Of a stretch of 64,000 bases of DNA, positions 1 through 64,000 are shown in pieces. Position numbers and translations under genes: made by a program. The notes beneath the pieces are model-generated. The model had not been told where the DNA came from and ran no database searches. It worked only from the letters and a program-made list of their open reading frames with translations. Numbering within the stretch: the stretch's first letter is position 1; each line of letters opens with the position of its first letter. Source of the stretch: a virus; IMG/VR virus record IMGVR_UViG_3300008012_000022, positions 29,369 through 93,368 of that record. One strand, given 5' to 3'.

Positions 1-165
1 TGTTTCTGGCGAGATTCCCTTTCGTCGTTTTACTGTCTCACCAGTAGCCTCATCAAACTCTTCAATAATATCGTTCTGCTCTCTCAGTTCAAGCTTAATC
101 GATACTTGATCTTCAAGAGGAAGGTGCTGGAGGACACGAGCAATTTTCCATGGCGTCAACTTCAT
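1..165 (-). CDS. Partial gene at left edge, unknown function
   Basis: Only the first 55 codons are visible; the gene continues beyond the left edge. The product begins MKLTPWKIARVLQHLPLEDQ and is rich in Glu, Lys and Leu, so it is probably helical and cytoplasmic. I do not recognise it. The start is supported by a near-perfect promoter (171-198) whose -10 box ends only 5 nt before the ATG, which would make the transcript leaderless. A GAGG lies 1 nt before the ATG, too close for a normal ribosome site. Confidence 0.6.
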   Translation of the reverse strand, partial: MKLTPWKIARVLQHLPLEDQVSIKLELREQNDIIEEFDEATGETVKRRKGISPET

Positions 166-170
166 ACCTC

Positions 171-198
171 ATTATAGCATGATCACGTCCCTTGTCAA
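171..198 (-). promoter_or_regulatory. Sigma70-type promoter, probably leaderless
   Basis: On the minus strand TTGACA (198-193), a 16-nt spacer and TATAAT (176-171) match the bacterial consensus. The -10 box is 5 nt from the ATG at 165, so transcription should begin at about the start codon. The -35 box overlaps the stop codon of the upstream nuclease gene. Confidence 0.8.
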
Positions 199-1295
199 GC
201 GAAACCTTCTTTTTCAGCACGTAAAAGCATCTTTTTATTGTAATCTAAGTGTTGAAATTTAGGACACCCTTCATAATATCGGCGCTTGACTACCTGACCA
301 TCTTGTGGTTCTGGTAAATCCGATGAGTCTATTGCCGTAGCTAAGATTTTTCCATCGTCGCTTAGAAGAACATAATAAAAATAAGCAAACTTGCATTCGC
401 AATACCACATGGGATCTCCATTAACCTTCTTCGCATCAGGGTGGTCAGCAGAAGTTTTGCCGTAGACACCACACTTCAACAGTCCAGCAAAACCGTGATA
501 CTTATCGACATAACCTTTGTCAGCAGCGAATTGTCTGGTAGCATCATGACGAGTAAAGTTATCTAAAGTATTTTGAATGTCAGTTAAGAAATGTTTGAAC
601 CCTTCAAGTTCAGCATCAGAAACGTCTGGTGTTTTAACAGAACCTTCATCAGGTCCAAACTGTAATAGATAAAATTCTGTCTCACGTTTAACCACATCAG
701 GATATAGATGAGCAACGGCTAACCGATACATTAAGTCCTGAGTGTTATCTTCAATATCTTTCTGACAGAATAAACGTTTATTTGATTTAAAGTCACGTAT
801 TAATGCACGAGTTTTATTTTTAAAAAGGAATAACTTATCAATGAAGCCGCGAATATGGTAACGAGTTTCACCGTCATCGTGCTCAATATCAAATGAAATT
901 TCATCTACTGACTCGTCAGGATTGACAGACTCACCAAAGAAATCATAGCGTAAACCAGAAAGGATCATGTTATTACAATGATCAATAGCCGCGATTTCTG
1001 ACTCACCATCACGTCTCTTAACTAACTCAGATGGATCACAACCATCTTTCTGTAAAAATTTCTCAACGTATCTATAAACCGCTGGTGAACCTGCTATGTC
1101 ACCCGCATCAAGGATAGCTTTGTAGTGATGTTTATGGCGCGGATTTCCTAAGCATTCAAAAACTCCGTGACAAGCCGAACCCATAGCCAAAGCTGGTGTT
1201 TTGGTCTGTGGTAATTTCAATATATAATTGCACCAGTATACCCAACTGCAATCCTGTAAGGTTTTGATTCGGCTAGCCGAAAGTTTAGTCATCAT
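195..1295 (-). CDS. PD-(D/E)XK exonuclease, RecB/Cas4-like
   Basis: A 366-residue protein with the layout of RecB/Cas4-type single-strand nucleases. The N-terminus has LSASRIKTLQDCSWVYWCNY, followed by GSACHGVFE; later come GFIDKLFLF and IRDFKSNKR, which fit motifs II (D) and III (DxK). Cysteines near the N-terminus and in LLKCGVYG and WYCECKF could hold an iron-sulfur cluster as in Cas4/AddB; that part is inference. It probably processes DNA ends in recombination or replication. The first ATG overlaps the end of the primase gene; a second ATG follows directly and would also serve. No Shine-Dalgarno is present. Confidence 0.8.
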   Translation of the reverse strand: MMTKLSASRIKTLQDCSWVYWCNYILKLPQTKTPALAMGSACHGVFECLGNPRHKHHYKAILDAGDIAGSPAVYRYVEKFLQKDGCDPSELVKRRDGESEIAAIDHCNNMILSGLRYDFFGESVNPDESVDEISFDIEHDDGETRYHIRGFIDKLFLFKNKTRALIRDFKSNKRLFCQKDIEDNTQDLMYRLAVAHLYPDVVKRETEFYLLQFGPDEGSVKTPDVSDAELEGFKHFLTDIQNTLDNFTRHDATRQFAADKGYVDKYHGFAGLLKCGVYGKTSADHPDAKKVNGDPMWYCECKFAYFYYVLLSDDGKILATAIDSSDLPEPQDGQVVKRRYYEGCPKFQHLDYNKKMLLRAEKEGFA

Positions 1296-2322
1296 AATGA
1301 AAGTGATACTCCTTTTTTAATTTGCTTAGGGTTGGAAGAAGAGTCTTCATAGGAGTAATCGTTTGAGTGCCACGGAGCAACAAAGCAATCTGCTTTTTAT
1401 GTTCCTCTTCGTCGTAGGTCACTCGAAAGTGGTCGGTAATTTTGTTACCTTTCATCTCACCGAAATCAACATGTTTGACTGGTGGCATGAACCACAGTTT
1501 CTTGAAATCAATCAATTGAAAAAGTTTTAGTAGGCTATTAATGCCCCCTTTTACACCCTCGTTTTGAGCTAATGGTTTTTGATGGTCGTTATTGAATGCA
1601 ACGACCACATCTACATTAAGGGCGGCGAGTCTTGCCACAAGTCGCGGCGAAATACTGTTAGTAAATGCAACTATATTATTTGGAAATCCAGCTTGATACA
1701 GGGCCATTGAATCACCAATGGACTCGACAAGAATCAAATACCCACGTTCACGAATAGATTCACGACATTCATTTACCGTATAGTAAGGGTATAGCCAATT
1801 ATTTGCTTTGCCATTATGTAACCACTTAATACGTGAGCGACCAGTAATATCACGCCCCGAAAACCCATGGATCTTACCATCTTTATTTCGGATAGGAAAT
1901 ACTACACGGTTATATAAACTCCCCTTAGTCGCTACACCAGCAGAATAAGCTTTTTGCGTTGCGGCTGTAATGGAAGCATCCTTTTCTTTATGCAAAAAGA
2001 AATCGTAGTCTGGTAGCAATCGCCCCAAACAATCATCGGGAAATGTTTTTTCTTCGCTCAAAAATTGCCGCCTTTCATATCGTAACTGTTCTAGCTCAAA
2101 CTGAGAAACGTCTTCTTTCCCTGTTGTTTTCTGTAACAGTTTTTTAAAGCTTTGCGCTTTACCGTCACCATCAACGAAGTCAATCCAGACACCCGAATTT
2201 TTGTAAATCTTGAGTGCCGTTGGATTGTCACCGTGTCTGAACACAGCGGCAGTCTGCCAGTAGTCGCCGCGATTATGTAGTTTGTATCCGAGGTTGACTA
2301 AAATTGTATAGTAGTCACTCAT
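1285..2322 (-). CDS. DnaG-type DNA primase, cysteine-free N-domain
   Basis: About 345 residues. The core RVVFPIRNKDGKIHGFSGRD is the signature of bacterial and phage DnaG primases, and LILVESIGDSMALYQAGFP followed by VVVAFNNDH resembles a TOPRIM fold (the usual DxD reads NND here). The first 70 residues align by eye with the zinc-binding domain (AVFRHGDNPTALKIY...WIDFVDG) but contain none of its cysteines. It makes RNA primers with the DnaB-type helicase encoded nearby. I chose the ATG at 2322 because it forms an ATGA overlap with the stop of the upstream gene; a start at 2340 would add six residues. Confidence 0.8.
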   Translation of the reverse strand: MSDYYTILVNLGYKLHNRGDYWQTAAVFRHGDNPTALKIYKNSGVWIDFVDGDGKAQSFKKLLQKTTGKEDVSQFELEQLRYERRQFLSEEKTFPDDCLGRLLPDYDFFLHKEKDASITAATQKAYSAGVATKGSLYNRVVFPIRNKDGKIHGFSGRDITGRSRIKWLHNGKANNWLYPYYTVNECRESIRERGYLILVESIGDSMALYQAGFPNNIVAFTNSISPRLVARLAALNVDVVVAFNNDHQKPLAQNEGVKGGINSLLKLFQLIDFKKLWFMPPVKHVDFGEMKGNKITDHFRVTYDEEEHKKQIALLLRGTQTITPMKTLLPTLSKLKKEYHFHYDD

Positions 2323-3095
2323 AGTGCAAGCAAGTCGCACACCTGTCCCTCCCCTTTCAATTCAATAGTATAGGGAGCATCATGCTCAGACTTAACGTAA
2401 ATTTGAGAAGTTAACTCGTGTCGTTCATTGCGTCTACCTCGTGGTGACATACCACAATAAAACAAACCATTGTCCCATGCCAAACCACGAGACATAAACT
2501 TTTCTGGATCACCTATCTGTATAGTAGACAGGCATCGATTTAGACTAGTAGAAAATTCCTTGACTGTACACTCGTTTGAACTACACACCCATATCGAACC
2601 TTGATGTGGTTTGATAGTATGGATTCCATCTGCCTGCTCTAGTTTGTCAAACAGAATTTCACCGCTACTATGCTGGCGATACAGCTTGTTATTTGTCAAC
2701 CCTGCAATGTAAAAACAGTTTTGATAAAATTCGATTGTGTTAATGTGTGGATGGGAACCCAACCAGTCTTCGGTTTTAACATTCTCGTTATCGATGTCGA
2801 AACTTACTACTCGTTTATGTGCTGTGTCCGTAAGGTATACGCGCCGATTTACGTAAGCAATACCATGAACATCACCAACCGTTGGCACCGTCCACTTCTC
2901 ACGTAGTTGTAGATTGTGTTCCTTGTTGAAACAATAATGGTATAGAATTGTAGCTGAGTCATGATGGCGACTTGCCACCAGAAATCCGTCGCCAGTTTTG
3001 GCGAGTCCATAATATAATCCGTTGTCCTGATCAAGTGTCTCAATTGTAATGCCCTCGATCTTCAATACTTTATTTGATGTTGTAGCTATGACCAT
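2319..3095 (-). CDS. Beta-propeller-like protein
   Basis: A 258-residue protein made of repeating beta-rich blocks of 40-45 residues, each with a pattern such as VHGIAYVNRRVYLTDTAHKR, HINTIEFYQNCFYIAGLTNN and FMSRGLAWDNGLFYCG. This is typical of SMP-30/NHL/YncE-like propellers, five or six blades. No signal peptide is seen, so it is probably cytoplasmic. Its partner or ligand is unknown. It sits between primase and a run of small genes, coupled to the primase by an ATGA overlap. The family call is by fold pattern only. Confidence 0.55.
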   Translation of the reverse strand: MVIATTSNKVLKIEGITIETLDQDNGLYYGLAKTGDGFLVASRHHDSATILYHYCFNKEHNLQLREKWTVPTVGDVHGIAYVNRRVYLTDTAHKRVVSFDIDNENVKTEDWLGSHPHINTIEFYQNCFYIAGLTNNKLYRQHSSGEILFDKLEQADGIHTIKPHQGSIWVCSSNECTVKEFSTSLNRCLSTIQIGDPEKFMSRGLAWDNGLFYCGMSPRGRRNERHELTSQIYVKSEHDAPYTIELKGEGQVCDLLAL

Positions 3096-3111
3096 AACTT
3101 TTTTACTGTCC

Positions 3112-3318
3112 TCATGTTTTAACTTTTGGTTCTAGTCCGTCCTTTATTATACGGAATCCTTCAATTTCATCAGGTAAGGAACGATAAACTTTCATCGATC
3201 CCGCCTGATACCTTACATACAAAACTACCTCGTCTTCCCAATTGCCAACTCGAACGACAAGGCGTGAATGAAATTCTTGTAACCTTTCTTTCGCTATATC
3301 TACTGCCTGTGGTTTCAT
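3112..3318 (-). CDS. Small hypothetical protein
   Basis: A 68-residue protein, alpha then beta: a helix with AVDIAKERLQEF, then strands RLVVRVGNWEDEVVLYVRY. I do not recognise it. It fits the spacing of the surrounding minus-strand run, with 16 nt before the next gene and 15 nt after the tiny upstream gene, so it is probably real. No Shine-Dalgarno is evident. Confidence 0.5.
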   Translation of the reverse strand: MKPQAVDIAKERLQEFHSRLVVRVGNWEDEVVLYVRYQAGSMKVYRSLPDEIEGFRIIKDGLEPKVKT

Positions 3319-3333
3319 CCACCCTTCGCCGCT

Positions 3334-3468
3334 TTACTTCTCTGTAGACTTTTTACGTATCGATCCCACGTGCGGTAATCTTTGCGCTTTCTTAGTGCTC
3401 GTTTCCACCCGTTTTTCCAAAAGCTGTAGTTTTCTCCACTCAAAATAAAATTGTGTTTCGTAGTGCAT
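3334..3468 (-). CDS. Tiny basic protein (44 aa)
   Basis: This short frame fills the gap between two minus-strand genes. The product starts MHYETQFYFEWRKLQLLEKR and ends in a Lys/Arg/Ser-rich tail. A basic, partly helical peptide of this size could bind nucleic acid or a host protein, but there is no specific evidence. The support is only that it fits the gap, has a normal stop (TAA) and runs with its neighbours. Confidence 0.35.
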   Translation of the reverse strand: MHYETQFYFEWRKLQLLEKRVETSTKKAQRLPHVGSIRKKSTEK

Positions 3469-3527
3469 AATAAAAGGTCCAGCCAACAGCTTTATGCCAT
3501 CAACCGGACAGCCCCTATTACACTAAT

Positions 3528-3758
3528 TTACCACGTTTTAATCGCCGCTTCACTCCCCGTCTCTAAGAACTCTAAAAGTTCTTTCTTAGTAATATCGTTG
3601 GTTAACGACTCAAATAATTGCCCCAAAAGTTTGACGCTAAAACCTGTGTCTGCTATAATTTCCTCATCAATGTGTTTGATAAGCTCAAGAGTTTCATCTT
3701 CTGAAAGCTCACTTGCTGCCTCCAATACATCTACTTCAATTGTTACTGTTGCATTCAT
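3528..3758 (-). CDS. Small acidic hypothetical protein
   Basis: A 76-residue, strongly acidic protein: a short strand (MNATVTIEVDV), then helices rich in Glu/Leu (LSEDETLELIKHIDEEI). Its start codon forms an ATGA overlap with the stop of the upstream helicase gene, so translation of the two is likely coupled. It could be a helicase accessory or a small regulator; neither is shown. Not a recognised family. Confidence 0.5.
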   Translation of the reverse strand: MNATVTIEVDVLEAASELSEDETLELIKHIDEEIIADTGFSVKLLGQLFESLTNDITKKELLEFLETGSEAAIKTW

Positions 3759-5299
3759 GCTAATTCATTTGGTAATTCTGATTCATCAGATTGTTGAGGT
3801 TGAACATCACGATTCTCAAGGTGATGCACGATGTCTCGAAAGTCACCACGATCTTCGAAACTAAAATTTTCAAAATTTAGGTTAATGAAATTCTTTCTTG
3901 CTGGTCCGTCTGGATGATCAACAGGATTAATATGTCCAGCAACATCTTCTCCTAAGTGCCGCGCCAACAAACCAATTAAGTTGTGTGTTCCGAATTGTTC
4001 GCCCCATCTACCACGTTCATCTTGAGTTTTCCACCTTAACATGAAAGACCACGAAGCAAATTGGGGGATTAAATCTGACAGCGCCATTGCCCCTTCATGC
4101 TCAAGGTCTTGAACGCTGTTAGCATCATGACCTGACGTGATACCCAAACGATTACATTGAACACTGGTTGCCATAGATACAACAGGCTCACCATCAAATT
4201 TTAAATCTTTGGTTATCACTCGCTTAAATCCGTCAAGAGTCTTGCCAACAAATGCCCAATCACTACCACGTCCGAGATTATCAAAATCAGTCTTGAGATA
4301 ATCAAATGAGAAAACAGCTTCCTCACCCCTACCTACATTCTCATAGTAGACACGCTTGAGAAGACTACACATTTCTTCACTTGATAATCCTGCTACATTC
4401 TCATATAAGATCTTTGTTTTCTTTATGCGACTCCATACGTCACGGACCCGTTGAAATACTTCTTCGGCACTCCAATCATTGTAGCTACGCTTGCGCCATG
4501 AACCATCCTCCAACATAAATTGTGGGATGCCTGACATACCACTAACCATACGAAACATCAATTCGCGCTCTGACATCTCCCCATTATCAAAATGAATGAT
4601 AGGAACCTGATGCGTATATGAAGTTTTCATCGCCATATCGATGAGGAAAGAAGTCTTACCAGCTTTTGATCGTGCCGCAAGACAGAAAATGTTTCCTCCG
4701 CGAAGAACACTACCATAAATACGGTTCATCGTCTCGTATGGAGAGGGAAACCCAATGTGTTCAGGTGGATTGTTGGCGATACCTTCGATAAAATCTTCAG
4801 CACGCTCCGATAGATTGACTGTAGTTTTTTCGCCGCCAGCTTCAAAAGATGAGATAGCATCATTGTGTATCTTATCTACAGACGACATTAACTCATTGTA
4901 TGGAGTCGAAGGATCTACCTTTTTGACAAACTTCTTTTGTTCTTCTGCAACGTTCCACATTGCTCGACGGAACGTTACCTTTTTCAATTCTTTGATTGAA
5001 GTTAAAAAGACATCAAGGGGTATCTCATAATAAATTAATGACCTGACATATTCTGGTAGGTCAATGTTATCTACAAAGGATGTTCCTAATTGTTTGAAGC
5101 GCCCAATTAATATTGTGTCATCAATTGCTTCGCTGTTGTTTAGCGCCGAACGTATCAGCTTAAACATAGATACGTGAACCTTACTATCCTCTGAGTAGAA
5201 GTCGTCTTCTACGAGAAGTGTTGCTATCTGCCCCCACGTTTCCTGATGCTGTAGTAATCCACTCAGCACCTTCTTTTCTAGATCAAGTTCTTTAATCAT
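3755..5299 (-). CDS. Replicative DNA helicase, DnaB family
   Basis: About 514 residues. The N-terminal part (LDLEKKVLSGLLQHQETW) is the helical DnaB N-domain. The C-terminal RecA-like core has the Walker A loop LAARSKAGKTSFL, the following HFDNGEMSERELMFRM, a Walker B-like FSFDYLKT, and ATSVQCNR with MALSDLIPQFASW, matching the later DnaB motifs. It unwinds DNA at the fork and should pair with the primase. I start it at 5299 (MIKELDLE), which overlaps the previous stop by a few bases; a frame start at 5338 adds a basic 13-residue tail. A GAGGAAG lies immediately upstream, one of few purine-rich leaders in the window. Confidence 0.88.
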   Translation of the reverse strand: MIKELDLEKKVLSGLLQHQETWGQIATLLVEDDFYSEDSKVHVSMFKLIRSALNNSEAIDDTILIGRFKQLGTSFVDNIDLPEYVRSLIYYEIPLDVFLTSIKELKKVTFRRAMWNVAEEQKKFVKKVDPSTPYNELMSSVDKIHNDAISSFEAGGEKTTVNLSERAEDFIEGIANNPPEHIGFPSPYETMNRIYGSVLRGGNIFCLAARSKAGKTSFLIDMAMKTSYTHQVPIIHFDNGEMSERELMFRMVSGMSGIPQFMLEDGSWRKRSYNDWSAEEVFQRVRDVWSRIKKTKILYENVAGLSSEEMCSLLKRVYYENVGRGEEAVFSFDYLKTDFDNLGRGSDWAFVGKTLDGFKRVITKDLKFDGEPVVSMATSVQCNRLGITSGHDANSVQDLEHEGAMALSDLIPQFASWSFMLRWKTQDERGRWGEQFGTHNLIGLLARHLGEDVAGHINPVDHPDGPARKNFINLNFENFSFEDRGDFRDIVHHLENRDVQPQQSDESELPNELA

Positions 5300-5720
5300 C
5301 TTCTTCCTCTTCTTCCCCGTAATTGTGATACGTATCACTTACGCAGCTTGATATAGCACAATACGTAGCTTCATCTTGATACTTTTCATAATAGACTGGC
5401 TTGCCATTTTCATTAATATAGAAGAAAAGGAAACCTTTGTTGTTACCATAAACGTCACCTGTTGAATGAAACAAGTTTTCCAATAAGGCGAGTGGATTAT
5501 CATCTTCATAATCCTCATCGGGGTAGAATTCGATGATTGATATTATTGCTAGCCGAGTTGCAGTATTGACTGGTCTAGCCACACAATTAGGAATACCATC
5601 ACGACCAATAAAAAATAAAAAGAAACCTTTGTTACCACCACGGGAGTTTCCCGTAGCATCAAATAGTTTTGTAAGTAAACTGTCGGGAACACCAGTTTGG
5701 GGCAATCTTTCTTTGTCCAT
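5292..5720 (-). CDS. Hypothetical protein with an internal duplication
   Basis: A 142-residue protein built of two related halves. One contains KLFDATGNSRGGNKGFFLFF, the other NLFHSTGDVYGNNKGFLFFY; each is followed by a short strand, about 20 residues, then an acidic patch. The C-terminus is EEEEEDD. The two copies look like an ancient tandem duplication, perhaps giving a two-fold symmetric monomer. Function unknown. It lies upstream of the helicase and overlaps it by a few bases, so it is probably expressed with the replication genes. Confidence 0.55.
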   Translation of the reverse strand: MDKERLPQTGVPDSLLTKLFDATGNSRGGNKGFFLFFIGRDGIPNCVARPVNTATRLAIISIIEFYPDEDYEDDNPLALLENLFHSTGDVYGNNKGFLFFYINENGKPVYYEKYQDEATYCAISSCVSDTYHNYGEEEEEDD

Positions 5721-5746
5721 ATTTCTGCTTAAGAATCAAGTTACCA

Positions 5747-6157
5747 CTACTTTTCATAATCGTCAAGTATTTTTTGCACACTTTCAGATAAATCCTCTCC
5801 CTCGTAGATACGATACAGCTTGATACCATTGTCTTCGCAGAAAATTTCCTTCTTATCATCTCGTTTGAGTTGATCTAGAAAGTTCATTCTGTTACCCCTG
5901 TGAAAGAATTTATTAAATTCGATGTGTTGTTTGCCATCGACTTCTATCGCCACCTCCTGAGTGGCGTTGTAGAAGTCGATGGTCATCCTCGTTCCAACAA
6001 CAGGAAATTCTTCGAAAACTCTATCGCCGCGCCAAACTTCTTTTAAGATTTGTTTGACAGAAGCTTGTAGTTTACTGCGCGATTTAGCGTCCCAATCCAC
6101 CACATATTTAGATGAATTGACTTTTATTTTTCTGCCAGTCGCGCTTAGGAAAATCAT
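5747..6157 (-). CDS. VSR/DUF559-like endonuclease
   Basis: A 136-residue protein with the core MTIDFYNATQEVAIEVDGKQ followed by H and RDDKKEIFCEDNGIKLYRI. This pattern (strand - D - strand - E-V-D-G - Q-H, then a conserved Arg/Asp helix) is that of small PD-(D/E)XK nucleases of the very-short-patch-repair/DUF559 type. It probably nicks or cuts DNA during repair, recombination or host-DNA breakdown. It is coupled to the RecA-type recombinase by an ATGA overlap (start codon over the recombinase stop), so a joint recombination role is reasonable. Confidence 0.65.
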   Translation of the reverse strand: MIFLSATGRKIKVNSSKYVVDWDAKSRSKLQASVKQILKEVWRGDRVFEEFPVVGTRMTIDFYNATQEVAIEVDGKQHIEFNKFFHRGNRMNFLDQLKRDDKKEIFCEDNGIKLYRIYEGEDLSESVQKILDDYEK

Positions 6158-7287
6158 AGTTTATCTAAAATGTTTGTGTCAACAAAGTCCGATAGCTTAT
6201 TACACAAGTCTTTGTCTTCTTCGACAACAGTATACCATTTTTCTATACCCTGAATATTTAGAGGCTTGTCTTCACCTAAGTAGCTAGTCACGGAATCATC
6301 TGTCTTGATCCACGAACCCTTTTTAATTAAATATCCCCATGCTAAAAGTAAATCAATAATTTCGCGCTCATTCCAGATCGCAGACTGACCAACCCTACCA
6401 AACTTAATAGGATATTTGGCTTGCAACTGAGTAGTTTCATTAGTCGATTTACAGATACGAATACCTACATTTCTTCCCCATGGTTTATTCTCTGGTCCAA
6501 TCTGCCCCTTCATATCGGGACGAAAGTAATCACCTTGATTGGGGCGCATAAATTCAATCACCCAATTGGGATAGTGCACAGCCGCATTACCACCTGATGC
6601 GCCACCGAGTTTGTTTCTGTCCTTCGGATCATACTGACTGGTCTTGATCTCTGCTCGTACCTGTGCCATCATAATACATAGATGTCCGAACTCTCCGAGA
6701 TATAGATTTGTGCGCTTAAGAAAATCACCTGTCATGACAGCACCACCCGCGACTTTCGGTGCATCACCTGTAGACTTTTCAAGATCCTCTTTGCGAATCA
6801 GTCCGTCCATGGAATCAACGAGAATACAGTAGCGGGTTTTGTTTTCTCTGTCTGTAATGAGCGCACGTAATAGGTCGAATACCACCTCATATACATTACA
6901 TTTAAACACCCAACACATTCCCTCTTCCCACTCTTCGGGGTCGTCTGTGAACTTAGTATTCACACGTGCGGTCATGTTCTCATCTAAGCGACCTTCTGCT
7001 TTGATGAGTATTCCCTTTGAATTGGGAACTGTAGCTAGAAAATTCTCTTGAACCTCTAAAGCTTCAGCGGTTTTGCCCGTCTCAGTTGGTCCAACAAACC
7101 TCACTAAACCACTGCCGAAACCACCATCTATCAACTTGTCGAAAATCTTCGAACCTGTTGAAATTTTATAGTCACCACGAAATTCTTCACCATTCAGGTG
7201 ATATTTTTTAATATCTTTCGTAGCTATATAGTTTTTTACATATCGTTGATCAAAATCTAATTCGTCTTCTTCTTCTTTTTTACTCAT
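6154..7287 (-). CDS. RecA/UvsX-type recombinase
   Basis: A 377-residue RecA-fold ATPase. STGSKIFDKLIDGGFGSGLV precedes the Walker A loop GPTETGKT. Next come GILIKAEGRLD, YCILVDSMDGLI (Walker B), and GDFLKRTNLYLGEFGHLCIM. The long KWGGASGGNAAVHYPNW-like loop region (KLGGASGGNAAVHYPNW) fits the DNA-binding L2 region and mobile loop. The family forms filaments on single-stranded DNA and performs strand exchange; T4 UvsX is the phage analogue. The N-terminus is acidic (SKKEEEDELDFDQ). It overlaps its neighbours on both sides. Confidence 0.82.
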   Translation of the reverse strand: MSKKEEEDELDFDQRYVKNYIATKDIKKYHLNGEEFRGDYKISTGSKIFDKLIDGGFGSGLVRFVGPTETGKTAEALEVQENFLATVPNSKGILIKAEGRLDENMTARVNTKFTDDPEEWEEGMCWVFKCNVYEVVFDLLRALITDRENKTRYCILVDSMDGLIRKEDLEKSTGDAPKVAGGAVMTGDFLKRTNLYLGEFGHLCIMMAQVRAEIKTSQYDPKDRNKLGGASGGNAAVHYPNWVIEFMRPNQGDYFRPDMKGQIGPENKPWGRNVGIRICKSTNETTQLQAKYPIKFGRVGQSAIWNEREIIDLLLAWGYLIKKGSWIKTDDSVTSYLGEDKPLNIQGIEKWYTVVEEDKDLCNKLSDFVDTNILDKL

Positions 7288-7651
7288 TGAGGAACTGTCT
7301 TAAGGATGGGATGGCTTTGACATCTTTATCCTCACCGATCTTTTCCTCTTGCTCGACAGACTCAATTGTTTTGGGTTTGAAATTGAACTTGTTCAACTCC
7401 GTTTCTAAATAAGCTTTTCCTTTCTCTCCTAAAAAGTAACACACACTATTCATATTCTTAAATGCTGGTGCCACTTTATTGAGAAATTCAATAGGATATC
7501 TTAGTTCCTTTGGCGTTTTTGATTTGTGATCAACAAAGAAAATTTTCTTTGTATGACCCATCTCTACACGCCATTGGATTTTTGAATGATCAGGAATCAT
7601 TCGACCCAAAAAGTCTTTCCGCTCTTGAAAATAAGTCGGTGGTTTAGCCAT
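7280..7651 (-). CDS. Hypothetical protein near the recombinase
   Basis: A 123-residue protein with alternating basic strands (KIQWRVEMGHTKKIFFVDHK) and a charged, probably disordered C-terminus ending LRQFLNE. Its stop overlaps the recombinase start by 8 nt. The position suggests a recombination accessory or single-strand-binding partner; there is no motif to prove that. Not recognised. Confidence 0.5.
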   Translation of the reverse strand: MAKPPTYFQERKDFLGRMIPDHSKIQWRVEMGHTKKIFFVDHKSKTPKELRYPIEFLNKVAPAFKNMNSVCYFLGEKGKAYLETELNKFNFKPKTIESVEQEEKIGEDKDVKAIPSLRQFLNE

Positions 7652-7907
7652 AACTTTCTAAACTAAGATATGTTCTTTCGTGAATAATTTTAATCGGAAT
7701 ATCAAAAAAAGTTGGAAAAGGGACTCCAATCAATCCCAACCCCTCTAACTCTGCTGTTCCTAAATGAAGCTCTTTAACTAACGCTGAAATAGGATAGTTT
7801 TTAAGAACAAAATTCGCACTAGCCAGACTGCGGCGATAAGAAACAAGAAAATCAATGATGCGATCAGCAACGCTAAAGTCCTTGACGTTTAATTTCGTTG
7901 TGATCAT
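7644..7907 (-). CDS. Small hypothetical protein
   Basis: An 87-residue protein, mixed alpha/beta (DFSVADRIIDFLVSYRRSLA; then GLGLIGVPFPTFFDIPIKII). It overlaps the end of the sugar dehydratase gene by 35 nt; no later ATG is available in the frame, so either the overlap is real or a non-ATG start is used. Function unknown. Confidence 0.5.
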   Translation of the reverse strand: MITTKLNVKDFSVADRIIDFLVSYRRSLASANFVLKNYPISALVKELHLGTAELEGLGLIGVPFPTFFDIPIKIIHERTYLSLESYG

Positions 7908-8997
7908 GTTGAACCATCTTACTTACTAATCCCTGAAAGTCAAGTAGGGGTTGCCAATTTAAATCTTCTCTTGCTGGAATTGAATCGCCCCAAAGTAATT
8001 CAACTTCATTGGGTCGCCAAAATTCAGGATTTACCTTTACAAATGTATCTGTAATACCTGTGCGAGTAACACGAAACGTTTCCTTCTGTCCCTTGCCGTG
8101 CCACTTACCTTCTATACCTAATTCCTTGAACGACAATTCAACAAATTCACGAATAGTATGAGTCTCATCACTAGCAAGAACATAATCTTTGGCATGGCGA
8201 TTATCGAATTCATAAACGCGCCCAACAGTATATGCTTCTTCACATCCATGAGCACTAGAAAAAGACTTGTCTTGATTTAACATGCGCCAAATTCCATCCA
8301 TGAAATCCATGCTATCACTCCAGTCTCGCTTAACTCCGAGATTACCTAATTCAAGTGGTGTAATAGGAACACCTCTATCTAGTTGATGTCTGATGCGTGC
8401 CACAGCTTTAGAAATCTTTCGTGTCACGAATTCTTCTCCCCGTCTAACTCCCTCGTGATTGAATAACAATCCTTGAACGGCATAAATGCCATAAGATTCG
8501 CGCCAGACTTTTACCATGTGATGCGCCGAACATTTTGATATACCATATGGTGATCGTGGTCGGAACGGATGAGCTATATCTTGTGGTGAATATTTTACGT
8601 CACCAAATTGTTCGCTTGATCCTGCATTATAGTAACGACAGTCTGGTGCATGACGCCTGATTGCCTCCAGTTGATACATGACAGGCATAGCATTGTTCAT
8701 CATGTGTTGCACTGGCATCTTCCAACTCGTGCCGACAAAACTATTCGCCGCAAAGTTGATAAAGTAATCAGGTTCTTCTTCCTGTATGATAAGGTTAGTA
8801 TTTATTTGATCTGTAACGTCAAGGTCTATCAGCTTGAACCGTGGCTCATCTTTTAGATGTTCAATGTTTTCGTGATTCTTGACAGATAGTCGGCGCACTC
8901 CACCTACTACTGTATCATCAGTATGCTTAAGCAGGTAGTCAACCATATTGCTACCATCTTGCCCTGTTACTCCTGTAATTAAAATTTTCTTACTCAT
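7873..8997 (-). CDS. gmd: GDP-mannose 4,6-dehydratase
   Basis: About 374 residues, the usual length. The NAD(P)-binding GITGVTGQDGS-type motif (ILITGVTGQDGSNMVDYLL), the active-site block YNAGSSEQFGDV and YGISKCSAHHMVK, and LLFNHEGVRRGEEFVTRK are all characteristic. It converts GDP-D-mannose to GDP-4-keto-6-deoxymannose, the precursor of fucose, rhamnose or perosamine donors. I use the ATG at 8997 because it forms a TAATG junction with a small upstream membrane gene and leaves the Rossmann motif at the N-terminus. With methyltransferases and glycosyltransferases nearby it probably feeds a phage-directed glycosylation step. Confidence 0.92.
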   Translation of the reverse strand: MSKKILITGVTGQDGSNMVDYLLKHTDDTVVGGVRRLSVKNHENIEHLKDEPRFKLIDLDVTDQINTNLIIQEEEPDYFINFAANSFVGTSWKMPVQHMMNNAMPVMYQLEAIRRHAPDCRYYNAGSSEQFGDVKYSPQDIAHPFRPRSPYGISKCSAHHMVKVWRESYGIYAVQGLLFNHEGVRRGEEFVTRKISKAVARIRHQLDRGVPITPLELGNLGVKRDWSDSMDFMDGIWRMLNQDKSFSSAHGCEEAYTVGRVYEFDNRHAKDYVLASDETHTIREFVELSFKELGIEGKWHGKGQKETFRVTRTGITDTFVKVNPEFWRPNEVELLWGDSIPAREDLNWQPLLDFQGLVSKMVQHDHNEIKRQGL

Positions 8998-9140
8998 TAT
9001 ACAAAAATAAACACTCCGAGAAATATCCCCACTACAAGGCTCTGCACAAGACCTTGCCACCACTCGTCACTAGTATTAAATAATACAAGATAAATAGGTA
9101 CTGTTAACGCTAGTTGCTGCCAATAAGTAACTTCAATCAT
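8997..9140 (-). CDS. Small membrane protein (47 aa)
   Basis: This short gene lies between the lipoprotein and dehydratase genes. It is joined to them by an ATGA overlap (start at 9140) and a TAATG overlap (stop at 8997), which is strong evidence that it is translated. The product has two hydrophobic stretches, LALTVPIYLVLF and LVQSLVVGIFLGVFIFV, separated by a short polar loop with two Trp, so a two-span inner-membrane peptide is likely. Role unknown; holin-like or lipoprotein-associated functions are possible. Confidence 0.65.
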   Translation of the reverse strand: MIEVTYWQQLALTVPIYLVLFNTSDEWWQGLVQSLVVGIFLGVFIFV

Positions 9141-9448
9141 CGAATAAGTTCCCCCATAATAAATGTGTCAGGTCCACAACGTGTAGTATTGACAGCCTCT
9201 TGAATATCCAGAATAATTTGCTCCAACAAAATACCTTGATCTAACTTTATTTGGACTTCGTTGCGGTCCTTATCTGCTTGCGCCCACCGAACACCTTCGA
9301 CACGGAACACAGCTAGTTCTACTGCTGACTCACAGTTGCCACAACCCATACCTTCAATAGCTATGACTCGTGCATCTGCTGGATATTCTACTTTTTCGGC
9401 GCACCCAATTAGTGCTACTGCCGCTATGATTGATAGTAATAATTTCAT
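9137..9448 (-). CDS. Lipoprotein with heavy-metal-associated (HMA) domain
   Basis: About 103 residues. The N-terminus MKLLLSIIAAVALIGCAEK is a signal peptide with a lipobox (ALIGC), so the mature protein should be lipid-anchored at Cys. The rest is one HMA-type ferredoxin-like domain with GMGCGNCESAVELAV, the CxxC metal site seen in MerP, CopZ and P-type ATPase N-domains. A second cysteine, in TTRCGPD, may matter. It could bind copper or another metal in the periplasm. The start at 9448 is set by an ATGA overlap with the upstream gene. Unusual cargo for a phage; it might be an acquired host gene. Confidence 0.7.
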   Translation of the reverse strand: MKLLLSIIAAVALIGCAEKVEYPADARVIAIEGMGCGNCESAVELAVFRVEGVRWAQADKDRNEVQIKLDQGILLEQIILDIQEAVNTTRCGPDTFIMGELIR

Positions 9449-10080
9449 TTTTGATAACAACTCCACACTGCCGCATTAGCTTCCTCAGTGCAGAAATCTT
9501 TTAAGTTTTCATTGAGAACAGTAGCAGAAATCTCTCCATACCAACTCTCATGCCAGTCCCATCGTTTGCCTAAATATTCGGCCTCAAATATTTCTTTGTT
9601 TGGTGCGTAGTCGTGAGTCATGATGACATCACCCGTTTTAAGATATGGAGAAAGTAATTGGAACTCAAGGTTTTTGTCACCACCATCACAGAATACTAAC
9701 GATTGACCTTCGTTTTGAATTATTCCTCCAATTCTTTCTATCATATGAAATATGTTACCATGCACCCTCATAACTCTATTGGACAGTTTCGATTTCTCTA
9801 ACGCTTCAATATCGTAAGCATAAATGGGAATATTTCTTGATAAACAATGATCATGAAGTAATGAGGTAAAACCTCCATGACGATAACCCAACTCAAGAAT
9901 TCTCATTGGTGAAGTTTCACGCGACAACTTATTTAGAAACTCAAATATATTATTGTTTTGTTCTGTTCTAACCCCTTTATAGAAAAAAGGATAATAGTCT
10001 TTGTCAGGGAACTCAGGATCAGGAACCACATTGTTCATGTTTATTCCATAGCGCCATCTTTTATATAATTTCTTTATCAT
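9445..10080 (-). CDS. Class I SAM-dependent methyltransferase
   Basis: About 211 residues. MRILELGYRHGGFTSLLHDH is a motif I (SAM-binding) region, followed by IPIYAYDIEA (motif II acid) and SLVFCDGGDKN with VIMTHDYAPN, as in cephalosporin-hydroxylase/macrocin-type methyltransferases. These commonly methylate sugars or small molecules. The ATG at 10080 overlaps the stop of the next methyltransferase (ATGA). In context it probably modifies a glycan together with the dehydratase and glycosyltransferases; the substrate is unknown. Confidence 0.65.
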   Translation of the reverse strand: MIKKLYKRWRYGINMNNVVPDPEFPDKDYYPFFYKGVRTEQNNNIFEFLNKLSRETSPMRILELGYRHGGFTSLLHDHCLSRNIPIYAYDIEALEKSKLSNRVMRVHGNIFHMIERIGGIIQNEGQSLVFCDGGDKNLEFQLLSPYLKTGDVIMTHDYAPNKEIFEAEYLGKRWDWHESWYGEISATVLNENLKDFCTEEANAAVWSCYQK

Positions 10081-10907
10081 ATCCACCAATCTAGCACATA
10101 GTCTGGTCTTCCATCATAATTTGGTTCATCCAATCCATCAACTGGAAATTTTTCGCGCCTGACTCCGAGATCCTTACCCCACTTCTTACTTATATATGTT
10201 AGCTCAAGAGAGTCAGGGAAGTCTACGTGTCGTGGCGCGTGGTTGTTAGCGTGCATGTGCCACAACCAAAAATGTTTGTTTAGACCCTCAAAGAATCTCA
10301 GTCTACCAGCAAAGTCACGCTTTGCCTGTGCCAACTGTGGCTCAAGCACCCATCCATCAGGAACTTCTTCGATTAAAGAATGAACCTCAATACATATGAC
10401 AGCGAAGTAACTCTTAAGCAGTGCAAGGTTATCATCATTTAACCAATCATATTCGTGACCTTCAATATCCATCTTCAACACATTAAAGTCAGAACCACCT
10501 CCAAACGTATTTTCTTTAAGATGTTTATGAAAGTTGTCTGCCGTTAAATATTCCTTGTAGAACTTTCCGTATTGTATTTTAGCAGGAACTTCATCAATGG
10601 AACCGTCATACATAGATATCCAATTATAATCTTTATCTAACGACTGTTCAAATGATACACCCTCAGGATCGTCGCCAATACCATATGACAAAATCTGTAA
10701 TGGTGAGAACTCCACCATTTGTGCAGGTAATACATAAGACCCATCACCCACACCACAACGACAGAACTTATAAGTATAACTCCAGTATTTACCGTCGAAT
10801 TGACTGCTCAAACGACCAGTCCAATTTTTCATCTCTACATTGTGCGGCACCAGTAGATCTTTTAGGCGCTGATATTTATTTGGATTCTGTTCATCAAAAA
10901 AGGTCAT
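10077..10907 (-). CDS. FkbM-like methyltransferase
   Basis: A 276-residue protein. NVLKMDIEGHEYDWL is the hallmark of FkbM/Methyltransf_21-type enzymes, which usually O-methylate sugars. FCRCGVGDGSYVL upstream and the C-terminal HFWLWHMHANNHAPRHV fit related sugar methyltransferase-like proteins seen beside glycan genes. The gene overlaps both neighbours by a few bases. It belongs to the sugar-modification block with gmd and GT2. Confidence 0.65.
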   Translation of the reverse strand: MTFFDEQNPNKYQRLKDLLVPHNVEMKNWTGRLSSQFDGKYWSYTYKFCRCGVGDGSYVLPAQMVEFSPLQILSYGIGDDPEGVSFEQSLDKDYNWISMYDGSIDEVPAKIQYGKFYKEYLTADNFHKHLKENTFGGGSDFNVLKMDIEGHEYDWLNDDNLALLKSYFAVICIEVHSLIEEVPDGWVLEPQLAQAKRDFAGRLRFFEGLNKHFWLWHMHANNHAPRHVDFPDSLELTYISKKWGKDLGVRREKFPVDGLDEPNYDGRPDYVLDWWI

Positions 10908-11100
10908 TGTAAATAAGGTAAAAAATTCCAGATATTAACACAAGAAAGCTTCCTATAAATATCATTACGGTATAAAAACGATGGAAAAAGGAATAGAGTG
11001 AAGGGGTATAGCGCCCGAAATAATGGTTGGCGATTAGACCTAAGACCGCAAAGCTCCAAAATAACCAACAGTATAGATGTAACTCTATACTATCTTGCAT
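10894..11100 (-). CDS. Small membrane protein (68 aa)
   Basis: Starts at MQDSIELHLYCWLFW and contains two hydrophobic spans: CWLFWSFAVLGLIANHYF and FYTVMIFIGSFLVLISGIFY, with a basic-aromatic loop between. I chose the ATG at 11100, which overlaps the end of the GT2 gene by 11 nt, over an upstream frame start at 11169. Likely an inner-membrane protein of unknown role. Confidence 0.5.
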   Translation of the reverse strand: MQDSIELHLYCWLFWSFAVLGLIANHYFGRYTPSLYSFFHRFYTVMIFIGSFLVLISGIFYLIYNDLF

Positions 11101-12037
11101 AACAAATACATGGGTTATTGTTTTCTGTATACCCCCCACAGTGAGGACAAACCATATAATTTTCCTCAAACTCTTCGAAAGTCATCAAATTCTCATAATT
11201 TAATTTCCAATATTCCCATTCGGGGGTTTCAGTCCCGTCCAATTGTGATGGGTCAATTGTTGCTGGTTTCTTATTCCACACTTCGAATGAATTATCTGCC
11301 CACGCATTAATGATACGACCTTCCTCAGGCCAATTACCACCTAATGCTAGCTGCCATTCAGACTCGTCAAGCGGCGGAAACGAAAACCTTTCAGTAGGTT
11401 TCTTTAAACAATATACCACCTTTGTGTCGGGGTGATGTTTCCAACAACTACCATCTGGATTGCTACGAACAGAATCTCTACCCTTGTCTATGAATAGCGG
11501 CGAACCATTTGGTAGTCTAACTGTATAGAATCTATTCAAATCTTCTGCTTCCAAATAATTTTGGACGCACTCTTCTGTCCACTTCAAGTCATCGAGCGGA
11601 CCCGGCCCTCCAAAATTCTTTGGTACGGTGAGATAGAAATCGCGGCCTATAAATTGTGCCCTTTCACTATACCCTCCGTTACCCTGATTACCTGCTAAGT
11701 CTACGTATGTATAACCTTGATTTTCTATCAGGTCAACAAAGCCTCTAATGTCTGCTTCGTATACTGGATTAGCTAGTTCATGATCTACTTGAATATAGAA
11801 TGCATACTCACTCTGACACTGACTGAATAATTGCACGGTGCCAGCACCACAACCAATATTGATCTGGTTGTTGATTACCTCCACCCTCTCTTCACGAGCA
11901 TACTTGTCAGCGTATCGTTCGCCACCATTGTTGAGAATCACCACCTTGTAATCGAAGTGACAAAGCCTCCTGATGGATGATAGTAGTTCCTCCAGTTCCT
12001 TTGGTCGATTGTAATCGAGTATAAGAATTTCTGTCAT
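11090..12037 (-). CDS. Family 2-type glycosyltransferase
   Basis: A 315-residue protein with a GT-A fold start: MTEILILDYNRPKELEELLS, then KVVILNNGG and VINNQINIGCGAGT, and YAFYIQVDHELANP in place of the usual DxD. The DYNRP / NNGG / N.GCGAG layout is typical of GT2 enzymes. The C-terminus carries two cysteine pairs (MVCPHCGGY...NPCICYAR) that look like a small zinc ribbon. It probably transfers a sugar to a protein, lipid or DNA acceptor; which is not clear. Coupled by ATGA to the upstream Tat-leader gene. Confidence 0.7.
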   Translation of the reverse strand: MTEILILDYNRPKELEELLSSIRRLCHFDYKVVILNNGGERYADKYAREERVEVINNQINIGCGAGTVQLFSQCQSEYAFYIQVDHELANPVYEADIRGFVDLIENQGYTYVDLAGNQGNGGYSERAQFIGRDFYLTVPKNFGGPGPLDDLKWTEECVQNYLEAEDLNRFYTVRLPNGSPLFIDKGRDSVRSNPDGSCWKHHPDTKVVYCLKKPTERFSFPPLDESEWQLALGGNWPEEGRIINAWADNSFEVWNKKPATIDPSQLDGTETPEWEYWKLNYENLMTFEEFEENYMVCPHCGGYTENNNPCICYAR

Positions 12038-12582
12038 GCTATTATTCTAACCTTTTTAGGGAAGAACTTACATTCATATTCCCTCATATAATTCTCTGGT
12101 TTCGATTGGTGAAAGATAGGCATCGGCATATCATCTTCGAGTTCTTCGATAGGAAAGCGCCGATCATTAAACATACCGCTCATAGCTATACGATGATAAC
12201 CTTCGATAGCTTCCTCTGAACCTGATAGTGTAGCGAAAACTGTCAGTTTAGGTATGTGAATAAGACCTCTATCGTCATCGAACCTCATCACCTTCTCTCC
12301 ACACAGATAGTATGTTCCCCTGTGATTCTCTTCTAGATCGTTATCTATCAATTCTTCATCAGGTATATCGACTTGACGTTTCTCCCACCAACCCCTAATG
12401 TAATCTGCCATGTAGGTCTTGCCAGTTGCAGGGGGCATGATGAATAAATTATAATCATACTTTAAGTAGTCACTCCATATTTGATTCTGACAATTATAGG
12501 TCCACTCAACTTCTGGAAGTGTTGGTAATGCTGCGGCTAGAGGTGCTACAACCGCTGTCTTCAATAAATTTCGTCGCTTCAT
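12034..12582 (-). CDS. P-loop-like protein with Tat-like leader
   Basis: A 182-residue protein. The N-terminus MKRRNLLKTAVVAPLAAALP has the twin-arginine pattern RRNLLK followed by a hydrophobic stretch, as in Tat signal peptides. Further on, LFIMPPATGKTYMADYIRGW looks like a strand - P-loop (xxPATGKT) - helix, although the first Gly of the Walker A loop is Pro. The two features conflict if the protein is exported, since the periplasm has no ATP. The first 8 residues are shared with the neighbouring 61-aa gene. Function unknown. Confidence 0.5.
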   Translation of the reverse strand: MKRRNLLKTAVVAPLAAALPTLPEVEWTYNCQNQIWSDYLKYDYNLFIMPPATGKTYMADYIRGWWEKRQVDIPDEELIDNDLEENHRGTYYLCGEKVMRFDDDRGLIHIPKLTVFATLSGSEEAIEGYHRIAMSGMFNDRRFPIEELEDDMPMPIFHQSKPENYMREYECKFFPKKVRIIA

Positions 12583-12586
12583 ATCA

Positions 12587-12772
12587 CTAAATTATATTTG
12601 ATACTTTGTCATCTATGATGATTCGACCCTCATGAAGCTCCGCATACCAACCAACCTTCTTTGACCTGTCAACATAAACAAGTTCGTCTTGAATCCTGAC
12701 TTCTATCTCTTCCTCTTGTTTCTTTATAAAAGGAAGTGCACAAAATAATTTTAATAAATTTCGCCGCTTCAT
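12587..12772 (-). CDS. Tat-like leader fused to a capsid C-tail copy (61 aa)
   Basis: The product begins MKRRNLLKLFCALPF, nearly the same leader as the next gene, and then has YVDRSKKVGWYAELHEGRII. The last part matches the C-terminus of this phage's major capsid protein (55281-56402), which reads FVDRSKKVGWYAEVNEARIV: about 16 of 23 residues are identical by eye. The DNA has diverged more, so the copy is old. Start overlaps the upstream stop (ATGA). A capsid-tail fragment in the early region could be a decoy, an assembly regulator or an exclusion factor; none is shown. Confidence 0.55.
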   Translation of the reverse strand: MKRRNLLKLFCALPFIKKQEEEIEVRIQDELVYVDRSKKVGWYAELHEGRIIIDDKVSNII

Positions 12773-13167
12773 GATAGTTTCTTCGTCATGATTGGGTTCC
12801 CTTTCTCATCTACGTTAGGATTGCTGAACGGATCACCTTTAACTTCAGATTGTGACCTTTTTGATTCCTTTTCTGGTTTACATTCATCAACAAATTTAGG
12901 AATTTGCCCCGCTTTTAGTTGAGCGTCAAGTTCTCTCTGTTCCTCTTTGAGGTCAGCAAGGTCAAGTTCTAACGCAAGAACTTCTTCTTTTGCACGTCGA
13001 AGATAGATCGCAAAATCTAAAGCTTCCTCATATGCATGTTGTAACCATTCACGATGCGACAGTGGATTTTCTTCAACCGTCGTTCCATATTTCTCCTTAC
13101 CGAACTTTTGACGAGCGGCGATATCTTCACACACTCGCTTCTCTGTTCCTTCTACTTCAATTTCCAT
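12769..13167 (-). CDS. Phage protein with a MazG-like helical motif
   Basis: A 132-residue protein. RQKFGKEKYGTTVEENPLSH followed by REWLQHAYEEALDFAIYLRR is a pattern seen in many small phage proteins related to all-alpha NTP pyrophosphohydrolases (EEALD helix). A coiled-coil Glu/Leu segment and a polar tail follow. If the motif is active it would hydrolyse a nucleoside triphosphate, consistent with the RNR genes next door. The assignment is by motif only. Confidence 0.45.
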   Translation of the reverse strand: MEIEVEGTEKRVCEDIAARQKFGKEKYGTTVEENPLSHREWLQHAYEEALDFAIYLRRAKEEVLALELDLADLKEEQRELDAQLKAGQIPKFVDECKPEKESKRSQSEVKGDPFSNPNVDEKGNPIMTKKLS

Positions 13168-13173
13168 AGCTAT

Positions 13174-13254
13174 TTATCTCAAAAACGCCCAAATCCATAG
13201 GGCACCACCTGCTATCAAACTACATATTATATAGCCAACGCAGAATTTTATCAT
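13174..13254 (-). CDS. Possible 26-aa membrane peptide
   Basis: A short frame in the 98-nt gap after nrdA encodes MIKFCVGYIICSLIAGGALW and six more residues, one clear membrane span with a basic end. An earlier ATG at 13265 gives only four codons. The hydrophobic product and tight fit make it plausible, but there is no overlap junction and no leader to confirm it. Confidence 0.35.
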   Translation of the reverse strand: MIKFCVGYIICSLIAGGALWIWAFLR

Positions 13255-13265
13255 CTGTTTATCAT

Positions 13266-14912
13266 TTAGCCTTCGCATACTGAACATTCGTTCAAGTTCT
13301 TGCGATAGAATGTCTGCGCTGCATTTGATGCGTTGTGCTGGTAATACAATGATTTAATACCATTCTCCCACGCATATATTAGCAGTTCATTCATTTCTTT
13401 CGCTGGTGTGTCAGGATGAATCATCAAGTTAGTTGATTGACCCTGATCAATATAGGGTTGTCTCCCTGCCGCTTGCATAATAATATCCTTCGGCGCTATC
13501 TCAGGAAACGTTTTAAAAACTTCCTTCTCGTGATCATCAAAGACGTTTAAGTTTTGAATTGATCCATCGGCTAAAAGAATTTGTCGCCACACCTTTTCAT
13601 CAATGTTTCTTTCCGCAAAAAGTTTCACTAATTCAGGGTTCTTAATCGGCGTATCGATCTTTGCCAATTCTTTGGTATAGTAATTCTTCCAGATTGGTTC
13701 TTTTGACTGAGATACTTGACCGAGAATAAAAGCAGATGAAGTGTTCGGCGCTAAAGACATTCGTGTTGCCCATCTCTCGTTATATGGTGCCATCATTCGT
13801 GTGGTCCCATGAGTCTCAGCCATCTTACGTGACGCTTCAAGACTCTGTTCATCCATGAGGCTAAAGATTTCTTTGTTCAACTGTAATGCCTCAAGTGATC
13901 CGAATGGAATACCTTTCGACTGCAACAGTGAGTGCCAACCTGTAGCTCCCATACCGACTGCACGATGCTCCGCAGCAAATCTTACAGCACGCTCCATGTG
14001 TGGAACTAAAGACGCTTTAGCAATGAACTCTGACATTATTGCATCAAGAAACTGCATCATGATTTCTACTGCATCAGTGTCTTTCCAGTCGTGATAGTGC
14101 AGAAGATTCATCGATGATAAACAACACACAAAAGATTCTTGAGTGTTTGATGGCAGCATGATCTCAGAACATACATTCGATGCATAGATTTCCTTTTGAA
14201 GATCCTTATAAACTTGCGGCTTGTTATCGTTTACGTTGTCGCTAAAAAAGATATAAGGTAGACCTATCTCAAAGCGAGACTTGATTACCTTAGCCCAAAT
14301 TTTTCGTTTTTCTACATCACCTTCAATCATTTCCCGCATCCATTGATTGGATACAGTGACACCTGTAAATAGATGCTGGATAGGATGACCTTCATGTTTG
14401 ATTTGTAAGAACTCTTCGATATCACCATGATCAATAGGAAGGTAACAGGCACAGATCCCGCGCCGAACTTTTGACTGTTTCGACACGTCAACAGTGACGT
14501 TATTTATCCGCATGAATGATACCGAACCATCTGACTTGCCACCTGTTGAGATTTTTGAACCTCGTGATCGAACAGCACCATAGTATGCGCTGGTTCCACC
14601 ACCCATTTTGCTCATCATTCCTATCTCAGAATTCGTATCAAGAATTCCCTCCATAGTATCAGGAACATACGATCCAAAACATGAGATAGGAAGTCCGCGC
14701 TTGCGACCAAAGTTCGCCCATACAGGAGAAGAAAAAAGAAAATGTCCTTTGGCAGCATGGTCAAGGAATCTGTCTGCGAAACCCTTGATACCGAGAATTA
14801 TTTCTGCTGTAGCGGCGATATCACGAACCCTATGAATTGGATCTTCACCCTCTTCTAAGTATCCACCCGAAAGAAAGATCTTAGATTTTTTGTTAAGCCA
14901 TTCGAAATCCAT
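13266..14912 (-). CDS. nrdA: Ribonucleotide reductase, large (alpha) subunit
   Basis: A 548-residue class I/II-type catalytic subunit. Recognisable parts are LPISCFGSYVPDTMEGI, GGGTSAYYGAVRSRGSKIST, NVCSEIMLPSNTQESFVCCL (the N-C-x-E radical site plus a redox cysteine) and APNTSSAFILGQVSQSKEP. The C-terminus ends CSVCEG, the mobile CxxC tail that is re-reduced by thioredoxin. The N-terminal ATP-cone regulatory domain is absent, so dATP feedback through that site should be lacking. It makes dNTPs with the beta subunit. Start shares one base with the upstream stop (TAATG). Confidence 0.92.
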   Translation of the reverse strand: MDFEWLNKKSKIFLSGGYLEEGEDPIHRVRDIAATAEIILGIKGFADRFLDHAAKGHFLFSSPVWANFGRKRGLPISCFGSYVPDTMEGILDTNSEIGMMSKMGGGTSAYYGAVRSRGSKISTGGKSDGSVSFMRINNVTVDVSKQSKVRRGICACYLPIDHGDIEEFLQIKHEGHPIQHLFTGVTVSNQWMREMIEGDVEKRKIWAKVIKSRFEIGLPYIFFSDNVNDNKPQVYKDLQKEIYASNVCSEIMLPSNTQESFVCCLSSMNLLHYHDWKDTDAVEIMMQFLDAIMSEFIAKASLVPHMERAVRFAAEHRAVGMGATGWHSLLQSKGIPFGSLEALQLNKEIFSLMDEQSLEASRKMAETHGTTRMMAPYNERWATRMSLAPNTSSAFILGQVSQSKEPIWKNYYTKELAKIDTPIKNPELVKLFAERNIDEKVWRQILLADGSIQNLNVFDDHEKEVFKTFPEIAPKDIIMQAAGRQPYIDQGQSTNLMIHPDTPAKEMNELLIYAWENGIKSLYYQHNASNAAQTFYRKNLNECSVCEG

Positions 14913-15133
14913 TATCGTTCGCTTATTCCTCGTGGTTCAGGTTTAGGAAGTTTGGTGCCGAAAATTTGAGTATTACAATCTTTCGTTGGACAGTCAATAT
15001 GAAATAGTGTCTCATTCCTGTCATGAGATGATGAACCTTCTTTTCTTTGCCACTCTACAATTGCTCCACACGTATGACACTCGCCTCGATATAAATCCTC
15101 TGATGGTGGATGACCCTCTTTAATAATTCTCAT
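14912..15133 (-). CDS. Zinc-ribbon protein between nrdA and nrdB
   Basis: A 73-residue protein with CHTCGAIVEW and, 30 residues later, CPTKDC: a four-cysteine zinc ribbon around a polar, His-containing loop. It is linked to both RNR genes by TAATG junctions. Small ribbon proteins of this type occur in phage nucleotide operons; it may act in transcription or with RNR, but the role is not established. Confidence 0.6.
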   Translation of the reverse strand: MRIIKEGHPPSEDLYRGECHTCGAIVEWQRKEGSSSHDRNETLFHIDCPTKDCNTQIFGTKLPKPEPRGISER

Positions 15134-16143
15134 TAGAATAAATCGTTCTCTGAAATCGCCTTATTTTTGCGCACGTAATTAGTTGGTCGCTGATTGAAAA
15201 AATCTACATGGACACCAGCAATTAGCTTCTCGTCAAACCATCTGGTTTTTTCAAGACGAGCTTCATTTACGTCAAATATAGGGTCTAATCCTATTCCTGT
15301 CAAGCTTTCATTTAGCCTATTCTTAATAAAGTCTTTCACTTCTAAGATTTTTATATGATCTGGCTTGCATCCATCCACTGTTGGTTCAAAGATTAAATCG
15401 CCATCAGGAAAAATCCATTTCAATAACTTCTCTTCAGCGCGATAAGCCTTGCGAGAGTAGAGGTAAATGAGTTTTTTTAACTCATCATTGAAAAAGTCAG
15501 GATGTTCTTCTTTAATCTGGTTGATTAACCACGTGCCAAACATTCCATGAATTGCTTCCTCCTTCGAAGTTGCCGCGACTACATTGTTGATATCTACCAG
15601 CCACTTGCGATGCTTGTTGAAGGATTGAATGATAAAAAACTGAGAAAATAACGAAACATTTTCTATAAAAAGAGAAAATAAAATGATTGATTTGAGGAAA
15701 TTCTCTTCCAGTCTTGCCGTGGAGAACTCTTTATATTTCGTTAGGTAAACGTGACGGTCATTCACCGCAGGAATTTCTTTAATCTTCTCGAACTCTTCGT
15801 TTAGCCCCAAAATTTCTAACAGTGCAGAGTATGCATCAAGATGACGTTTCTCTGACTCACCAAATGTAGCGCCAACTCCGAGCACTTCTGGTTTAGGTAT
15901 GTGACGATGTAGGTTGCACCAGAAAGTTTTGACGCCAACCTCTACTTGAGATATTAGAAGTAGGCATTTCTTAATTACCTCTCTTTGGTAATCATTTAGT
16001 TCGGTGTGATATTCTTGAATATCTGTTGTAAAATTAAACTCTGTATGTACCCAATAGGATTGTCGGATTGCTTCTACGTAATCTTCACAGATTGGATACT
16101 CAAGTGGTTTAATATTATCTCTCGGTTCGAATAAGTCGCTCAT
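15133..16143 (-). CDS. nrdB: Ribonucleotide reductase, small (beta) subunit
   Basis: A 336-residue ferritin-like protein. ESEKRHLDAYSALL provides the Glu and His ligands and the Tyr (E-x-x-H-x-x-x-Y) used for the radical in class I enzymes; LFIENVSLFSQFF and ATSKEEAIHGMFG give the later E, E and H ligands. The first ligand region reads LISQVEVGVKTFW, with Glu where many enzymes have Asp. It builds the radical that the alpha subunit needs. The start codon lies inside the end of a homing-type gene; see the insertion described there. Confidence 0.9.
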   Translation of the reverse strand: MSDLFEPRDNIKPLEYPICEDYVEAIRQSYWVHTEFNFTTDIQEYHTELNDYQREVIKKCLLLISQVEVGVKTFWCNLHRHIPKPEVLGVGATFGESEKRHLDAYSALLEILGLNEEFEKIKEIPAVNDRHVYLTKYKEFSTARLEENFLKSIILFSLFIENVSLFSQFFIIQSFNKHRKWLVDINNVVAATSKEEAIHGMFGTWLINQIKEEHPDFFNDELKKLIYLYSRKAYRAEEKLLKWIFPDGDLIFEPTVDGCKPDHIKILEVKDFIKNRLNESLTGIGLDPIFDVNEARLEKTRWFDEKLIAGVHVDFFNQRPTNYVRKNKAISENDLF

Positions 16144-16639
16144 GGTTTGTGTCTAATTGATTAAGTTGCGCGAACTCACCAAACAAACACATGGCTTTTC
16201 GATTATAAGCCTTAGCAGCTTCGACTTCTGAATCAAATCTGCCGATCCAAATCTGTTTTCCTTCGAAACGAATACTTGCCAACCATTTAGAGCGTCGTTT
16301 CTCCCAACAAACCCCCTTGTATTGACTAGTAGTTTTAGCTTTTTTAAATCGATTACGGTTATTTTCTGCTTGAGTGCATTCGCGTAAATTTGAAAAATGA
16401 TTATTCTGTACGTTACCATCTTTATGGTCTACGAATTCAGGCCAATAATCATTTTCCAAAAAGAACACAAGGCGATGAACATAAAATGTTTTTTTGCCGT
16501 CTTGTGTTTCTAATATTAGGCGCAATTTTTTATTATCACGCCTAACAGGAGATGAAATTCCTTTCTTAGAAATAACACCTTTAGACCTATTGTAATCGAC
16601 TTGATTAAGAAGTTCTGCTCTGGTTAATAAGTTTTTCAT
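16115..16639 (-). CDS. HNH-AP2 homing endonuclease-like gene
   Basis: About 174 residues. A YVHRLVFFLENDYWPEFVDH motif with DGNVQNNHFSNLRECT forms an HNH_3 nuclease core, followed by an AP2-like DNA-binding segment (SQYKGVCWEKRRSKWLASIR). Such genes are mobile: they cut an allele without the insertion and are copied in by repair. It sits exactly between nrdB and the next gene, overlapping both. Its last residues, QLDTNHERLI, mirror the last residues of the upstream protein (DLDTNYEKLI), which suggests it took over that gene's original 3' end. Confidence 0.8.
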   Translation of the reverse strand: MKNLLTRAELLNQVDYNRSKGVISKKGISSPVRRDNKKLRLILETQDGKKTFYVHRLVFFLENDYWPEFVDHKDGNVQNNHFSNLRECTQAENNRNRFKKAKTTSQYKGVCWEKRRSKWLASIRFEGKQIWIGRFDSEVEAAKAYNRKAMCLFGEFAQLNQLDTNHERLIRTER

Positions 16640-17108
16640 AATTAGTATCCAGATCAGAAATGGGCATATCATAGACATCTAATTTAGCCACAAAGCCGTT
16701 CTCTTTGCACACGTCACCCTTGCGGACACGTATACCCTGAGAAATTAATTCGTCGTGTTTTTTAAAGCCGAGAAACCAGCCTTTTGTTAAATTTTTATGC
16801 ACACGCACGAACGCATAGTAATCACAGTCCTGTAAATAATAATCAGCAATGGTGCACATATAATGAGGTAGTGGAGTTACCGAAGTCATTTTGGTTTTAA
16901 CGTCTATTGTTAAACCATTCTCTAGAACGAGATCGTATTCGTATGTGTTTGCAAATTCGCCGCCTAAAACATGTTGTGCGATGTGCTCTCCTATAAAACC
17001 AACTAAATTCCCTGCACCTTTTCTGATCGAATGATTGAGATGACCTAACTCATCTGCTTTTTCTTTTGCGGACTGATACCACTCGTCTGTGACTTCAAAC
17101 TCGATCAT
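16605..17108 (-). CDS. PD-(D/E)XK-like nuclease protein
   Basis: A 167-residue protein. NLVGFIGEHIAQHVLGG, then YEYDLVLENGLTIDVKTKM, has the E...D...(D)xK spacing of PD-(D/E)XK nucleases, close to small restriction-type or Holliday-junction-type enzymes. It probably acts on DNA in the cytoplasm. It is the first gene of the long leftward run, and a TTGACT-16-TAAAAT promoter lies just in front. Its C-terminus (SDLDTNYEKLINQSRTS) seems to have been re-encoded by the inserted HNH gene. Confidence 0.6.
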   Translation of the reverse strand: MIEFEVTDEWYQSAKEKADELGHLNHSIRKGAGNLVGFIGEHIAQHVLGGEFANTYEYDLVLENGLTIDVKTKMTSVTPLPHYMCTIADYYLQDCDYYAFVRVHKNLTKGWFLGFKKHDELISQGIRVRKGDVCKENGFVAKLDVYDMPISDLDTNYEKLINQSRTS

Positions 17109-17117
17109 AGGTAAACT

Positions 17118-17145
17118 ATTTTACACAACTTTTCAACTTAGTCAA
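17118..17145 (-). promoter_or_regulatory. Promoter of the leftward early run
   Basis: Minus-strand TTGACT (17145-17140), 16-nt spacer, TAAAAT (17123-17118). The ATG at 17108 is 9 nt beyond the -10 box, so the 5' leader would be only a few bases. Confidence 0.6.
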
Positions 17146-17425
17146 AGGCTTTTTGTAACAATTTTTTACTATACTAAAAACTCAAAGGTTCGGTGCTGAG
17201 AAAATACTCGACACGTCAGACTTACTCGCGCTGTTAACTAATCTTAACAGTTGGCGCTTCGTAAGTCTTCCTCTAACCGATTCTTGTTTCTGTAAGTCGT
17301 CAACTGTTCGAAAAACTCGCAACGATGAGCAAAGATAATGTCCTAACTTTCTCGTTTTTAAGCAAAGCCTATCAGCTACTCGTCAGTTATTCCTCACGGG
17401 AGGTCGTTCGTTTTTCTCGCACTAC

Positions 17426-17453
17426 ATTTACCTGTCATTTGTTTTCTTGTCAA
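17426..17453 (-). promoter_or_regulatory. Possible second minus-strand promoter
   Basis: TTGACA (17453-17448) is perfect, but the -10 hexamer after 16-17 nt is only GTAAAT or TAAATG. If used, it gives a leader of about 310 nt in front of the leftward genes. Confidence 0.3.
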
Positions 17454-17535
17454 GTATTATTTTCATTTTTTTTCTTTTTTGTAATAAAAAGAGGAATTTA
17501 ATTGATTTTTACTGTAAAAGTGAATAGTATCGTGT

Positions 17536-18153
17536 ATGGATAACGATTTTATGCAGTTTTCAGGGTCTAACAGGTCCGAAATGGACGACAATTATCTCGT
17601 ATCGTTGGTAAAAGATGAAGCAGATGAGGGAGCTTTGTTAGAGTTGATGGAACGTCACAGTGGCATCTTTCATCAGACCGTAGCTAACTTCATGCCGCCA
17701 TCTTATACGAATTCTCAGCGGGAAGATGTCTTTGAGGAAAAGCCGACTTACTTCTTCGAAGCTATCGCCTCATTTGACGAAGCTCGTAACGCAAAATTTT
17801 CAACATGGCTTGCGAATAAAACTAAGTACACTCTACTTACTCAAAGGTCAAAGGTAAAGGGTCAACCTACATTCTGTGAGTATGACGACAGCTTAGGCGG
17901 CGAACATGGACTGTCACCAGAAACATATCTGTTGCGAAAAGACCAGTCAGAAGAAATTCTAAATTTGGTCCTTGACAAATATGGATCTGAGGTCTACGAT
18001 ATCGTGAAGCAGAAATATTTTGGTGGTGAGAAGAAGACTGGACAAACGTTCAGTCAAATTGCTGACGGTTTAGGGGTATCACCTCAAGCCATTCAAGCAA
18101 AACATAAAGACGCCATGTTATTTTTGAAAAAGAAACTATCGTATGATTTTTGA
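17536..18153 (+). CDS. Phage sigma factor (sigma70 regions 2 and 4)
   Basis: A 205-residue protein. The N-half (NYLVSLVKDEADEGALLELM ... FDEARNAKFSTWLANKTK) has the helical region 2 pattern that binds core RNA polymerase and the -10 element. The C-half (GQTFSQIADGLGVSPQAIQA) is a region 4 helix-turn-helix for the -35 element. It probably directs host polymerase to late promoters. No Shine-Dalgarno precedes the ATG; an AGAGGA lies about 40 nt upstream, too far. Its last codons overlap the start of an HNH-AP2 gene. Confidence 0.8.
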   Translation: MDNDFMQFSGSNRSEMDDNYLVSLVKDEADEGALLELMERHSGIFHQTVANFMPPSYTNSQREDVFEEKPTYFFEAIASFDEARNAKFSTWLANKTKYTLLTQRSKVKGQPTFCEYDDSLGGEHGLSPETYLLRKDQSEEILNLVLDKYGSEVYDIVKQKYFGGEKKTGQTFSQIADGLGVSPQAIQAKHKDAMLFLKKKLSYDF

Positions 18154-18610
18154 TCGGCAAAAAATTCTGGAAAAATACAATTATAATCCAGATATGGGAA
18201 TCTTAATAGCGAAAGATTCTGCCAAAATTATTGGTGCTTTAAATACTAGTTCAAAATATTTACAAATAAAACTTGATGGGCAGCAACCCTTAGTTCATCG
18301 AATTATTTATTTTTTAGAAACAGGAGAACAACCTGAAATTGTTGATCATATTGATGGTGATACTCGTAATAACCGTATTACTAATCTTCGCGCCTCAAAC
18401 AACCAATTTAATCAAGCTAATCAAATTCAACATAGGGGCTATTCGAAATATAAAGGTGTTTGTTTAGACCGTAAGTATTGGAAAGCTAGCATTCAATATA
18501 ATAGAAAATCTATCCATATAGGCAATTTTAAAACAGAATTAGAAGCAGCACAAGCTTACGATAAGAAAGCAAAAGAACTTTTTGGAGAACACGCACGCAC
18601 AAATTTTTAA
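18143..18610 (+). CDS. HNH-AP2 homing endonuclease-like gene
   Basis: A 155-residue protein with the same domain order as the gene at 16115-16639: LVHRIIYFLETGEQPEIVDH with DGDTRNNRITNLRAS (HNH_3), then GYSKYKGVCLDRKYWKASIQ and IGNFKTELEAAQAYDKKAKE (AP2-like). It starts inside the last codons of the sigma gene and ends one base before the ATATG of the glycosyltransferase. TATGATT occurs at both ends (18142 and 18611), as if a start-codon junction had been duplicated by the insertion. Confidence 0.8.
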   Translation: MIFDRQKILEKYNYNPDMGILIAKDSAKIIGALNTSSKYLQIKLDGQQPLVHRIIYFLETGEQPEIVDHIDGDTRNNRITNLRASNNQFNQANQIQHRGYSKYKGVCLDRKYWKASIQYNRKSIHIGNFKTELEAAQAYDKKAKELFGEHARTNF

Positions 18611-18611
18611 T

Positions 18612-19691
18612 ATGATTCTAGAAGCACCAATCAACCCATTGTCGATAGGCAATGTAAGTTATAATATTTTAAGGGAACTCCATCGAAGCGATTGTCGCGT
18701 CGATGGTATCTTTCCAGTCGGTAACAACTACGATTTTACCGCTTATGAACCTGTTGACTCTGAACTGAGGCAATGGGCAGACGAAAGGAGAGCAAACGCC
18801 ATAGAAAGATTGGCGCGGAAAACGCCTGTCCTGAAATGCTGGCACATTGGAGGATCAGAATCTAAACTGACTGATCATCAGACGCTACTAACCTTCTATG
18901 AGGTTGATGCCCCAACTAAAACTGAAATTGCTATCGTGAAGTCAATGGACCACGTAGCTTTTTCCTCAAGCGAAGCTGCCGAAACTTTTAAAAGTTGTGG
19001 TTGTGATAATGTTTCACATGTTCCATTAGGTTTCGATGAAGACTTTGCAAGAGATCAAGAGGTAGTTCGGCGCGTCAACCAATGTCATTTTATTCTCGTC
19101 GGCAAGTTGGAAACACGCAAGAATACCCAACGCATTATTAAGTTGTGGTTAGAGAAATACGGTAACAATAACGATTACCAATTGACTTGCGTGGTCAACA
19201 ATCCATTTTTCAAAAAAGAATTTTACACCCAAATTGTGAATAACATATTGGGCGGCAAAACATGGTCTAATCTTAATTTTAAAGACCCTATCGCCACGAA
19301 TTACGAGGTCGCTATGCTGCATAGGGCAGCAGATATTGATTTAAGCGGAATCTCTAATGGTGAGGGGTGGGGTCTACCCGCGTTCAATAGCACGTGTCTC
19401 GGTAAGTGGTCGGTTGTATCTAATTGTTCCGGCCACTCCGATTGGGCGAACGAAGACAATTCTATTCTGATCGAAACCAATGGGAAACAGCCTTGCTATG
19501 ATGGAATGTTCTTCCATGAGGGTCAACCATTCAATCAGGGGAGCTACCATCGCATCGAAGATGATGCAATTATTGATGGTATGGAGCGAGCGGTTGATAA
19601 GGTTGGAACTATTAATCAAGCTGGTCTTGATTTGGGGCGGAAGTTGACTTACAAAAATACTGTTGAACAACTATTAGAAAAATTGTCATGA
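18612..19691 (+). CDS. Glycosyltransferase, GT4-type (GT-B fold)
   Basis: About 359 residues, starting MILEAPINPLSIGNVSYNIL. VSHVPLGFDEDF, HFILVGKLETRKNTQRIIKL (hinge between the two GT-B domains) and DIDLSGISNGEGWGLPAFNS (the donor-binding E-x7-E-like region) fit retaining GT4 enzymes. It transfers a nucleotide-activated sugar to an unknown acceptor. I chose the ATG at 18612, right after the HNH stop. It belongs with the other sugar genes of the phage. Confidence 0.75.
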   Translation: MILEAPINPLSIGNVSYNILRELHRSDCRVDGIFPVGNNYDFTAYEPVDSELRQWADERRANAIERLARKTPVLKCWHIGGSESKLTDHQTLLTFYEVDAPTKTEIAIVKSMDHVAFSSSEAAETFKSCGCDNVSHVPLGFDEDFARDQEVVRRVNQCHFILVGKLETRKNTQRIIKLWLEKYGNNNDYQLTCVVNNPFFKKEFYTQIVNNILGGKTWSNLNFKDPIATNYEVAMLHRAADIDLSGISNGEGWGLPAFNSTCLGKWSVVSNCSGHSDWANEDNSILIETNGKQPCYDGMFFHEGQPFNQGSYHRIEDDAIIDGMERAVDKVGTINQAGLDLGRKLTYKNTVEQLLEKLS

Positions 19692-20110
19692 GAAAAATTC
19701 ATGCACAAGCTTTTGTTGAAGCAGAACATGCTTGCAACATTGACATTCTTGTTCTTGTAAGAGAGAAGGGGCGCACTCGTCCAGCCTTACCAAAGGAAAT
19801 TCAATCTTATATTATAGATACAGACTATGCGCCAGATTCTAAGTGGGCAAAAATTACATGGCATACAGGTAGCATCATTATCTTACGTTTAGTTACTGAT
19901 GAAATACCAACCGATAAGGCTCAAGTTGTATTATTTGACGGTGCCCCCGACAAGTGGATAAATATTATTGATCAAGAGAAGCTTGATGGATACATTGACA
20001 ACCTTGAAGTTTCGCGCTATTTTGACAAAGAGCTAGCCGAAACAATAGAAATCTTAGCTGGCACGAATATTAATCCAATCGATGCAGCGCCCAAATTTAA
20101 GTTCGTATGA
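19688..20110 (+). CDS. Hypothetical protein
   Basis: A 140-residue alpha/beta protein (IDILVLVREKGRTRPALPKE; WHTGSIIILRLVTDEIPTDK; VVLFDGAPDKWINIIDQEKL). It overlaps the stop of the glycosyltransferase (ATGA) and the start of a membrane protein (ATGA). No motif is recognised. Its place suggests it is co-translated with the glycosyltransferase. Confidence 0.5.
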   Translation: MRKIHAQAFVEAEHACNIDILVLVREKGRTRPALPKEIQSYIIDTDYAPDSKWAKITWHTGSIIILRLVTDEIPTDKAQVVLFDGAPDKWINIIDQEKLDGYIDNLEVSRYFDKELAETIEILAGTNINPIDAAPKFKFV

Positions 20111-20316
20111 TGGAGATAGTTAGCATAATTATAGGGATAGCAGTTACATTTATTTCAATACCGTGTCTGTTTTTAAGTATTAGTGGAAGTGCCGAGATGT
20201 CAGAAACGATAGAGATTAATGGTATTCAATATGATACTACATGGAGACTTTTTGCGCTACCATGTTTACATCTTGTCGGTGGAATACTTTTGATCCTGCA
20301 TGGATTTAATGTGTAA
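20107..20316 (+). CDS. Small membrane protein (69 aa)
   Basis: Two hydrophobic spans, IVSIIIGIAVTFISIPCLFL and WRLFALPCLHLVGGILLILH, with a polar loop of about 20 residues between them (SAEMSETIEINGIQYDTT). Probably an inner-membrane hairpin protein. It overlaps the previous stop by ATGA. Role unknown; a holin-type function cannot be excluded. Confidence 0.5.
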   Translation: MMEIVSIIIGIAVTFISIPCLFLSISGSAEMSETIEINGIQYDTTWRLFALPCLHLVGGILLILHGFNV

Positions 20317-20324
20317 TCGGTGGT

Positions 20325-20780
20325 ATGCCACAATATTTGTATAAACATCCTGAAAAAGATCAATACGTGGAGATTACTCAACGTATGGTCGAAAAACATG
20401 AGTTCATTGATGCTGAAGGTGTTGAGTGGAAACGAGTATTCACCGTGCCACAAGCTATTATTTCTGCGGGAAGTGAAGTAGACCCATTTGATATCAAATC
20501 TCACGTTGATAAGACGGGGCACATGAAAGGAACGATGGGAGATCTTTTCGACTTCTCAAAAGAGATGTCTGAACGTCGCGCCGAAAAATTAGGTCACGAA
20601 GATCCGTTGAAACGCAAGTTTCTTAACGATTATCACAAGCGCACTGGTAGTAAGCACCTTGACGACTTACCGAAGAAAATCGAAACAGAGCACGCCACGA
20701 TTGATTTAACAAAACCGATGGAACTTCCAACGGGTGGCGCTTATGATCTGCCGACTTCTACTTCTAGCGATGACGATTAG
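20325..20780 (+). CDS. Hypothetical protein, FmdB-like N-terminus without cysteines
   Basis: A 151-residue protein. The start MPQYLYKHPEKDQYVEITQR and GVEWKRVFTVPQA resemble FmdB-type regulatory zinc ribbons, but the zinc cysteines are missing. The rest is charged and probably flexible, ending in a Thr/Ser/Asp tail. Function unknown. Its stop is adjacent to that of the convergent fibre gene. Confidence 0.45.
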   Translation: MPQYLYKHPEKDQYVEITQRMVEKHEFIDAEGVEWKRVFTVPQAIISAGSEVDPFDIKSHVDKTGHMKGTMGDLFDFSKEMSERRAEKLGHEDPLKRKFLNDYHKRTGSKHLDDLPKKIETEHATIDLTKPMELPTGGAYDLPTSTSSDDD

Positions 20781-21899
20781 TTACCAACTAAGTGCAATTC
20801 GCGCCCAACCGCTATCATTTCTAGACCCCCATCCTGTGCAGACGTACATATAATCGTCGTCCCACACAACTTGTCGTCTTCTACCCGTCGAATTATAATT
20901 GGTAGGCACAGTAACTCCTGAACCGAGTTGAATATACTCTTTGACAAATAACTCTCCTGAGTCCGTAATGGCACCACAAAGTTCATCGTTGCCATTCTCT
21001 ACTGACAGAGAATTTTCTCTGAAATACGCGTCGTTATCGCCAGTGTTATGGTAATCTCGACCAGAATCTATATCGTTGATTCTGAGGTTGAGACTGCTTC
21101 GGAATACTCCTGATGAATGGTGCTCTAATTCTGGCGCGAAAGTATGAAGAGTGAAGAAATTGTTGTATCCTGATGCTTTGATACGATCACCTGATGACAT
21201 CAAAATATCGTTTTCCATTTGGATTTCACCAGTAATATTCTCTTCGATACTGTGTATCAATGAGTCATTGCTATCCCTCATATCTCCGAGGAATCTAGCT
21301 ACTCCACTGAATGTTCCAGTTCCACCAACATCTAAATTGTTATTTGCGACAATATCGTGTCCGCTTATGAATAATTCTCCACCTGTTATCCACAACGCAT
21401 CATCTAAATAAGTTTGGTTCTGTAAAAATATACCCCCATTGAAATACATAGCGAGAGTATCATCACCCATATCTTCACCGATGGTGAACAGACTATCTTT
21501 CAATACCATAGCTCCTGTATGAAGGATATTAATGTAACTACCTATAGCTGTAGAATAATCGCCGCTTACATCGTTACTTACTCCACCAACAATTGTATTA
21601 TTTTTGCCAGTTATCGTTGAATTGGAAGACGATACGATGGTATTATCTATTCCTCCTACGACATTATTTATGCCGTTAAACATGTGAGAACGATCATCAG
21701 TTGTCACATTATTACTAGAATTCGGAGTATAAACAGATCCCCCGTTTAGTCCGAGAGAACCTGTTACAGTAAAGTCTCCCGTTAAAGATTCTAACAGAAT
21801 GACATTAAAGAAGTCCACACCTTGATCAGTATGGATATTTCCCGAAGGAACGTTCAAGGCGTAAGGCGTATATTGCCGTGGGTCTATCTTATTTTTCAT
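20781..21899 (-). CDS. Tail-fibre or adhesin-like protein
   Basis: A 372-residue, Asn/Gly/Ser-rich beta protein. Residues about 55-130 contain head-type repeats (MFNGINNVVGGIDNTIVSSS, TITGKNNTIVGGVSNDVSGD, STAIGS), the left-handed beta-roll pattern of YadA-type trimeric adhesins. The C-terminus (RRQVVWDDDYMYVCTGWGSR) is typical of fibre tips. It is probably a trimeric receptor-binding or whisker protein. It is the only minus-strand gene among plus-strand genes here, so it is likely expressed late on its own. Confidence 0.6.
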   Translation of the reverse strand: MKNKIDPRQYTPYALNVPSGNIHTDQGVDFFNVILLESLTGDFTVTGSLGLNGGSVYTPNSSNNVTTDDRSHMFNGINNVVGGIDNTIVSSSNSTITGKNNTIVGGVSNDVSGDYSTAIGSYINILHTGAMVLKDSLFTIGEDMGDDTLAMYFNGGIFLQNQTYLDDALWITGGELFISGHDIVANNNLDVGGTGTFSGVARFLGDMRDSNDSLIHSIEENITGEIQMENDILMSSGDRIKASGYNNFFTLHTFAPELEHHSSGVFRSSLNLRINDIDSGRDYHNTGDNDAYFRENSLSVENGNDELCGAITDSGELFVKEYIQLGSGVTVPTNYNSTGRRRQVVWDDDYMYVCTGWGSRNDSGWARIALSW

Positions 21900-21927
21900 T
21901 GATAAATTGTGGGGCGTTCCCTATGAT
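21899..21927 (+). promoter_or_regulatory. Sigma70-type promoter inside a divergent start
   Basis: TTGATA (21899-21904), 17-nt spacer, TATGAT (21922-21927). It would drive the ssDNA-binding-like gene at 21947 with a leader of about 12 nt. It overlaps the start codon of the fibre gene on the other strand. Confidence 0.5.
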
Positions 21928-21946
21928 TGAAAAAGTATTCACTGAT

Positions 21947-22474
21947 ATGAGTTACACTATTTATAAGCCAAATTCCAAATCAACAGGAGGATTAGCCTCT
22001 TTCCGTGTATCGAAGTCCGAAAAAGGAGATGATACCGTTGCCCAATTATTTGTAGAATTCGTTCCACAAGAGTCGTGGGATTCGAAAAGTCGAACAGGAA
22101 AGTTCAGTAAAACCACCAAAAAATGCGTGATGTTTAATGTTTCTGAGGCTGGCGAGATGATTGCCTGCCTGAAAAACGGTTATCCATGGCAAACTTATCA
22201 CAAATCTGAATCATCTGACACTCAAATTACTTTCGGACCATGGGCTAAGGACCATGAAGTAGGAAAAAAAGGAAATAATGGTTATTGGAGCGGCAAAAAA
22301 AATGATTGGGTGCTATCAGTTTATACCAACGGAGAGCGTAGTGGTATCACAGCGTCGGCTGGTGAAGCAGAAGTACTTCTGCGATTACTGGAGAAGTTTG
22401 TAGACACAGCATTGCTCTGTAATGCAGCGAATCATAAGCGCCGATTTGAAGAATCACAAAAGAATAAAGACTAA
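21947..22474 (+). CDS. Possible ssDNA-binding protein (PC4/Whirly-like)
   Basis: About 175 residues from MSYTIYKPNSKSTGGLASFR. The protein alternates strands rich in aromatic and basic residues (AQLFVEFVPQESWDSK, KTTKKCVMFNVSEAGEMIAC, TQITFGPW, DWVLSVYTNGERSGITAS) and ends with a long helix (EAEVLLRLLEKFVDTALL), a layout like phage PC4/Whirly-type single-strand-binding proteins. That is a fold-pattern guess. The start follows the promoter at 21899-21927; the ATG at 21923 lies inside the -10 box and is unlikely. Confidence 0.45.
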   Translation: MSYTIYKPNSKSTGGLASFRVSKSEKGDDTVAQLFVEFVPQESWDSKSRTGKFSKTTKKCVMFNVSEAGEMIACLKNGYPWQTYHKSESSDTQITFGPWAKDHEVGKKGNNGYWSGKKNDWVLSVYTNGERSGITASAGEAEVLLRLLEKFVDTALLCNAANHKRRFEESQKNKD

Positions 22475-22779
22475 TGGGAGAGAAATCTATATTTGACCTG
22501 ATTGCGTTGTGGCATCATGATCGAAATTTAATTGAAGGTGCAACGGATAAAGACCAGTTTGCAAAACTTATTCAGGAAGCTGGAGAATTGTCAGTAAGTA
22601 TCTGTAAGCAACGATCACCGAAAGATGATATTGGTGATATGATTGTGGTTCTAACCAACATTGCCGAACGACACGGACTCACTATAGAAGAATGCGCCGA
22701 ACATGCTTATAACGAAATTAAAGATCGTCGTGGTAAGATGGTTGATGGAGTGTTTATCAAGGAAGATTGTGACGATTGA
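22474..22779 (+). CDS. MazG-like nucleotide pyrophosphohydrolase
   Basis: A 101-residue all-alpha protein. FAKLIQEAGELSVSICKQRS supplies the ExxE-type metal ligands and KDDIGDMIVVLTNIAERHGL the later D, matching single-domain MazG enzymes. It hydrolyses nucleoside triphosphates, perhaps ppGpp or modified dNTPs, in the cytoplasm. Its ATG overlaps the preceding stop (TAATG), so the two are co-translated. Confidence 0.75.
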   Translation: MGEKSIFDLIALWHHDRNLIEGATDKDQFAKLIQEAGELSVSICKQRSPKDDIGDMIVVLTNIAERHGLTIEECAEHAYNEIKDRRGKMVDGVFIKEDCDD

Positions 22780-22835
22780 ACCGCAACATTTGTAACAGTT
22801 AACGGTGGGTTAGCTGGAGCTAGTTTATTTAAGTA

Positions 22836-23036
22836 ATGAAAGTGGGTGATATAATATCACATGACAGATTGGGTCGTGGGGTTGTAACTAAATTGTTTAT
22901 AGGTAAAGGTAATAAAAAAGGAACAGATGAAATAATTGATTGTCACATGATGAAAGTTAAATACGATTCAGATGGACAAATAAGAAGTTGTTTTCAAAAT
23001 TGTTCTTTGGTTACGAAATTGCGTAGTGAAAATTAA
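22836..23036 (+). CDS. Small SH3-like hypothetical protein
   Basis: A 66-residue protein. VGDIISHDRLGRGVVTKLF is a beta-barrel (SH3/KOW-like) opening like that at the C-terminus of UvrD/PcrA, where it contacts RNA polymerase. Only a fold resemblance is visible. It joins the glycosyltransferase by a TAATG overlap. The 56 nt before it show no other feature. Confidence 0.4.
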   Translation: MKVGDIISHDRLGRGVVTKLFIGKGNKKGTDEIIDCHMMKVKYDSDGQIRSCFQNCSLVTKLRSEN

Positions 23037-24919
23037 TGAAAATCCTATTCGTTTCCAACTTTTCTAAAGCTGTTACAGGGTTTGGAAAGAACATGAAGAA
23101 TGTCCTTCGGGCACTTCATGAAGATCCGCGCTTCGAAGTAGTTGAAGCGGCGAACGGCTGTCTATATGGTGCCGATTTGAGGACACCATGGAAAAGCTAT
23201 GGCACATTTCCATCTAATCCATCTGTGCGCCAAAAGATTGAGGCTAACCCTCATGAAAAACGGATGGCAGAGTATGGCAACCATACTATTGACGATATTG
23301 TTTACGCTGAGAAACCTGATATCATCGTCGGTATCGAAGATATTTGGGCGTTCGATTGGGCCAAAAGGAAGTGGTTTAACGAAATACCTGTAGTTATCTG
23401 GACAACTCTTGATTCTTCACCTGTTTTACAGCAAGCGTATGATTTAGCGCCGAAGGTTGATAAATTTTTGGTGTGGGCATCCTTCGCAGAGAAGGAGATG
23501 AAAAAGAATGGAGTAGATAATGTTGAAACTATACACGGAGCTATTGATCTGTCACATTTCCATCCTTTGGAAGACGAAAAGCGCCAAAAATTACGAGAGC
23601 GTCATGGAATTGATGACTTTCTGGTGGGTTTTGTTTTTAAAAACCAGCTACGCAAGTCTGTCCCTAATCTACTGGAAGGTTTTAAACAATTTCAAGAAAA
23701 GAATCCTAACGCGAAACTGTTACTACATACCGATTGGGTGGTAAGTGATAACACGTGGGACATTCCGCGCTATATCAAAGAGAAAGGTTTACACCCTGCT
23801 TCTGTATTAGCCACATATTTATGTGAAGGTTGTAAGCGTTACCAGTTGCTTCCATATACAGGGGAGAAGATTCGTTGTTCATGTTGTGGCGGCGAAGATA
23901 CTCTTGTCACAAAGTCGAACATGTTTGGTGTCACCGAACATGAACTGAACGAGATTTATAATATGATGGATGTATATTGTCATCCATTTACATCAGGTGG
24001 GCAAGAGCTACCTGTTCAAGAGGCTAAAGCTGCGGGTTTAACGACCTTAGTAACTGAATATAGTTGCGGCACAGACTGTTGCTATGAGAACATGGGAGGT
24101 CTACCGCTGAAATGGGTAGAATATAGAGAACCATATACTCAGTTCATCAAAGCTACTACACTTCCAGAGTCTATTTGTGAACAGCTACAGAGAGTCAAAG
24201 ATTTTACCGAAGAAGAGAAACAGATTATGAAAAATCGTTCTCTCAATTGGGTCGGACTTAACTTTTCTGTAAAAAGAACAGTTGAAAAGTTAACGTCCAT
24301 CTTTGAAGAGTTTGGTAAATGCGAGTGGGATTTTAATCGTGAGGATAAATATTATGATTCAGACTTTGAACCAGATTCGGCGCTCCACGATACTGAATGG
24401 GTCCAATCTTTATACAAAGGAATTTTCGATAAGGATTTTGATGATTCACACGTAGAGGTTAAAGAAAGTCTACAAGTTATTCAACGCGAAGGTAGAGACA
24501 AGCTACATGAATATTTAAAAGCTGCGGCTAGACAAAAGAATGCTGAAAAGAAAGGGCGCGAAACTTCTCTAGAGGATCTGTTAGATGGTAAGAAGCAAGA
24601 CAGAATTGCAGTTGTTCTACCAGAATCCGCTGGAGATGTATTAATGTGTAATTCGCTACTATCGAATTTGAAGAAACTATACCCAAAGAAGGATATTTAC
24701 TTTTTCACAAACCCTATGTTTTTTCCCATGGTAAATGCTAATCCAGCAATACACAAATTGATTCCTTATAAAGAAGGACTTGATAATCTTCTATTATTAG
24801 AGGGTCAAGGCAAGCATAGTGGCTACTTTGATATGGCATTTTTGCCACATGTAGGTTGCCAAAGAATACTAAATTATTTACATAATGGAAAACAACAACA
24901 CCAATTCAGTCTCCGCTAA
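23036..24919 (+). CDS. GT4 glycosyltransferase fused to the N-half of a GT9 domain
   Basis: A 627-residue protein. Residues 1-430 form a GT-B glycosyltransferase (DIIVGIEDIWAFDWAKRKWF; MMDVYCHPFTSGGQELPVQE is the donor site). A four-cysteine zinc ribbon (YLCEGCKRY...RCSCCGG) is inserted near residues 260-290. After a charged helical linker, residues 522-618 (DRIAVVLPESAGDVLMCNSL) are the first half of a GT9 heptosyltransferase domain, which stops at LNYLHNG. The last nine residues are foreign, read from an inserted cassette. The other half is the gene at 25373-26506. Confidence 0.7.
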   Translation: MKILFVSNFSKAVTGFGKNMKNVLRALHEDPRFEVVEAANGCLYGADLRTPWKSYGTFPSNPSVRQKIEANPHEKRMAEYGNHTIDDIVYAEKPDIIVGIEDIWAFDWAKRKWFNEIPVVIWTTLDSSPVLQQAYDLAPKVDKFLVWASFAEKEMKKNGVDNVETIHGAIDLSHFHPLEDEKRQKLRERHGIDDFLVGFVFKNQLRKSVPNLLEGFKQFQEKNPNAKLLLHTDWVVSDNTWDIPRYIKEKGLHPASVLATYLCEGCKRYQLLPYTGEKIRCSCCGGEDTLVTKSNMFGVTEHELNEIYNMMDVYCHPFTSGGQELPVQEAKAAGLTTLVTEYSCGTDCCYENMGGLPLKWVEYREPYTQFIKATTLPESICEQLQRVKDFTEEEKQIMKNRSLNWVGLNFSVKRTVEKLTSIFEEFGKCEWDFNREDKYYDSDFEPDSALHDTEWVQSLYKGIFDKDFDDSHVEVKESLQVIQREGRDKLHEYLKAAARQKNAEKKGRETSLEDLLDGKKQDRIAVVLPESAGDVLMCNSLLSNLKKLYPKKDIYFFTNPMFFPMVNANPAIHKLIPYKEGLDNLLLLEGQGKHSGYFDMAFLPHVGCQRILNYLHNGKQQHQFSLR

Positions 24920-25076
24920 GGTTCTACAAGAAGCATTAACCGTGGCTAAAAATCGTGGCGAAGGGGTAAACTGGTCTGCTTTTGAGCGCCGAATTCTCAA
25001 CGCACTTGAGGAAGAACATGGCATCAAGTTTCGTAATGAACGATTGGCACGTAAAACTATAGAGGCTACTAGATAA
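24885..25076 (+). CDS. Small protein of the GT9-splitting cassette (63 aa)
   Basis: A 63-residue, mostly helical, charged protein starting MENNNTNSVSAKVLQEALTV. Its ATG lies in the last codons of the GT9 N-half (the AATGG junction). It contains no nuclease motif. Not recognised. With the following 98-aa gene it forms an insert of about 474 nt in the GT9 domain. Confidence 0.5.
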   Translation: MENNNTNSVSAKVLQEALTVAKNRGEGVNWSAFERRILNALEEEHGIKFRNERLARKTIEATR

Positions 25077-25079
25077 AGT

Positions 25080-25376
25080 ATGGACTTAAATGATCTAAAC
25101 GATTTTTATCAAAGTATTAATAGAGATCCGTTGTATTTGATTAGCGACTCTATTATAATCGACAATAAAAAATCTGAACATTTTGGGAAAAGAGCTATAG
25201 AGATACGACATCCTAACGGACTTGAAGTTACATTAAAGGTTGGGGATAAAATTGATTGGCCCTCAACCCTTAGCGACGAAGAAGAGACTAAAACGATCGT
25301 CGCAATCGAACATCTACGTCAATGTAGTTATACCCTTAGAGATAATAAAGATAGAATTTGGGCAGTAATAGAATGA
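25080..25376 (+). CDS. Hypothetical protein of the GT9-splitting cassette (98 aa)
   Basis: A 98-residue alpha/beta protein (LYLISDSIIIDNKKSEHFGK; LEVTLKVGDKIDWPSTLSDE; CSYTLRDNKDRIWAVIE). The end looks like a small beta-barrel. Its stop codon overlaps the ATG of the GT9 C-half (ATGA), which keeps that half translatable. No mobility motif is seen. Not recognised. Confidence 0.5.
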   Translation: MDLNDLNDFYQSINRDPLYLISDSIIIDNKKSEHFGKRAIEIRHPNGLEVTLKVGDKIDWPSTLSDEEETKTIVAIEHLRQCSYTLRDNKDRIWAVIE

Positions 25377-26506
25377 GCCATTTAGTAGAACTATACGCAA
25401 AAGATCTCGGTGTTAAGATAGGTGATCCTGTCTTACATCCACATTATTATCCAGTTCCTTATGAGAAGTATATTACTATACATACTTCTGACAAGGTTCC
25501 AGCAAAGAACTATAGCTATTGGAATACAGTGGTCAAGATCCTACGCAAATCATTAGGCGACATCAAGATTGTTCAGGTCGGCACCGAAGTTGACCCACCA
25601 ATTGAAGATGTTGATTGCTTCTATAATAAAACGACTTTTAATCAGAGTATGTTTATTCTTCAGCACTCGCTATGTCATGTAGGAATCGATTCGGTTCCTG
25701 TTCATCTAGCGGCAGCATTGGAGACACCAACCGTAACAGTATACGGACATACATACTCGACCACCTGTGATACCTCATGGGTGAATACAAAGCTTAGGCA
25801 TATCCAACTGAATCCAAAGCGCGAAAAAGGTGAATGTCCATCATTCTCTCTGAGCGAACACCCTAAAACCGTTGATAGGATTTTACCTGAAAAAATTGCA
25901 GAGGCAGTTTTTAAGCAGTTGGGTATGTCCAAATTTCAATCAGAAAAAACAGTTCATGTTGGGAGAAACTTCTTACATAAAACGATTGACGTAGTGCCAA
26001 CCAATGAATTCTGTAATCTACCGAAGGTTAATGATGCTGTGGTCAGACTTCGTATGGATCTAAATCATAGCGAAGTGGATATGCACACCATTCTTCAAGG
26101 TAGTCCTAACAGTTTTGAAGTAGTAACTAACCAGCCTATCAATACGCAACTTCTTGAAATGCGTAAACCACAAATTGAAAAGGTTGTTTACACGACAGAT
26201 GAATTTGACGAACCATTCCTTGAATACCTTCGGAATTCAAATATTAAATTTGAACTGAATTCGACAAACCCCAAAAAGCTTGCCGAACAACGCAATAAGT
26301 TTTTTCACTTCGATATTGTTCTTGAAGTTCCTCCAGAAATCCCATCGAAGGTTAAAAAAGATGTGTTAAAGAAAAATGTTCAGTTTGATACGGGGAAAAT
26401 ATACCTCATAGGAGATAAAAGAGTCGTCACATTAGCAAAAAGTTACGATTCTGATGAATTTTGGCTTGACGCAGAGTATTTTAGGTTCTATACTAACACA
26501 AATTAA
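25373..26506 (+). CDS. C-half of a split GT9 glycosyltransferase
   Basis: About 377 residues from MSHLVELYAKDLGVKIGDPV. YITIHTSDKVPAKNYSYWNT, IVQVGTEVDPPI and CHVGIDSVPVHLAAALETPT with VTVYGHT are the donor-side half of GT9 (ADP-heptose:LPS heptosyltransferase-like) enzymes. Its in-frame upstream codons (G-S-N-R) match the break after LNYLHNG in the gene at 23036, so the two once formed one domain. The last 180 residues are an added domain of unknown role. The halves may re-associate; that needs testing. Confidence 0.65.
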   Translation: MSHLVELYAKDLGVKIGDPVLHPHYYPVPYEKYITIHTSDKVPAKNYSYWNTVVKILRKSLGDIKIVQVGTEVDPPIEDVDCFYNKTTFNQSMFILQHSLCHVGIDSVPVHLAAALETPTVTVYGHTYSTTCDTSWVNTKLRHIQLNPKREKGECPSFSLSEHPKTVDRILPEKIAEAVFKQLGMSKFQSEKTVHVGRNFLHKTIDVVPTNEFCNLPKVNDAVVRLRMDLNHSEVDMHTILQGSPNSFEVVTNQPINTQLLEMRKPQIEKVVYTTDEFDEPFLEYLRNSNIKFELNSTNPKKLAEQRNKFFHFDIVLEVPPEIPSKVKKDVLKKNVQFDTGKIYLIGDKRVVTLAKSYDSDEFWLDAEYFRFYTNTN

Positions 26507-26511
26507 GAATT

Positions 26512-27306
26512 ATGAGTACAACTAAGAAAGCTCCAACTAAGAAAGCTTCAACGAAAAAAGCACAACCGCTTCTCAAACGAGATAGTAATGGTTTGTTAGA
26601 AGGAGTTGAATACAAATTTGACGATGATGGATTTATTGATTGGAGGGCAATGGTATCGCCTGATATGGTCTATCCTAATAAGGACTGGTTCGCGGCTCAT
26701 AATAAGCCTGTGCCACCTGAGACTCCAGAAGAACTAGCCAAACTAAAAGATAATCAGTTAGTTATTAAATTGGGTGGGTTGAAAAAATTGCTCCGACTTC
26801 GCGGCTATGATCGTGTTGAATTCGATATCAACAATGTCGCAGAAGGACACGTAGTAGCTAGTGCATGGATCTCATTCGCGCCGAACTACGAAACTAATGG
26901 TGAGAAAGTCCACTACAACGAGGTAGCCAACGCACGAGACGACAACACAGATAGCTTCGGAGAGAAATATTTGGAAACATTCGCGGCTAACCGTGCATTT
27001 GCACGGTGCATCCGTAACTTTCTGAACATCAACATCGTCTCTAAAGAGGAAATGGACCAGTCTAGTGGTAAGTCGCCATCATCATCGAGCAGTAATAATG
27101 ATGCGCCTGCTTCATCAGGATTCACGCCTCAAGATTCCCTCAAGAATAAGGCTAACGAAAAAGGTTTTAACACCTTTCCTAAATTCCTACAAAGACTTCG
27201 CGACCTATGGGAAGAAGGAACCTACAAAAACGCAGAAGCTAAGAATTGGAAAGGTTTCAAAGATGTTCCTGCTAAAGATGCACGGACCCTTATCACCTTA
27301 ATCTAA
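26512..27306 (+). CDS. Possible recombination mediator (Rad52/Erf-like)
   Basis: A 264-residue protein. It begins with a Lys/Ala/Thr-rich tail (TKKAPTKKASTKKAQ) like histone H1 tails. The core has DFIDWRAM-type strands (GFIDWRAMVSPDMVYPN), VEGHVVASAWISFAPNYETN and a helix ETFAANRAFARCIRNFLNIN that resembles the A-x-x-R-A-x-R...F helix of phage single-strand annealing proteins. A Ser/Asn linker separates a short C-terminal domain. It may bind ssDNA; this is only a pattern match. It converges on the late block with a 4-nt overlap of stop regions. Confidence 0.4.
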   Translation: MSTTKKAPTKKASTKKAQPLLKRDSNGLLEGVEYKFDDDGFIDWRAMVSPDMVYPNKDWFAAHNKPVPPETPEELAKLKDNQLVIKLGGLKKLLRLRGYDRVEFDINNVAEGHVVASAWISFAPNYETNGEKVHYNEVANARDDNTDSFGEKYLETFAANRAFARCIRNFLNINIVSKEEMDQSSGKSPSSSSSNNDAPASSGFTPQDSLKNKANEKGFNTFPKFLQRLRDLWEEGTYKNAEAKNWKGFKDVPAKDARTLITLI

Positions 27307-29867
27307 AGGTTCTTAGAGTAAGCGTTCGCATAGTTAGGTTCCGAATTCACAATAGTAGATCCAACAATGGCACGAGACGATCCTAAATAGTCTCGTGCTA
27401 TTGATTTATCTATTACAATAAATTTACGTGAATCATATCCAATTGTTGTTGTAATACCTCCTTGAGCATTGATGCCCACAGAGATAGAACTAACACCCGT
27501 CTCTATATCAAAATCTGTACGCAATGGCCCACGCTCATATCTTACTGTTGAACTGATTAATGGGCACGGTGTGGGAGGATTAAGTGTGCCAAAGTTTTCT
27601 AAAAATAGTTTTGCTTCAACAATACCCATGCTCATTACATCAAGAGATCGTTTGTAAAAACAGCTTTCTTGCGACTTTAAGTTTCGAATAAATTTAGGAG
27701 ATCCTTTATCATGCATTGGGCTTTCTGTTGACTCAGACCCACCTGTATTATCCGACTTAGTTTTGAAAAAGGGAACGAGTATATAATCATACTTTTTCTT
27801 TACAGCTTCTTGTAAAAGCTGTTCCATACTTCGTTCTAAAGACTGCATCATAGGACGGAAATCTTTAGTTCCCATCACAATGAATCCATGTTGAACACCA
27901 ATACGTGATGGTATTGGGTGCTGAATCACTTCAAGATTCGTGCCAATATATCTAGCTGTATTAACAGGCATATTTGCAACATCACCCCCTACCGCTATTT
28001 TCTGAACAGCTATCATATGGTAATTGCTGCCCAAAATATTTGTATTAGCTCCACTTACAACAGGATTAAAACCAACTGGATTATCATCGATATCTAAATT
28101 GTCACCAACGTCATCAGCAGCACGTATTACGTTATTGACAGCAGGATCTTTTCGTACATTAGTATCGTCTGCCAATTCTTTGATCGTAATATTTGTTCTA
28201 TGTTTCGCACGACGTAATATGCGAACTAAAAAATCTAACTCAGGAATTTCTGAAATGAAAGCATCGGCTGGAGCGGCGAAAATTTGAACTTGTTGACCTC
28301 GTTTGGTAACTGAATTATATACTCTTGCCTCTGCCTCTTTTTGATTCATCGCATCGGATATATAAATTCCGCCAAATAGTTTAACGAAGTCTTCCATGTA
28401 AGGAATGTAATCATCCAACGGATCAATTACTATGCCTCGTGTACTCACGCCTCCCCTCGGCGTATGTAAACTAGTTATTTCAACTGCTGTTATACCATCG
28501 TTCTTTATGTCAAATAAACCAGTAGAAGATCCAGCATCTATTGCGTCATCCCAAAAGTTTTTTATACGAGGATTGTTTTGACCTTCTGGTCTAAATAGTG
28601 TTGAGCTACCTACTTCGAAATCTCTATGGAAACCTGTTAATACATCATTTCCCTCTCCATATAATTCTCCCCAATTTGCAGCATCAGATCCTTCATAGAT
28701 CATTGTCCCATAAATATAGTAAGAAATTATTTTAGGCGAAATGCCTAATAATAGTAATGGAAGAAACTTATTTATATAACTCAACTCTTCTTCTGACAGT
28801 TTAGTTAAGTAGGTATCATTTAGACGGTATAATTTATCTGTTCTTAAACGGGGTTCACTATCATTTTCCCCACCCGCCTCTTGATCTCTTTGATTAAGAT
28901 CTCCTTTCAATACAACATGAGTAGCTTCAATCCCTTTGATAGATTGTGAGAATTGAATCTGAGAAGCACACGGCTCATTAAAATCTCCATGTTTGGCAGA
29001 TATGTTAGCATTAATTTGTGCTACATCAGCATTCGTCAAAATTTTAATTTGCTGAGTCATAGGATCAACATACCACGTCATTCCTATTTTACTAAGAACA
29101 GATGTTAATACGTCCCTCAGTGTTCCAGTGTCACTAAATAATACATTGTTATCTTCTAAATATTTGGCGCTATCATCCTTGAACGACATACCGAGTTGAA
29201 TCGTTAAGTCACGCAAGTCTGTAAGATAGTATCCATATTCAACACTAACTTGTGATGGATCACCAAATCTCCAATTCACTGGAGGTTTCGTTGATATATC
29301 TTTTTGCCAAATCCCTTTATCGAATTTTAGATAACCTGCGTCAGGTTCAAAGTTATAGTCTCGTGTGATAGGTGTTACATCTACATCATTAATTGTAGCT
29401 CGTGCAAAACCCATAAGGTTAATGCCGTTTTGAGAACGTTGTATTCGTGGGTAAACAGGAAGGTCCATATCTGGATGCCTGTGAGTTTGCCAATATTTTT
29501 CGGCTACAAAATAAGAACGAAAAGTCCAATACAAATCTTCGTTTAATTCAGACTTGTGTGTACTATGTTCCCCATACAGAATAATTAATTCTTTATCAAG
29601 AATCTGATGCGTGTGTTCAACCAATTCAACTTGAAGATATTTGTAATTGTGTTTAACCTGAGTAACCTCCACTACATCCATAGCAAGACCAAAGGGAGGT
29701 AAATTAATAGTAGTATCAAACTCAGGAATTTGATAATTCTGATTTTCATTTACCACTACAATTGTAGCTGTAGACGCTTGACTTGATGGTTGAAAATTGT
29801 AATCAATACTTACAATCTTACCACCAAACAATTGCCCCAAATTCTTTTTTGCTAATACATCTGCCAT
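27303..29867 (-). CDS. Virion structural protein, probable tail hub/baseplate
   Basis: An 854-residue protein, mostly beta. The front (NLGQLFGGKIVSIDYNFQPS; DTTINLPPFGLAMDVVEVTQ) resembles hub-type domains; further on are SVEYGYYLTDLRDLTIQLGM and GTLRDVLTSVLSKIGMTWYV, as in tail-tip/late control proteins that process beta-barrel repeats. The end (VRYERGPLRTDFDIETGVSS) is beta-rich. Its place at the 3' end of the tail block, after the tape measure, supports a hub or tip role. No peptidase motif was noticed. Confidence 0.5.
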   Translation of the reverse strand: MADVLAKKNLGQLFGGKIVSIDYNFQPSSQASTATIVVVNENQNYQIPEFDTTINLPPFGLAMDVVEVTQVKHNYKYLQVELVEHTHQILDKELIILYGEHSTHKSELNEDLYWTFRSYFVAEKYWQTHRHPDMDLPVYPRIQRSQNGINLMGFARATINDVDVTPITRDYNFEPDAGYLKFDKGIWQKDISTKPPVNWRFGDPSQVSVEYGYYLTDLRDLTIQLGMSFKDDSAKYLEDNNVLFSDTGTLRDVLTSVLSKIGMTWYVDPMTQQIKILTNADVAQINANISAKHGDFNEPCASQIQFSQSIKGIEATHVVLKGDLNQRDQEAGGENDSEPRLRTDKLYRLNDTYLTKLSEEELSYINKFLPLLLLGISPKIISYYIYGTMIYEGSDAANWGELYGEGNDVLTGFHRDFEVGSSTLFRPEGQNNPRIKNFWDDAIDAGSSTGLFDIKNDGITAVEITSLHTPRGGVSTRGIVIDPLDDYIPYMEDFVKLFGGIYISDAMNQKEAEARVYNSVTKRGQQVQIFAAPADAFISEIPELDFLVRILRRAKHRTNITIKELADDTNVRKDPAVNNVIRAADDVGDNLDIDDNPVGFNPVVSGANTNILGSNYHMIAVQKIAVGGDVANMPVNTARYIGTNLEVIQHPIPSRIGVQHGFIVMGTKDFRPMMQSLERSMEQLLQEAVKKKYDYILVPFFKTKSDNTGGSESTESPMHDKGSPKFIRNLKSQESCFYKRSLDVMSMGIVEAKLFLENFGTLNPPTPCPLISSTVRYERGPLRTDFDIETGVSSISVGINAQGGITTTIGYDSRKFIVIDKSIARDYLGSSRAIVGSTIVNSEPNYANAYSKNL

Positions 29868-30580
29868 TATAAAACGAAAACTTGTTTTTCATGTGGGAAC
29901 ACTTGCTCAATACAAGGTTCTAATCCCGTCTCAATGTTAGTTACTACACTTCCTAATTGTAGAAACTCTTCATCTGTTAATCTAATTCCATTCAAGTATG
30001 CCACAAACCCATTTCTATTATATGTTGTGGCGGTAATGTCATAAACTCCACTGTTATAAACATGTGGTCGATACGGCATAGAAAATAATATTCCTGTTAT
30101 CCCATCTTCTGGATCAGTCCATTCCCATGTTCCATCCTCTTGAATAAAGAAAGATTCGCCACTTCCATGCACTAATTTCTGTCCGTTCAGAAATACTTGT
30201 TCATTGTTATCTAAATCTGCCACACCAGAAAATCCAGAAATCACCTCTGCGTGAACATCATCCTCATAGAAGAAACGCCCCGAATCTGAAACCCAATCGT
30301 AAGTCAAATTACCATCTGTTGGCAGAAGATATGCTTCACCTGTAGAATTTTTCAGTTGATATCCACTGAGAAAAATCTCGCCCGTATTATCATAGAAGGT
30401 CCGTAGCCCCGAAATTGTTACGATAGGTTGTGTCTCATGCAACACATCACCGTTCACCGCAATTTCAAGACGCATAGTTTCCACAGACGGAATTGAACCT
30501 TGCTCAGAGAATATGCTTCCCTGTTGATGGTAATTTTCGCCGCTAAAATATTCGCCTGTATTGAGAATGATCTCTATCAT
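29867..30580 (-). CDS. Virion protein, beta-rich
   Basis: A 237-residue protein with repeated short strands and turns of the type GEIFLSGYQLKNSTGEAYLL and EQVFLNGQKLVHGSGESFFI, each with a xxxLxGxxLxxGxGE core. These repeats look like those of fibre or baseplate-wedge proteins. It is joined to both neighbours by 1- and 4-nt overlaps. Role in the tail tip is inferred from position. Confidence 0.5.
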   Translation of the reverse strand: MIEIILNTGEYFSGENYHQQGSIFSEQGSIPSVETMRLEIAVNGDVLHETQPIVTISGLRTFYDNTGEIFLSGYQLKNSTGEAYLLPTDGNLTYDWVSDSGRFFYEDDVHAEVISGFSGVADLDNNEQVFLNGQKLVHGSGESFFIQEDGTWEWTDPEDGITGILFSMPYRPHVYNSGVYDITATTYNRNGFVAYLNGIRLTDEEFLQLGSVVTNIETGLEPCIEQVFPHEKQVFVL

Positions 30581-31938
30581 ATCCTTTTTTCTACGTAATA
30601 TAGATAGTCTGGTTTGTATTGTTGTATTACATCTTCTTTGAAAGCTAATGTTTCAAGGATATCGCCTGTTCTCAAGACTGTTCCTGCAAGATATTCTTTT
30701 TCATATCCTGTCGGTTGATCAAGTATAGCACCAGTTAAAGGGCGCATTTCATACAGTGGAATAGCACCTGTCAACTGGACAGAACGTGTGGCAACAATTG
30801 AATAACGTGTCACTAAATCACTTTGGTCAATCAAGCCACGAGTATCAAATGCTTGATCACCTGTTGGCGTATAATCATCAGTCTCAATTAAGAACGAAGT
30901 TTCCTCCATGTAATCTCCCAAAGAAGACGGTAAAGAATAACCTGTAAAAAATCGTTCACCATCTGTTCTACTTACACCAGTCTCTTCCTGTAGCGTAAAC
31001 TCAATAAATTCTGAATCTCCCCATGTGTCTTGATATCCAGTAAGCACAGGTTGATATCCTGTAACACCTGATCTTAAAATTAAGGTTATATCTTGACCAG
31101 TAATCACAGTATCCACCAATGACGCTCCACTATTCTGAATCCCCGTCGCCACAAACCCACTCATAATAGGTTTCAAATCTGGCGCTGTATAAAATCCACT
31201 AATCACCATGAATTGATCTATGTATCCGCTTAAAGAATGGAACGCACTGCGATAAAACGTTGGTGATGCTCCGAGATAATAAGGTTCATCCTGACGATTG
31301 TTTTGAAATTGTCCGTTAGTGAACAATGATTGTTCATCATACGTATCGTCTGAAAGCTGATATCGCGCCACTGAGACGTTGTAAGGCGAGATAGATACCG
31401 AGAGCAGATTTTTATTTGCAAGCTCTATATCGTCCGCTGTGAGGCAAAATTCACCTTTCTCTTCGTTAATACCCTGAAAGAATACCTGATTACGGCTATT
31501 TAGTCCAATATTGAACCCACGACCGAAGACTTGACCGTCAGAATACTCATCTCTCACCAGCGAACCAAAGAGGATACCAGCATCCGTTTCCACTTTTTCA
31601 CAAGAAAAAAGAAAGGTTAACTCTGTATTATAATCTGTTTCTGAAACGTGGTCTTCTGCGAATGGCCCGAACTTTACATGAGAATACGACACGTCGCCAC
31701 CTGACCTTTCATTTAACCGAAAGTTTTCAATTGTGTGTTGCGCGTTAACTTGTGTGCCGCCTGAGATTTGAACAACTCCTGTATATTGGCCAATAGTCGC
31801 CGCTGGTGCTGTATTTATCAGCGCCCCACTATTTTGTGCCCCGTCTACTATAACCCCTGTATCATCGAAGTCGTAATAGAGTAGCACGGCACCAGTGCCC
31901 CCCTCAAGGTAAGCGTTAATTAAATTTCCTAAAGTCAT
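30577..31938 (-). CDS. Virion protein with LamG/concanavalin-like domain
   Basis: A 453-residue protein. Residues about 80-265 (LTFLFSCEKVETDAGILFGS; FNIGLNSRNQVFFQGINEEK; SAFHSLSGYIDQFMVISGFY) have the jelly-roll pattern of LamG/concanavalin-like carbohydrate-binding domains. The rest is Thr/Gly/Ser-rich strands (TGAIPLYEMRPLTGAILDQP). A receptor- or sugar-binding tail component is likely. It is coupled to neighbours by 4-nt overlaps. Confidence 0.5.
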   Translation of the reverse strand: MTLGNLINAYLEGGTGAVLLYYDFDDTGVIVDGAQNSGALINTAPAATIGQYTGVVQISGGTQVNAQHTIENFRLNERSGGDVSYSHVKFGPFAEDHVSETDYNTELTFLFSCEKVETDAGILFGSLVRDEYSDGQVFGRGFNIGLNSRNQVFFQGINEEKGEFCLTADDIELANKNLLSVSISPYNVSVARYQLSDDTYDEQSLFTNGQFQNNRQDEPYYLGASPTFYRSAFHSLSGYIDQFMVISGFYTAPDLKPIMSGFVATGIQNSGASLVDTVITGQDITLILRSGVTGYQPVLTGYQDTWGDSEFIEFTLQEETGVSRTDGERFFTGYSLPSSLGDYMEETSFLIETDDYTPTGDQAFDTRGLIDQSDLVTRYSIVATRSVQLTGAIPLYEMRPLTGAILDQPTGYEKEYLAGTVLRTGDILETLAFKEDVIQQYKPDYLYYVEKRI

Positions 31939-33497
31939 ATCAAGAATGTTTTATTCAATGAAATTCTATTGTTACCTGTTTCACAAGAATGAGATAGTAA
32001 AGTCCCATCTTGCACCGAATATTGTTCCATCCATCCTGAAACTGTTAATAGCGCCGAACTTACTGACACTCCAGTTGGCACGATACCATTTACACTGATA
32101 CTTTTTCGTTCACGAGTTTGAAATAATTCTTGCACACAAAACGAATCATCAACAGTAGGTGATATTTTCCATCGTGGCAACGAATGCTCACATGTAACTG
32201 TTACGTTGGGATTGAATAGTTGCCCTGAAAAGATATCGATCTGATTGTTATAAGTATATTCGTATTCGATTTGAGATTGGAAAGGTGACTTGTTGATGTT
32301 AAATGTCTCATAACGAGTCTCCAATGGTCTATCAGAATAATCTAAACCAGCTTCATTGAAATAGTTGAAATGTAATTGAGTTATCGCAAACGGATTAACA
32401 CCAGAGAAATATGCTTCCACTTTCTTGTAGCGAGTTTCTTCCTCTGGTGCTTCGGTCAAGAATATATCTTTGTATGAATCATAATATACTCTACCACGTA
32501 TGTTAGCCTTTATAACTGGATCGGTTTTATTAGCGGCGAAATTTACTGTGAAGTCGTGATTAACTTCTCCCGTCTTTGGGTTCGATGGGTCTGCAAAGTT
32601 AAACGCGAAGCTTATAGAGTTAGCACCTGTAACCTCTGTATATTCATAATCAGAAGGTCCACTAAATACATTATCATAATAACCATCTTCAAGTAATGAT
32701 TTGAAATTCTGTGTTGCTTCTTGAGCGAACTCTTTAGCTTGTTCAGGTGTGAAGTCTCCTGTAGAGACAGCGCCAGATATACCTCCACGGATCGTTCCGT
32801 TGACAGAGACAGTGAAATCTTCTCCATTGTAATCTATTTGTGCTGTTGGGCGAACGATAGCTGTTGCTGTATCATACGAATTGATAGCAGTGCTTAAACT
32901 CCACGTCTCTGCTATCCCATATGAATTGTTTGCCCTATCTAACGTCTCAGTTTTATTATCAAGTATCATCGTGTCACCTGAAAAATATAGAGAGATAGCT
33001 TCAAAACCATTCATTCTTCCATTAACGAAATTGCGAACTTTCGTTAACGAGTCTGCATCAGTTTTTACCGCACGTGCTGATACATTATGAGTAGCAGTAA
33101 CTATTCGTTCATCCTGTTCTGTGAAATTCCATACGTCTATAGGATCAAGTATACCGAAGAATTGAGAGAAATCTTGTTCTTGATAAGCTTCGAATCTTAC
33201 TTCATATGGCAGAATCTTTGTTAACTCCGACTCTCTAAATGATATACTGATAGGTTTAGCATATGTGAATCCTGTATTTCCAACTGTTAACTGTTGGAAC
33301 CCTGTGGTTAATGCATCTACTAGTTCATCCCGTTGAATCTTTAACTCCGTAAGATTACAACCTGTTAACTGTCCTATCAGCCCAACATTTTGGCGCAAGT
33401 AATCCAACTGACCACTTAGAAAGATAGATTCATTATCTAAATCTAAAAATGGAGCAGGACTAAAATCATAGTTACCATATGAAACTGTATTACTCAT
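31935..33497 (-). CDS. Tail virion protein, beta-rich
   Basis: A 520-residue protein of regular strands (ISISFRESELTKILPYEVRF; FTVSVNGTIRGGISGAVSTG; KANIRGRVYYDSYKDIF). It shows no enzyme motif. The neighbouring 514-aa gene has a similar size and layout (strand pairs, a central helix, then a V-x-G-x-I/L repeat), so the two may be distant paralogues. Position after the tape measure suggests a tail-tip or distal tail role. Confidence 0.5.
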   Translation of the reverse strand: MSNTVSYGNYDFSPAPFLDLDNESIFLSGQLDYLRQNVGLIGQLTGCNLTELKIQRDELVDALTTGFQQLTVGNTGFTYAKPISISFRESELTKILPYEVRFEAYQEQDFSQFFGILDPIDVWNFTEQDERIVTATHNVSARAVKTDADSLTKVRNFVNGRMNGFEAISLYFSGDTMILDNKTETLDRANNSYGIAETWSLSTAINSYDTATAIVRPTAQIDYNGEDFTVSVNGTIRGGISGAVSTGDFTPEQAKEFAQEATQNFKSLLEDGYYDNVFSGPSDYEYTEVTGANSISFAFNFADPSNPKTGEVNHDFTVNFAANKTDPVIKANIRGRVYYDSYKDIFLTEAPEEETRYKKVEAYFSGVNPFAITQLHFNYFNEAGLDYSDRPLETRYETFNINKSPFQSQIEYEYTYNNQIDIFSGQLFNPNVTVTCEHSLPRWKISPTVDDSFCVQELFQTRERKSISVNGIVPTGVSVSSALLTVSGWMEQYSVQDGTLLSHSCETGNNRISLNKTFLI

Positions 33498-35034
33498 TAA
33501 AATAATTGTAGGCTAATACCGCTTGAACTGTCTGTTTAAGTATGTTTTCCGTTGTAGTTTGGCGCACCAAAAAAGAATAATCTGCATCAGGCGCAAACCC
33601 ACTAGCAAATGATAATGCATTTGGCACTAAAACATCATTAGTTTTTGCAGTTAAAGATACATTAATCGTTCTTTCTCCGAGCGTTTTACCTGCTCCTTGT
33701 ACTAATATCTCTTCGTCACCGTAGATAGGAATAACAGTATCTCTACTCACAGGTTTTCTATCTGAAATAGTTGCTGTTCGAAGTAGAGTGCCATCTGCTA
33801 ATCCAGAAAACTGTGGATCAGTAGAAAATCTAGAGGTGTCAGACACGGTGTTGCCGAAGGGTTCAAACGAAACATTTCTGTCAACTTCGAAAAGTTCGCC
33901 AGAAGTTACTTCGGGAAAGAGAACTGGAATTTTACTGTATGGCAAGTTGGTGTTACTCTTCCAATAATCTTTGTTACGAGTAAACTTCGTAACGTCGTTC
34001 TTTCCCCTTGACGACACCGTTAGGTTAAAAGTGAAACTGTCAAAACCCTCTGGCGATTCGGTCTTCGCCGCAGAGTAGTCTATATTTGTATTATTATTTC
34101 GGCGCGGGTCATTTGTGAATTCTACATCTAATGTAGCTACATTACCCTGCTCTGATACCCCTTTTGAAATAAGGGTGGGTTGACTGTAGGCACCCGTGTT
34201 AGCTTGAATTACAGCGTCTAATGTGCCAGTGATACCATGTATTATATTCGCTTCGTATGGTTCAGAAAGCGCCCGAATTTCAAACGAATAATTTTTTAGT
34301 TTGTATCCATCTGACTGTAGCACCGTCTTCGAAGTCTCTGATTTAGAAAAAGGAAGGTTAGCAGTTGTTTCTATCCTGCTAGTTTCTAAAGATTCTGAAA
34401 ACTCGACACTCTTGTTAAGTATATCAATCGATTCAGTTGCGACAGGTTTAAGTCCCGCATCTACTCTTCCCCATTCAGAAATACCATCTTCCTGAAACCC
34501 ATAAGCTGGACGGTTATTTAGATATACATTCTTTAAGAATAAGTATGCTTTGTTTAAAAACTCACCACCAGCATCTTGACGATACTTTAACGAAACACTT
34601 CGTTCATAACTATATGAATTCTCGCCGCGATTAAAATTAAATGACTCAGAGAAACTTTCTATATCTTGTGGCGACGGAATTAAATCAGTAAGATTAGATA
34701 GAGCGCCATCTTCTTCAATACGTATACGTTCTTCAATGACAATGCTGCCTTTGGTTCTGTCTACCCCACGTGATTCATCAAACTCAATTGATACTACGTT
34801 ACCGTTACGAAATTCGTCAGCGCCGATTTTCGCCGCTATATTAGGTTGAGCATAAGCAGTTTCAATTGCTTCCATGCCCACTTGTAATTTATCATCTCCA
34901 TCTTCTCCAGTAACATCTTTCAAATGGAAAGAGTAATTGGCAGACACTAATAAACCCCACATGTGTTCACTACCAAAATATTGGAAGCTAACACTGGTGT
35001 TAGAGTTATCTATTTTTGAGATGTATAATTTCAT
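33490..35034 (-). CDS. Tail virion protein, beta-rich, directly after tape measure
   Basis: A 514-residue protein. It starts MKLYISKIDNSNTSVSFQYF and is mainly beta, with repeated hydrophobic strands (NYSFEIRALSEPYEANIIHG; VATLDVEFTNDPRRNNNTN; FTFNLTVSSRGKNDV). It has no recognised catalytic motif. The first gene downstream of the tape measure is usually a distal tail protein, which is the best guess. Its start shares one base with the tape-measure stop (TAATG). Confidence 0.5.
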   Translation of the reverse strand: MKLYISKIDNSNTSVSFQYFGSEHMWGLLVSANYSFHLKDVTGEDGDDKLQVGMEAIETAYAQPNIAAKIGADEFRNGNVVSIEFDESRGVDRTKGSIVIEERIRIEEDGALSNLTDLIPSPQDIESFSESFNFNRGENSYSYERSVSLKYRQDAGGEFLNKAYLFLKNVYLNNRPAYGFQEDGISEWGRVDAGLKPVATESIDILNKSVEFSESLETSRIETTANLPFSKSETSKTVLQSDGYKLKNYSFEIRALSEPYEANIIHGITGTLDAVIQANTGAYSQPTLISKGVSEQGNVATLDVEFTNDPRRNNNTNIDYSAAKTESPEGFDSFTFNLTVSSRGKNDVTKFTRNKDYWKSNTNLPYSKIPVLFPEVTSGELFEVDRNVSFEPFGNTVSDTSRFSTDPQFSGLADGTLLRTATISDRKPVSRDTVIPIYGDEEILVQGAGKTLGERTINVSLTAKTNDVLVPNALSFASGFAPDADYSFLVRQTTTENILKQTVQAVLAYNYFNE

Positions 35035-38000
35035 TATTTGCTTTTAACTGGTTTAAAATCAAATTCGTAGGTCGTAGCTCCTCCAGTTAATTCTTTTGCA
35101 TCTGCTTCATTTGCAGCTTCACGCAGTTTATCAAACACATCTCTGATCGCGGGAACATCGATAGCTTGACTTACTTCTGCTAATGCCGCGTTAGCACGCT
35201 TCAACTCTTGCGCTACCGCTTCTGAATCTTTCGCCGCAGTAGACATAAAGCCGTTGAACTTCTTCATGTTACCTTGAAACTCAGTTAATGAATCATATAG
35301 AGGTTTTGCAGCAGTATCAATTTTAGCTTTAATCTGATCGCCTAAAACATCTTTGTCTGTTGCAGTTTCAGACGTACCTTTATTCTTAAGAGCATCTTCG
35401 TCTAGTAGGGTATCAATATCTTTCTGTTCTTTATCGAACTTGCTACGTATCTTTTCTTCTTTAGTTGCGTTTGCTCTAGCAGTGTCAGCAAATCCGAGCG
35501 CAGTAGTTCCCGCGACACTTTGTTGAATGATGCCACCCATCTCAGATATTAATGAGTTAACCACTCCACGTAGTTGCTCTCTACCCGCTTCATCGTTAAG
35601 AGGGATCTGGCGAATAGCAGCTTCACCTGCTGTTTTAGTCTGTCTTATTAAATCAATAGATGATAGAACGTCTGATACGGAATCAGCGTTTTGAAGTTGA
35701 GAGAACTGTCTAGTGATTCGATTAACAGGTCCACCAATTTGTCTACCTAATCCTTCGGCCCTTCTGAAATCTAGTTTTTGAAATACTTCTTCCTGAACTC
35801 CTTTGCTGAATCGAACACGACCATTCTCATCTAAAGGTTCAGTTTCACGAGCAATGTTTGTCGCTTTACGAAACGCTTCGAATGTTTCATTACGGAAAGT
35901 AACCTTACCTGAATCACTTACTTCTTTACCTAAAATATCATCAATATTAAATATTTGATTATTGGCTATATTAGAACGTAACCGAGAACGATCTTGTCCT
36001 GCTACTCCTAATTGATCAAACAATACATCGTTGTTAGCGCCGAATGGATTGTTAATATCTATAGTATTTAATCCAGCATTAGGTTGACCTAAGTTTCTAA
36101 ATTTCGCGGCTAAATTATCTACACTCTGACCATACTGTTGAAGGAAAGCTTTGTTTTCAGCACGTGTGCGCTCAAACGCAGCACGTTCTTCAACCATTCT
36201 CTGCTGTTGTAGTTGAACCATCCCCGCGAACAGTTCATGGTTGGCGCTTCGCCATTCCTCAATACCCTCAACATTGATTCCTTTTTTAATGATTTCATCC
36301 ACTTTATCTTCGAACGCTTCAAACGCATCTTTAGTAAGAGGTTTATCGTCATCTATAATAAAGTCTCGAAAGTTTGTTAAATCATTAATTTCTTTTGATC
36401 TCGCATCACGATTTCCGAATGCACCTGAGATTAATTTCTCGCCGCGTAAAGCTTCTTTAGCTTCGGCGGATAATGCATTTAATATACCACCACGAGCATC
36501 ACCAATGAAAGACTTATCTTTAATCTTTACTCGGCTGAATGCTTGAAAGAATTTCTTGTTATCTTCAATACCTCTTAGTTTTGATAGACTAATAGTTTCT
36601 TTTTCGATTCGCTTTGCAATGATATCCTCTGCACGTTTCGCTGCATCTGCTGGACTCTTATCATCAGAAAAATCGAACTCTCCACGTCGCCTTTTACCAT
36701 CAATAGTTTTACGAATAGTTCTCTTGTTTTCAAAGTTAGATCTAGCGAATGTTTCTGCAAATTTCGGATCATTAAGAGCAGTTCTTATATTGTCTACGCT
36801 TTTATCGAAATCAACAATGTTTATTTCAGGCAGTTCAGTACTTAAGTTGAGAGCACTATCAGCATCATTTTTTGCAAGTCTTAGTTTTTGTTCTTCAAGC
36901 TTGAGTAACTTCTGAGACTTTCTGTTTGCTTCATCTGCCGTTCCTTCTGGTAAAAAGCGAGCAAGTGATTCTTGTAAAGATATTTGATTACGCGCCGAAC
37001 CAAAGTCAAACTGTTGGAATTGCTTATCACGTTTTGATATTTGACCAACACGTGATTTTACTACTGTTCTAGTAGTATCTATTCCTAAGTCATCAAATCT
37101 TTGGCGCTGCTCACGTAGTCTATCAATCTGTCCTACTACACGTTCGCCTTGAATTCTTTGTCTACGTGCTTCTGCTTGAGCATTAGACACAACATTGAAA
37201 CCAGTAATTCTACCATCTGCTCCATATGTAGCTAATCTTTCTTGACCCTCTCCAGCTTGTACTGAATTTTCAATTTGATATTGGCGCTCTTGATCATTTA
37301 GTTGGTCAATGGTAAACCCTGTTAATGGTTTGGCAAAGAACTCAGTTAAATTACGAACAGTCGGAAGTTTAAGTTCAAAATTTGCTAATTCTAATCCTGT
37401 TTTTCCGAGAGATTTTCCGAACTTTTCAAGACCTATATCTCCTTCTTCCGCAGAAACAGAAAGGCCCTTTAATGAAGGAATTATATCACTGAAAGAAAGA
37501 CCAAAGTTATCTATTTTACTACTTCCTCCAATTAATTTCCCATCAAAGATATCAAAGTTCTTTTCTACTTTACCAATATGCTTTCCTATAGCATCGAACG
37601 GGGCAGTCAAGGTTTGTATAGCTACGCCTTGAATCGTTTTAAATGTATCGCCTTCTTCCTTTCCTTCTCTAAATAGTTTGGTGCTTAGTCTATCTTCTTC
37701 ACTAGTTTCACCTATCTCACGTTTACGCGCCTTATTAGCAAGAATACCACCACCAATTGCTAAGGCTAATGCGGCAGCTATAGCACCTCCTACAGCAAGA
37801 CCTGTTCCACCTGCTACACTACCACCTATAGCAGTAAGAGCTTTACTTGATCCTGCTGCTGCTAATGGTCCTAACGGAACATTCGACGCTGCTTTACCCA
37901 ATCCTTTCACCGCACTAGATAGAGGTTCCATGGCTGATACAGCAGCCAAACCTAATCCTGTAAATAGAGAAATCTTTCCTGACATCTCTTCTGCCGCCCT

Positions 38001-41000
38001 TGAAGCACTTCTTAAACCACTTTCAGTTTGTTTAATGGCTTTTGTTAGTTCTGCGTGACGTTCAGGGTTGATTGCCTCATCAGTATTCTCAAGCTCACGA
38101 ACTAATTCGCGCAATTTCAAACTAAGTTTATCTACTTCTGGTTGAGATTTGTTAAATTTCTTATTAAGTCCTTCATCTAATTGAGGTAATAAAAATGATG
38201 CAGCAAAACTAAGACCGAGAGCCGCACTACCTAAACGCCCGCCTTGCTTTGGAGGTTTTGATGATTGTGTTCTATTTTGAGATATTCCAGAAAGAGATGT
38301 AGATTTACCACGTCTAGCTCTTGCTCTAACCCTTTTTCTATCACGTTCACGTGCCTTTTTATCTTCTGCTCTTTGTTGAGCGGCGGATAATTGTCTATTT
38401 GGATCATCGTCTGGTAAGCTAGAGAAATTTCCACCTCCACCACCTCCACCAGTGCCTCCACCTCCACCAGATCCTATGCCACTACCAGATCCAGTGGCAG
38501 CACCAGCGCGACGTGTATTCAATATAGCGCCCGTAACAGGATCTATAGAAGTTGCCCCACTACGAGATAATACAGGAACAGGTCGTGGTCCTACTGAACC
38601 ACGACGAGTTAATGGTGGGACTTGTGGCGCTCTCCGAACACCTATAGTTCTATCACCTTGTTGTTTAGTGCGTGCTAACAATGTCGGCACAGGAGGTTTA
38701 CCTCTTCTGACTGCGACACGTGGAGGTCCACCACGACCTACTACTCTGCCACGGTTTCTTTTAGCAAATTGTTCTTGACGTGCTCGTGCTAATACATCGT
38801 TTCTAACCAATCTCTGTTTGCCAGTTTGAGGATCGCTCACAATAGTATAACCACTATTCGCCGCTTGAAGTCTCCTTCTTTGGTCTGGTGTTAATTCCTC
38901 AGGATCTATTGATGCAGGTTTAGACTTCGCTGCTTTTTTAGCTGGCTCTGATGGCTCAGGTGCAGGATCAGGTTCAGGTGCCCGTCTTTCTCCTGATGGT
39001 GATGCAGGTATAGCACCTGTGTCTGGATCAAATGGAATTCTCTCTTGAGTTAGCGGATTTACAAGTTCGCCGCTAGCTGCATCGAAGATAAACATATCAT
39101 CGGCAAAGTTTGGCGTTTTGCCTTTCACCATTTTCTTAACAGCTTTAGTAGCCTCAGGGAATAACTTTCTCCATTGTTTGGCACGAGCAGTATTACTAAA
39201 TGCCATAGCATAAGTCTCTGCAAAAAACTCTTGATCACTCAAGTTAGATACAGCAGAATCAGCTAATAAATTATTCGCTAAATTACCAGCGAAACCATTT
39301 CGGCGCTTGTCACGTTGTAGTGCAACTCTAAATCCTGCTGAACTAGATAACAATCCTGCTAAACGATCCCCTGTAGATGCCCCTACTCTTGTTTTTGAAA
39401 AATCAAAAGCATGACCAGATTCATGAAGTAATACATTTAGTGCTTCCTCTTGTGCTCGTTTACCACCGATACCACGTAGCCCCAATCTTGTGTTACTAGT
39501 TAAACCTAATATACCTGTTTCGCTATCGAAGCTACCACCTAATCCACCTCCACTGATGTTACCAAATCTTATACGTCCACCATTTGGACCTTGACTTAAT
39601 AAAGTGTCTAGTTGTTTACGAGGTAACCTTTTGAAAAGTTCTTTTACATCTTTGTTGTGTGCAAACTCTGTGCCTTTAAGAAGTTTGTTTACTCTGCGTC
39701 TTTTACCACCTAATAGGTCAAACAAACCAGCAGCACCACGTCTACCCAATCCACCAGCAAATCTTACGCCTCTACCTATATCTCTGATAGCATCAGGAAA
39801 TCCTCTGATAGCATCTCCTGCAACACCATATATACCTTGACTCTTTTTCAAAAGTTTGAAGGCGCGACTATTAGTGATTCTTTGAATACGTGAAAAGTTA
39901 GGGTAAACATGCTTACCCGCTATAAGGTCACGATTAGATACAGATGATGCTCTACCACCAGCTTGATCACGAGTATTCGTTACCACTAGACCCATAGGGT
40001 TGTGGCGTTTCGCTAATGGGTGAGTGTCTAATCTTACCTGATGTGGTTTAACACCTGTTCCTGTAGTTTCTCGCGCAACAGCATCAGCAATAGGATTCCG
40101 CGCAAATGACGGTATTGTTCCAACACCCTCATCAGGAATTTTTATTCTATATTGAGGATTATTAAGCTCCCATTCGACTAGCTCTTGATCGCTGTTGATT
40201 TCATTTTTTTGTCGTTTTAACTTTTTTTCTTCTTTACGGAGTTTTGCTACCCTTTTTGCTTCCGTAGGATAGTCACCAACACGTGGCGATTTGGCCCATA
40301 CATTAGACCTATAGAAATCTCCATCCCTATGAATACCCTCAACAGGTTTCGTTGTTTTGATCTCACGAGTTGTAGAATTAATCTCAGCAATCTCATCAGC
40401 TATATCATCAATACGTGGCTGAATAACTCTTTCAAAATTTTCCGCTGCATTAGTTTGAGCCTTTGATAAAATTGAAGGCATAGCAGCAGTTCGTTCCCGA
40501 AGTGCACGTAAGTTTGTTATTCCATAAGAGTTCTCAGTTAACCAAAATCTAGCACCTTCCTGACCAACTACCTTCTCTAGTTCACTAGCAAATTGTTGCG
40601 TTATTTCCTGATCAGGTCTATCGAAATCTAATAGTAATTTACGAGCGCCCGTTCCCGAAACATCCGTAGCAGATCTAGCCTTAACAACTACAGCATCAAA
40701 TACATCATCGATTAAATCTTTAGAGGAATCGGGATCAAAGTGAGTAAATAAAGATGAACCCGCTTCTTCACGAGTAAGTTTTATATTATCATCAAAAGCT
40801 GGTAGTTTAACACCAGCATCATCTAGTTTATCTTGACCAGCCACACGGATACTACCTTTGGTTGGTCGAACAATATCACCTTGAGCGTTTCTAACAAAAG
40901 GAAGTCTACTACTAAAACCTTCTCTGAAATCTGTATTAGATACTGATACCGCTGGACCTTCACCTATAGTAGCCGCAGCAATATTGGCGCGATCTCTTTG

Positions 41001-44000
41001 GTTCAATAGTTTACCGCGAAGACCATGATCATCAAAACCACCACCTCCAATTACTCCTTCTGCTTGCTTCTTACTAAAGCTTCCTCCATGCGAAATAAGG
41101 AATACAGTATTTTCTGGCGCAATGCCATGTTGACCTGCAATCCTTGCTAAGTCTGCGTGTCCCGCAGTTGTTGGTGAAAAGCCTCCAACCGCTACAGCTA
41201 CTTGACCACTCTTCAACTGTGGCGTATTTCCTTTAAGAAGACGACCATCATTCAATGTTACATCATGCAAACGCGCCAAACTTGATCCAAAGTTCTCTCT
41301 AATGTTTACGAACGCTGGTCTAGCACGATCACCTGCACCACCAATTTCAAACTTGCGGCTAGCTTCAATTGCAAGACCTTCAAGTATAGCAGTATCAGTA
41401 GTTGGTTGTCTACCGAATCTAGCTTGACCCGCTCGTTCCAATCCTTCGCCAGTGCTTGAACGGAAATGTCTACGTCTTAATATCTCTGAGTGTGCTGGAT
41501 TTTCGCGACTTGAAAGCACTACGATTCTATTCAGACCTTGAACTATATTTCTATCAATACCTTCACCTTGAATAGCATTGTTCAACAGTGGCGAAGCAGA
41601 AGTCTCTGATCTTGCGATGATAACATCGTCCAATGCATCAATGTCCGCAGGAGTAAGAATGTCTACTGTCTTCTGTCCACCGAACGCTTGTCCTGCTTTA
41701 CCTCTATTTCCACCACGAGATAAGAAAGTTTTTCCTGCACCTACTGGACCAACAACTAAGCTAGTTCTTTTTTCTTTTTCAATAGCGCGTTGTGACAGGA
41801 ACTTGTTATAGTTAGCTACGCTTTGTGGAGGTAGTTTACCTGTCATGGCATATTGATGATAACCTTGAGCATCAATAATACCATACTCCAACATAGCGTC
41901 TGCTACCTTATCTACATTCTTTGGATTTTGTAGAACATCGGAATCAATTATACCTTTGCTACGTCGTGTTCCTTGAATAACATCTCCAGCTTCGTTTTCA
42001 AACTGTCGCAATGGTCCACGTTGAAGTTCGCCGCCTGTCAGTTCTCTAATCTTACCATTCGACGCTCTTGCAAATATTCTTGCGAAGTTAGGTATATATC
42101 CTTTAGCAAAGGTAATACGATTTTCAAGACGACCACCTATTCTTGAACCCATACCTGTAACACGTCGCTCAAGGTCAGCCATATTTTTAAATGGCCCATT
42201 AGCTTCACGTTCTCTTACGATAGCCCGTGCTCGATCTGCATCAATCAATGGTAATTGTGCAGCAACAAGATCATCTACTGATACTCTATTGATATTTGGA
42301 TCGTGCCTTCTACCAATTTGATTAGCTGCACGGTGCCTGTTAGCTGATGTATCATTCGGATCAACTACATGTTGTGATAGTTCAGATCCTCCTTTACCAT
42401 CACTTCTATATAAAGTTTCTAATTTCGGCGCACCCGCTGAACTTGTTAGTTTAGCTTGTAAATCAGCACGACGCTTCATTTCCTCAGGGGTGATGTGTCC
42501 ACCACTGATCATCATAGTTTGAAGCTTCTTAGGAACTTTACCAGCTTCTATTTGTGCCTGACTAAAAATAGGTTTACCTAAAGCATTTTGAATAGTAAGT
42601 ATATCATCAAAACTCTGTAACGGAATTCGAGCAGCAATAGCTTCACTCATTGCTGGACCAACACCATCATATGCTGCCTCGATAGCTTTAGCATTACCCA
42701 ACTTGTTGATTTTATTAACCATACTTTGGGCTGGACCAATCGCGCCTGTAACTGGTGTAACTAGATCATCAAAAGCGTCATCAAACTTCGGCGCTCCCTT
42801 CTTCTTCGCCAAAAGGATTCTTTCAAAACGAGATTCTGTTTCTGATAAGCGGCGAGTTTTACCAGTTTGAGGGCGATGAGGAACAATAGCGAATTCTGGC
42901 TGTTGCGCTATCTCATCCATCAACTCGAAAATTTCATCGAGTTCATCAGGTTGGCTACGAGTAGCAGCGCGAATCTTTTTTGTCCGTCCGCGTAAACCTA
43001 ATTCTTTTCTTTCAGCACTAGATAGATGCTCTAAACCACTAGTTAGAATGACCCTATCATTCCTCTGACTAGCTGGTAAAAGAGAAGTGTCTGGTTTTTT
43101 TCCTAACTGACCAGATAATGACATAAGATAGGCAATCTCTTCTGGTTCTAAGTTATCTAAACTAGTCAGATGAATTTGTGGATCACCAGTTCTTTTTGAC
43201 TTATGAATATTGCTTACGCTTGAAGTAATTCTTACTCTTCTACCATCTGGAAGTGTATGGACATAATCAAGTGGCTCATGAACACGTCTTGAATCAGGAC
43301 CGTATCTTTGAGTTGATGGAATGTGATGGCGGCGATTTATACGAAGCGAAGCAAAATTCGGAAAGACACCTTTGGTTCCTGCTAACGCTTGATAGATAGC
43401 AGAATTCATTCCCCTATCATTTCCTAATGCAGCTAATAGATCTTTAGAGCTTGCATATCCCTGTTGTATTCCACGGGATCTGTTTATACGACCGTCAGCA
43501 TAGGAACCGAGAAGTGTGTTTAAAGATTCTCTATCTCTTACCGACAATCGTTGAAACATTGGATTCTCATATAACGCAAAGAAGTCTACATAATCTGTTT
43601 GTTTCGGATTACGGAATGGTGGTTTGCGTAATGGTCTACGTCCACCACCTGTATTGAAGCGGTTGAAATTACTACCACCACGTCCATGATGAAAGGAAGC
43701 GAAGTTTGGCACATCACCTGCGCCAACGTCACCAACTGCTGAAAAAGCGACGGGTGTATCAGGAAGTTGTTTGGCCGCTGTTGATAGATGAAACAACCTA
43801 TCTGGCTCAGGATTTTTAACCCCTGCAAGTTTAAATACTTTCGCTAAATATTCACGAAATTCTGCTTGTTCTTTAAGAACATATCCGACAGACTCTTTTC
43901 CTTTAGCTTCTCGTATAGCATGAAATTTTTTACCAAAATTAGCTGATTGAGGTGGATCAATTAATTTAAAAGCTTCGGCTAGCCTTTGTTGTTCTTCTTG

Positions 44001-47000
44001 CGATAGTTTTTTACTAGCAGCACGAGACAGTAAAGTAATATGTCTGTCTTCAATTGGAGACATACCATGAGGAACCTCAGGAGGATTATACCTTCTATCT
44101 AAACGTGTAGGCATAATAGCAGCACCTTTCATAACTGGTCTACCATTAATGATACGAGCATAGTTAGGTATCACCGCAGAATCTCCACTGATAGGACCAG
44201 CCCCAACAATTTCAGTCTCGTGATTATTCATCACGAATGGCTTACCACCAATTGTACCTTTGCCTCGTTTAGCTCTAACAGTTGATGGCGCACCGTGAGC
44301 CATTGCAGTTAACTCTTCTCTTGCACGCAGTTCAGGTGGTATATGCCCACCTGCAAAATATTGAATAGGTTCACGTCTACCGAAACGTTTAGATTCTATG
44401 TTTTGAGAAGAAGTTCTTAATCCACGACGTTCGCGTCTTTGTTGGAACCTCCCTTGTCTCTCTTGTCTAGCTGCTCTTTGAACTTTTTGTTGCTGTGTGA
44501 GTGTGCTTTTATCAGGTAATGAATCACCTGTAGCATCAAAAAACGCATGTCTCCAATCACCCTTGTATTCAAAATTAAGGACTTTCTTCACAAAGTCCTT
44601 CATATTGCGATCTGACGATGAGACTTTAGCCTCGAAATTTCTTGTGATTGTTGGTGCGCCAATTAATCCACGAAGTTTGGTAAGGTTTTGAGAGCCTGTA
44701 ATATCAAAATTATTTGACCCGTCACCTTGAGACGAAAGGAGTCCGAGATGATCAACAATCGCCGCCTCGAATGCTGCACCTACACCAGCAGCTAGAGCAC
44801 CTTGCGTGCCACCATCACCACCACCTATTAAGTGATTTCTCGCCGCGTGTTTTGTTGATCTGTTGTTACCTGCTAGTTCATAAGTTTTCGCCCATACAAC
44901 AGCTTCGTCTGCAACTTGTTCGATTATATCATTTTTGAAACCTTTCGCCGCTTCATCAACCTTTGGACCCTTCGGACTATAAAAATTAAAAGCATTGGCC
45001 GCAGTAGTATATGGGATAGGACGACCAGAATTAAATCTAGCACCATCTGGTGCTAACTTACTTATACTACGTGACAGTTCTTTTTGATTTAGCGACGGTA
45101 GTAATAAACCATGCTTACGAATAGATTTTATCTGTAGACTACCACGAGCCAATACAAGTTCTGTTCCTGCTTCAATGGCTTTTTGTATTCCTTCATGGTT
45201 CTTACCAAATCTTCCTTTAAGAGATTTTTCAACAAACGAGTTTAAGTTACGTCCTGTTCCTTGTCCTTTTAATTCTATTTTACCACCTTGAGAGAAAGCT
45301 TTTGAAGCCCATGCTCCCATGGTAGTTCCGCCCAACGTCCTAAATAGCTTCAATGCATTAGGTGGAATGTCACTAACATCAAATAGTTGACCTGTTCCTC
45401 CACCATGAGTAACACCAAACGCTGAAAATACTGCCGCTTCAAATGCCGAACCGATTAAACTACCGATAGCACCACGAGCACCTTCACCACGTTTCAATTC
45501 TCCTACAATACTTTCTGGCGTAGAAGAAGTTCTACCAAAAACAGATTCATTATATCCTACTGCGGATTTAGCGGCGAACTTTAAGAACCTTTCCTCTAAC
45601 AGTTCACGAGTTTCAGCCATATTGACATCTTCCTTCGTAGCTGGATAGAAACCCTGAAAAGCTCTCTTACCGTCTCTCTTAACAAATTGCCATGGAACAT
45701 TTACTTTCTTATTATCTTCATCAATAAAGCTGGCTTGTCCTTTACCCGCACCACTCGATGGTCCTAAATATCTTAATGAGTTGGCATCAGGAACCGCTAT
45801 AGCATATGAACTAATACCTTTGATTTTTAATCTAGAGGCGTCATCTGCCCCTTGTATATCTTTACGAACACCTGTCGCAGCTTTATCTACTAATGAAGAG
45901 AAACGATTCGCCGCTACACCTGATAGATCATAGTTTTTAAGTTTCTCCAAATCACCAGCAGAGACAGGACTGCCATTAAAAGTATATGAACCTTTCCGTC
46001 CAAATACTGAGTCAGATATTCTTTCAGATCCAGCTACACTGTTAAGTGCCGAATCTTTATATACAGCAGTAGCTAGCTCATCTATACTATTAGCATTAGT
46101 ATCAATATTTCTACTGCCATCGTCCGCAGTAACAATCTCATAAGTCGTCTTCTTATTCCAGTTGTCATTAATAACTGATGAGTCTATTCGTGAACGTAGA
46201 TTCGGTGAACCAAATAAAGTTCTGATTCTGTTACCTTCTGGTTGGGAATTAATAATTTCATCAATATTGCTTTGATGACTTCTATCAACAAACAAACGAA
46301 GCATTTGTTGTTGCTGCTCTGGTGTTCCTTTGAACCCATCTGCACCTGTGTTGAAAATTTTTCCGAACCTTTCTGACTGGAAATAACTACGTTGAACATG
46401 GTTCTCAATAGGAGTTCCATATGCAAAAATCTTTCCTAATTTTCGGTGTTTCGGTGGAGCTTTATATGATGGTATAACAGCAGCATCTTTACCACCACCA
46501 GCACGTGGCACCATCAATTCTTGATCGTTAAAAATAAAGTGTTGTCCACCAATCTGTGCAGGACCAGTAGACATATAGACATTAATTGGTCCACGCGCAC
46601 CTTCGGCACGAGCACGACGCTTCTCTTCTGAAATCAGTTCTCTATCGAAGACGGGTCTTGCGTAGTCGAGCGTATTTTTTTTTATAGTGCCCGACATACC
46701 AGCCGACATACCAGCCGATGGATAGTTACCAGCAGCAAATGAAGATATTGGTCTATTGAAACGATTAGTAAGCTGACCTCCTGCTGAATAGCCACGACCA
46801 CCTCTCGCATATACCCCCGCAGCAAGATCACGTAACAAATTCTTTTGGACTAACAGTAATGAGTTTTCTTGTTTGATCGCATTTTGAATAAGACGATGCT
46901 TCTGTTCAATAGTAACAGATTTACTTGCTATACTAGCACGTAACTTGTCGTCTTGAACCAACAGTTGAACTATACCACCCTCAATATCTTTGATTCTTTG

Positions 47001-48404
47001 AGAAGCAGAGTTAAGATGTAGAACCTCATTTAATCCCTGTCGTGCAAATCTACCTACCAGTTGCAAAATTTTAAGGAACGCACCTGTAATCAGAACTACA
47101 CCCGGACCTTGTATAAATTTTGCTATACCTTTAAAGATATCTTTAATGACATTAGATCCTGATTCAGGATCTAATGCTGTGCCGAAAAAGTCTGAAACTT
47201 TATTCGCAAGTGTAACTAGATCTTTAATGATCGGCGCTAGAGTAATCGCCCCAACCTTATTGCCGAGATCGGTCATACCTACAACCAACTCATTGATTTG
47301 AGAAGATAGAGATTTAGCTAGCTTTTCATTTTTATCAAAAGCCTCACTAGTAGCGTTAGATGAAATAGCTGTAGCTTCTCGAAACAGACTTTGATCTTTA
47401 GCTAAGTCTTTTAATGCTGCTGATACAACGTTAATCTGGAACACACCACCAGCAAGTTCTTTAATCTTATTCTTTTTAGTGGGATCTGATAGTCGTTCCA
47501 GTGCAGCAGACAACGCATTCAGCTTTTGAATACCAGATTGCGATGCATCAATTTGAACACCTAAGTCTTTTAGTTGGGCAAGGGAATCTGTTCGTGAAAT
47601 ACGAGTAAAAATAGATTTTAAGGCGTTACCAATAACAGCACCACCACGAGCGGTTGTTTGTTGAACAGCAGTAATAATACCGAGTAGTTCATCAAATGAA
47701 ACTCCAGCATCTTCCGCTGTCGCACCAGCACGTTGGAAACCATCAGCCAAATCTTTAGCAGATACAGCAAACTTTGTATCAACAGCAACGATCTTGTTAA
47801 CAATCTCTTCAGCTTGTAGCGCCGATCTTGTATAACCGTTGATCGCAGCAGTAAGAGCATTTACTGATGATACAGAATCAAGTCCTGAAATACGAGTTAG
47901 AATCAATGCGGCATTTAGTCGTTCCTGAGTCTCTGCTGCTTTCAAACCTTGACGTGCAAGTTCCGCTGCACCGTCAGCTACAGTAGTAAAAGATTGACCT
48001 GTGTTCTTGCCAATTTCGAAAATAGCCTTACGTAGATGTTGCATCTCTTCAGCCGTTCCGCCCATGATCGAATCAATTTCGATCAGTCGCTTTTCAACTT
48101 CAATAGTTGTACTTACTAAAGCACGAAAAGATTGGGTAACTGTATTTAATACAGCAGCAGTAGCACCGAACGCGAACACACGTGCGGTAGCAGCATCCAT
48201 AGATTTACGGAATTCGGTTGCTTGACCAGTAATTCGTCCCAACGATTGTTGGAAACCTTTCATACCACGAGGATTCAAATGGAGACTATTAAAATTCCCC
48301 TGAATTTGTTTCGCAGTCCGTCTGACCTGACGGTTAAGATTGTTCGTGTTGAGGTTAAGTTGAGCGTTGAACACTAACGCTCCACCTCTACTTATACTTG
48401 CCAT
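35034..48404 (-). CDS. Giant tape measure protein with enzyme-like modules
   Basis: 4456 residues. The N-terminal 400 are a TP901-type tape measure domain (GQSFTTVADGAAELARQGLK; GGAVIGNALKSIFTRISR). Then come, by eye: two related nuclease-like modules (FDVSD...IELKG near 1010-1045; FDITG...FEAKV near 1230-1260), two helix-hairpin-helix segments (near 1900 and 2040-2090), a P-loop (GPVGAGKT near 2220), a nucleotidyltransferase-like GGFSPTTAGH near 2408, and a zinc-protease-like HESGH near 2995. P-N-F-A-type linkers recur between modules. A poly-Gly stretch (near 3320) precedes membrane-like and coiled-coil regions. It should set tail length and may carry cargo into the host. Confidence 0.85.
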   Translation of the reverse strand: MASISRGGALVFNAQLNLNTNNLNRQVRRTAKQIQGNFNSLHLNPRGMKGFQQSLGRITGQATEFRKSMDAATARVFAFGATAAVLNTVTQSFRALVSTTIEVEKRLIEIDSIMGGTAEEMQHLRKAIFEIGKNTGQSFTTVADGAAELARQGLKAAETQERLNAALILTRISGLDSVSSVNALTAAINGYTRSALQAEEIVNKIVAVDTKFAVSAKDLADGFQRAGATAEDAGVSFDELLGIITAVQQTTARGGAVIGNALKSIFTRISRTDSLAQLKDLGVQIDASQSGIQKLNALSAALERLSDPTKKNKIKELAGGVFQINVVSAALKDLAKDQSLFREATAISSNATSEAFDKNEKLAKSLSSQINELVVGMTDLGNKVGAITLAPIIKDLVTLANKVSDFFGTALDPESGSNVIKDIFKGIAKFIQGPGVVLITGAFLKILQLVGRFARQGLNEVLHLNSASQRIKDIEGGIVQLLVQDDKLRASIASKSVTIEQKHRLIQNAIKQENSLLLVQKNLLRDLAAGVYARGGRGYSAGGQLTNRFNRPISSFAAGNYPSAGMSAGMSGTIKKNTLDYARPVFDRELISEEKRRARAEGARGPINVYMSTGPAQIGGQHFIFNDQELMVPRAGGGKDAAVIPSYKAPPKHRKLGKIFAYGTPIENHVQRSYFQSERFGKIFNTGADGFKGTPEQQQQMLRLFVDRSHQSNIDEIINSQPEGNRIRTLFGSPNLRSRIDSSVINDNWNKKTTYEIVTADDGSRNIDTNANSIDELATAVYKDSALNSVAGSERISDSVFGRKGSYTFNGSPVSAGDLEKLKNYDLSGVAANRFSSLVDKAATGVRKDIQGADDASRLKIKGISSYAIAVPDANSLRYLGPSSGAGKGQASFIDEDNKKVNVPWQFVKRDGKRAFQGFYPATKEDVNMAETRELLEERFLKFAAKSAVGYNESVFGRTSSTPESIVGELKRGEGARGAIGSLIGSAFEAAVFSAFGVTHGGGTGQLFDVSDIPPNALKLFRTLGGTTMGAWASKAFSQGGKIELKGQGTGRNLNSFVEKSLKGRFGKNHEGIQKAIEAGTELVLARGSLQIKSIRKHGLLLPSLNQKELSRSISKLAPDGARFNSGRPIPYTTAANAFNFYSPKGPKVDEAAKGFKNDIIEQVADEAVVWAKTYELAGNNRSTKHAARNHLIGGGDGGTQGALAAGVGAAFEAAIVDHLGLLSSQGDGSNNFDITGSQNLTKLRGLIGAPTITRNFEAKVSSSDRNMKDFVKKVLNFEYKGDWRHAFFDATGDSLPDKSTLTQQQKVQRAARQERQGRFQQRRERRGLRTSSQNIESKRFGRREPIQYFAGGHIPPELRAREELTAMAHGAPSTVRAKRGKGTIGGKPFVMNNHETEIVGAGPISGDSAVIPNYARIINGRPVMKGAAIMPTRLDRRYNPPEVPHGMSPIEDRHITLLSRAASKKLSQEEQQRLAEAFKLIDPPQSANFGKKFHAIREAKGKESVGYVLKEQAEFREYLAKVFKLAGVKNPEPDRLFHLSTAAKQLPDTPVAFSAVGDVGAGDVPNFASFHHGRGGSNFNRFNTGGGRRPLRKPPFRNPKQTDYVDFFALYENPMFQRLSVRDRESLNTLLGSYADGRINRSRGIQQGYASSKDLLAALGNDRGMNSAIYQALAGTKGVFPNFASLRINRRHHIPSTQRYGPDSRRVHEPLDYVHTLPDGRRVRITSSVSNIHKSKRTGDPQIHLTSLDNLEPEEIAYLMSLSGQLGKKPDTSLLPASQRNDRVILTSGLEHLSSAERKELGLRGRTKKIRAATRSQPDELDEIFELMDEIAQQPEFAIVPHRPQTGKTRRLSETESRFERILLAKKKGAPKFDDAFDDLVTPVTGAIGPAQSMVNKINKLGNAKAIEAAYDGVGPAMSEAIAARIPLQSFDDILTIQNALGKPIFSQAQIEAGKVPKKLQTMMISGGHITPEEMKRRADLQAKLTSSAGAPKLETLYRSDGKGGSELSQHVVDPNDTSANRHRAANQIGRRHDPNINRVSVDDLVAAQLPLIDADRARAIVREREANGPFKNMADLERRVTGMGSRIGGRLENRITFAKGYIPNFARIFARASNGKIRELTGGELQRGPLRQFENEAGDVIQGTRRSKGIIDSDVLQNPKNVDKVADAMLEYGIIDAQGYHQYAMTGKLPPQSVANYNKFLSQRAIEKEKRTSLVVGPVGAGKTFLSRGGNRGKAGQAFGGQKTVDILTPADIDALDDVIIARSETSASPLLNNAIQGEGIDRNIVQGLNRIVVLSSRENPAHSEILRRRHFRSSTGEGLERAGQARFGRQPTTDTAILEGLAIEASRKFEIGGAGDRARPAFVNIRENFGSSLARLHDVTLNDGRLLKGNTPQLKSGQVAVAVGGFSPTTAGHADLARIAGQHGIAPENTVFLISHGGSFSKKQAEGVIGGGGFDDHGLRGKLLNQRDRANIAAATIGEGPAVSVSNTDFREGFSSRLPFVRNAQGDIVRPTKGSIRVAGQDKLDDAGVKLPAFDDNIKLTREEAGSSLFTHFDPDSSKDLIDDVFDAVVVKARSATDVSGTGARKLLLDFDRPDQEITQQFASELEKVVGQEGARFWLTENSYGITNLRALRERTAAMPSILSKAQTNAAENFERVIQPRIDDIADEIAEINSTTREIKTTKPVEGIHRDGDFYRSNVWAKSPRVGDYPTEAKRVAKLRKEEKKLKRQKNEINSDQELVEWELNNPQYRIKIPDEGVGTIPSFARNPIADAVARETTGTGVKPHQVRLDTHPLAKRHNPMGLVVTNTRDQAGGRASSVSNRDLIAGKHVYPNFSRIQRITNSRAFKLLKKSQGIYGVAGDAIRGFPDAIRDIGRGVRFAGGLGRRGAAGLFDLLGGKRRRVNKLLKGTEFAHNKDVKELFKRLPRKQLDTLLSQGPNGGRIRFGNISGGGLGGSFDSETGILGLTSNTRLGLRGIGGKRAQEEALNVLLHESGHAFDFSKTRVGASTGDRLAGLLSSSAGFRVALQRDKRRNGFAGNLANNLLADSAVSNLSDQEFFAETYAMAFSNTARAKQWRKLFPEATKAVKKMVKGKTPNFADDMFIFDAASGELVNPLTQERIPFDPDTGAIPASPSGERRAPEPDPAPEPSEPAKKAAKSKPASIDPEELTPDQRRRLQAANSGYTIVSDPQTGKQRLVRNDVLARARQEQFAKRNRGRVVGRGGPPRVAVRRGKPPVPTLLARTKQQGDRTIGVRRAPQVPPLTRRGSVGPRPVPVLSRSGATSIDPVTGAILNTRRAGAATGSGSGIGSGGGGGTGGGGGGGNFSSLPDDDPNRQLSAAQQRAEDKKARERDRKRVRARARRGKSTSLSGISQNRTQSSKPPKQGGRLGSAALGLSFAASFLLPQLDEGLNKKFNKSQPEVDKLSLKLRELVRELENTDEAINPERHAELTKAIKQTESGLRSASRAAEEMSGKISLFTGLGLAAVSAMEPLSSAVKGLGKAASNVPLGPLAAAGSSKALTAIGGSVAGGTGLAVGGAIAAALALAIGGGILANKARKREIGETSEEDRLSTKLFREGKEEGDTFKTIQGVAIQTLTAPFDAIGKHIGKVEKNFDIFDGKLIGGSSKIDNFGLSFSDIIPSLKGLSVSAEEGDIGLEKFGKSLGKTGLELANFELKLPTVRNLTEFFAKPLTGFTIDQLNDQERQYQIENSVQAGEGQERLATYGADGRITGFNVVSNAQAEARRQRIQGERVVGQIDRLREQRQRFDDLGIDTTRTVVKSRVGQISKRDKQFQQFDFGSARNQISLQESLARFLPEGTADEANRKSQKLLKLEEQKLRLAKNDADSALNLSTELPEINIVDFDKSVDNIRTALNDPKFAETFARSNFENKRTIRKTIDGKRRRGEFDFSDDKSPADAAKRAEDIIAKRIEKETISLSKLRGIEDNKKFFQAFSRVKIKDKSFIGDARGGILNALSAEAKEALRGEKLISGAFGNRDARSKEINDLTNFRDFIIDDDKPLTKDAFEAFEDKVDEIIKKGINVEGIEEWRSANHELFAGMVQLQQQRMVEERAAFERTRAENKAFLQQYGQSVDNLAAKFRNLGQPNAGLNTIDINNPFGANNDVLFDQLGVAGQDRSRLRSNIANNQIFNIDDILGKEVSDSGKVTFRNETFEAFRKATNIARETEPLDENGRVRFSKGVQEEVFQKLDFRRAEGLGRQIGGPVNRITRQFSQLQNADSVSDVLSSIDLIRQTKTAGEAAIRQIPLNDEAGREQLRGVVNSLISEMGGIIQQSVAGTTALGFADTARANATKEEKIRSKFDKEQKDIDTLLDEDALKNKGTSETATDKDVLGDQIKAKIDTAAKPLYDSLTEFQGNMKKFNGFMSTAAKDSEAVAQELKRANAALAEVSQAIDVPAIRDVFDKLREAANEADAKELTGGATTYEFDFKPVKSK
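39098..46478 (-). repeat. P-N-F-A-type linker repeats in the tape measure
   Basis: Eight short related motifs occur at 46461-46478 (VIPSYK), 44158-44174 (VIPNYA), about 43696 (VPNFAS), 43348 (FPNFAS), 42080 (IPNFAR), 40101 (IPSFAR), 39890 (YPNFSR) and 39098 (TPNFAD). The first two also share a longer module (IGGxxFxxNxxE...GxDxAVIP). They lie between the enzyme-like modules. Confidence 0.7.
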
Positions 48405-48422
48405 ACACCCATTTACACGAAA

Positions 48423-49280
48423 TTATGTAACATAGTCTTCGGGTTTTAAATTTTCTTCTCCACCTCGTGAATTAACGAATTCGCGAATATTCATTTCTTC
48501 CTGTTGACCACCGTTCTTCTCGTCGGGGTCATAATTGTATAGCGCAATAGGATTATCTATTACACTAGCTGGTATATCAGGTATATTATCTATCTTGCGT
48601 CGAAGCACAAACGAATAAACTAATAAGTTCTTTTGGAATATAGTTAGTTCGTATATGTTCTTGCCAAAAATTTTTAAAGGATCGGCACTAGAAAGAAGAA
48701 ACAATTCAAAAAAGGATGGATTATAACATCGTCTTAATGTAGCGTCTTGATCCATCAAGTCGTCATATTTCGTCATGAAAGTCGGCATGATTGACATAAC
48801 CGTTGCTTGATCCGTAGGTTCTATACAATCTTCGTCATCAAATATGAAGCGCCGAAATAACTCCATATTTACTTTTTCACTCACATAGTTCTCTAGTGAG
48901 AAACGTGTTAAAGCTTCACGTTTTATTCTTAGTTCCTCTAAACGATGAGTTGTTTCGTTTAGGTTATTCTGGAAGGTTTGCAACAAAGATGGTTCGTCCG
49001 CTACTTTTTTGAGAGCCTTTTCTTGTTTTTCTGCCAACCATTTTAATTCAGTAATCTCCGCTTCTTTTTCGACTGACCAACCACCATTAGATTTTGCCGC
49101 TTGCAACATCTCCTGTTCATCTAGCATACCTCCTTGTTTAGCACGTAAAGTATACCGCTCTTTGAATTCGCCAGACATTTCTAGCTCAAAGAGTGTTGGG
49201 TGCTTATAAAAAAAGACTCCCCCGTTTTCTGGAAGGAGTCTTGATTTACCAGCTAAAATCTCGTAGAAGCACAAATCCAT
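48423..49280 (-). CDS. Tail assembly chaperone, second component
   Basis: A 285-residue, mainly helical protein: EAEITELKWLAEKQEKALKK and NNLNETTHRLEELRIKREAL are coiled coils; FMTKYDDLMDQDATLRRCYN follows. Its place between a first chaperone-like gene and the tape measure is that of the GT-type chaperone extension of siphophages. It begins directly after the TAA of the first gene and in the same frame, so occasional readthrough would give a fusion. Codons 13-26 form a terminator-like hairpin. It ends 18 nt before the tape measure. Confidence 0.6.
   Translation of the reverse strand: MDLCFYEILAGKSRLLPENGGVFFYKHPTLFELEMSGEFKERYTLRAKQGGMLDEQEMLQAAKSNGGWSVEKEAEITELKWLAEKQEKALKKVADEPSLLQTFQNNLNETTHRLEELRIKREALTRFSLENYVSEKVNMELFRRFIFDDEDCIEPTDQATVMSIMPTFMTKYDDLMDQDATLRRCYNPSFFELFLLSSADPLKIFGKNIYELTIFQKNLLVYSFVLRRKIDNIPDIPASVIDNPIALYNYDPDEKNGGQQEEMNIREFVNSRGGEENLKPEDYVT
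49202..49242 (-). terminator. Terminator-like hairpin inside a coding region
   Basis: On the minus strand an 8-bp stem (AAGACTCC / GGAGTCTT, plus-strand 49213-49220 and 49235-49242) is followed by seven U. It lies within the first 30 codons of the second chaperone, so it could reduce transcription into the tape measure. Confidence 0.6.
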
Positions 49281-50099
49281 TTAAGAAGCAGATTCTTCTG
49301 CGACTTCTTCTTTAGCTGCAACTTTTTTCTTAGCTGTCTTTTTGGAAGGTTTCTTTTCTGGAACTTCCTCTTCCTCTTCCACTAGTTCAGGAAAATATCG
49401 TGCATAGTTTTTCTCCACTTCCTCTGAAGTATGCCCCATACCATGATACCAAAGGTTGATAACGCGTGAAAGTTTTTCTAATGACGCTGCTACAATTTTC
49501 TTTTTCTTCGATAAATCGTCAGTATCGGCATCTTCAACATCATCTAAGAATTCAGAATAAGCTGATAGTTTTTCTTCAAAAGTATTACCGTCAAATAACG
49601 GGAACGTTTCTCGTTCTTCTTTACCATCTTTCTCTACAGCTTCTTCGAAGTGTGCGGTTTGAAGAACGAACCATTTGATCATATGTTCCTCTGATTTGGC
49701 GTCTGCGGAGTTGGCATACATTACCTCAAGGTCACGGTCCATATTAGCAATATTAAACTGAATATTGGCATACGCGTCTTTTGCCTCAATTAACTCTTCC
49801 TGTTGATCGTCTGAAAGGTCTTTTGCACCCTCAAAGAACTGAATTGTTCGTTCACAATCAGCTAACTTTTCGATAGCACTTCCTAAATCTTTAATCATTT
49901 TGTCGGAATATGCACCTCCAATATCACCATACTTTTTGTTCATCATGCTTCGGCTAAGAAAACCTGCATTTAAAAGTTGGTTAAATTTTTGAGAAAAAAC
50001 AAATTCCGCATCCTCAATCTGCCCGTGATTAGGCTTTTTAATGATAACCGTTACTGGCTTATTGTCGATATCTACATCGAATTGATATATCTGCTTCAT
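49281..50099 (-). CDS. Tail assembly chaperone, first component
   Basis: About 272 residues from MKQIYQFDVDIDNKPVTVII. The N-part is a small beta domain, then long helices (FFEGAKDLSDDQQEELIEAK; YANIQFNIANMDRDLEVMYA), and a Lys/Ala/Glu tail (KKTAKKKVAAKEEVAEESAS). It matches the position and build of G-type chaperones that hold the tape measure while the tube forms. A promoter with TATAAT 6 nt before the ATG at 50099 supports that start and suggests a leaderless mRNA. Its TAA is followed at once by an in-frame ATG. Confidence 0.6.
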   Translation of the reverse strand: MKQIYQFDVDIDNKPVTVIIKKPNHGQIEDAEFVFSQKFNQLLNAGFLSRSMMNKKYGDIGGAYSDKMIKDLGSAIEKLADCERTIQFFEGAKDLSDDQQEELIEAKDAYANIQFNIANMDRDLEVMYANSADAKSEEHMIKWFVLQTAHFEEAVEKDGKEERETFPLFDGNTFEEKLSAYSEFLDDVEDADTDDLSKKKKIVAASLEKLSRVINLWYHGMGHTSEEVEKNYARYFPELVEEEEEVPEKKPSKKTAKKKVAAKEEVAEESAS

Positions 50100-50105
50100 A
50101 ATCAT

Positions 50106-50134
50106 ATTATATTTTCTTAAATAAGAAATATCAA
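50106..50134 (-). promoter_or_regulatory. Promoter in front of the tail chaperones
   Basis: Minus-strand TTGATA (50134-50129), 17-nt spacer, TATAAT (50111-50106), then 6 nt to the ATG at 50099. It lies directly after the stop of the gene at 50135. Confidence 0.6.
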
Positions 50135-50602
50135 TTAACTAGTAAATATATAATTTCCACTGGCGTCTTGAAAGTAATATCCATTTTGAGACATTACAGC
50201 TACAGAGTCTCCCGTGTTGATAACAAAACTTATGTTTGCTACGTTATCATCAGAATAACCTTCAAAACGAATAGCGTCTATAAACCCTGTATTGTAGATA
50301 TTGTTTGCAATAAATGATTCGTTAAGAAAGTATGATAAGCGTCCAGTTGCTTCTGGTTCATTATCTCCATTATAATCGTAATTACCACTGATAGAAAAGG
50401 TTCCGTTCTTGCTGTAACCTGCAACGAAATCCCCTCGTTGATCGAAGATGTAGCCCGAAACTCCTGAGAATGATATTACGGGATAGAAGTCTGCTCCTGT
50501 TTGCCCTAACTGTAATAAGAATCCGCTCTCTGGAACCCTTACAGAAATATCAGTATTGAAAGAGAAATCAACATTGACGTAACCTAACAAATAGTCTTTC
50601 AT
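50135..50602 (-). CDS. Beta-rich virion-associated protein
   Basis: A 155-residue protein of beta strands and turns (YVNVDFSFNTDISVRVPESG; YPVISFSGVSGYIFDQRGDF; SVAVMSQNGYYFQDASGNYI), with the Gly/Asn/Asp-rich look of phage decoration or neck proteins. Its place between tube and chaperones is consistent with a minor tail protein. It joins the HNH gene by a TAATG overlap. Confidence 0.45.
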   Translation of the reverse strand: MKDYLLGYVNVDFSFNTDISVRVPESGFLLQLGQTGADFYPVISFSGVSGYIFDQRGDFVAGYSKNGTFSISGNYDYNGDNEPEATGRLSYFLNESFIANNIYNTGFIDAIRFEGYSDDNVANISFVINTGDSVAVMSQNGYYFQDASGNYIFTS

Positions 50603-51144
50603 TATGATCCTCCTTTAACGATGTTATCGTTCGCCCATAAAGGCTGTAAATTGGTAAAGTGACATAATTCTTCGACAGAATAAAACCCTCTGTCACTTCT
50701 TACTAAAGGAATCACATGGTCAATATGCCAATCAGAACCATAATTACCCCAACTCATTCCTTTTTTAAATTGTAATTCAAGATGTTTTTTAAGTGCCTTC
50801 CAGTTACACCCTATCATTTGTCGTGTTGATGAATTTTTAGAAAAACCTTTTTGTCGGATGAAACAACCAATTCTTGTTCGACAATTCCCCGCTAATTTAT
50901 AAGTCGTATTACTGTCACGCTTTTCTTTTTGTTTGGCGCTAATATGTTCTTTATTATTCATCCTCCATTGTTTATTATATTCTGCTCGTTTCTTTTTATC
51001 CCAACAATCATTGAAAATTTTTCTATACTGTTTAGAATATTTATTTTTACAAGATTTGCAATGGCTATGTAATCCGCCCCGTCCATTTTTATGGAATTCA
51101 AATAGCTCTTTTTCTTTTAGACATTTTGTGCAACACTTCATCAT
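50602..51144 (-). CDS. HNH endonuclease with zinc-finger N-terminus
   Basis: A 180-residue protein. An N-terminal four-cysteine knuckle (CCTKCLKEKE...HCKSCKNKYSKQYRK) is followed by basic helices and an HNH core GSDWHIDHVIPLVRSDRGFY with HFTNLQPLWANDNIVKGG. Such genes are common free-standing homing endonucleases in phages. It sits between the tube terminator and the next gene, interrupting an otherwise continuous tail block. Start chosen at the first of two adjacent ATGs. Confidence 0.8.
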   Translation of the reverse strand: MMKCCTKCLKEKELFEFHKNGRGGLHSHCKSCKNKYSKQYRKIFNDCWDKKKRAEYNKQWRMNNKEHISAKQKEKRDSNTTYKLAGNCRTRIGCFIRQKGFSKNSSTRQMIGCNWKALKKHLELQFKKGMSWGNYGSDWHIDHVIPLVRSDRGFYSVEELCHFTNLQPLWANDNIVKGGS

Positions 51145-51159
51145 ATACCTTTACACAAC

Positions 51160-51193
51160 AAAAAAACCGTCGCCCCTTGCGGAACGACGGTTT
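51160..51193 (-). terminator. Rho-independent terminator after the tail-tube gene
   Basis: A 9-bp stem (AAACCGTCG / CGACGGTTT) with a 12-nt loop, followed on the minus strand by a U-tract (the A-run at 51160-51166 on plus). It separates the tube gene from the HNH and chaperone genes. Confidence 0.85.
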
Positions 51194-51212
51194 CAAAAAA
51201 CTTTAATTATTA

Positions 51213-52412
51213 TTAGGCAGATGTCATGCCACCGATCAACGTTGGATTAAGTGGTGAAGCATTTGATGTGAGATAATCTCCAGTCATGAAGAAACCAGCT
51301 TCAATGTTAGAAGCACCAGCAATCTGTGCTGAGAATGACATATCTACTGTCTCTGCCCCATCGAGGTCAGTTGAGAATGAGATGTTATCCAGAACTGCCG
51401 CTTTAAGTGCATAACCCAAACGTAGGATTGATGGGTCGCATCGATCATATAGTTTAACTGTAATCAGTCGTTCTACTTGACCAGCACAACCAGTCAATAG
51501 ACCAGCCGTTTGTCCTTCTGTCATATCAGCGGTCAACGCATTGACTGAAAGTGTCACGTCAATTGGAAATGTTAACGGACGAGAGTAAGGAAGGTCGTTA
51601 CCTAATTCGGTAAGTGCTTCACGTGCCAGTGGCACTGAAAGTGAAATTGATTGTGGGTGGACTTCTGCGAGTTTAGCACCACCAATACCGAGATTCGTTG
51701 CATCTTGAAGGTCTAATGAAATTTGACCGTCACGAAGAACGTCAACTGCTGAGTCACCTGTTGAAGCTACAGGAAGCACAACGGCACCTGTATCTGCTTT
51801 GGTTCCCACGGCAGGGTTAATTGATGGGTTGAATAGTCCACTTGATTTGCCCGTATAGAACGCGATGTTACCGCACTCCATAGAAACGTTGGCTGTAGGA
51901 ATATCTCCGACTGCCATATCAACTGAGTATTCAGTCACGAAAGCATTACCAAATCCAACAACATCGTGTTGGTTTCTGTTGGCCCATGCACCAGCGGCGA
52001 ATGCATCTTCACCTTCTGCTACAGTAACAGCGAACAAGTTCCGTTCGTTGTGGTCGGCTGATTCCGTTAGGTATCCAGAAATACCTTGTTTTGCTGGTTG
52101 GAAAGCTGCACCTGTGATTGACTCTTCGATCTCCATTCCTAAGTGGTGTTCATTTTCACCATCTGTAAGAAGATAACCGAATGAGCAAGTAGGAGTAAGG
52201 TCTGATGTTGTAACAGTCCCGATTCGTGCAAGCTGACCAAAAACTCGAATGTCTTGTCTAGCACCCGCAATGTCTACTTCGTATGAGAACGAGTTGATGC
52301 GGTGAAGCTGAGTAGCTTCAACTCCTGAGGGAGATGTCCCGTCACCATACAGTGTTCCTGTCTTAGTAACATAGAGTGCTTTTGATTGTGATAGAACGCG
52401 CGTTTTAGCCAT
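51213..52412 (-). CDS. Major tail (tube) protein
   Basis: A 399-residue, mostly beta protein. It starts MAKTRVLSQSKALYVTKTG, then INSFSYEVDIAGARQDIRVF; FVTEYSVDMAVGDIPTANVS and PFDVTL-type strands (LTFPIDVTLSVNALTADMTE) fit siphophage tube proteins with an extra domain (YDRCDPSILRLGYALKAAVL). No sheath gene accompanies it. A strong terminator follows at once, as expected for a highly expressed gene. No Shine-Dalgarno is visible. Confidence 0.65.
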   Translation of the reverse strand: MAKTRVLSQSKALYVTKTGTLYGDGTSPSGVEATQLHRINSFSYEVDIAGARQDIRVFGQLARIGTVTTSDLTPTCSFGYLLTDGENEHHLGMEIEESITGAAFQPAKQGISGYLTESADHNERNLFAVTVAEGEDAFAAGAWANRNQHDVVGFGNAFVTEYSVDMAVGDIPTANVSMECGNIAFYTGKSSGLFNPSINPAVGTKADTGAVVLPVASTGDSAVDVLRDGQISLDLQDATNLGIGGAKLAEVHPQSISLSVPLAREALTELGNDLPYSRPLTFPIDVTLSVNALTADMTEGQTAGLLTGCAGQVERLITVKLYDRCDPSILRLGYALKAAVLDNISFSTDLDGAETVDMSFSAQIAGASNIEAGFFMTGDYLTSNASPLNPTLIGGMTSA

Positions 52413-52454
52413 ATCTTAAAATAAAAGTTGTGATCAGAATGAATTACACAGTTT

Positions 52455-53324
52455 TTAAGCGTTTGGGTAACGATAAATTGATAAATCAAAGTCTGCAAAT
52501 CCCATGATCAGATTTTTCTGTAATTTTTCCAGTGTTAGTGATTTTGTGATTTTAGAAGTCATCACCGATTCAACATACATATTCTCGGTATAGTTCGCCG
52601 CTAAATCTGTATATTTGTATGGGTAAGACTTCAGTGTGAATGCTCTTCCATATGGATAATCACCGAATGGAACAAGCTTGATACAGGTTTTATCCTGATC
52701 TTTAAAGTGTGATAAAACCCCGTCTGTAATATAATTTGAAAAAGACAATACGATCATTCTTATTTTGATCCGTGTGTCTACTTCGCCGCCTAATGCAACG
52801 GGATTATTTACATCTGTTTCTAATTTAAGAAAGACTGCGGGGAGAATATAGGTTGAATCATCCCTCTTATCTTCATTTGCAAACAGTTGGGTCATTAAGG
52901 GTGAGGCACTGTCGATAAAGTCGCCTTGAACCAATAGTTTTTCTTCGTCGTCCTCGGTAATGTAAACGTTAACTTCTTTGACGGTGTTATTTGCTGTTAT
53001 AGTGAGTCCTGTGCCGCTCGCAAATGGAACTATCACTCTGCCATCATTATAATCAATCATGACATCTGATGAGTCTCCTGAGACAAAGTTACCATTAACA
53101 AATATGCCACTATTAGGAACGTCAACATTATAGTCTGCCACTAGTTGCCTGAATCTACCCTGATACCCATGAAAAAGATTGGGTGGTATATCATTGTAAC
53201 CAGTAACATAAGCAAAGTTATTAGATTGATTTGTATTATAAGCTTTGCAATTATCAGACACTAATTCGTGTTCAACCCATAGTTGAAATGATGGTATGAC
53301 TTTATGTATGAACTGCGACTCCAT
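52455..53324 (-). CDS. Probable tail completion/terminator protein
   Basis: A 289-residue protein: SQFIHKVIPSFQLWVEHELV, then beta strands with DSSDVMIDYNDGRVIVPF and NVYITEDDEEKLLVQGDF. The segment KIRMIVLSFSNYITDGVLSH is like neck or terminator proteins. Its place directly before the tube gene supports a head-tail joining or tail-terminator role. No clear motif proves it. Confidence 0.45.
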   Translation of the reverse strand: MESQFIHKVIPSFQLWVEHELVSDNCKAYNTNQSNNFAYVTGYNDIPPNLFHGYQGRFRQLVADYNVDVPNSGIFVNGNFVSGDSSDVMIDYNDGRVIVPFASGTGLTITANNTVKEVNVYITEDDEEKLLVQGDFIDSASPLMTQLFANEDKRDDSTYILPAVFLKLETDVNNPVALGGEVDTRIKIRMIVLSFSNYITDGVLSHFKDQDKTCIKLVPFGDYPYGRAFTLKSYPYKYTDLAANYTENMYVESVMTSKITKSLTLEKLQKNLIMGFADFDLSIYRYPNA

Positions 53325-53342
53325 TATTTACTTGCGACCCCA

Positions 53343-53942
53343 CTATCTTTTTACCCCTAACTGAGCATAAAAGCGCCGAAACATTTTAGTTAGATACGAA
53401 ACGTTTCTAAATCTTCCGCCACGTATTTGTTTCTCTGTTTGAATAGCTATACCTGAACGAGACGAAGCTGAGTTCTTAAGAAGGTAGCGCCCGAATCCTG
53501 CAATGCCGACTTCGATACGTCGCGCCCAACTATCGGATGCCCATGGTAGTGGTGTTTTACTGTAGATCTTATCTCTTGATGGACCCAACATAGATATCTT
53601 AAACCTACCACCAGTAAAATTTACTTTAACCTTAGATTTTTTAGACAACTCCCGCCTAATAACTTCGGTAGGATGATCACCTCGCTTAAAACCAATATAA
53701 CTAAATAGGTTTCCGTAAGAACCGTCTAGTGTGCCAGAAAGATTATCTGCATGAATGCCAGCATCCAACTCCTGAGTCACAGCGTGTTCTTCGAACTCTT
53801 CTTGTAACTGTCGTTGTGCTACTTCTACCACCTCTTGAACCAATGGCACAGCTTGAGCCTCCACGATAGAACGATTTCTACCTTGTCCCATTTCCCGCAC
53901 TAGAGCAGGTATGTTAACACTGAAAGTCACCTTAGCTGCCAT
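53343..53942 (-). CDS. Head-tail connector protein (HK97 gp10-like)
   Basis: A 199-residue protein. The helical start (VTFSVNIPALVREMGQGRNR; VPLVQEVVEVAQRQLQEEFE) followed by a basic C-terminus is typical of HK97 gp10/neck-type proteins. GLFSYIGFKRGDHPT-like residues (NLFSYIGFKRGDHPTEVIRR) lie in the middle. It forms part of the ring between connector and tube. Coupled by TAATG to the upstream gene. Confidence 0.5.
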   Translation of the reverse strand: MAAKVTFSVNIPALVREMGQGRNRSIVEAQAVPLVQEVVEVAQRQLQEEFEEHAVTQELDAGIHADNLSGTLDGSYGNLFSYIGFKRGDHPTEVIRRELSKKSKVKVNFTGGRFKISMLGPSRDKIYSKTPLPWASDSWARRIEVGIAGFGRYLLKNSASSRSGIAIQTEKQIRGGRFRNVSYLTKMFRRFYAQLGVKR

Positions 53943-54373
53943 TATGTATCACGTCGTAGGTAGACGGTATAGTTGTCAGTTGACAACGAACCTTCAATGA
54001 TATTGTCAGTCACTAAACTGTAATTCTCGCTATCAATTTCGATAGTCGCCGCTTTCTTCAAAATTTCATAGTCAGCTTTCTTAACCTTTAGTCTGACTAT
54101 ATTTTCGGATGTAGGTAGAGCAGTATCATTATCTACATCGTCCGAGTTCCACCGTTCATAATGAACTCTTGCTTCAATGGTATGTTTAGTGCGTGTTGGC
54201 AGTGCACGCGATTCATTGTCGTTCCTTCCATACAACGGGTTGTGATCGCTATTAAAGGCAGTATACGACGCTTTTTCTACATAAGCATAGATCTCTCGCT
54301 TAAATGTATCATGAACGTCATCAATTACTTCTCTAATAGCTGCTTTCTCGTCATCTGAAAAAAGACTTGCCAT
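53942..54373 (-). CDS. Head completion / neck protein
   Basis: A 143-residue protein with helical start (FSDDEKAAIREVIDDVHDTF KREIY) and a beta end (IEIDSENYSLVTDNIIEGSL), similar in layout to head-completion (gp16-type) stoppers. It overlaps both neighbours by one base. The role is inferred from gene order only. Confidence 0.45.
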   Translation of the reverse strand: MASLFSDDEKAAIREVIDDVHDTFKREIYAYVEKASYTAFNSDHNPLYGRNDNESRALPTRTKHTIEARVHYERWNSDDVDNDTALPTSENIVRLKVKKADYEILKKAATIEIDSENYSLVTDNIIEGSLSTDNYTVYLRRDT

Positions 54374-54864
54374 TAATTAATTACTTCTTTGATTGGCGTA
54401 TATCCATCTTCTCCTGCAACTTGAAGTGGTGACGCCTTTTGGTTATTATATTGATATAGTAAATCTCTGAGGTTATCTTCTTCCATAGCGGCGAAGTCTC
54501 GGAAGCTTATAGCTACCTGATGCTTGCTCACCTTTTGGATTACTGAATCACCTTCTTTTACCATAGTTAGAGTATCTTTGAAATCTGTTGAACCTCCCCA
54601 CACGATACCACGAAGTGCTTCGCGATATGCTTTCTTAGCGTATTGGATGTCGTAAAGCTTTGTAAAGATACCCGACTCTATTGGGCATAGTTCAGGAGAG
54701 AAATTGCCAGACCCATCAATTTCAAAAAACTCATGAGTTAGACCGTTAAACTCTCCTAACGATGTCGCTATCCAACCCGAAACATAAGTAACGGAGAAGC
54801 GGCCCGTATCGTCTGGATACGAATACGTCACGATTTCCGATGCTAATGTTCCTACTGTGTTCAT
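54373..54864 (-). CDS. Head-tail connector component
   Basis: A 163-residue protein: TVGTLASEIVTYSYPDDTGR and RFSVTYVSGWIATSLGEFNG, then a helix (YDIQYAKKAYREALRGIVWG). Proteins with this position and mix often act as adaptors. The C-terminal loop ends TPIKEVIN. Function by context. Confidence 0.45.
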   Translation of the reverse strand: MNTVGTLASEIVTYSYPDDTGRFSVTYVSGWIATSLGEFNGLTHEFFEIDGSGNFSPELCPIESGIFTKLYDIQYAKKAYREALRGIVWGGSTDFKDTLTMVKEGDSVIQKVSKHQVAISFRDFAAMEEDNLRDLLYQYNNQKASPLQVAGEDGYTPIKEVIN

Positions 54865-55215
54865 TTACTTAAGTAAATTTTGTAGACTCTGAGGTGGATT
54901 TAGATAGTCAGCCTTGCGGCTGATCTCTTTAGTTTTTTCCTCAATAAACGCGGGTTGCGTTTCAATATACGTAGCAAACGCTTGTCGCAGATTTTCGTCC
55001 ATAATATGAACATGACCATTTGCTTGTGGTCGGACACCGACTTGAGCACATAGTCTGAACTTCTCATCGACTGTCATTGCTGCCAAACGATCTTCGAATT
55101 GTGTTTCACTTAGTGTCCCGAAAGGATTACGGGATTTATCGTTGACCAATGCTGCTAAAGACTCACGACTTTGCGCCCTTCTGTTTTTTCCATCAGTGTA
55201 ATTCATAACTACCAT
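54865..55215 (-). CDS. Small helical connector-region protein
   Basis: A 116-residue helical protein (NRRAQSRESLAALVNDKSRN; QFEDRLAAMTVDEKFRLCAQ) ending in LNPPQSLQNLLK. It lies just after the capsid terminator. A second ATG at 55206 is possible. Function by context; it may be an adaptor or head protein. Confidence 0.4.
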   Translation of the reverse strand: MVVMNYTDGKNRRAQSRESLAALVNDKSRNPFGTLSETQFEDRLAAMTVDEKFRLCAQVGVRPQANGHVHIMDENLRQAFATYIETQPAFIEEKTKEISRKADYLNPPQSLQNLLK

Positions 55216-55220
55216 TACAC

Positions 55221-55247
55221 AAAAAAACGGAGATGGTTAGTCTCCGT
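55221..55247 (-). terminator. Rho-independent terminator after the capsid gene
   Basis: A 7-bp stem (ACGGAGA / TCTCCGT) with a 7-nt loop, then seven U on the minus strand. It is the expected end for abundant capsid mRNA. Confidence 0.85.
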
Positions 55248-55280
55248 CTTCTTGTTTAGGTTATGTAAAAGGGTTTGAAA

Positions 55281-56402
55281 TTAAACCTTAAGACCTGTAA
55301 GTGCTCGATCTTCCAGCACGATTCGTGCTTCGTTCACTTCTGCATACCATCCTACTTTCTTAGAACGATCTACGAATTGGTCATCAGGAACCACGTTAAC
55401 ATCGCTTGATGCATCTTCATCCTGAACCACAGGACGGATAAGAGCATTAGACTTGTTACGATCAACTCCTAAGAGGATTTCGTCACTTGCCTGAGTGAAT
55501 GTTACTGGTGATCCTTCAAGCTCATTAATTTCGCTAAAGATTTTGTTGTATCGCTGATTCAGCCCCATTTCCAACAGTTCGATGATGTTCACGTCAAAGA
55601 TAGATGGGTATCCAGCTTTGCTCATGATTTCGTTTCTCATGTTGTCTGTGGCAGGAATCGATGATGTTCCCGAAGTTGCTTGACGGGTATTCACTGGCTG
55701 GTAAGCCATTGCGCGAATTTCCTGTGTCATTTCAGGTGACATAATCAGATCCGTGATACCGAAGCGTGCGCCACCTGCTGGTGTGCCTGTACTCCAGTTA
55801 CTCCAAATACGCTTAGAGCGAGTTAGGAGACGGTTGAAGTCGTCGATTGAGAGTTGGTTTGCATTGGTAGCATCGATCACGTGATTCCCCTGCTCAGCAG
55901 TTCCTTGAATCTTCGTGTCAGCTACGACTAGCGCACCGCACCATTGGTTGACACTTGACTTTTCTTGCAGAAGCAAGAATTCTTGTGCCATGCGAGTAAA
56001 GATCGCTGAAATTACATCAAGACGTGCCTGACGTGGATAACGCTTATTAACGCTCCATGCTGAGTTAAGGCTGTAGGTCTTGAATTTCAGTTCGTCATGC
56101 GCGAGATACATCTCGTTACTTGACAGACCACCTGCGACGGTCTGAGAGTGAACACGGATGTATTGCTCATCTGTAATGTCATGAAAGAGGTCCAGTGGGA
56201 TCGATGGGTTATCGTTCTCACTATATGGCATTCTCTTATAGAAATTAGAGAGAGTCGGCGCGTTATTAATAACTTCCGAAATTACAGGTCCAACTAACTC
56301 CGCAATCGCTGCACGCGCTTCATAGGCGATATCGCGATTTTTCGAAGCAATTGCCTTAATCAATGCAATCTGATCTTCTGTTCTTTTAAGTGTGATTTCC
56401 AT
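55281..56402 (-). CDS. Major capsid protein (HK97 fold)
   Basis: A 373-residue protein with an N-terminal helix (IALIKAIASKNRDIAYEARA), LDLFHDITDEQYIRVHSQTV, and ITDLIMSPEMTQEIRAMAYQ, the loop-helix arrangement of HK97-type capsids. It follows protease, scaffold and a probable decoration protein, and is followed by a strong terminator. Its C-terminus (FVDRSKKVGWYAEVNEARIV) is also found, diverged, in the early-region gene at 12587-12772. Start by position; no Shine-Dalgarno. Confidence 0.75.
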   Translation of the reverse strand: MEITLKRTEDQIALIKAIASKNRDIAYEARAAIAELVGPVISEVINNAPTLSNFYKRMPYSENDNPSIPLDLFHDITDEQYIRVHSQTVAGGLSSNEMYLAHDELKFKTYSLNSAWSVNKRYPRQARLDVISAIFTRMAQEFLLLQEKSSVNQWCGALVVADTKIQGTAEQGNHVIDATNANQLSIDDFNRLLTRSKRIWSNWSTGTPAGGARFGITDLIMSPEMTQEIRAMAYQPVNTRQATSGTSSIPATDNMRNEIMSKAGYPSIFDVNIIELLEMGLNQRYNKIFSEINELEGSPVTFTQASDEILLGVDRNKSNALIRPVVQDEDASSDVNVVPDDQFVDRSKKVGWYAEVNEARIVLEDRALTGLKV

Positions 56403-56423
56403 TTATTTAGAGTTGTTGCTTGA

Positions 56424-57041
56424 TTAATCTATTGAAAATACCAGTCTTGCCCATGGTCCATCAAACGCGTCTGCGGTTTGTTGACCACTTCTGAATCCAG
56501 TTCCGATGAATTTACCAACTGTTGCGTCCTTCTGCTCTTGAGAACGATCTCCAGCAGCAACGCCAGTAAGTTTACCATCAGCAGCTAGAACAGCAGCATC
56601 GTTGACATTTGGAACTACGCCGTTGGCGAACGCTCTGTGGTTAACATCTTTCATACCGCGAGTAGCGATAGGAGCAGCTTCACCTGAGAGCAAGCATTGT
56701 AGTTCTTCCTTTTTAGGATTGTAGAAATGTAGCTTCTCGCCATTTTCATCAACTTCACGATAGTCGCGCATTAACATACCGAGAACAACAGCAGCATCGC
56801 CTGTTCCTGTGGTCAATCCAACTGTCGCAGTGACGGTAGGATATTTTGATGTTGCGTTACCCATCCTGTTGACGTAGTAACTAGAGTTTACATATTCTGT
56901 TGGGTCTTTTGAAAGGTCGCCAGCTACAACTTTAACGAACGATCCAGCTTCTCCAGAACCCGCATTTAGTGCGTATTCATTGATGATATCTTTTTCATCA
57001 ATGTTACCCCATGGGAGTAATCTTGTGATTTGTTGAGCCAT
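56424..57041 (-). CDS. Probable capsid decoration or head protein
   Basis: A 205-residue, Ala/Gly/Thr-rich beta protein (SGEAGSFVKVVAGDLSKDPT; KYPTVTATVGLTTGTGDAAV) with a helix-poor end. Located between scaffold/protease and capsid, it resembles phage head decoration proteins in size and place. No motif is decisive. Confidence 0.5.
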   Translation of the reverse strand: MAQQITRLLPWGNIDEKDIINEYALNAGSGEAGSFVKVVAGDLSKDPTEYVNSSYYVNRMGNATSKYPTVTATVGLTTGTGDAAVVLGMLMRDYREVDENGEKLHFYNPKKEELQCLLSGEAAPIATRGMKDVNHRAFANGVVPNVNDAAVLAADGKLTGVAAGDRSQEQKDATVGKFIGTGFRSGQQTADAFDGPWARLVFSID

Positions 57042-57049
57042 AATTCAGT

Positions 57050-58603
57050 TTATTTGTTTTCTTCGAGAGCCAAACCGTTCTGCTGGAATCTCTGAAATAG
57101 TGTTAAACCTTCTGCGTCTTCACCGATGTTGTTAAGAAGTGGAGAAGCTTGAGCGTCTAGCGTAGCTAGTTGCTTTGCCATATCAGGCGAATCTTCTTTG
57201 TCTTCTTTACCTTCATCGTTTTTCGATGCTTTGGTTGCAGTTTTAGTTTCGCCCTCTTTGCTCTTGTCGTCTTTGTTTTCTTCACCTTCACCTTTATTAG
57301 CTTCTGCTTCTGCTTTAGCAGCGGCAATTGCTTCCTTGTTGCGGTGAGCAAAAACAACCTTAACTTTCTCCAAATAAGAGGCGAATGCTTCATCGTCAGC
57401 AGGAAGTCCTTGAACTTCTTTTGCCACGATAGCTTCTTCTGCTTCTTCTAGAGCGAATTGGCTGGCGATTGTTGCCATACGAGTATTCAGTTTATCTGCT
57501 GCATCGCGAACTGAAATATCGTCTTGAAATTTGTTAATAGTATCCTTCGCATCTTTCAGTTGATCTTCAAGCTGCTTAAGTGCTGCTTGAGTGTTCTTCA
57601 TATCTTCCGAGTGTTGGTCAGACTGAGATTTCCAGTCTTTACCTTTTTCCTCAAAAAGAGTATTTAGTTTCTCAAACACTTCCTGCGCAGGACTGTCTGA
57701 GCTACCATCTTTAGAAGCGATAGATGAGATCATGTCGCTGACCTCTTTCTTAAATTTATCGAATTCTTCTTTATCCATAGCTATGTTAGTCTCGTTATCT
57801 GTTACATCTGTTTCTTTGTTTTCGGAAATTTTTTCATCACTTATGCTAGCAAGTGCGTAAATACCCTCTACCGCAGCAGCAGGATTCTCTGTTAATCCTA
57901 ATCCTACAGGTATTTTCTCACCGCGCAAAACGCGCCGAACCTTTTCCCCTTTATGTGTTTTTCCACTACCACCATTAAATTTCAACATTGCAGATAGTGA
58001 TTGGAATTGAGGGTCGTCAGCAGTAACAATTCTAGTGTCTTGAATAAGCTCACCATCACCTACTGCAACGTCGTATGAAGAAAAGGCAACCTCCCATGAT
58101 GCTGCATATGCATTATATGTATCATCATAAGGATCACTAGCTCTTGCTATAGCCTCTGCCAACTCTGGAAAAACAGAGCGGTAGATGAACCCTAACCCCG
58201 AAATATAGAATGAGTCACTTCTATTAATGTAGTCTAAAGGATCGCCAACAGCGAATGCTGGTTCATACTCAGCAAATCCAGCGCGGACTAAGTGACCTAC
58301 GATAATGTTTTTTTGGTGCTCAATATTAATTGGCTTATGCGGGAACTTAGGTAGCATCTTAGCTGCACCCATAGATGGAACCGCATCATCATTATCATTA
58401 AATTTGTTTACAATAGCGATAGACATCAAGATAGGCATGATGTCTATGTTATCCCATGGCGCGAAATTCTCAGGAATGAGAGATGAAGCTTGCGCCTCTT
58501 TTAACATGGAAGCTTTCGAAATATGATACTTATCATATTCTTCTTCTTTAATGGCGGTTATATTTGAACGCCATTCAGTTTTAAATTGATTTTTTTTACT
58601 CAT
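57050..58603 (-). CDS. Prohead protease fused to scaffold
   Basis: A 517-residue protein. Residues 90-230 hold KFPHKPINIEHQKNIIVGHL and YAASWEVAFSSYDVAVGDGE, which fit the His and Ser of herpes/U35-type prohead proteases. From about residue 265 the chain is charged coiled coil (FKKEVSDMISSIASKDGSSD; LKQLEDQLKDAKDTINKFQD) with Lys/Glu repeats, a typical internal scaffold. Such fusions self-cleave during head maturation. The call rests on these patterns and on gene order portal - protease - capsid. Confidence 0.65.
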   Translation of the reverse strand: MSKKNQFKTEWRSNITAIKEEEYDKYHISKASMLKEAQASSLIPENFAPWDNIDIMPILMSIAIVNKFNDNDDAVPSMGAAKMLPKFPHKPINIEHQKNIIVGHLVRAGFAEYEPAFAVGDPLDYINRSDSFYISGLGFIYRSVFPELAEAIARASDPYDDTYNAYAASWEVAFSSYDVAVGDGELIQDTRIVTADDPQFQSLSAMLKFNGGSGKTHKGEKVRRVLRGEKIPVGLGLTENPAAAVEGIYALASISDEKISENKETDVTDNETNIAMDKEEFDKFKKEVSDMISSIASKDGSSDSPAQEVFEKLNTLFEEKGKDWKSQSDQHSEDMKNTQAALKQLEDQLKDAKDTINKFQDDISVRDAADKLNTRMATIASQFALEEAEEAIVAKEVQGLPADDEAFASYLEKVKVVFAHRNKEAIAAAKAEAEANKGEGEENKDDKSKEGETKTATKASKNDEGKEDKEDSPDMAKQLATLDAQASPLLNNIGEDAEGLTLFQRFQQNGLALEENK

Positions 58604-60848
58604 CTTCGATTACAGGAATTGTGTGATATAATAGAGCGGCGGAATAATCATCTAGTTGATGTGCTTCCGCTATTTCTATAATAATTGGTTGCGTATGCAT
58701 TACCTTCAATCGATTAATATCTTTAACCGTTGATGCGAATGCATCGTCCCATTCTGGAATCTCAAAGCTTTTCACTACTTTCAAGCATAAATCCCCGATC
58801 ATCTTTTCTTGTTCTTCGGAAAGTTCGTCACTAGCTTTCAATTCCTTATACTTTTCTACACTTCTATCTTGAAACTTGCGTATATCAAAGCACAATTCAA
58901 CAAGAGCATCTGATGAATATACCTCTGATGCTTGTCCTACAGGTCTACCACCAGATGGTGCAGAAACAGTTGGTGAGTTAGGTGATTGAGATGTGGGTGT
59001 TCGTCTTCGTGGATAACGTCTACGTCTACCTATTCTATCTACATAGGTTCCTGATCTTCTACCACCACCTCTGTTTTTATCTTGAGGATCACCACCACGA
59101 CCACCACCGTCAGAAGGTCTACCCGTAGGTTCCTTCGGTTCCTTTTTTAAAGGTGCATTTGGATCAGATGGGTCAGGGCGCGGAACTCCTTCACGCTGCA
59201 TTTGCTGCATCTCTAGTTCCATTTGTTCACACAATTTGATAGCATCATTCTCTGCCATCGGATCGAAGAAATTCTGCGATGCTGTTAACGGTGCATATAG
59301 ACCTTCTAACTTCTCTTCACGCAATTCGAGTTGTGCTTCCTTCATAGTATCAACAGCAGGGAATTCTCCTTTGTGGATAGTATCGATACCTTGTTCAGGT
59401 GTTAGAACACCGAGTTCCATCATACGAATGACAAGCTTCTGTAGCTTCTCACTATTAATGACATCTTCTTTTTGAAAGTGAATTTGTGGGATTTTACGAA
59501 ACCCGAATTCTTTACACAAGCGATCAACCTCTGGCTGAAGGAACTCCCTTAAGAATTGTTCCTTTCCTTTCTCCAATCGCTGAAAGAATAGTTTGAGTTT
59601 CAATTCAGTGTCACTATATTTACTCTCCCCTATAAGAATATTACCCAAACCTTCCTGAATATCTTTGTTCAGCACTTCGTATTTGGCCTCACCCATAATA
59701 AGAGTCAAATCAGGAAGAACGAATTCAGCTTGAGTGGTATAGTCCGACACGAGAACACGACCCACAGACTTGTTCTCAAAAATTTGGCGCATGGCAGCAA
59801 GGTTATTGTGGTTAATGCCACCTTTGTCAGGCTCAGTACCCATCGTAACCAGCAGAATAACATTTTCCACTGAGCGTGCGATAGCCTGATCAACCTTTTT
59901 CAATTCTAGTTTCTTGTTAATATCATCTAGAACTGAGAAACCTAATGGAACCGCTAACGGCTCATAGTCTTGCTTTTTATAAAATACCACATGGAAACTT
60001 TTAGGATCAAGTTCAAGCAGAACTTGATTGCCAGTCTGAATAGCAGAATGCTCTTTGAGTTGGTCTTTAACATCTTTATCAAGAGATTCATAAATATATT
60101 TCTCTTCATCTGTTGTCGCGTTGCGTAATCGTTCAACCTCAAAAGGAGTTAGAGCTTTAGCGTATTGAAACTTGCCAAACGATAATTGACCGTTCACTAC
60201 AATATCTGTGGGATTGAGAATGATATATTTGACAGGTACTCGCTTGAGCACCGAATTATCCTTTAACTTGAAGTTCTTAACAGTCTCTTGTTTTAACTGG
60301 CTATCCAGTCGATACATGAAAACGTTGGAACCTCGGTAATACTCACGAAAGTATTGATCTTTCAGATTATCAAGGTTGATTTTCTTGAACCACGCTTTTA
60401 CAAAATTGCGGCTAGAAACAGAACCACCCTCCATGTAAGTATGAGCATCTGAAAATTCCGCTAAAAGATCAAGGGTAGATTTAAAAACAGGAACATTGTA
60501 GTAAGCTTTCTGACAAAGTAAGATTGCTTCTGTTACATTAACCGAATTCCCTGCTACTTGAAACGGCACCAAACCCTCGTTGATATTGTTGAAGCGTTGG
60601 CCTATTGTTTCTTTGGTGACACGGTTTGTCCGTGATGAGGTGCGTGCATTTGGTTCACTTAAACGACCTCCAGAAGCAGTTGAATCAAAGGATATCAAAG
60701 GCTCTCCGCACATTGCGGGTTCAAAGTCTTCCGTAATTTCAGGCGCGACTTTAGCAAACAATGGATCAGAAGATTCCGCCCTACGCTTGCCTAAGTTTTC
60801 CCAATATTCGGTATTACGTTTTTTATATGGACGTTTCTGTTTCGCCAT
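58596..60848 (-). CDS. Portal protein
   Basis: About 750 residues from MAKQKRPYKKRNTEYWENLG. The core contains LLAEFSDAHTYMEGGSVSSR, YIILNPTDIVVNGQLSFGKF and KIPQIHFQKEDVINSEKLQK, LGVLTPEQGIDTIHKGEFPA, consistent with phage portals. After residue 560 a Gly/Arg/Pro-rich low-complexity stretch (GGRGGDPQDKNRGGGRRSGT) leads to a helical C-terminal domain. Portals form the DNA gate at one vertex. I start it at 60848; an upstream frame extension to 60890 adds 14 residues. Terminase is not adjacent. Confidence 0.7.
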   Translation of the reverse strand: MAKQKRPYKKRNTEYWENLGKRRAESSDPLFAKVAPEITEDFEPAMCGEPLISFDSTASGGRLSEPNARTSSRTNRVTKETIGQRFNNINEGLVPFQVAGNSVNVTEAILLCQKAYYNVPVFKSTLDLLAEFSDAHTYMEGGSVSSRNFVKAWFKKINLDNLKDQYFREYYRGSNVFMYRLDSQLKQETVKNFKLKDNSVLKRVPVKYIILNPTDIVVNGQLSFGKFQYAKALTPFEVERLRNATTDEEKYIYESLDKDVKDQLKEHSAIQTGNQVLLELDPKSFHVVFYKKQDYEPLAVPLGFSVLDDINKKLELKKVDQAIARSVENVILLVTMGTEPDKGGINHNNLAAMRQIFENKSVGRVLVSDYTTQAEFVLPDLTLIMGEAKYEVLNKDIQEGLGNILIGESKYSDTELKLKLFFQRLEKGKEQFLREFLQPEVDRLCKEFGFRKIPQIHFQKEDVINSEKLQKLVIRMMELGVLTPEQGIDTIHKGEFPAVDTMKEAQLELREEKLEGLYAPLTASQNFFDPMAENDAIKLCEQMELEMQQMQREGVPRPDPSDPNAPLKKEPKEPTGRPSDGGGRGGDPQDKNRGGGRRSGTYVDRIGRRRRYPRRRTPTSQSPNSPTVSAPSGGRPVGQASEVYSSDALVELCFDIRKFQDRSVEKYKELKASDELSEEQEKMIGDLCLKVVKSFEIPEWDDAFASTVKDINRLKVMHTQPIIIEIAEAHQLDDYSAALLYHTIPVIEDE

Positions 60849-60883
60849 GTCTTTGCTTCTTACACAGAAAGTTAAGAAATTTC

Positions 60884-60912
60884 TTGACAATTTTTAACTT
60901 TTGGGCAATAAT
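60884..60912 (+). promoter_or_regulatory. Sigma70-type promoter for the rightward genes
   Basis: TTGACA (60884-60889), 17-nt spacer, AATAAT (60907-60912), then 5 nt to an ATG at 60918: a leaderless arrangement. Confidence 0.7.
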
Positions 60913-60917
60913 AACCA

Positions 60918-60992
60918 ATGGGAAAAGTTGAGTTTATTTATTTAGCAATTGCGCTGTGTGTTTATGCAGTGACTTATTTTTTAATCATATGA
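60918..60992 (+). CDS. 24-aa membrane peptide
   Basis: The first product from the promoter at 60884-60912 is MGKVEFIYLAIALCVYAVTY followed by four hydrophobic residues, a single membrane span. Its stop overlaps the next start (ATGA), a junction used throughout this phage, so it is probably translated. Role unknown. Confidence 0.5.
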   Translation: MGKVEFIYLAIALCVYAVTYFLII

Positions 60993-61210
60993 AGGTCAAA
61001 ATTAAAGAGCAAGAAGTGGTCTACGTTACAGAGATTAGAACAGGCACGACGTTTATTAATGAGCGCGGAGAAAAAGACTATCAACGAATTCGCCGCTCTA
61101 GTCTTCCTGCCCCTCATCCACTGTTAAAGCCTAATGGACAAGTTTCAAACGACATTGGTTGTTTTGATTACTGGCGTACCAACGATACATTTTTTAAAAA
61201 AACAAGTTGA
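60989..61210 (+). CDS. Small hypothetical protein (73 aa)
   Basis: A basic 73-residue protein starting MKVKIKEQEVVYVTEIRTGT, with RIRRSSLPAPHPLLKPNGQ in the middle. The ATG at 60989 overlaps the preceding stop (ATGA). Probably a small nucleic-acid- or host-binding protein; not recognised. Confidence 0.5.
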   Translation: MKVKIKEQEVVYVTEIRTGTTFINERGEKDYQRIRRSSLPAPHPLLKPNGQVSNDIGCFDYWRTNDTFFKKTS

Positions 61211-61234
61211 CAAACTTCAAAATAGATGTAAAAT
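61207..61234 (+). promoter_or_regulatory. Promoter of the tRNA array
   Basis: TTGACA (61207-61212), 16-nt spacer, TAAAAT (61229-61234), 9 nt before the first tRNA. Confidence 0.75.
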
Positions 61235-61243
61235 ATATTTAAC

Positions 61244-61316
61244 GGGGATGTAGTGGTACTAGATAACACATCTGATTTGCAATCAGAAAAACACGGAGCG
61301 TAACCGTGCTTCTCCA
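61244..61316 (+). tRNA. tRNA-Ala (TGC)
   Basis: Acceptor GGGGATG pairs with CTTCTCC and includes the G3:U70 wobble that marks tRNA-Ala. Anticodon arm TCTGA-TTTGCAA-TCAGA gives TGC. The T-loop reads AGCGTAA rather than TTCGAAT-type, and the D-stem has only three pairs. CCA is not encoded. Confidence 0.75.
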
Positions 61317-61322
61317 CTTAAA

Positions 61323-61398
61323 TGTTTCGTAGTTTAAATCAGAAAAACAGCCCCTTGTTGTAAAGGGAAAGATACAGGCTCGAACCCTGTCGAAGCGC
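61323..61398 (+). tRNA. Irregular tRNA, anticodon uncertain (Thr TGT or Gln TTG)
   Basis: Acceptor TGTTTCG/CGAAGCG, D-arm GTTT/AAAC and T-arm ACAGG-CTCGAAC-CCTGT are clear. The anticodon arm (around CCCCTTGTTGTAAAGGG) is two bases longer than normal and can be read as Thr (TGT) or Gln (TTG). CCA follows closely. Confidence 0.55.
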
Positions 61399-61402
61399 CA
61401 AC

Positions 61403-61474
61403 TGTCCCGTAGCTTAAAAGTAAAGCGTCACCCTCATAAGGTGGAAGTTGTAGGTGCAAGACCTACCGGAACAA
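61403..61474 (+). tRNA. tRNA-Met/Ile2 (CAT)
   Basis: Acceptor TGTCCCG/CGGAACA has six of seven pairs; anticodon arm TCACC-CTCATAA-GGTGG gives CAT; T-arm GTAGG-TGCAAGA-CCTAC. U1:A72 pairs, so it is an elongator Met or a lysidine-type Ile, not the initiator. Confidence 0.75.
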
Positions 61475-61484
61475 TTAATTTAAA

Positions 61485-61856
61485 ATGCCCTGTAAAGATA
61501 AAAAATCACAAGCTGAATCGGCTCGAAAACATTACCTAAAAAATAAAAAGGTAATAAAAGCTAAAGCGGCGAATTTTAAATCTGAAACGGCAATACCACG
61601 AAATAAAAAATTTGTTCGCGAATATTTACTTAAACACCCTTGTATAGACTGTGGAGAAAGTGATCCAATCGTGTTAGAATTTGATCATGTTCGTGGAATT
61701 AAAAAAGGAAACATATCTAATATGGTAAATCAAGCATACTCTATTAAAAGAATTAAACAAGAAATTGAGAAATGTGAAGTGAGATGTGCTAATTGTCATA
61801 GAAGAATAACATTTTATCGCAGAATAGAGCAGTCTGGTAGCTCGTCAGTCTCATAA
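61485..61856 (+). CDS. HNH endonuclease inside the tRNA array
   Basis: A 123-residue protein. HPCIDCGESDPIVLEFDHVR and CEVRCANCHRRITFYRRIEQ form an HNH core with two cysteine pairs. It lies between two CAT tRNAs. Its last 13 codons are read from the 5' half of the initiator-like tRNA, and the stop codon TAA (61854-61856) starts at the third base of that tRNA's anticodon. It is probably a homing endonuclease whose target is a tRNA gene. Start at 61485, with no Shine-Dalgarno. Confidence 0.75.
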   Translation: MPCKDKKSQAESARKHYLKNKKVIKAKAANFKSETAIPRNKKFVREYLLKHPCIDCGESDPIVLEFDHVRGIKKGNISNMVNQAYSIKRIKQEIEKCEVRCANCHRRITFYRRIEQSGSSSVS

Positions 61857-61892
61857 ACTGAAGGTCACGTGGTTCGAATCCCGTTTCTGCAA
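61818..61892 (+). tRNA. Initiator-like tRNA-fMet (CAT)
   Basis: The 5' end CGCAGAA pairs with TTCTGCA except C1:A72, the unpaired end that marks bacterial initiator tRNAs. D-arm GAGC/GCTC matches E. coli fMet closely. Anticodon arm TCAGT-CTCATAA-ACTGA gives CAT but lacks the three G:C pairs of standard initiators. The T-stem has one bulged T. Confidence 0.8.
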
Positions 61893-61962
61893 CTTTAGAT
61901 AACTTAAGGGCCAAACGTTGATCGTCCGACCATGAGGTTTTCTTTTTGAAAATCAAAGAATT

Positions 61963-62169
61963 GTGGCAAATCCAACAACGCGACTGATAGCAGAGACTAT
62001 CCGTGATAGGGGCAAAACACGTAAAATCCCCTATAATTTTATGACTTCAAAAAAAAGACACAAACGACACATTAGTAAAAGATTGCGCCGATCTTATGAG
62101 AAGTCTTGTGTAACTAAAGATGGCATGGGTGCCTGTAACAGAAATTGGGGCACTGGAAAAGCAAAATGA
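61963..62169 (+). CDS. Small basic protein
   Basis: A frame opening with GTG encodes 68 residues rich in Lys and Arg (MTSKKRHKRHISKRLRRSYE in its second half), ending NWGTGKAK. An ATG at 62041 would give a 42-residue form. It lies within the tRNA array. The basic product suggests RNA or DNA binding; the start is uncertain and the reality of the gene is only moderately supported. Confidence 0.35.
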   Translation: MANPTTRLIAETIRDRGKTRKIPYNFMTSKKRHKRHISKRLRRSYEKSCVTKDGMGACNRNWGTGKAK

Positions 62170-62202
62170 AACAACTACGACGATATTATCGATTTATCTA
62201 AT

Positions 62203-62228
62203 CGTTCTGTGACAACAGTTACAGAACG
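62203..62228. repeat. 8-bp inverted repeat
   Basis: CGTTCTGT and ACAGAACG surround a 10-nt loop, just before the tRNA-Tyr. There is no U-tract, so it is not a standard terminator; a processing signal is possible. Confidence 0.6.
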
Positions 62229-62233
62229 TCTCT

Positions 62234-62320
62234 GTATGTTGTCACCCTTTTCTGTCTGTAAAACAGTCGTCGTTAAACGTAGGGATGGTCCGACAAGTGG
62301 TTCGATTCCGCCAACATACA
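62234..62320 (+). tRNA. tRNA-Tyr-like (GTA), D-arm missing
   Basis: Acceptor GTATGTT pairs with AACATAC. Anticodon arm CTGT-CTGTAAA-ACAG gives GTA. The variable region is 29 nt with a GTCG/CGAC stem, as in long-arm tRNA-Tyr. T-loop TTCGATT is normal. Only 11 nt lie between acceptor and anticodon stems, so no D-arm can form. Confidence 0.6.
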
Positions 62321-62324
62321 TTAT

Positions 62325-62398
62325 CTCTCTCTGGTGTAAGGTGGTGTGCACATCTGATTGAAGCTCAGAGGGTGCGGGTTCGATTCCTGCGGGAGAGA
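62325..62398 (+). tRNA. tRNA-Phe (GAA)
   Basis: Acceptor CTCTCTC/GGGAGAG (one wobble), D-stem GTGT/GCAC, anticodon arm TCTGA-TTGAAGC-TCAGA giving GAA, T-arm GCGGG-TTCGATT-CCTGC. Discriminator A73. Complete cloverleaf. Confidence 0.8.
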
Positions 62399-62409
62399 CT
62401 TAATTTTCA

Positions 62410-62499
62410 GGATGGCGAAATAAGCTGGTGCTTATCAAACTCTTCAAAAGTTTAGGTTCCACGAGAATTGCGGAACAGGTTCAATTCCAACACCATCCA
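62410..62499 (+). tRNA. UGA-reading tRNA (TCA), long variable arm
   Basis: Acceptor GGATGG/CCATCC, discriminator A and encoded CCA (62500-62502). Anticodon arm AAACT-CTTCAAA-AGTTT has five perfect pairs and anticodon TCA, which reads the stop codon UGA. D-stem is 5 bp with a 6-nt loop; variable arm has a GTTCC/GGAAC stem. The T-stem has only two or three pairs. Could be a suppressor (Ser/Leu-type) or a relic; tRNA-Sec-like traits are partial. Confidence 0.65.
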
Positions 62500-62504
62500 C
62501 CAAT

Positions 62505-62576
62505 GGGACTGTAGTGAAATGGATATCACGATTGACTACGGATCAATAAATGAGGGTTCGACTCCTTCCAGTCCTA
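62505..62576 (+). tRNA. tRNA-Arg (ACG)
   Basis: Acceptor GGGACTG/CAGTCCT, anticodon arm ATTGA-CTACGGA-TCAAT giving ACG, T-arm GAGGG-TTCGACT-CCTTC. Complete cloverleaf; a T-run follows. Confidence 0.85.
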
Positions 62577-62584
62577 CTTTTTTC

Positions 62585-62612
62585 TTGACAGCGCCGAATT
62601 TTCTGTTATATT
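62585..62612 (+). promoter_or_regulatory. Sigma70-type promoter, leaderless
   Basis: TTGACA (62585-62590), 16-nt spacer, TATATT (62607-62612), then 6 nt to ATG at 62619. The spacer begins with the recurrent GCGCCGAA motif. Confidence 0.75.
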
Positions 62613-62618
62613 ACGGCT

Positions 62619-62834
62619 ATGACAGTTTTAATATTCTTCATTAGTCTCGCAGTATTCGTAACTGGATTAATCGGCGCTTTCTCTAATATGGCATTCCTAA
62701 TGACCAGCGACAAAACAATCGAAACAAGTATTCGTCTTCACTTTCTTTTTGGACTTCTTTATGTGTTAGGTGGACTTAGCACCCTTATCTGTGGTATCGT
62801 TTGGTTGGTTCAGACTCTTGCAGAACTCGTATGA
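62619..62834 (+). CDS. Two-span membrane protein (71 aa)
   Basis: Two hydrophobic helices, VLIFFISLAVFVTGLIGAFS and FLFGLLYVLGGLSTLICGIV, linked by a short polar turn. The ATG at 62619 is 6 nt from the -10 box, so this would be a leaderless gene. It overlaps the next gene by ATGA. Function unknown. Confidence 0.6.
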   Translation: MTVLIFFISLAVFVTGLIGAFSNMAFLMTSDKTIETSIRLHFLFGLLYVLGGLSTLICGIVWLVQTLAELV

Positions 62835-63166
62835 ATGCTGGAAAAGATAATAGAACCCGACTTTTTGAAATCTTAGTTCCCACAGTTCGTAATGATGGTC
62901 GCCCTATTCGAACACGATTCCACAAAGTATGGGATGAAAAAGTAAAAGCTATAACAAGAGGTTTGACTGTAATGCCTGTAGCTCGTGGACAGTGGGTATC
63001 ACCCGAAGATGAAGAGTTTACTGAGCGCATGATTCCCGTTAGGATAATGGCTACTGACGACGAGATGGACAAGATCGTGAATATGAGCGCCAAATATTAT
63101 GAACAATTAGCAATCATGTTTTATGTGATATCAGAAGAGGTTCAAATCAGAGCATTTGATAATTAG
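62831..63166 (+). CDS. Hypothetical protein (111 aa)
   Basis: From MNAGKDNRTRLFEILVPTVR the protein is alpha/beta with basic strands and ends with a helix (YEQLAIMFYVISEEVQIRAF). RHFHKVWDEKV-like residues (TRFHKVWDEKVKAITRGLTV) do not form a recognised motif. Starts with an ATGA overlap and is followed by a strong terminator, so it closes this transcription unit. Confidence 0.55.
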   Translation: MNAGKDNRTRLFEILVPTVRNDGRPIRTRFHKVWDEKVKAITRGLTVMPVARGQWVSPEDEEFTERMIPVRIMATDDEMDKIVNMSAKYYEQLAIMFYVISEEVQIRAFDN

Positions 63167-63170
63167 TCAC

Positions 63171-63202
63171 AAAAAAAGAGCGGCAAAGTTGCCGCTCTTT
63201 TT
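63171..63202. terminator. Bidirectional rho-independent terminator
   Basis: An AGAGCGGCAA / TTGCCGCTCT stem (about 10 bp) flanked by an A-run on one side and a T-run on the other, so it can end transcription from both directions. Confidence 0.9.
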
Positions 63203-63264
63203 GTTTTCTTTATTACTGTGAAAGTTGTATTAATAAAAAAATCGGCGCTTATGAAAAAAAGTTC

Positions 63265-63292
63265 TTGACATTTATTGTTCCATACGTATAAT
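63265..63292 (+). promoter_or_regulatory. Consensus sigma70 promoter
   Basis: TTGACA (63265-63270), 16-nt spacer, TATAAT (63287-63292): perfect hexamers. Transcription should begin near 63299. Confidence 0.85.
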
Positions 63293-63298
63293 GTCTGT

Positions 63299-63540
63299 GT
63301 AATCAATTCATAGAACAATGAAATCCAATTTTAGAGACAGACAACTCATTAAGATTAGCGGCGGGAAACCCGTTGATAATCGATGGGATGATAATGTCTC
63401 ACCGTTATCATAAGGCTTGATTCGGGTATTGGTGTAATCAACATATTTTTCACGGTCGGAAAAAGCTTTCAAACTCACTGATCAGAGTCACTGAAATACC
63501 CAATCAGCCAAATGGTAACAACTGTACTCACGCGAGTAAC
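63299..63540 (+). ncRNA. Possible structured RNA
   Basis: Several stems follow the strong promoter: CGGG/CCCG at 63362-63372; ATGATAA/TTATCAT at 63388-63411; a 12-bp pairing with one bulge between 63418-63430 and 63495-63506; TACTC/GAGTA at 63525-63538. A 31-codon frame (63318-63413) overlaps the first stems and could be the alternative explanation. Function unknown. Confidence 0.35.
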
Positions 63541-63591
63541 AGAACATTTTAAGATGCCAACAGCACATTTATTTTTCACCATTACTTAAAT

Positions 63592-63616
63592 TGCCCGTGC
63601 CAGAAAAGCAGGGACA
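63592..63616 (+). other. Hairpin before the second tRNA-Arg
   Basis: TGCCC-G-TGC / GCA-GGG-ACA with a 7-nt loop. It lies between related AACAGCA-containing repeats. It may be a processing site. Confidence 0.3.
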
Positions 63617-63660
63617 GCATCTAGACATTTTAAAGATACGAACAGCAAACAACTTAAACA

Positions 63661-63731
63661 GTTAAATTAGCTCATTGGTTGAGCATTAGTCTACGAAACT
63701 AACGAAGCTGGTTCAATTCCAGCATTTAAAC
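63661..63731 (+). tRNA. tRNA-Arg (ACG), second copy
   Basis: D-arm GCTC/GAGC, anticodon arm TTAGT-CTACGAA-ACTAA giving ACG and T-arm GCTGG-TTCAATT-CCAGC are clear. The acceptor is A/T-rich (GTTAAAT/ATTTAAA) with a weak end pair. It differs in sequence from the Arg tRNA at 62505. Confidence 0.75.
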
Positions 63732-63790
63732 AGTAAAAGTATCTTGACCTTTTTCCACGAAAGTGGTAGACACTAACAGCAACAAACTTC

Positions 63791-63841
63791 GACAGTTGGA
63801 CGGTAGCATGTGTCTAGAAAATAATTATACCGACAACTGTT
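63791..63841 (+). promoter_or_regulatory. Long hairpin before an HNH gene
   Basis: ACAGTTG plus CGGTA pair with TACCG plus CAACTGT (12 bp, small internal loop). It ends 9 nt before the ATG at 63850 and could control its translation, as the hairpin of T4 I-TevI does. Confidence 0.4.
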
Positions 63842-63849
63842 ACCAATTT

Positions 63850-64000
63850 ATGATATACGCAACAAGAGTTTGTAAAACATGCGGTTTCCGTGGAAACATG
63901 TTTACTGATTTTCCTAAAGCGGGAGTTATTAAAGAAGTAACTTATTATCGCCATGTGTGCAACACTTGTTACTTGAAACAAAAAAACGAATATAAACAAT
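63850..64000 (+). CDS. Partial zinc-finger/HNH-type gene at right edge
   Basis: The visible 50 codons start MIYATRVCKTCGFRGNMFTD and include a second Cys pair (RHVCNTCYLKQKNEYKQ). This knuckle resembles the N-terminus of the HNH gene at 50602-51144. An in-frame ATG at 63808 is an alternative start. The catalytic HNH part lies outside the window, so the call is tentative. Confidence 0.5.
   Translation, partial: MIYATRVCKTCGFRGNMFTDFPKAGVIKEVTYYRHVCNTCYLKQKNEYKQ

Follow-up and report, generated by a model that had tools for sequence, protein, structure and literature searches.

The tRNA gene with anticodon TCA at positions 62410-62502 of the window, on the plus strand, raises the question of whether the phage that carries it reads UGA stop codons. 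The window is a stretch of 64,000 nucleotides, bases 29369-93368 of an IMG/VR virus record, which is a linear fragment of 93368 bases from an incomplete genome. The first-pass annotation described a TCA-anticodon tRNA with a perfect anticodon arm, a long variable arm and an encoded CCA, which sequence, Rfam and fold bear out, and equated its 7-nt loop with that of bacterial tRNA-Sec, which sequence and fold agree with, the loop being CUUCAAA. The gene is laid out as GGATGGCG AA ATAAGC TGGT GCTTAT C AAACT CTTCAAA AGTTT AG GTTCC ACGAGAATTGC GGAAC A GG TTCAATT CC AA CACCATCC A CCA. The 5' acceptor strand (62410-62417) forms six standard pairs, a C.A mismatch and one G-C pair with the 3' strand (62491-62498). 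The D-arm (62420-62435), with 6 bp and a 4-nt loop, is a hallmark of tRNA-Sec. The anticodon arm (62437-62453) presents TCA at 62444-62446, the variable arm occupies 62456-62476, and the T-arm (62478-62488) has two G-C pairs only, closing the loop TTCAATT.

The tRNA-Sec family of Rfam (RF01852) matches the gene over its full length (62409-62499, E=2.2e-6) with 47.4 bits, which is marginal against a gathering score of 47, and the two-armed tRNAs described below also score 32-50 bits. The general tRNA family RF00005 gives no match at 62410-62502 up to E 10, though it reports the neighbouring tRNAs, and ARAGORN misses the gene at its default setting and calls tRNA-SeC(tca) when the threshold is lowered to 80%. 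The minimum-energy fold is a five-arm cloverleaf of -24.5 kcal/mol (z=-2.4 against shuffles), in which the D, anticodon and variable arms keep every one of their 16 pairs and the defects lie in the acceptor/T branch. A tRNA-Phe ends 9 nt before the gene and a tRNA-Arg begins 2 nt after it. The gene is real, above chance.

Bacterial tRNA-Sec (selC, RF01852) shares with this tRNA the UCA anticodon in a CUUCAAA loop, the D-arm of 6 bp and 4 nt, the long variable arm and the encoded CCA. The acceptor/T branch of tRNA-Sec has 13 nt, with 12 in a minority; that of the window tRNA has 12 nt with mismatches, and its T-stem has 2 standard pairs. The discriminator base is A73 (62499) and not G73, which is essential for serylation of tRNA-Sec and for later steps; non-G73 candidates in a genome survey had low scores, were partly pseudogenes and were in no case accepted as functional (PMC5330540). 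By that survey, A73 would conflict with Ser or Sec charging of the window tRNA (PMC5330540). The molecule is thus Sec-shaped yet fails membership of tRNA-Sec, because of A73, the mismatched 12-nt branch and the 2-pair T-stem. The phage also differs from the selC setting in that family searches found no SelA, SelB or SelD genes on its contig, though a host might supply them, and in that no UGA-interrupted gene was found in about 109 kb. Allo-tRNAs and selC* tRNA-Cys (PMC7609411) are alike in their Sec-like shape, their 12-nt acceptor/T branch and in not being tied to Sec insertion. They are unlike the window tRNA in identity: allo-tRNAs have Ser (or Ala) identity, with SerRS determinants that include G73, and selC* has U73 for CysRS, whereas the window tRNA has A73. 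Allo-tRNAs have an 8/4 or 9/3 branch; the branch of the window tRNA has 12 nt in total, with only 2 T-stem pairs. Salmonella phage SSBI34 (PMC8879037), compared by annotation, resembles the window phage in having two genes annotated as tRNA-Sec within a tRNA set and differs in encoding a seryl-tRNA ligase as well.

The use of UGA by the phage was addressed with a junction test, in which a codon score trained on long ORFs is used to count same-frame neighbouring coding segments joined by one stop. Its scope is about 109 kb of an incomplete genome, namely the 93-kb contig and its extension on the sister contig L143. The first-pass annotation had proposed a search for genes with in-frame TGA, and over these 109 kb the test finds no TGA junction, 2 TAG junctions and 4 TAA junctions. 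Coding segments end in TGA in 30 of 106 cases, and in a better gene set 25 of 29 TGA-ended genes overlap or abut an ATG, in agreement with the earlier remark that UGA is a common stop at gene overlaps. The median distance to the next in-frame stop is 5 codons after TGA genes and 6 after TAA genes; since these values are similar, there is no special readthrough back-up at TGA genes. The junction test and the gene-end statistics rule out general UGA recoding in this phage. The claim that the tRNA reads UGA stops in the phage is left unsupported by the absence of TGA junctions and of readthrough adaptation, by A73 and by the lack of Sec genes; what survives of the interpretation is that a Sec-type loop could pair with UGA. 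A start-less segment after a TGA (L026 14262-14531), considered as a readthrough gene, reads as an AP2-type remnant adjoining the NAMPT gene.

Other phages provide the controls. When IMG/VR is scanned by pattern for class II TCA tRNAs, three groups emerge: selC-type genes with G73, several of which are placed at contig ends in the manner of integration sites, and two of which lie inside contigs (G056, 131 kb; G057, 532 kb); G73 tRNAs in which the variable arm is long and the D-arm mostly canonical; and the window tRNA, the sole member with A73. The 31 loci of the second group have 109 TGA, 2 TAG and 18 TAA junctions, and individual records reach 35/5/18 (G053), 51/6/8 (G054), 19/1/7 (G051) and 9/1/1 (G049) in the same order. 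The selC-type loci have 4 TGA, 1 TAG and 9 TAA junctions, and relatives of the window phage's portal gene have 2, 4 and 34. The test has power, because other phages whose UCA tRNAs are long-armed show 9 to 51 TGA junctions, and it separates recoding from non-recoding phages that carry UCA tRNAs. TGA-recoding phages and the opal suppressor tRNAs of phages (PMC12386605, PMC13037316) are alike in that the phage encodes a UCA tRNA, but there the tRNA is linked to Trp (or labelled Gly) and in most cases occurs with many in-frame TGA codons, whereas none is found here. The kind is already known, from suppressor tRNAs without recoding (PMC12386605) and from phage tRNA-Sec annotations (PMC8879037), and the window tRNA, Sec-shaped but with A73, is a variant of it. 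Phage UCA tRNAs are easily miscalled as Sec or suppressor tRNAs, and the window case shows that recoding does not follow from a Sec-type shape, a matching loop and an Rfam score above the cut-off. The window tRNA is probably not a working code change.

The gene belongs to an array of about 27 tRNAs, which is flanked by the genes for the portal (window 58596-60890) and the terminase (L143 2548-4521). These include tRNAs for Ala, Arg, Asn, Asp, Cys, Gln, Gly, His, Ile, Leu, Lys, Met, Phe, Pro, Ser, Thr, Trp and Val, a Tyr-like tRNA, an initiator-like tRNA-Met and a tRNA (L143 1397-1472) that is read as Glu from its loop TTTTCAG. The array is nearly complete, with almost all amino acids supplied. 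Its plus-strand members in the window that are found by both ARAGORN and Rfam are tRNA-Ala (TGC, 61244-61316), tRNA-Met (CAT, 61403-61474), a second tRNA-Met (CAT, 61818-61893) whose first acceptor pair is the C.A mismatch that marks initiators, tRNA-Phe (GAA, 62325-62399) and two tRNA-Arg (ACG, 62505-62577 and 63661-63731). A weak tRNA at 61323-61398, on the same strand, is probably Thr (TGT), called Gln by ARAGORN at low threshold, and a Tyr-like tRNA (GTA) with a long variable arm at 62233-62320, also on the plus strand, is missed by ARAGORN and recognized by sequence and fold.

The sister contigs L108 (98.3% identity, 1456 bases) and L109 (99.98%, 6135 bases) continue the array past the window end, and each has one identical copy of tRNA(UCA). 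Because the shared 1.37 kb has zero differences, this identity across three contigs is uninformative on selection. Pattern scans of IMG/VR and inspection of portal relatives found no relative of tRNA(UCA) outside one phage species. INPHARED contains no relative of tRNA(UCA) and none of the portal. IMG/VR has many portal relatives, at 34-58% identity, and they lack such a tRNA array; as a source of homologous tRNAs they gave none over the cut-off outside the species, the best match, in G014, being a tRNA-Ser(TGA). Portal relatives in genome bins fall in scattered aquatic MAGs and are indecisive for host assignment.

The explanation preferred here, held tentatively and at a little short of an even chance, is that of a captured selC-like tRNA that has lost its Ser/Sec identity and rides, idle or weakly active, in a near-complete tRNA set. 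A selC-type gene would have been captured into the phage array that supplies nearly every amino acid, and tRNA(UCA) would be transcribed and processed together with that array. A73 and the 12-nt branch would make it a poor substrate for SerRS and SelA, without Sec insertion, and it would read UGA at most weakly, with an unspecified amino acid. Any readthrough would produce mostly short and harmless extensions, since the next stop is near. The phage would retain the tRNA, or would not yet have lost it, as a member of the set, whose likely role, by analogy with published phage work, would be to replace host tRNAs damaged in infection.

The main rival, which is possible but less probable, is that the captured selC-like tRNA is a decaying relic, no longer aminoacylated or bound by the elongation factor. 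The first-pass annotation had warned of a relic on account of the weak T-stem, and the warning stands: the 2-bp T-stem could mean that the tRNA is dead, and the acceptor C.A mismatch and A73 point in the same direction. Decay also occurs among neighbours, because the tRNA-Ser (TGA) of the same array is intact in L108 (3522-3614) and truncated in L109 (reverse complement, approximately 8595-8650), where the variable arm and part of the T-arm are lost. Against decay stand the perfect D, anticodon and variable arms and the intact CCA, as well as the identity of the three copies, though the latter is silent on selection for the reason given above.

That the tRNA suppresses UGA in a restricted way, at a single target or a handful, is unlikely, and the sole lead to such a role is a loose candidate, an ORF with an RF-1 (GGQ) domain within the array (L108/G047 6219-6653, identical in L109 reverse complement from 11257 onward). 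The PF00472 match of this ORF reaches 80.5 bits (G047:6219-6554), and its phage relatives start 11-13 residues ahead of the position matched by the query. The ORF has no start codon at the start of its relatives and shows there, in frame, TGA-ATC-GCG-TGA; an in-frame ATG lies 24 codons before the RF-1 domain, the upstream region containing two TGA codons. However, it is equally likely that translation begins at a GTG located five codons inside the open frame, or enters by frameshifting from another ORF that overlaps this one; two successive upstream TGA stops are not rare by chance, and the ORF with the TGA pair is known from one species alone. A functional Sec-shaped UGA reader with a new non-Ser identity, kept for one or few UGA-gated genes such as this release-factor-like ORF, is rather improbable.

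It seems similarly doubtful that the tRNA is a decoy or replacement for tRNAs hit by host anticodon nucleases, its reading of UGA being incidental. This reading is drawn by analogy from phage tRNAs that evade tRNA-targeting defences (PMC10264068, PMC11555353) and from crAss-like phages, whose suppressor tRNAs occur without recoding and have been proposed to act in counter-defence (PMC12386605). A working tRNA-Sec that makes selenoproteins with SelA, SelB and SelD of the host is very improbable, since the Sec-type D-arm, the CUUCAAA loop and the existence of G73 tRNA-Sec genes on other phage contigs are set against A73, with no non-G73 candidate accepted as functional (PMC5330540), the mismatched 12-nt branch and the lack of any UGA gene found in the phage.

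The comparison yielded two results that are stronger than those on the window tRNA itself: two-armed tRNAs and the contig G056. At least 46 distinct phage tRNAs combine a UCA anticodon arm with a second hairpin, located in the variable arm, that has a Trp-type CCA loop (IMG/VR loci L010, L025, L159, L224, L308, L312, L313, L321, L325, L329, L347, L362 and about 34 more). The loop of the second hairpin has 7 nt, G/C/T-UCCAA-A/C, and is the anticodon loop of tRNA-Trp with CCA. Its 5-bp stem is paired at a mean of 4.48 of 5 positions, compared with 2.49 on reshuffling of the 3' arms (2000 shuffles, maximum 3.0; n=46), and the stems covary, with all four Watson-Crick types present at the first three positions. 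G73 is found in 46 of 46 and A1-U72 in 38 of 46, and their near relatives in INPHARED are tRNA-Trp genes. At in-frame TGA sites of these phages the residue of homologues is most often Trp (54 sites), and a further 30 sites with Leu stem largely from repetitive reading frames of one phage; one TGA in a tail sheath aligns with a Trp of T4 gp18, and a comparison of the terminase with PDB for the residue at UGA found nothing. These alignments indicate that phages with two-armed tRNAs, whose genes contain many in-frame TGA codons, read UGA as Trp. We infer that a UCA tRNA obtains from its second arm the TrpRS identity it would otherwise lack, either directly or via an alternative fold in which the arms are exchanged, and such tRNAs could explain the charging of UGA-reading tRNAs by ordinary TrpRS. 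No description of them was found in a literature search that was not exhaustive. The window tRNA is alike in its phage origin, its UCA in a CUUCAAA loop and its long variable arm, but it has neither the variable-arm CCA loop, G73 and the frequent A1-U72 of the two-armed tRNAs nor the recoding: its variable arm is GTTCC-ACGAGAATTGC-GGAAC, and the second hairpin with a UCCAA loop is absent.

The contig G056 (IMGVR_UViG_3300035670_000038, 131 kb) encodes SelA (74782-75864, 477 bits), a G73 tRNA-Sec (85998-86094, 57.7 bits) and SelD (98675-99607, 377 bits). Support for G056 as a phage comes from the gene for a virion structural protein (phrog_1645, 309 bits), which follows SelA at a distance of about 1.1 kb, and from matches elsewhere on the contig to the families of UvsX-like recombinase, RNR and DNA polymerase. 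Family searches did not find SelB on it, and a crude scan detected no selenoprotein. From its sequence, G056 is probably phage DNA with genes for SelA, SelD and tRNA-Sec, a chimeric assembly being another possible source of the combination. Its two TGA junctions were considered as recoding: one joins the neighbouring genes ClpP and Mom, and the other is without a family match. The contig G057 (IMGVR_UViG_3300049215_000771, 532 kb) has a G73 tRNA-Sec at 80837-80929 (76.5 bits); it also encodes a synthetase of class Ic (Tyr/Trp-type) and a protein with an RF-1 domain, and a match to a SelB-like GTPase stays below the cut-off.

Family searches over the proteins examined identify DNA polymerase III alpha, DnaB, RNR, NAMPT and a PRPP-synthetase-like protein in the window phage. 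Nicotinamide phosphoribosyltransferase and the PRPP-synthetase-like gene lie at L027 6-1577 and 1728-2597, which suggests NAD salvage by the phage. The minus strand of the window at 35034-48404 contains an ORF of 4456 aa, and the other large proteins scanned in this block gave no family.

The array itself contains unusual members. Class swaps are seen in L108 (1877-1961, 2681-2757 and 5431-5505), where a tRNA-Asn (GTT) combines G73 with a variable arm that is long, as in tRNA-Ser, while the variable arms of two tRNA-Leu are short. Odd tRNA-like structures occur in L108 at 1776-1860, 2352-2483 and 2765-2860; in one, the T-arm and 3' acceptor half precede the 5' acceptor half and D-arm, as in a permuted tRNA gene, and the others have insertions or reordered arms. 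At window 63300-63850 and L108 1355-1870, tRNAs are flanked by the repeats AGAYAC-TNACAGCAA and GTRTCT-AGACATTTT, in which base changes preserve the complementarity and between which the cassettes vary from strain to strain.
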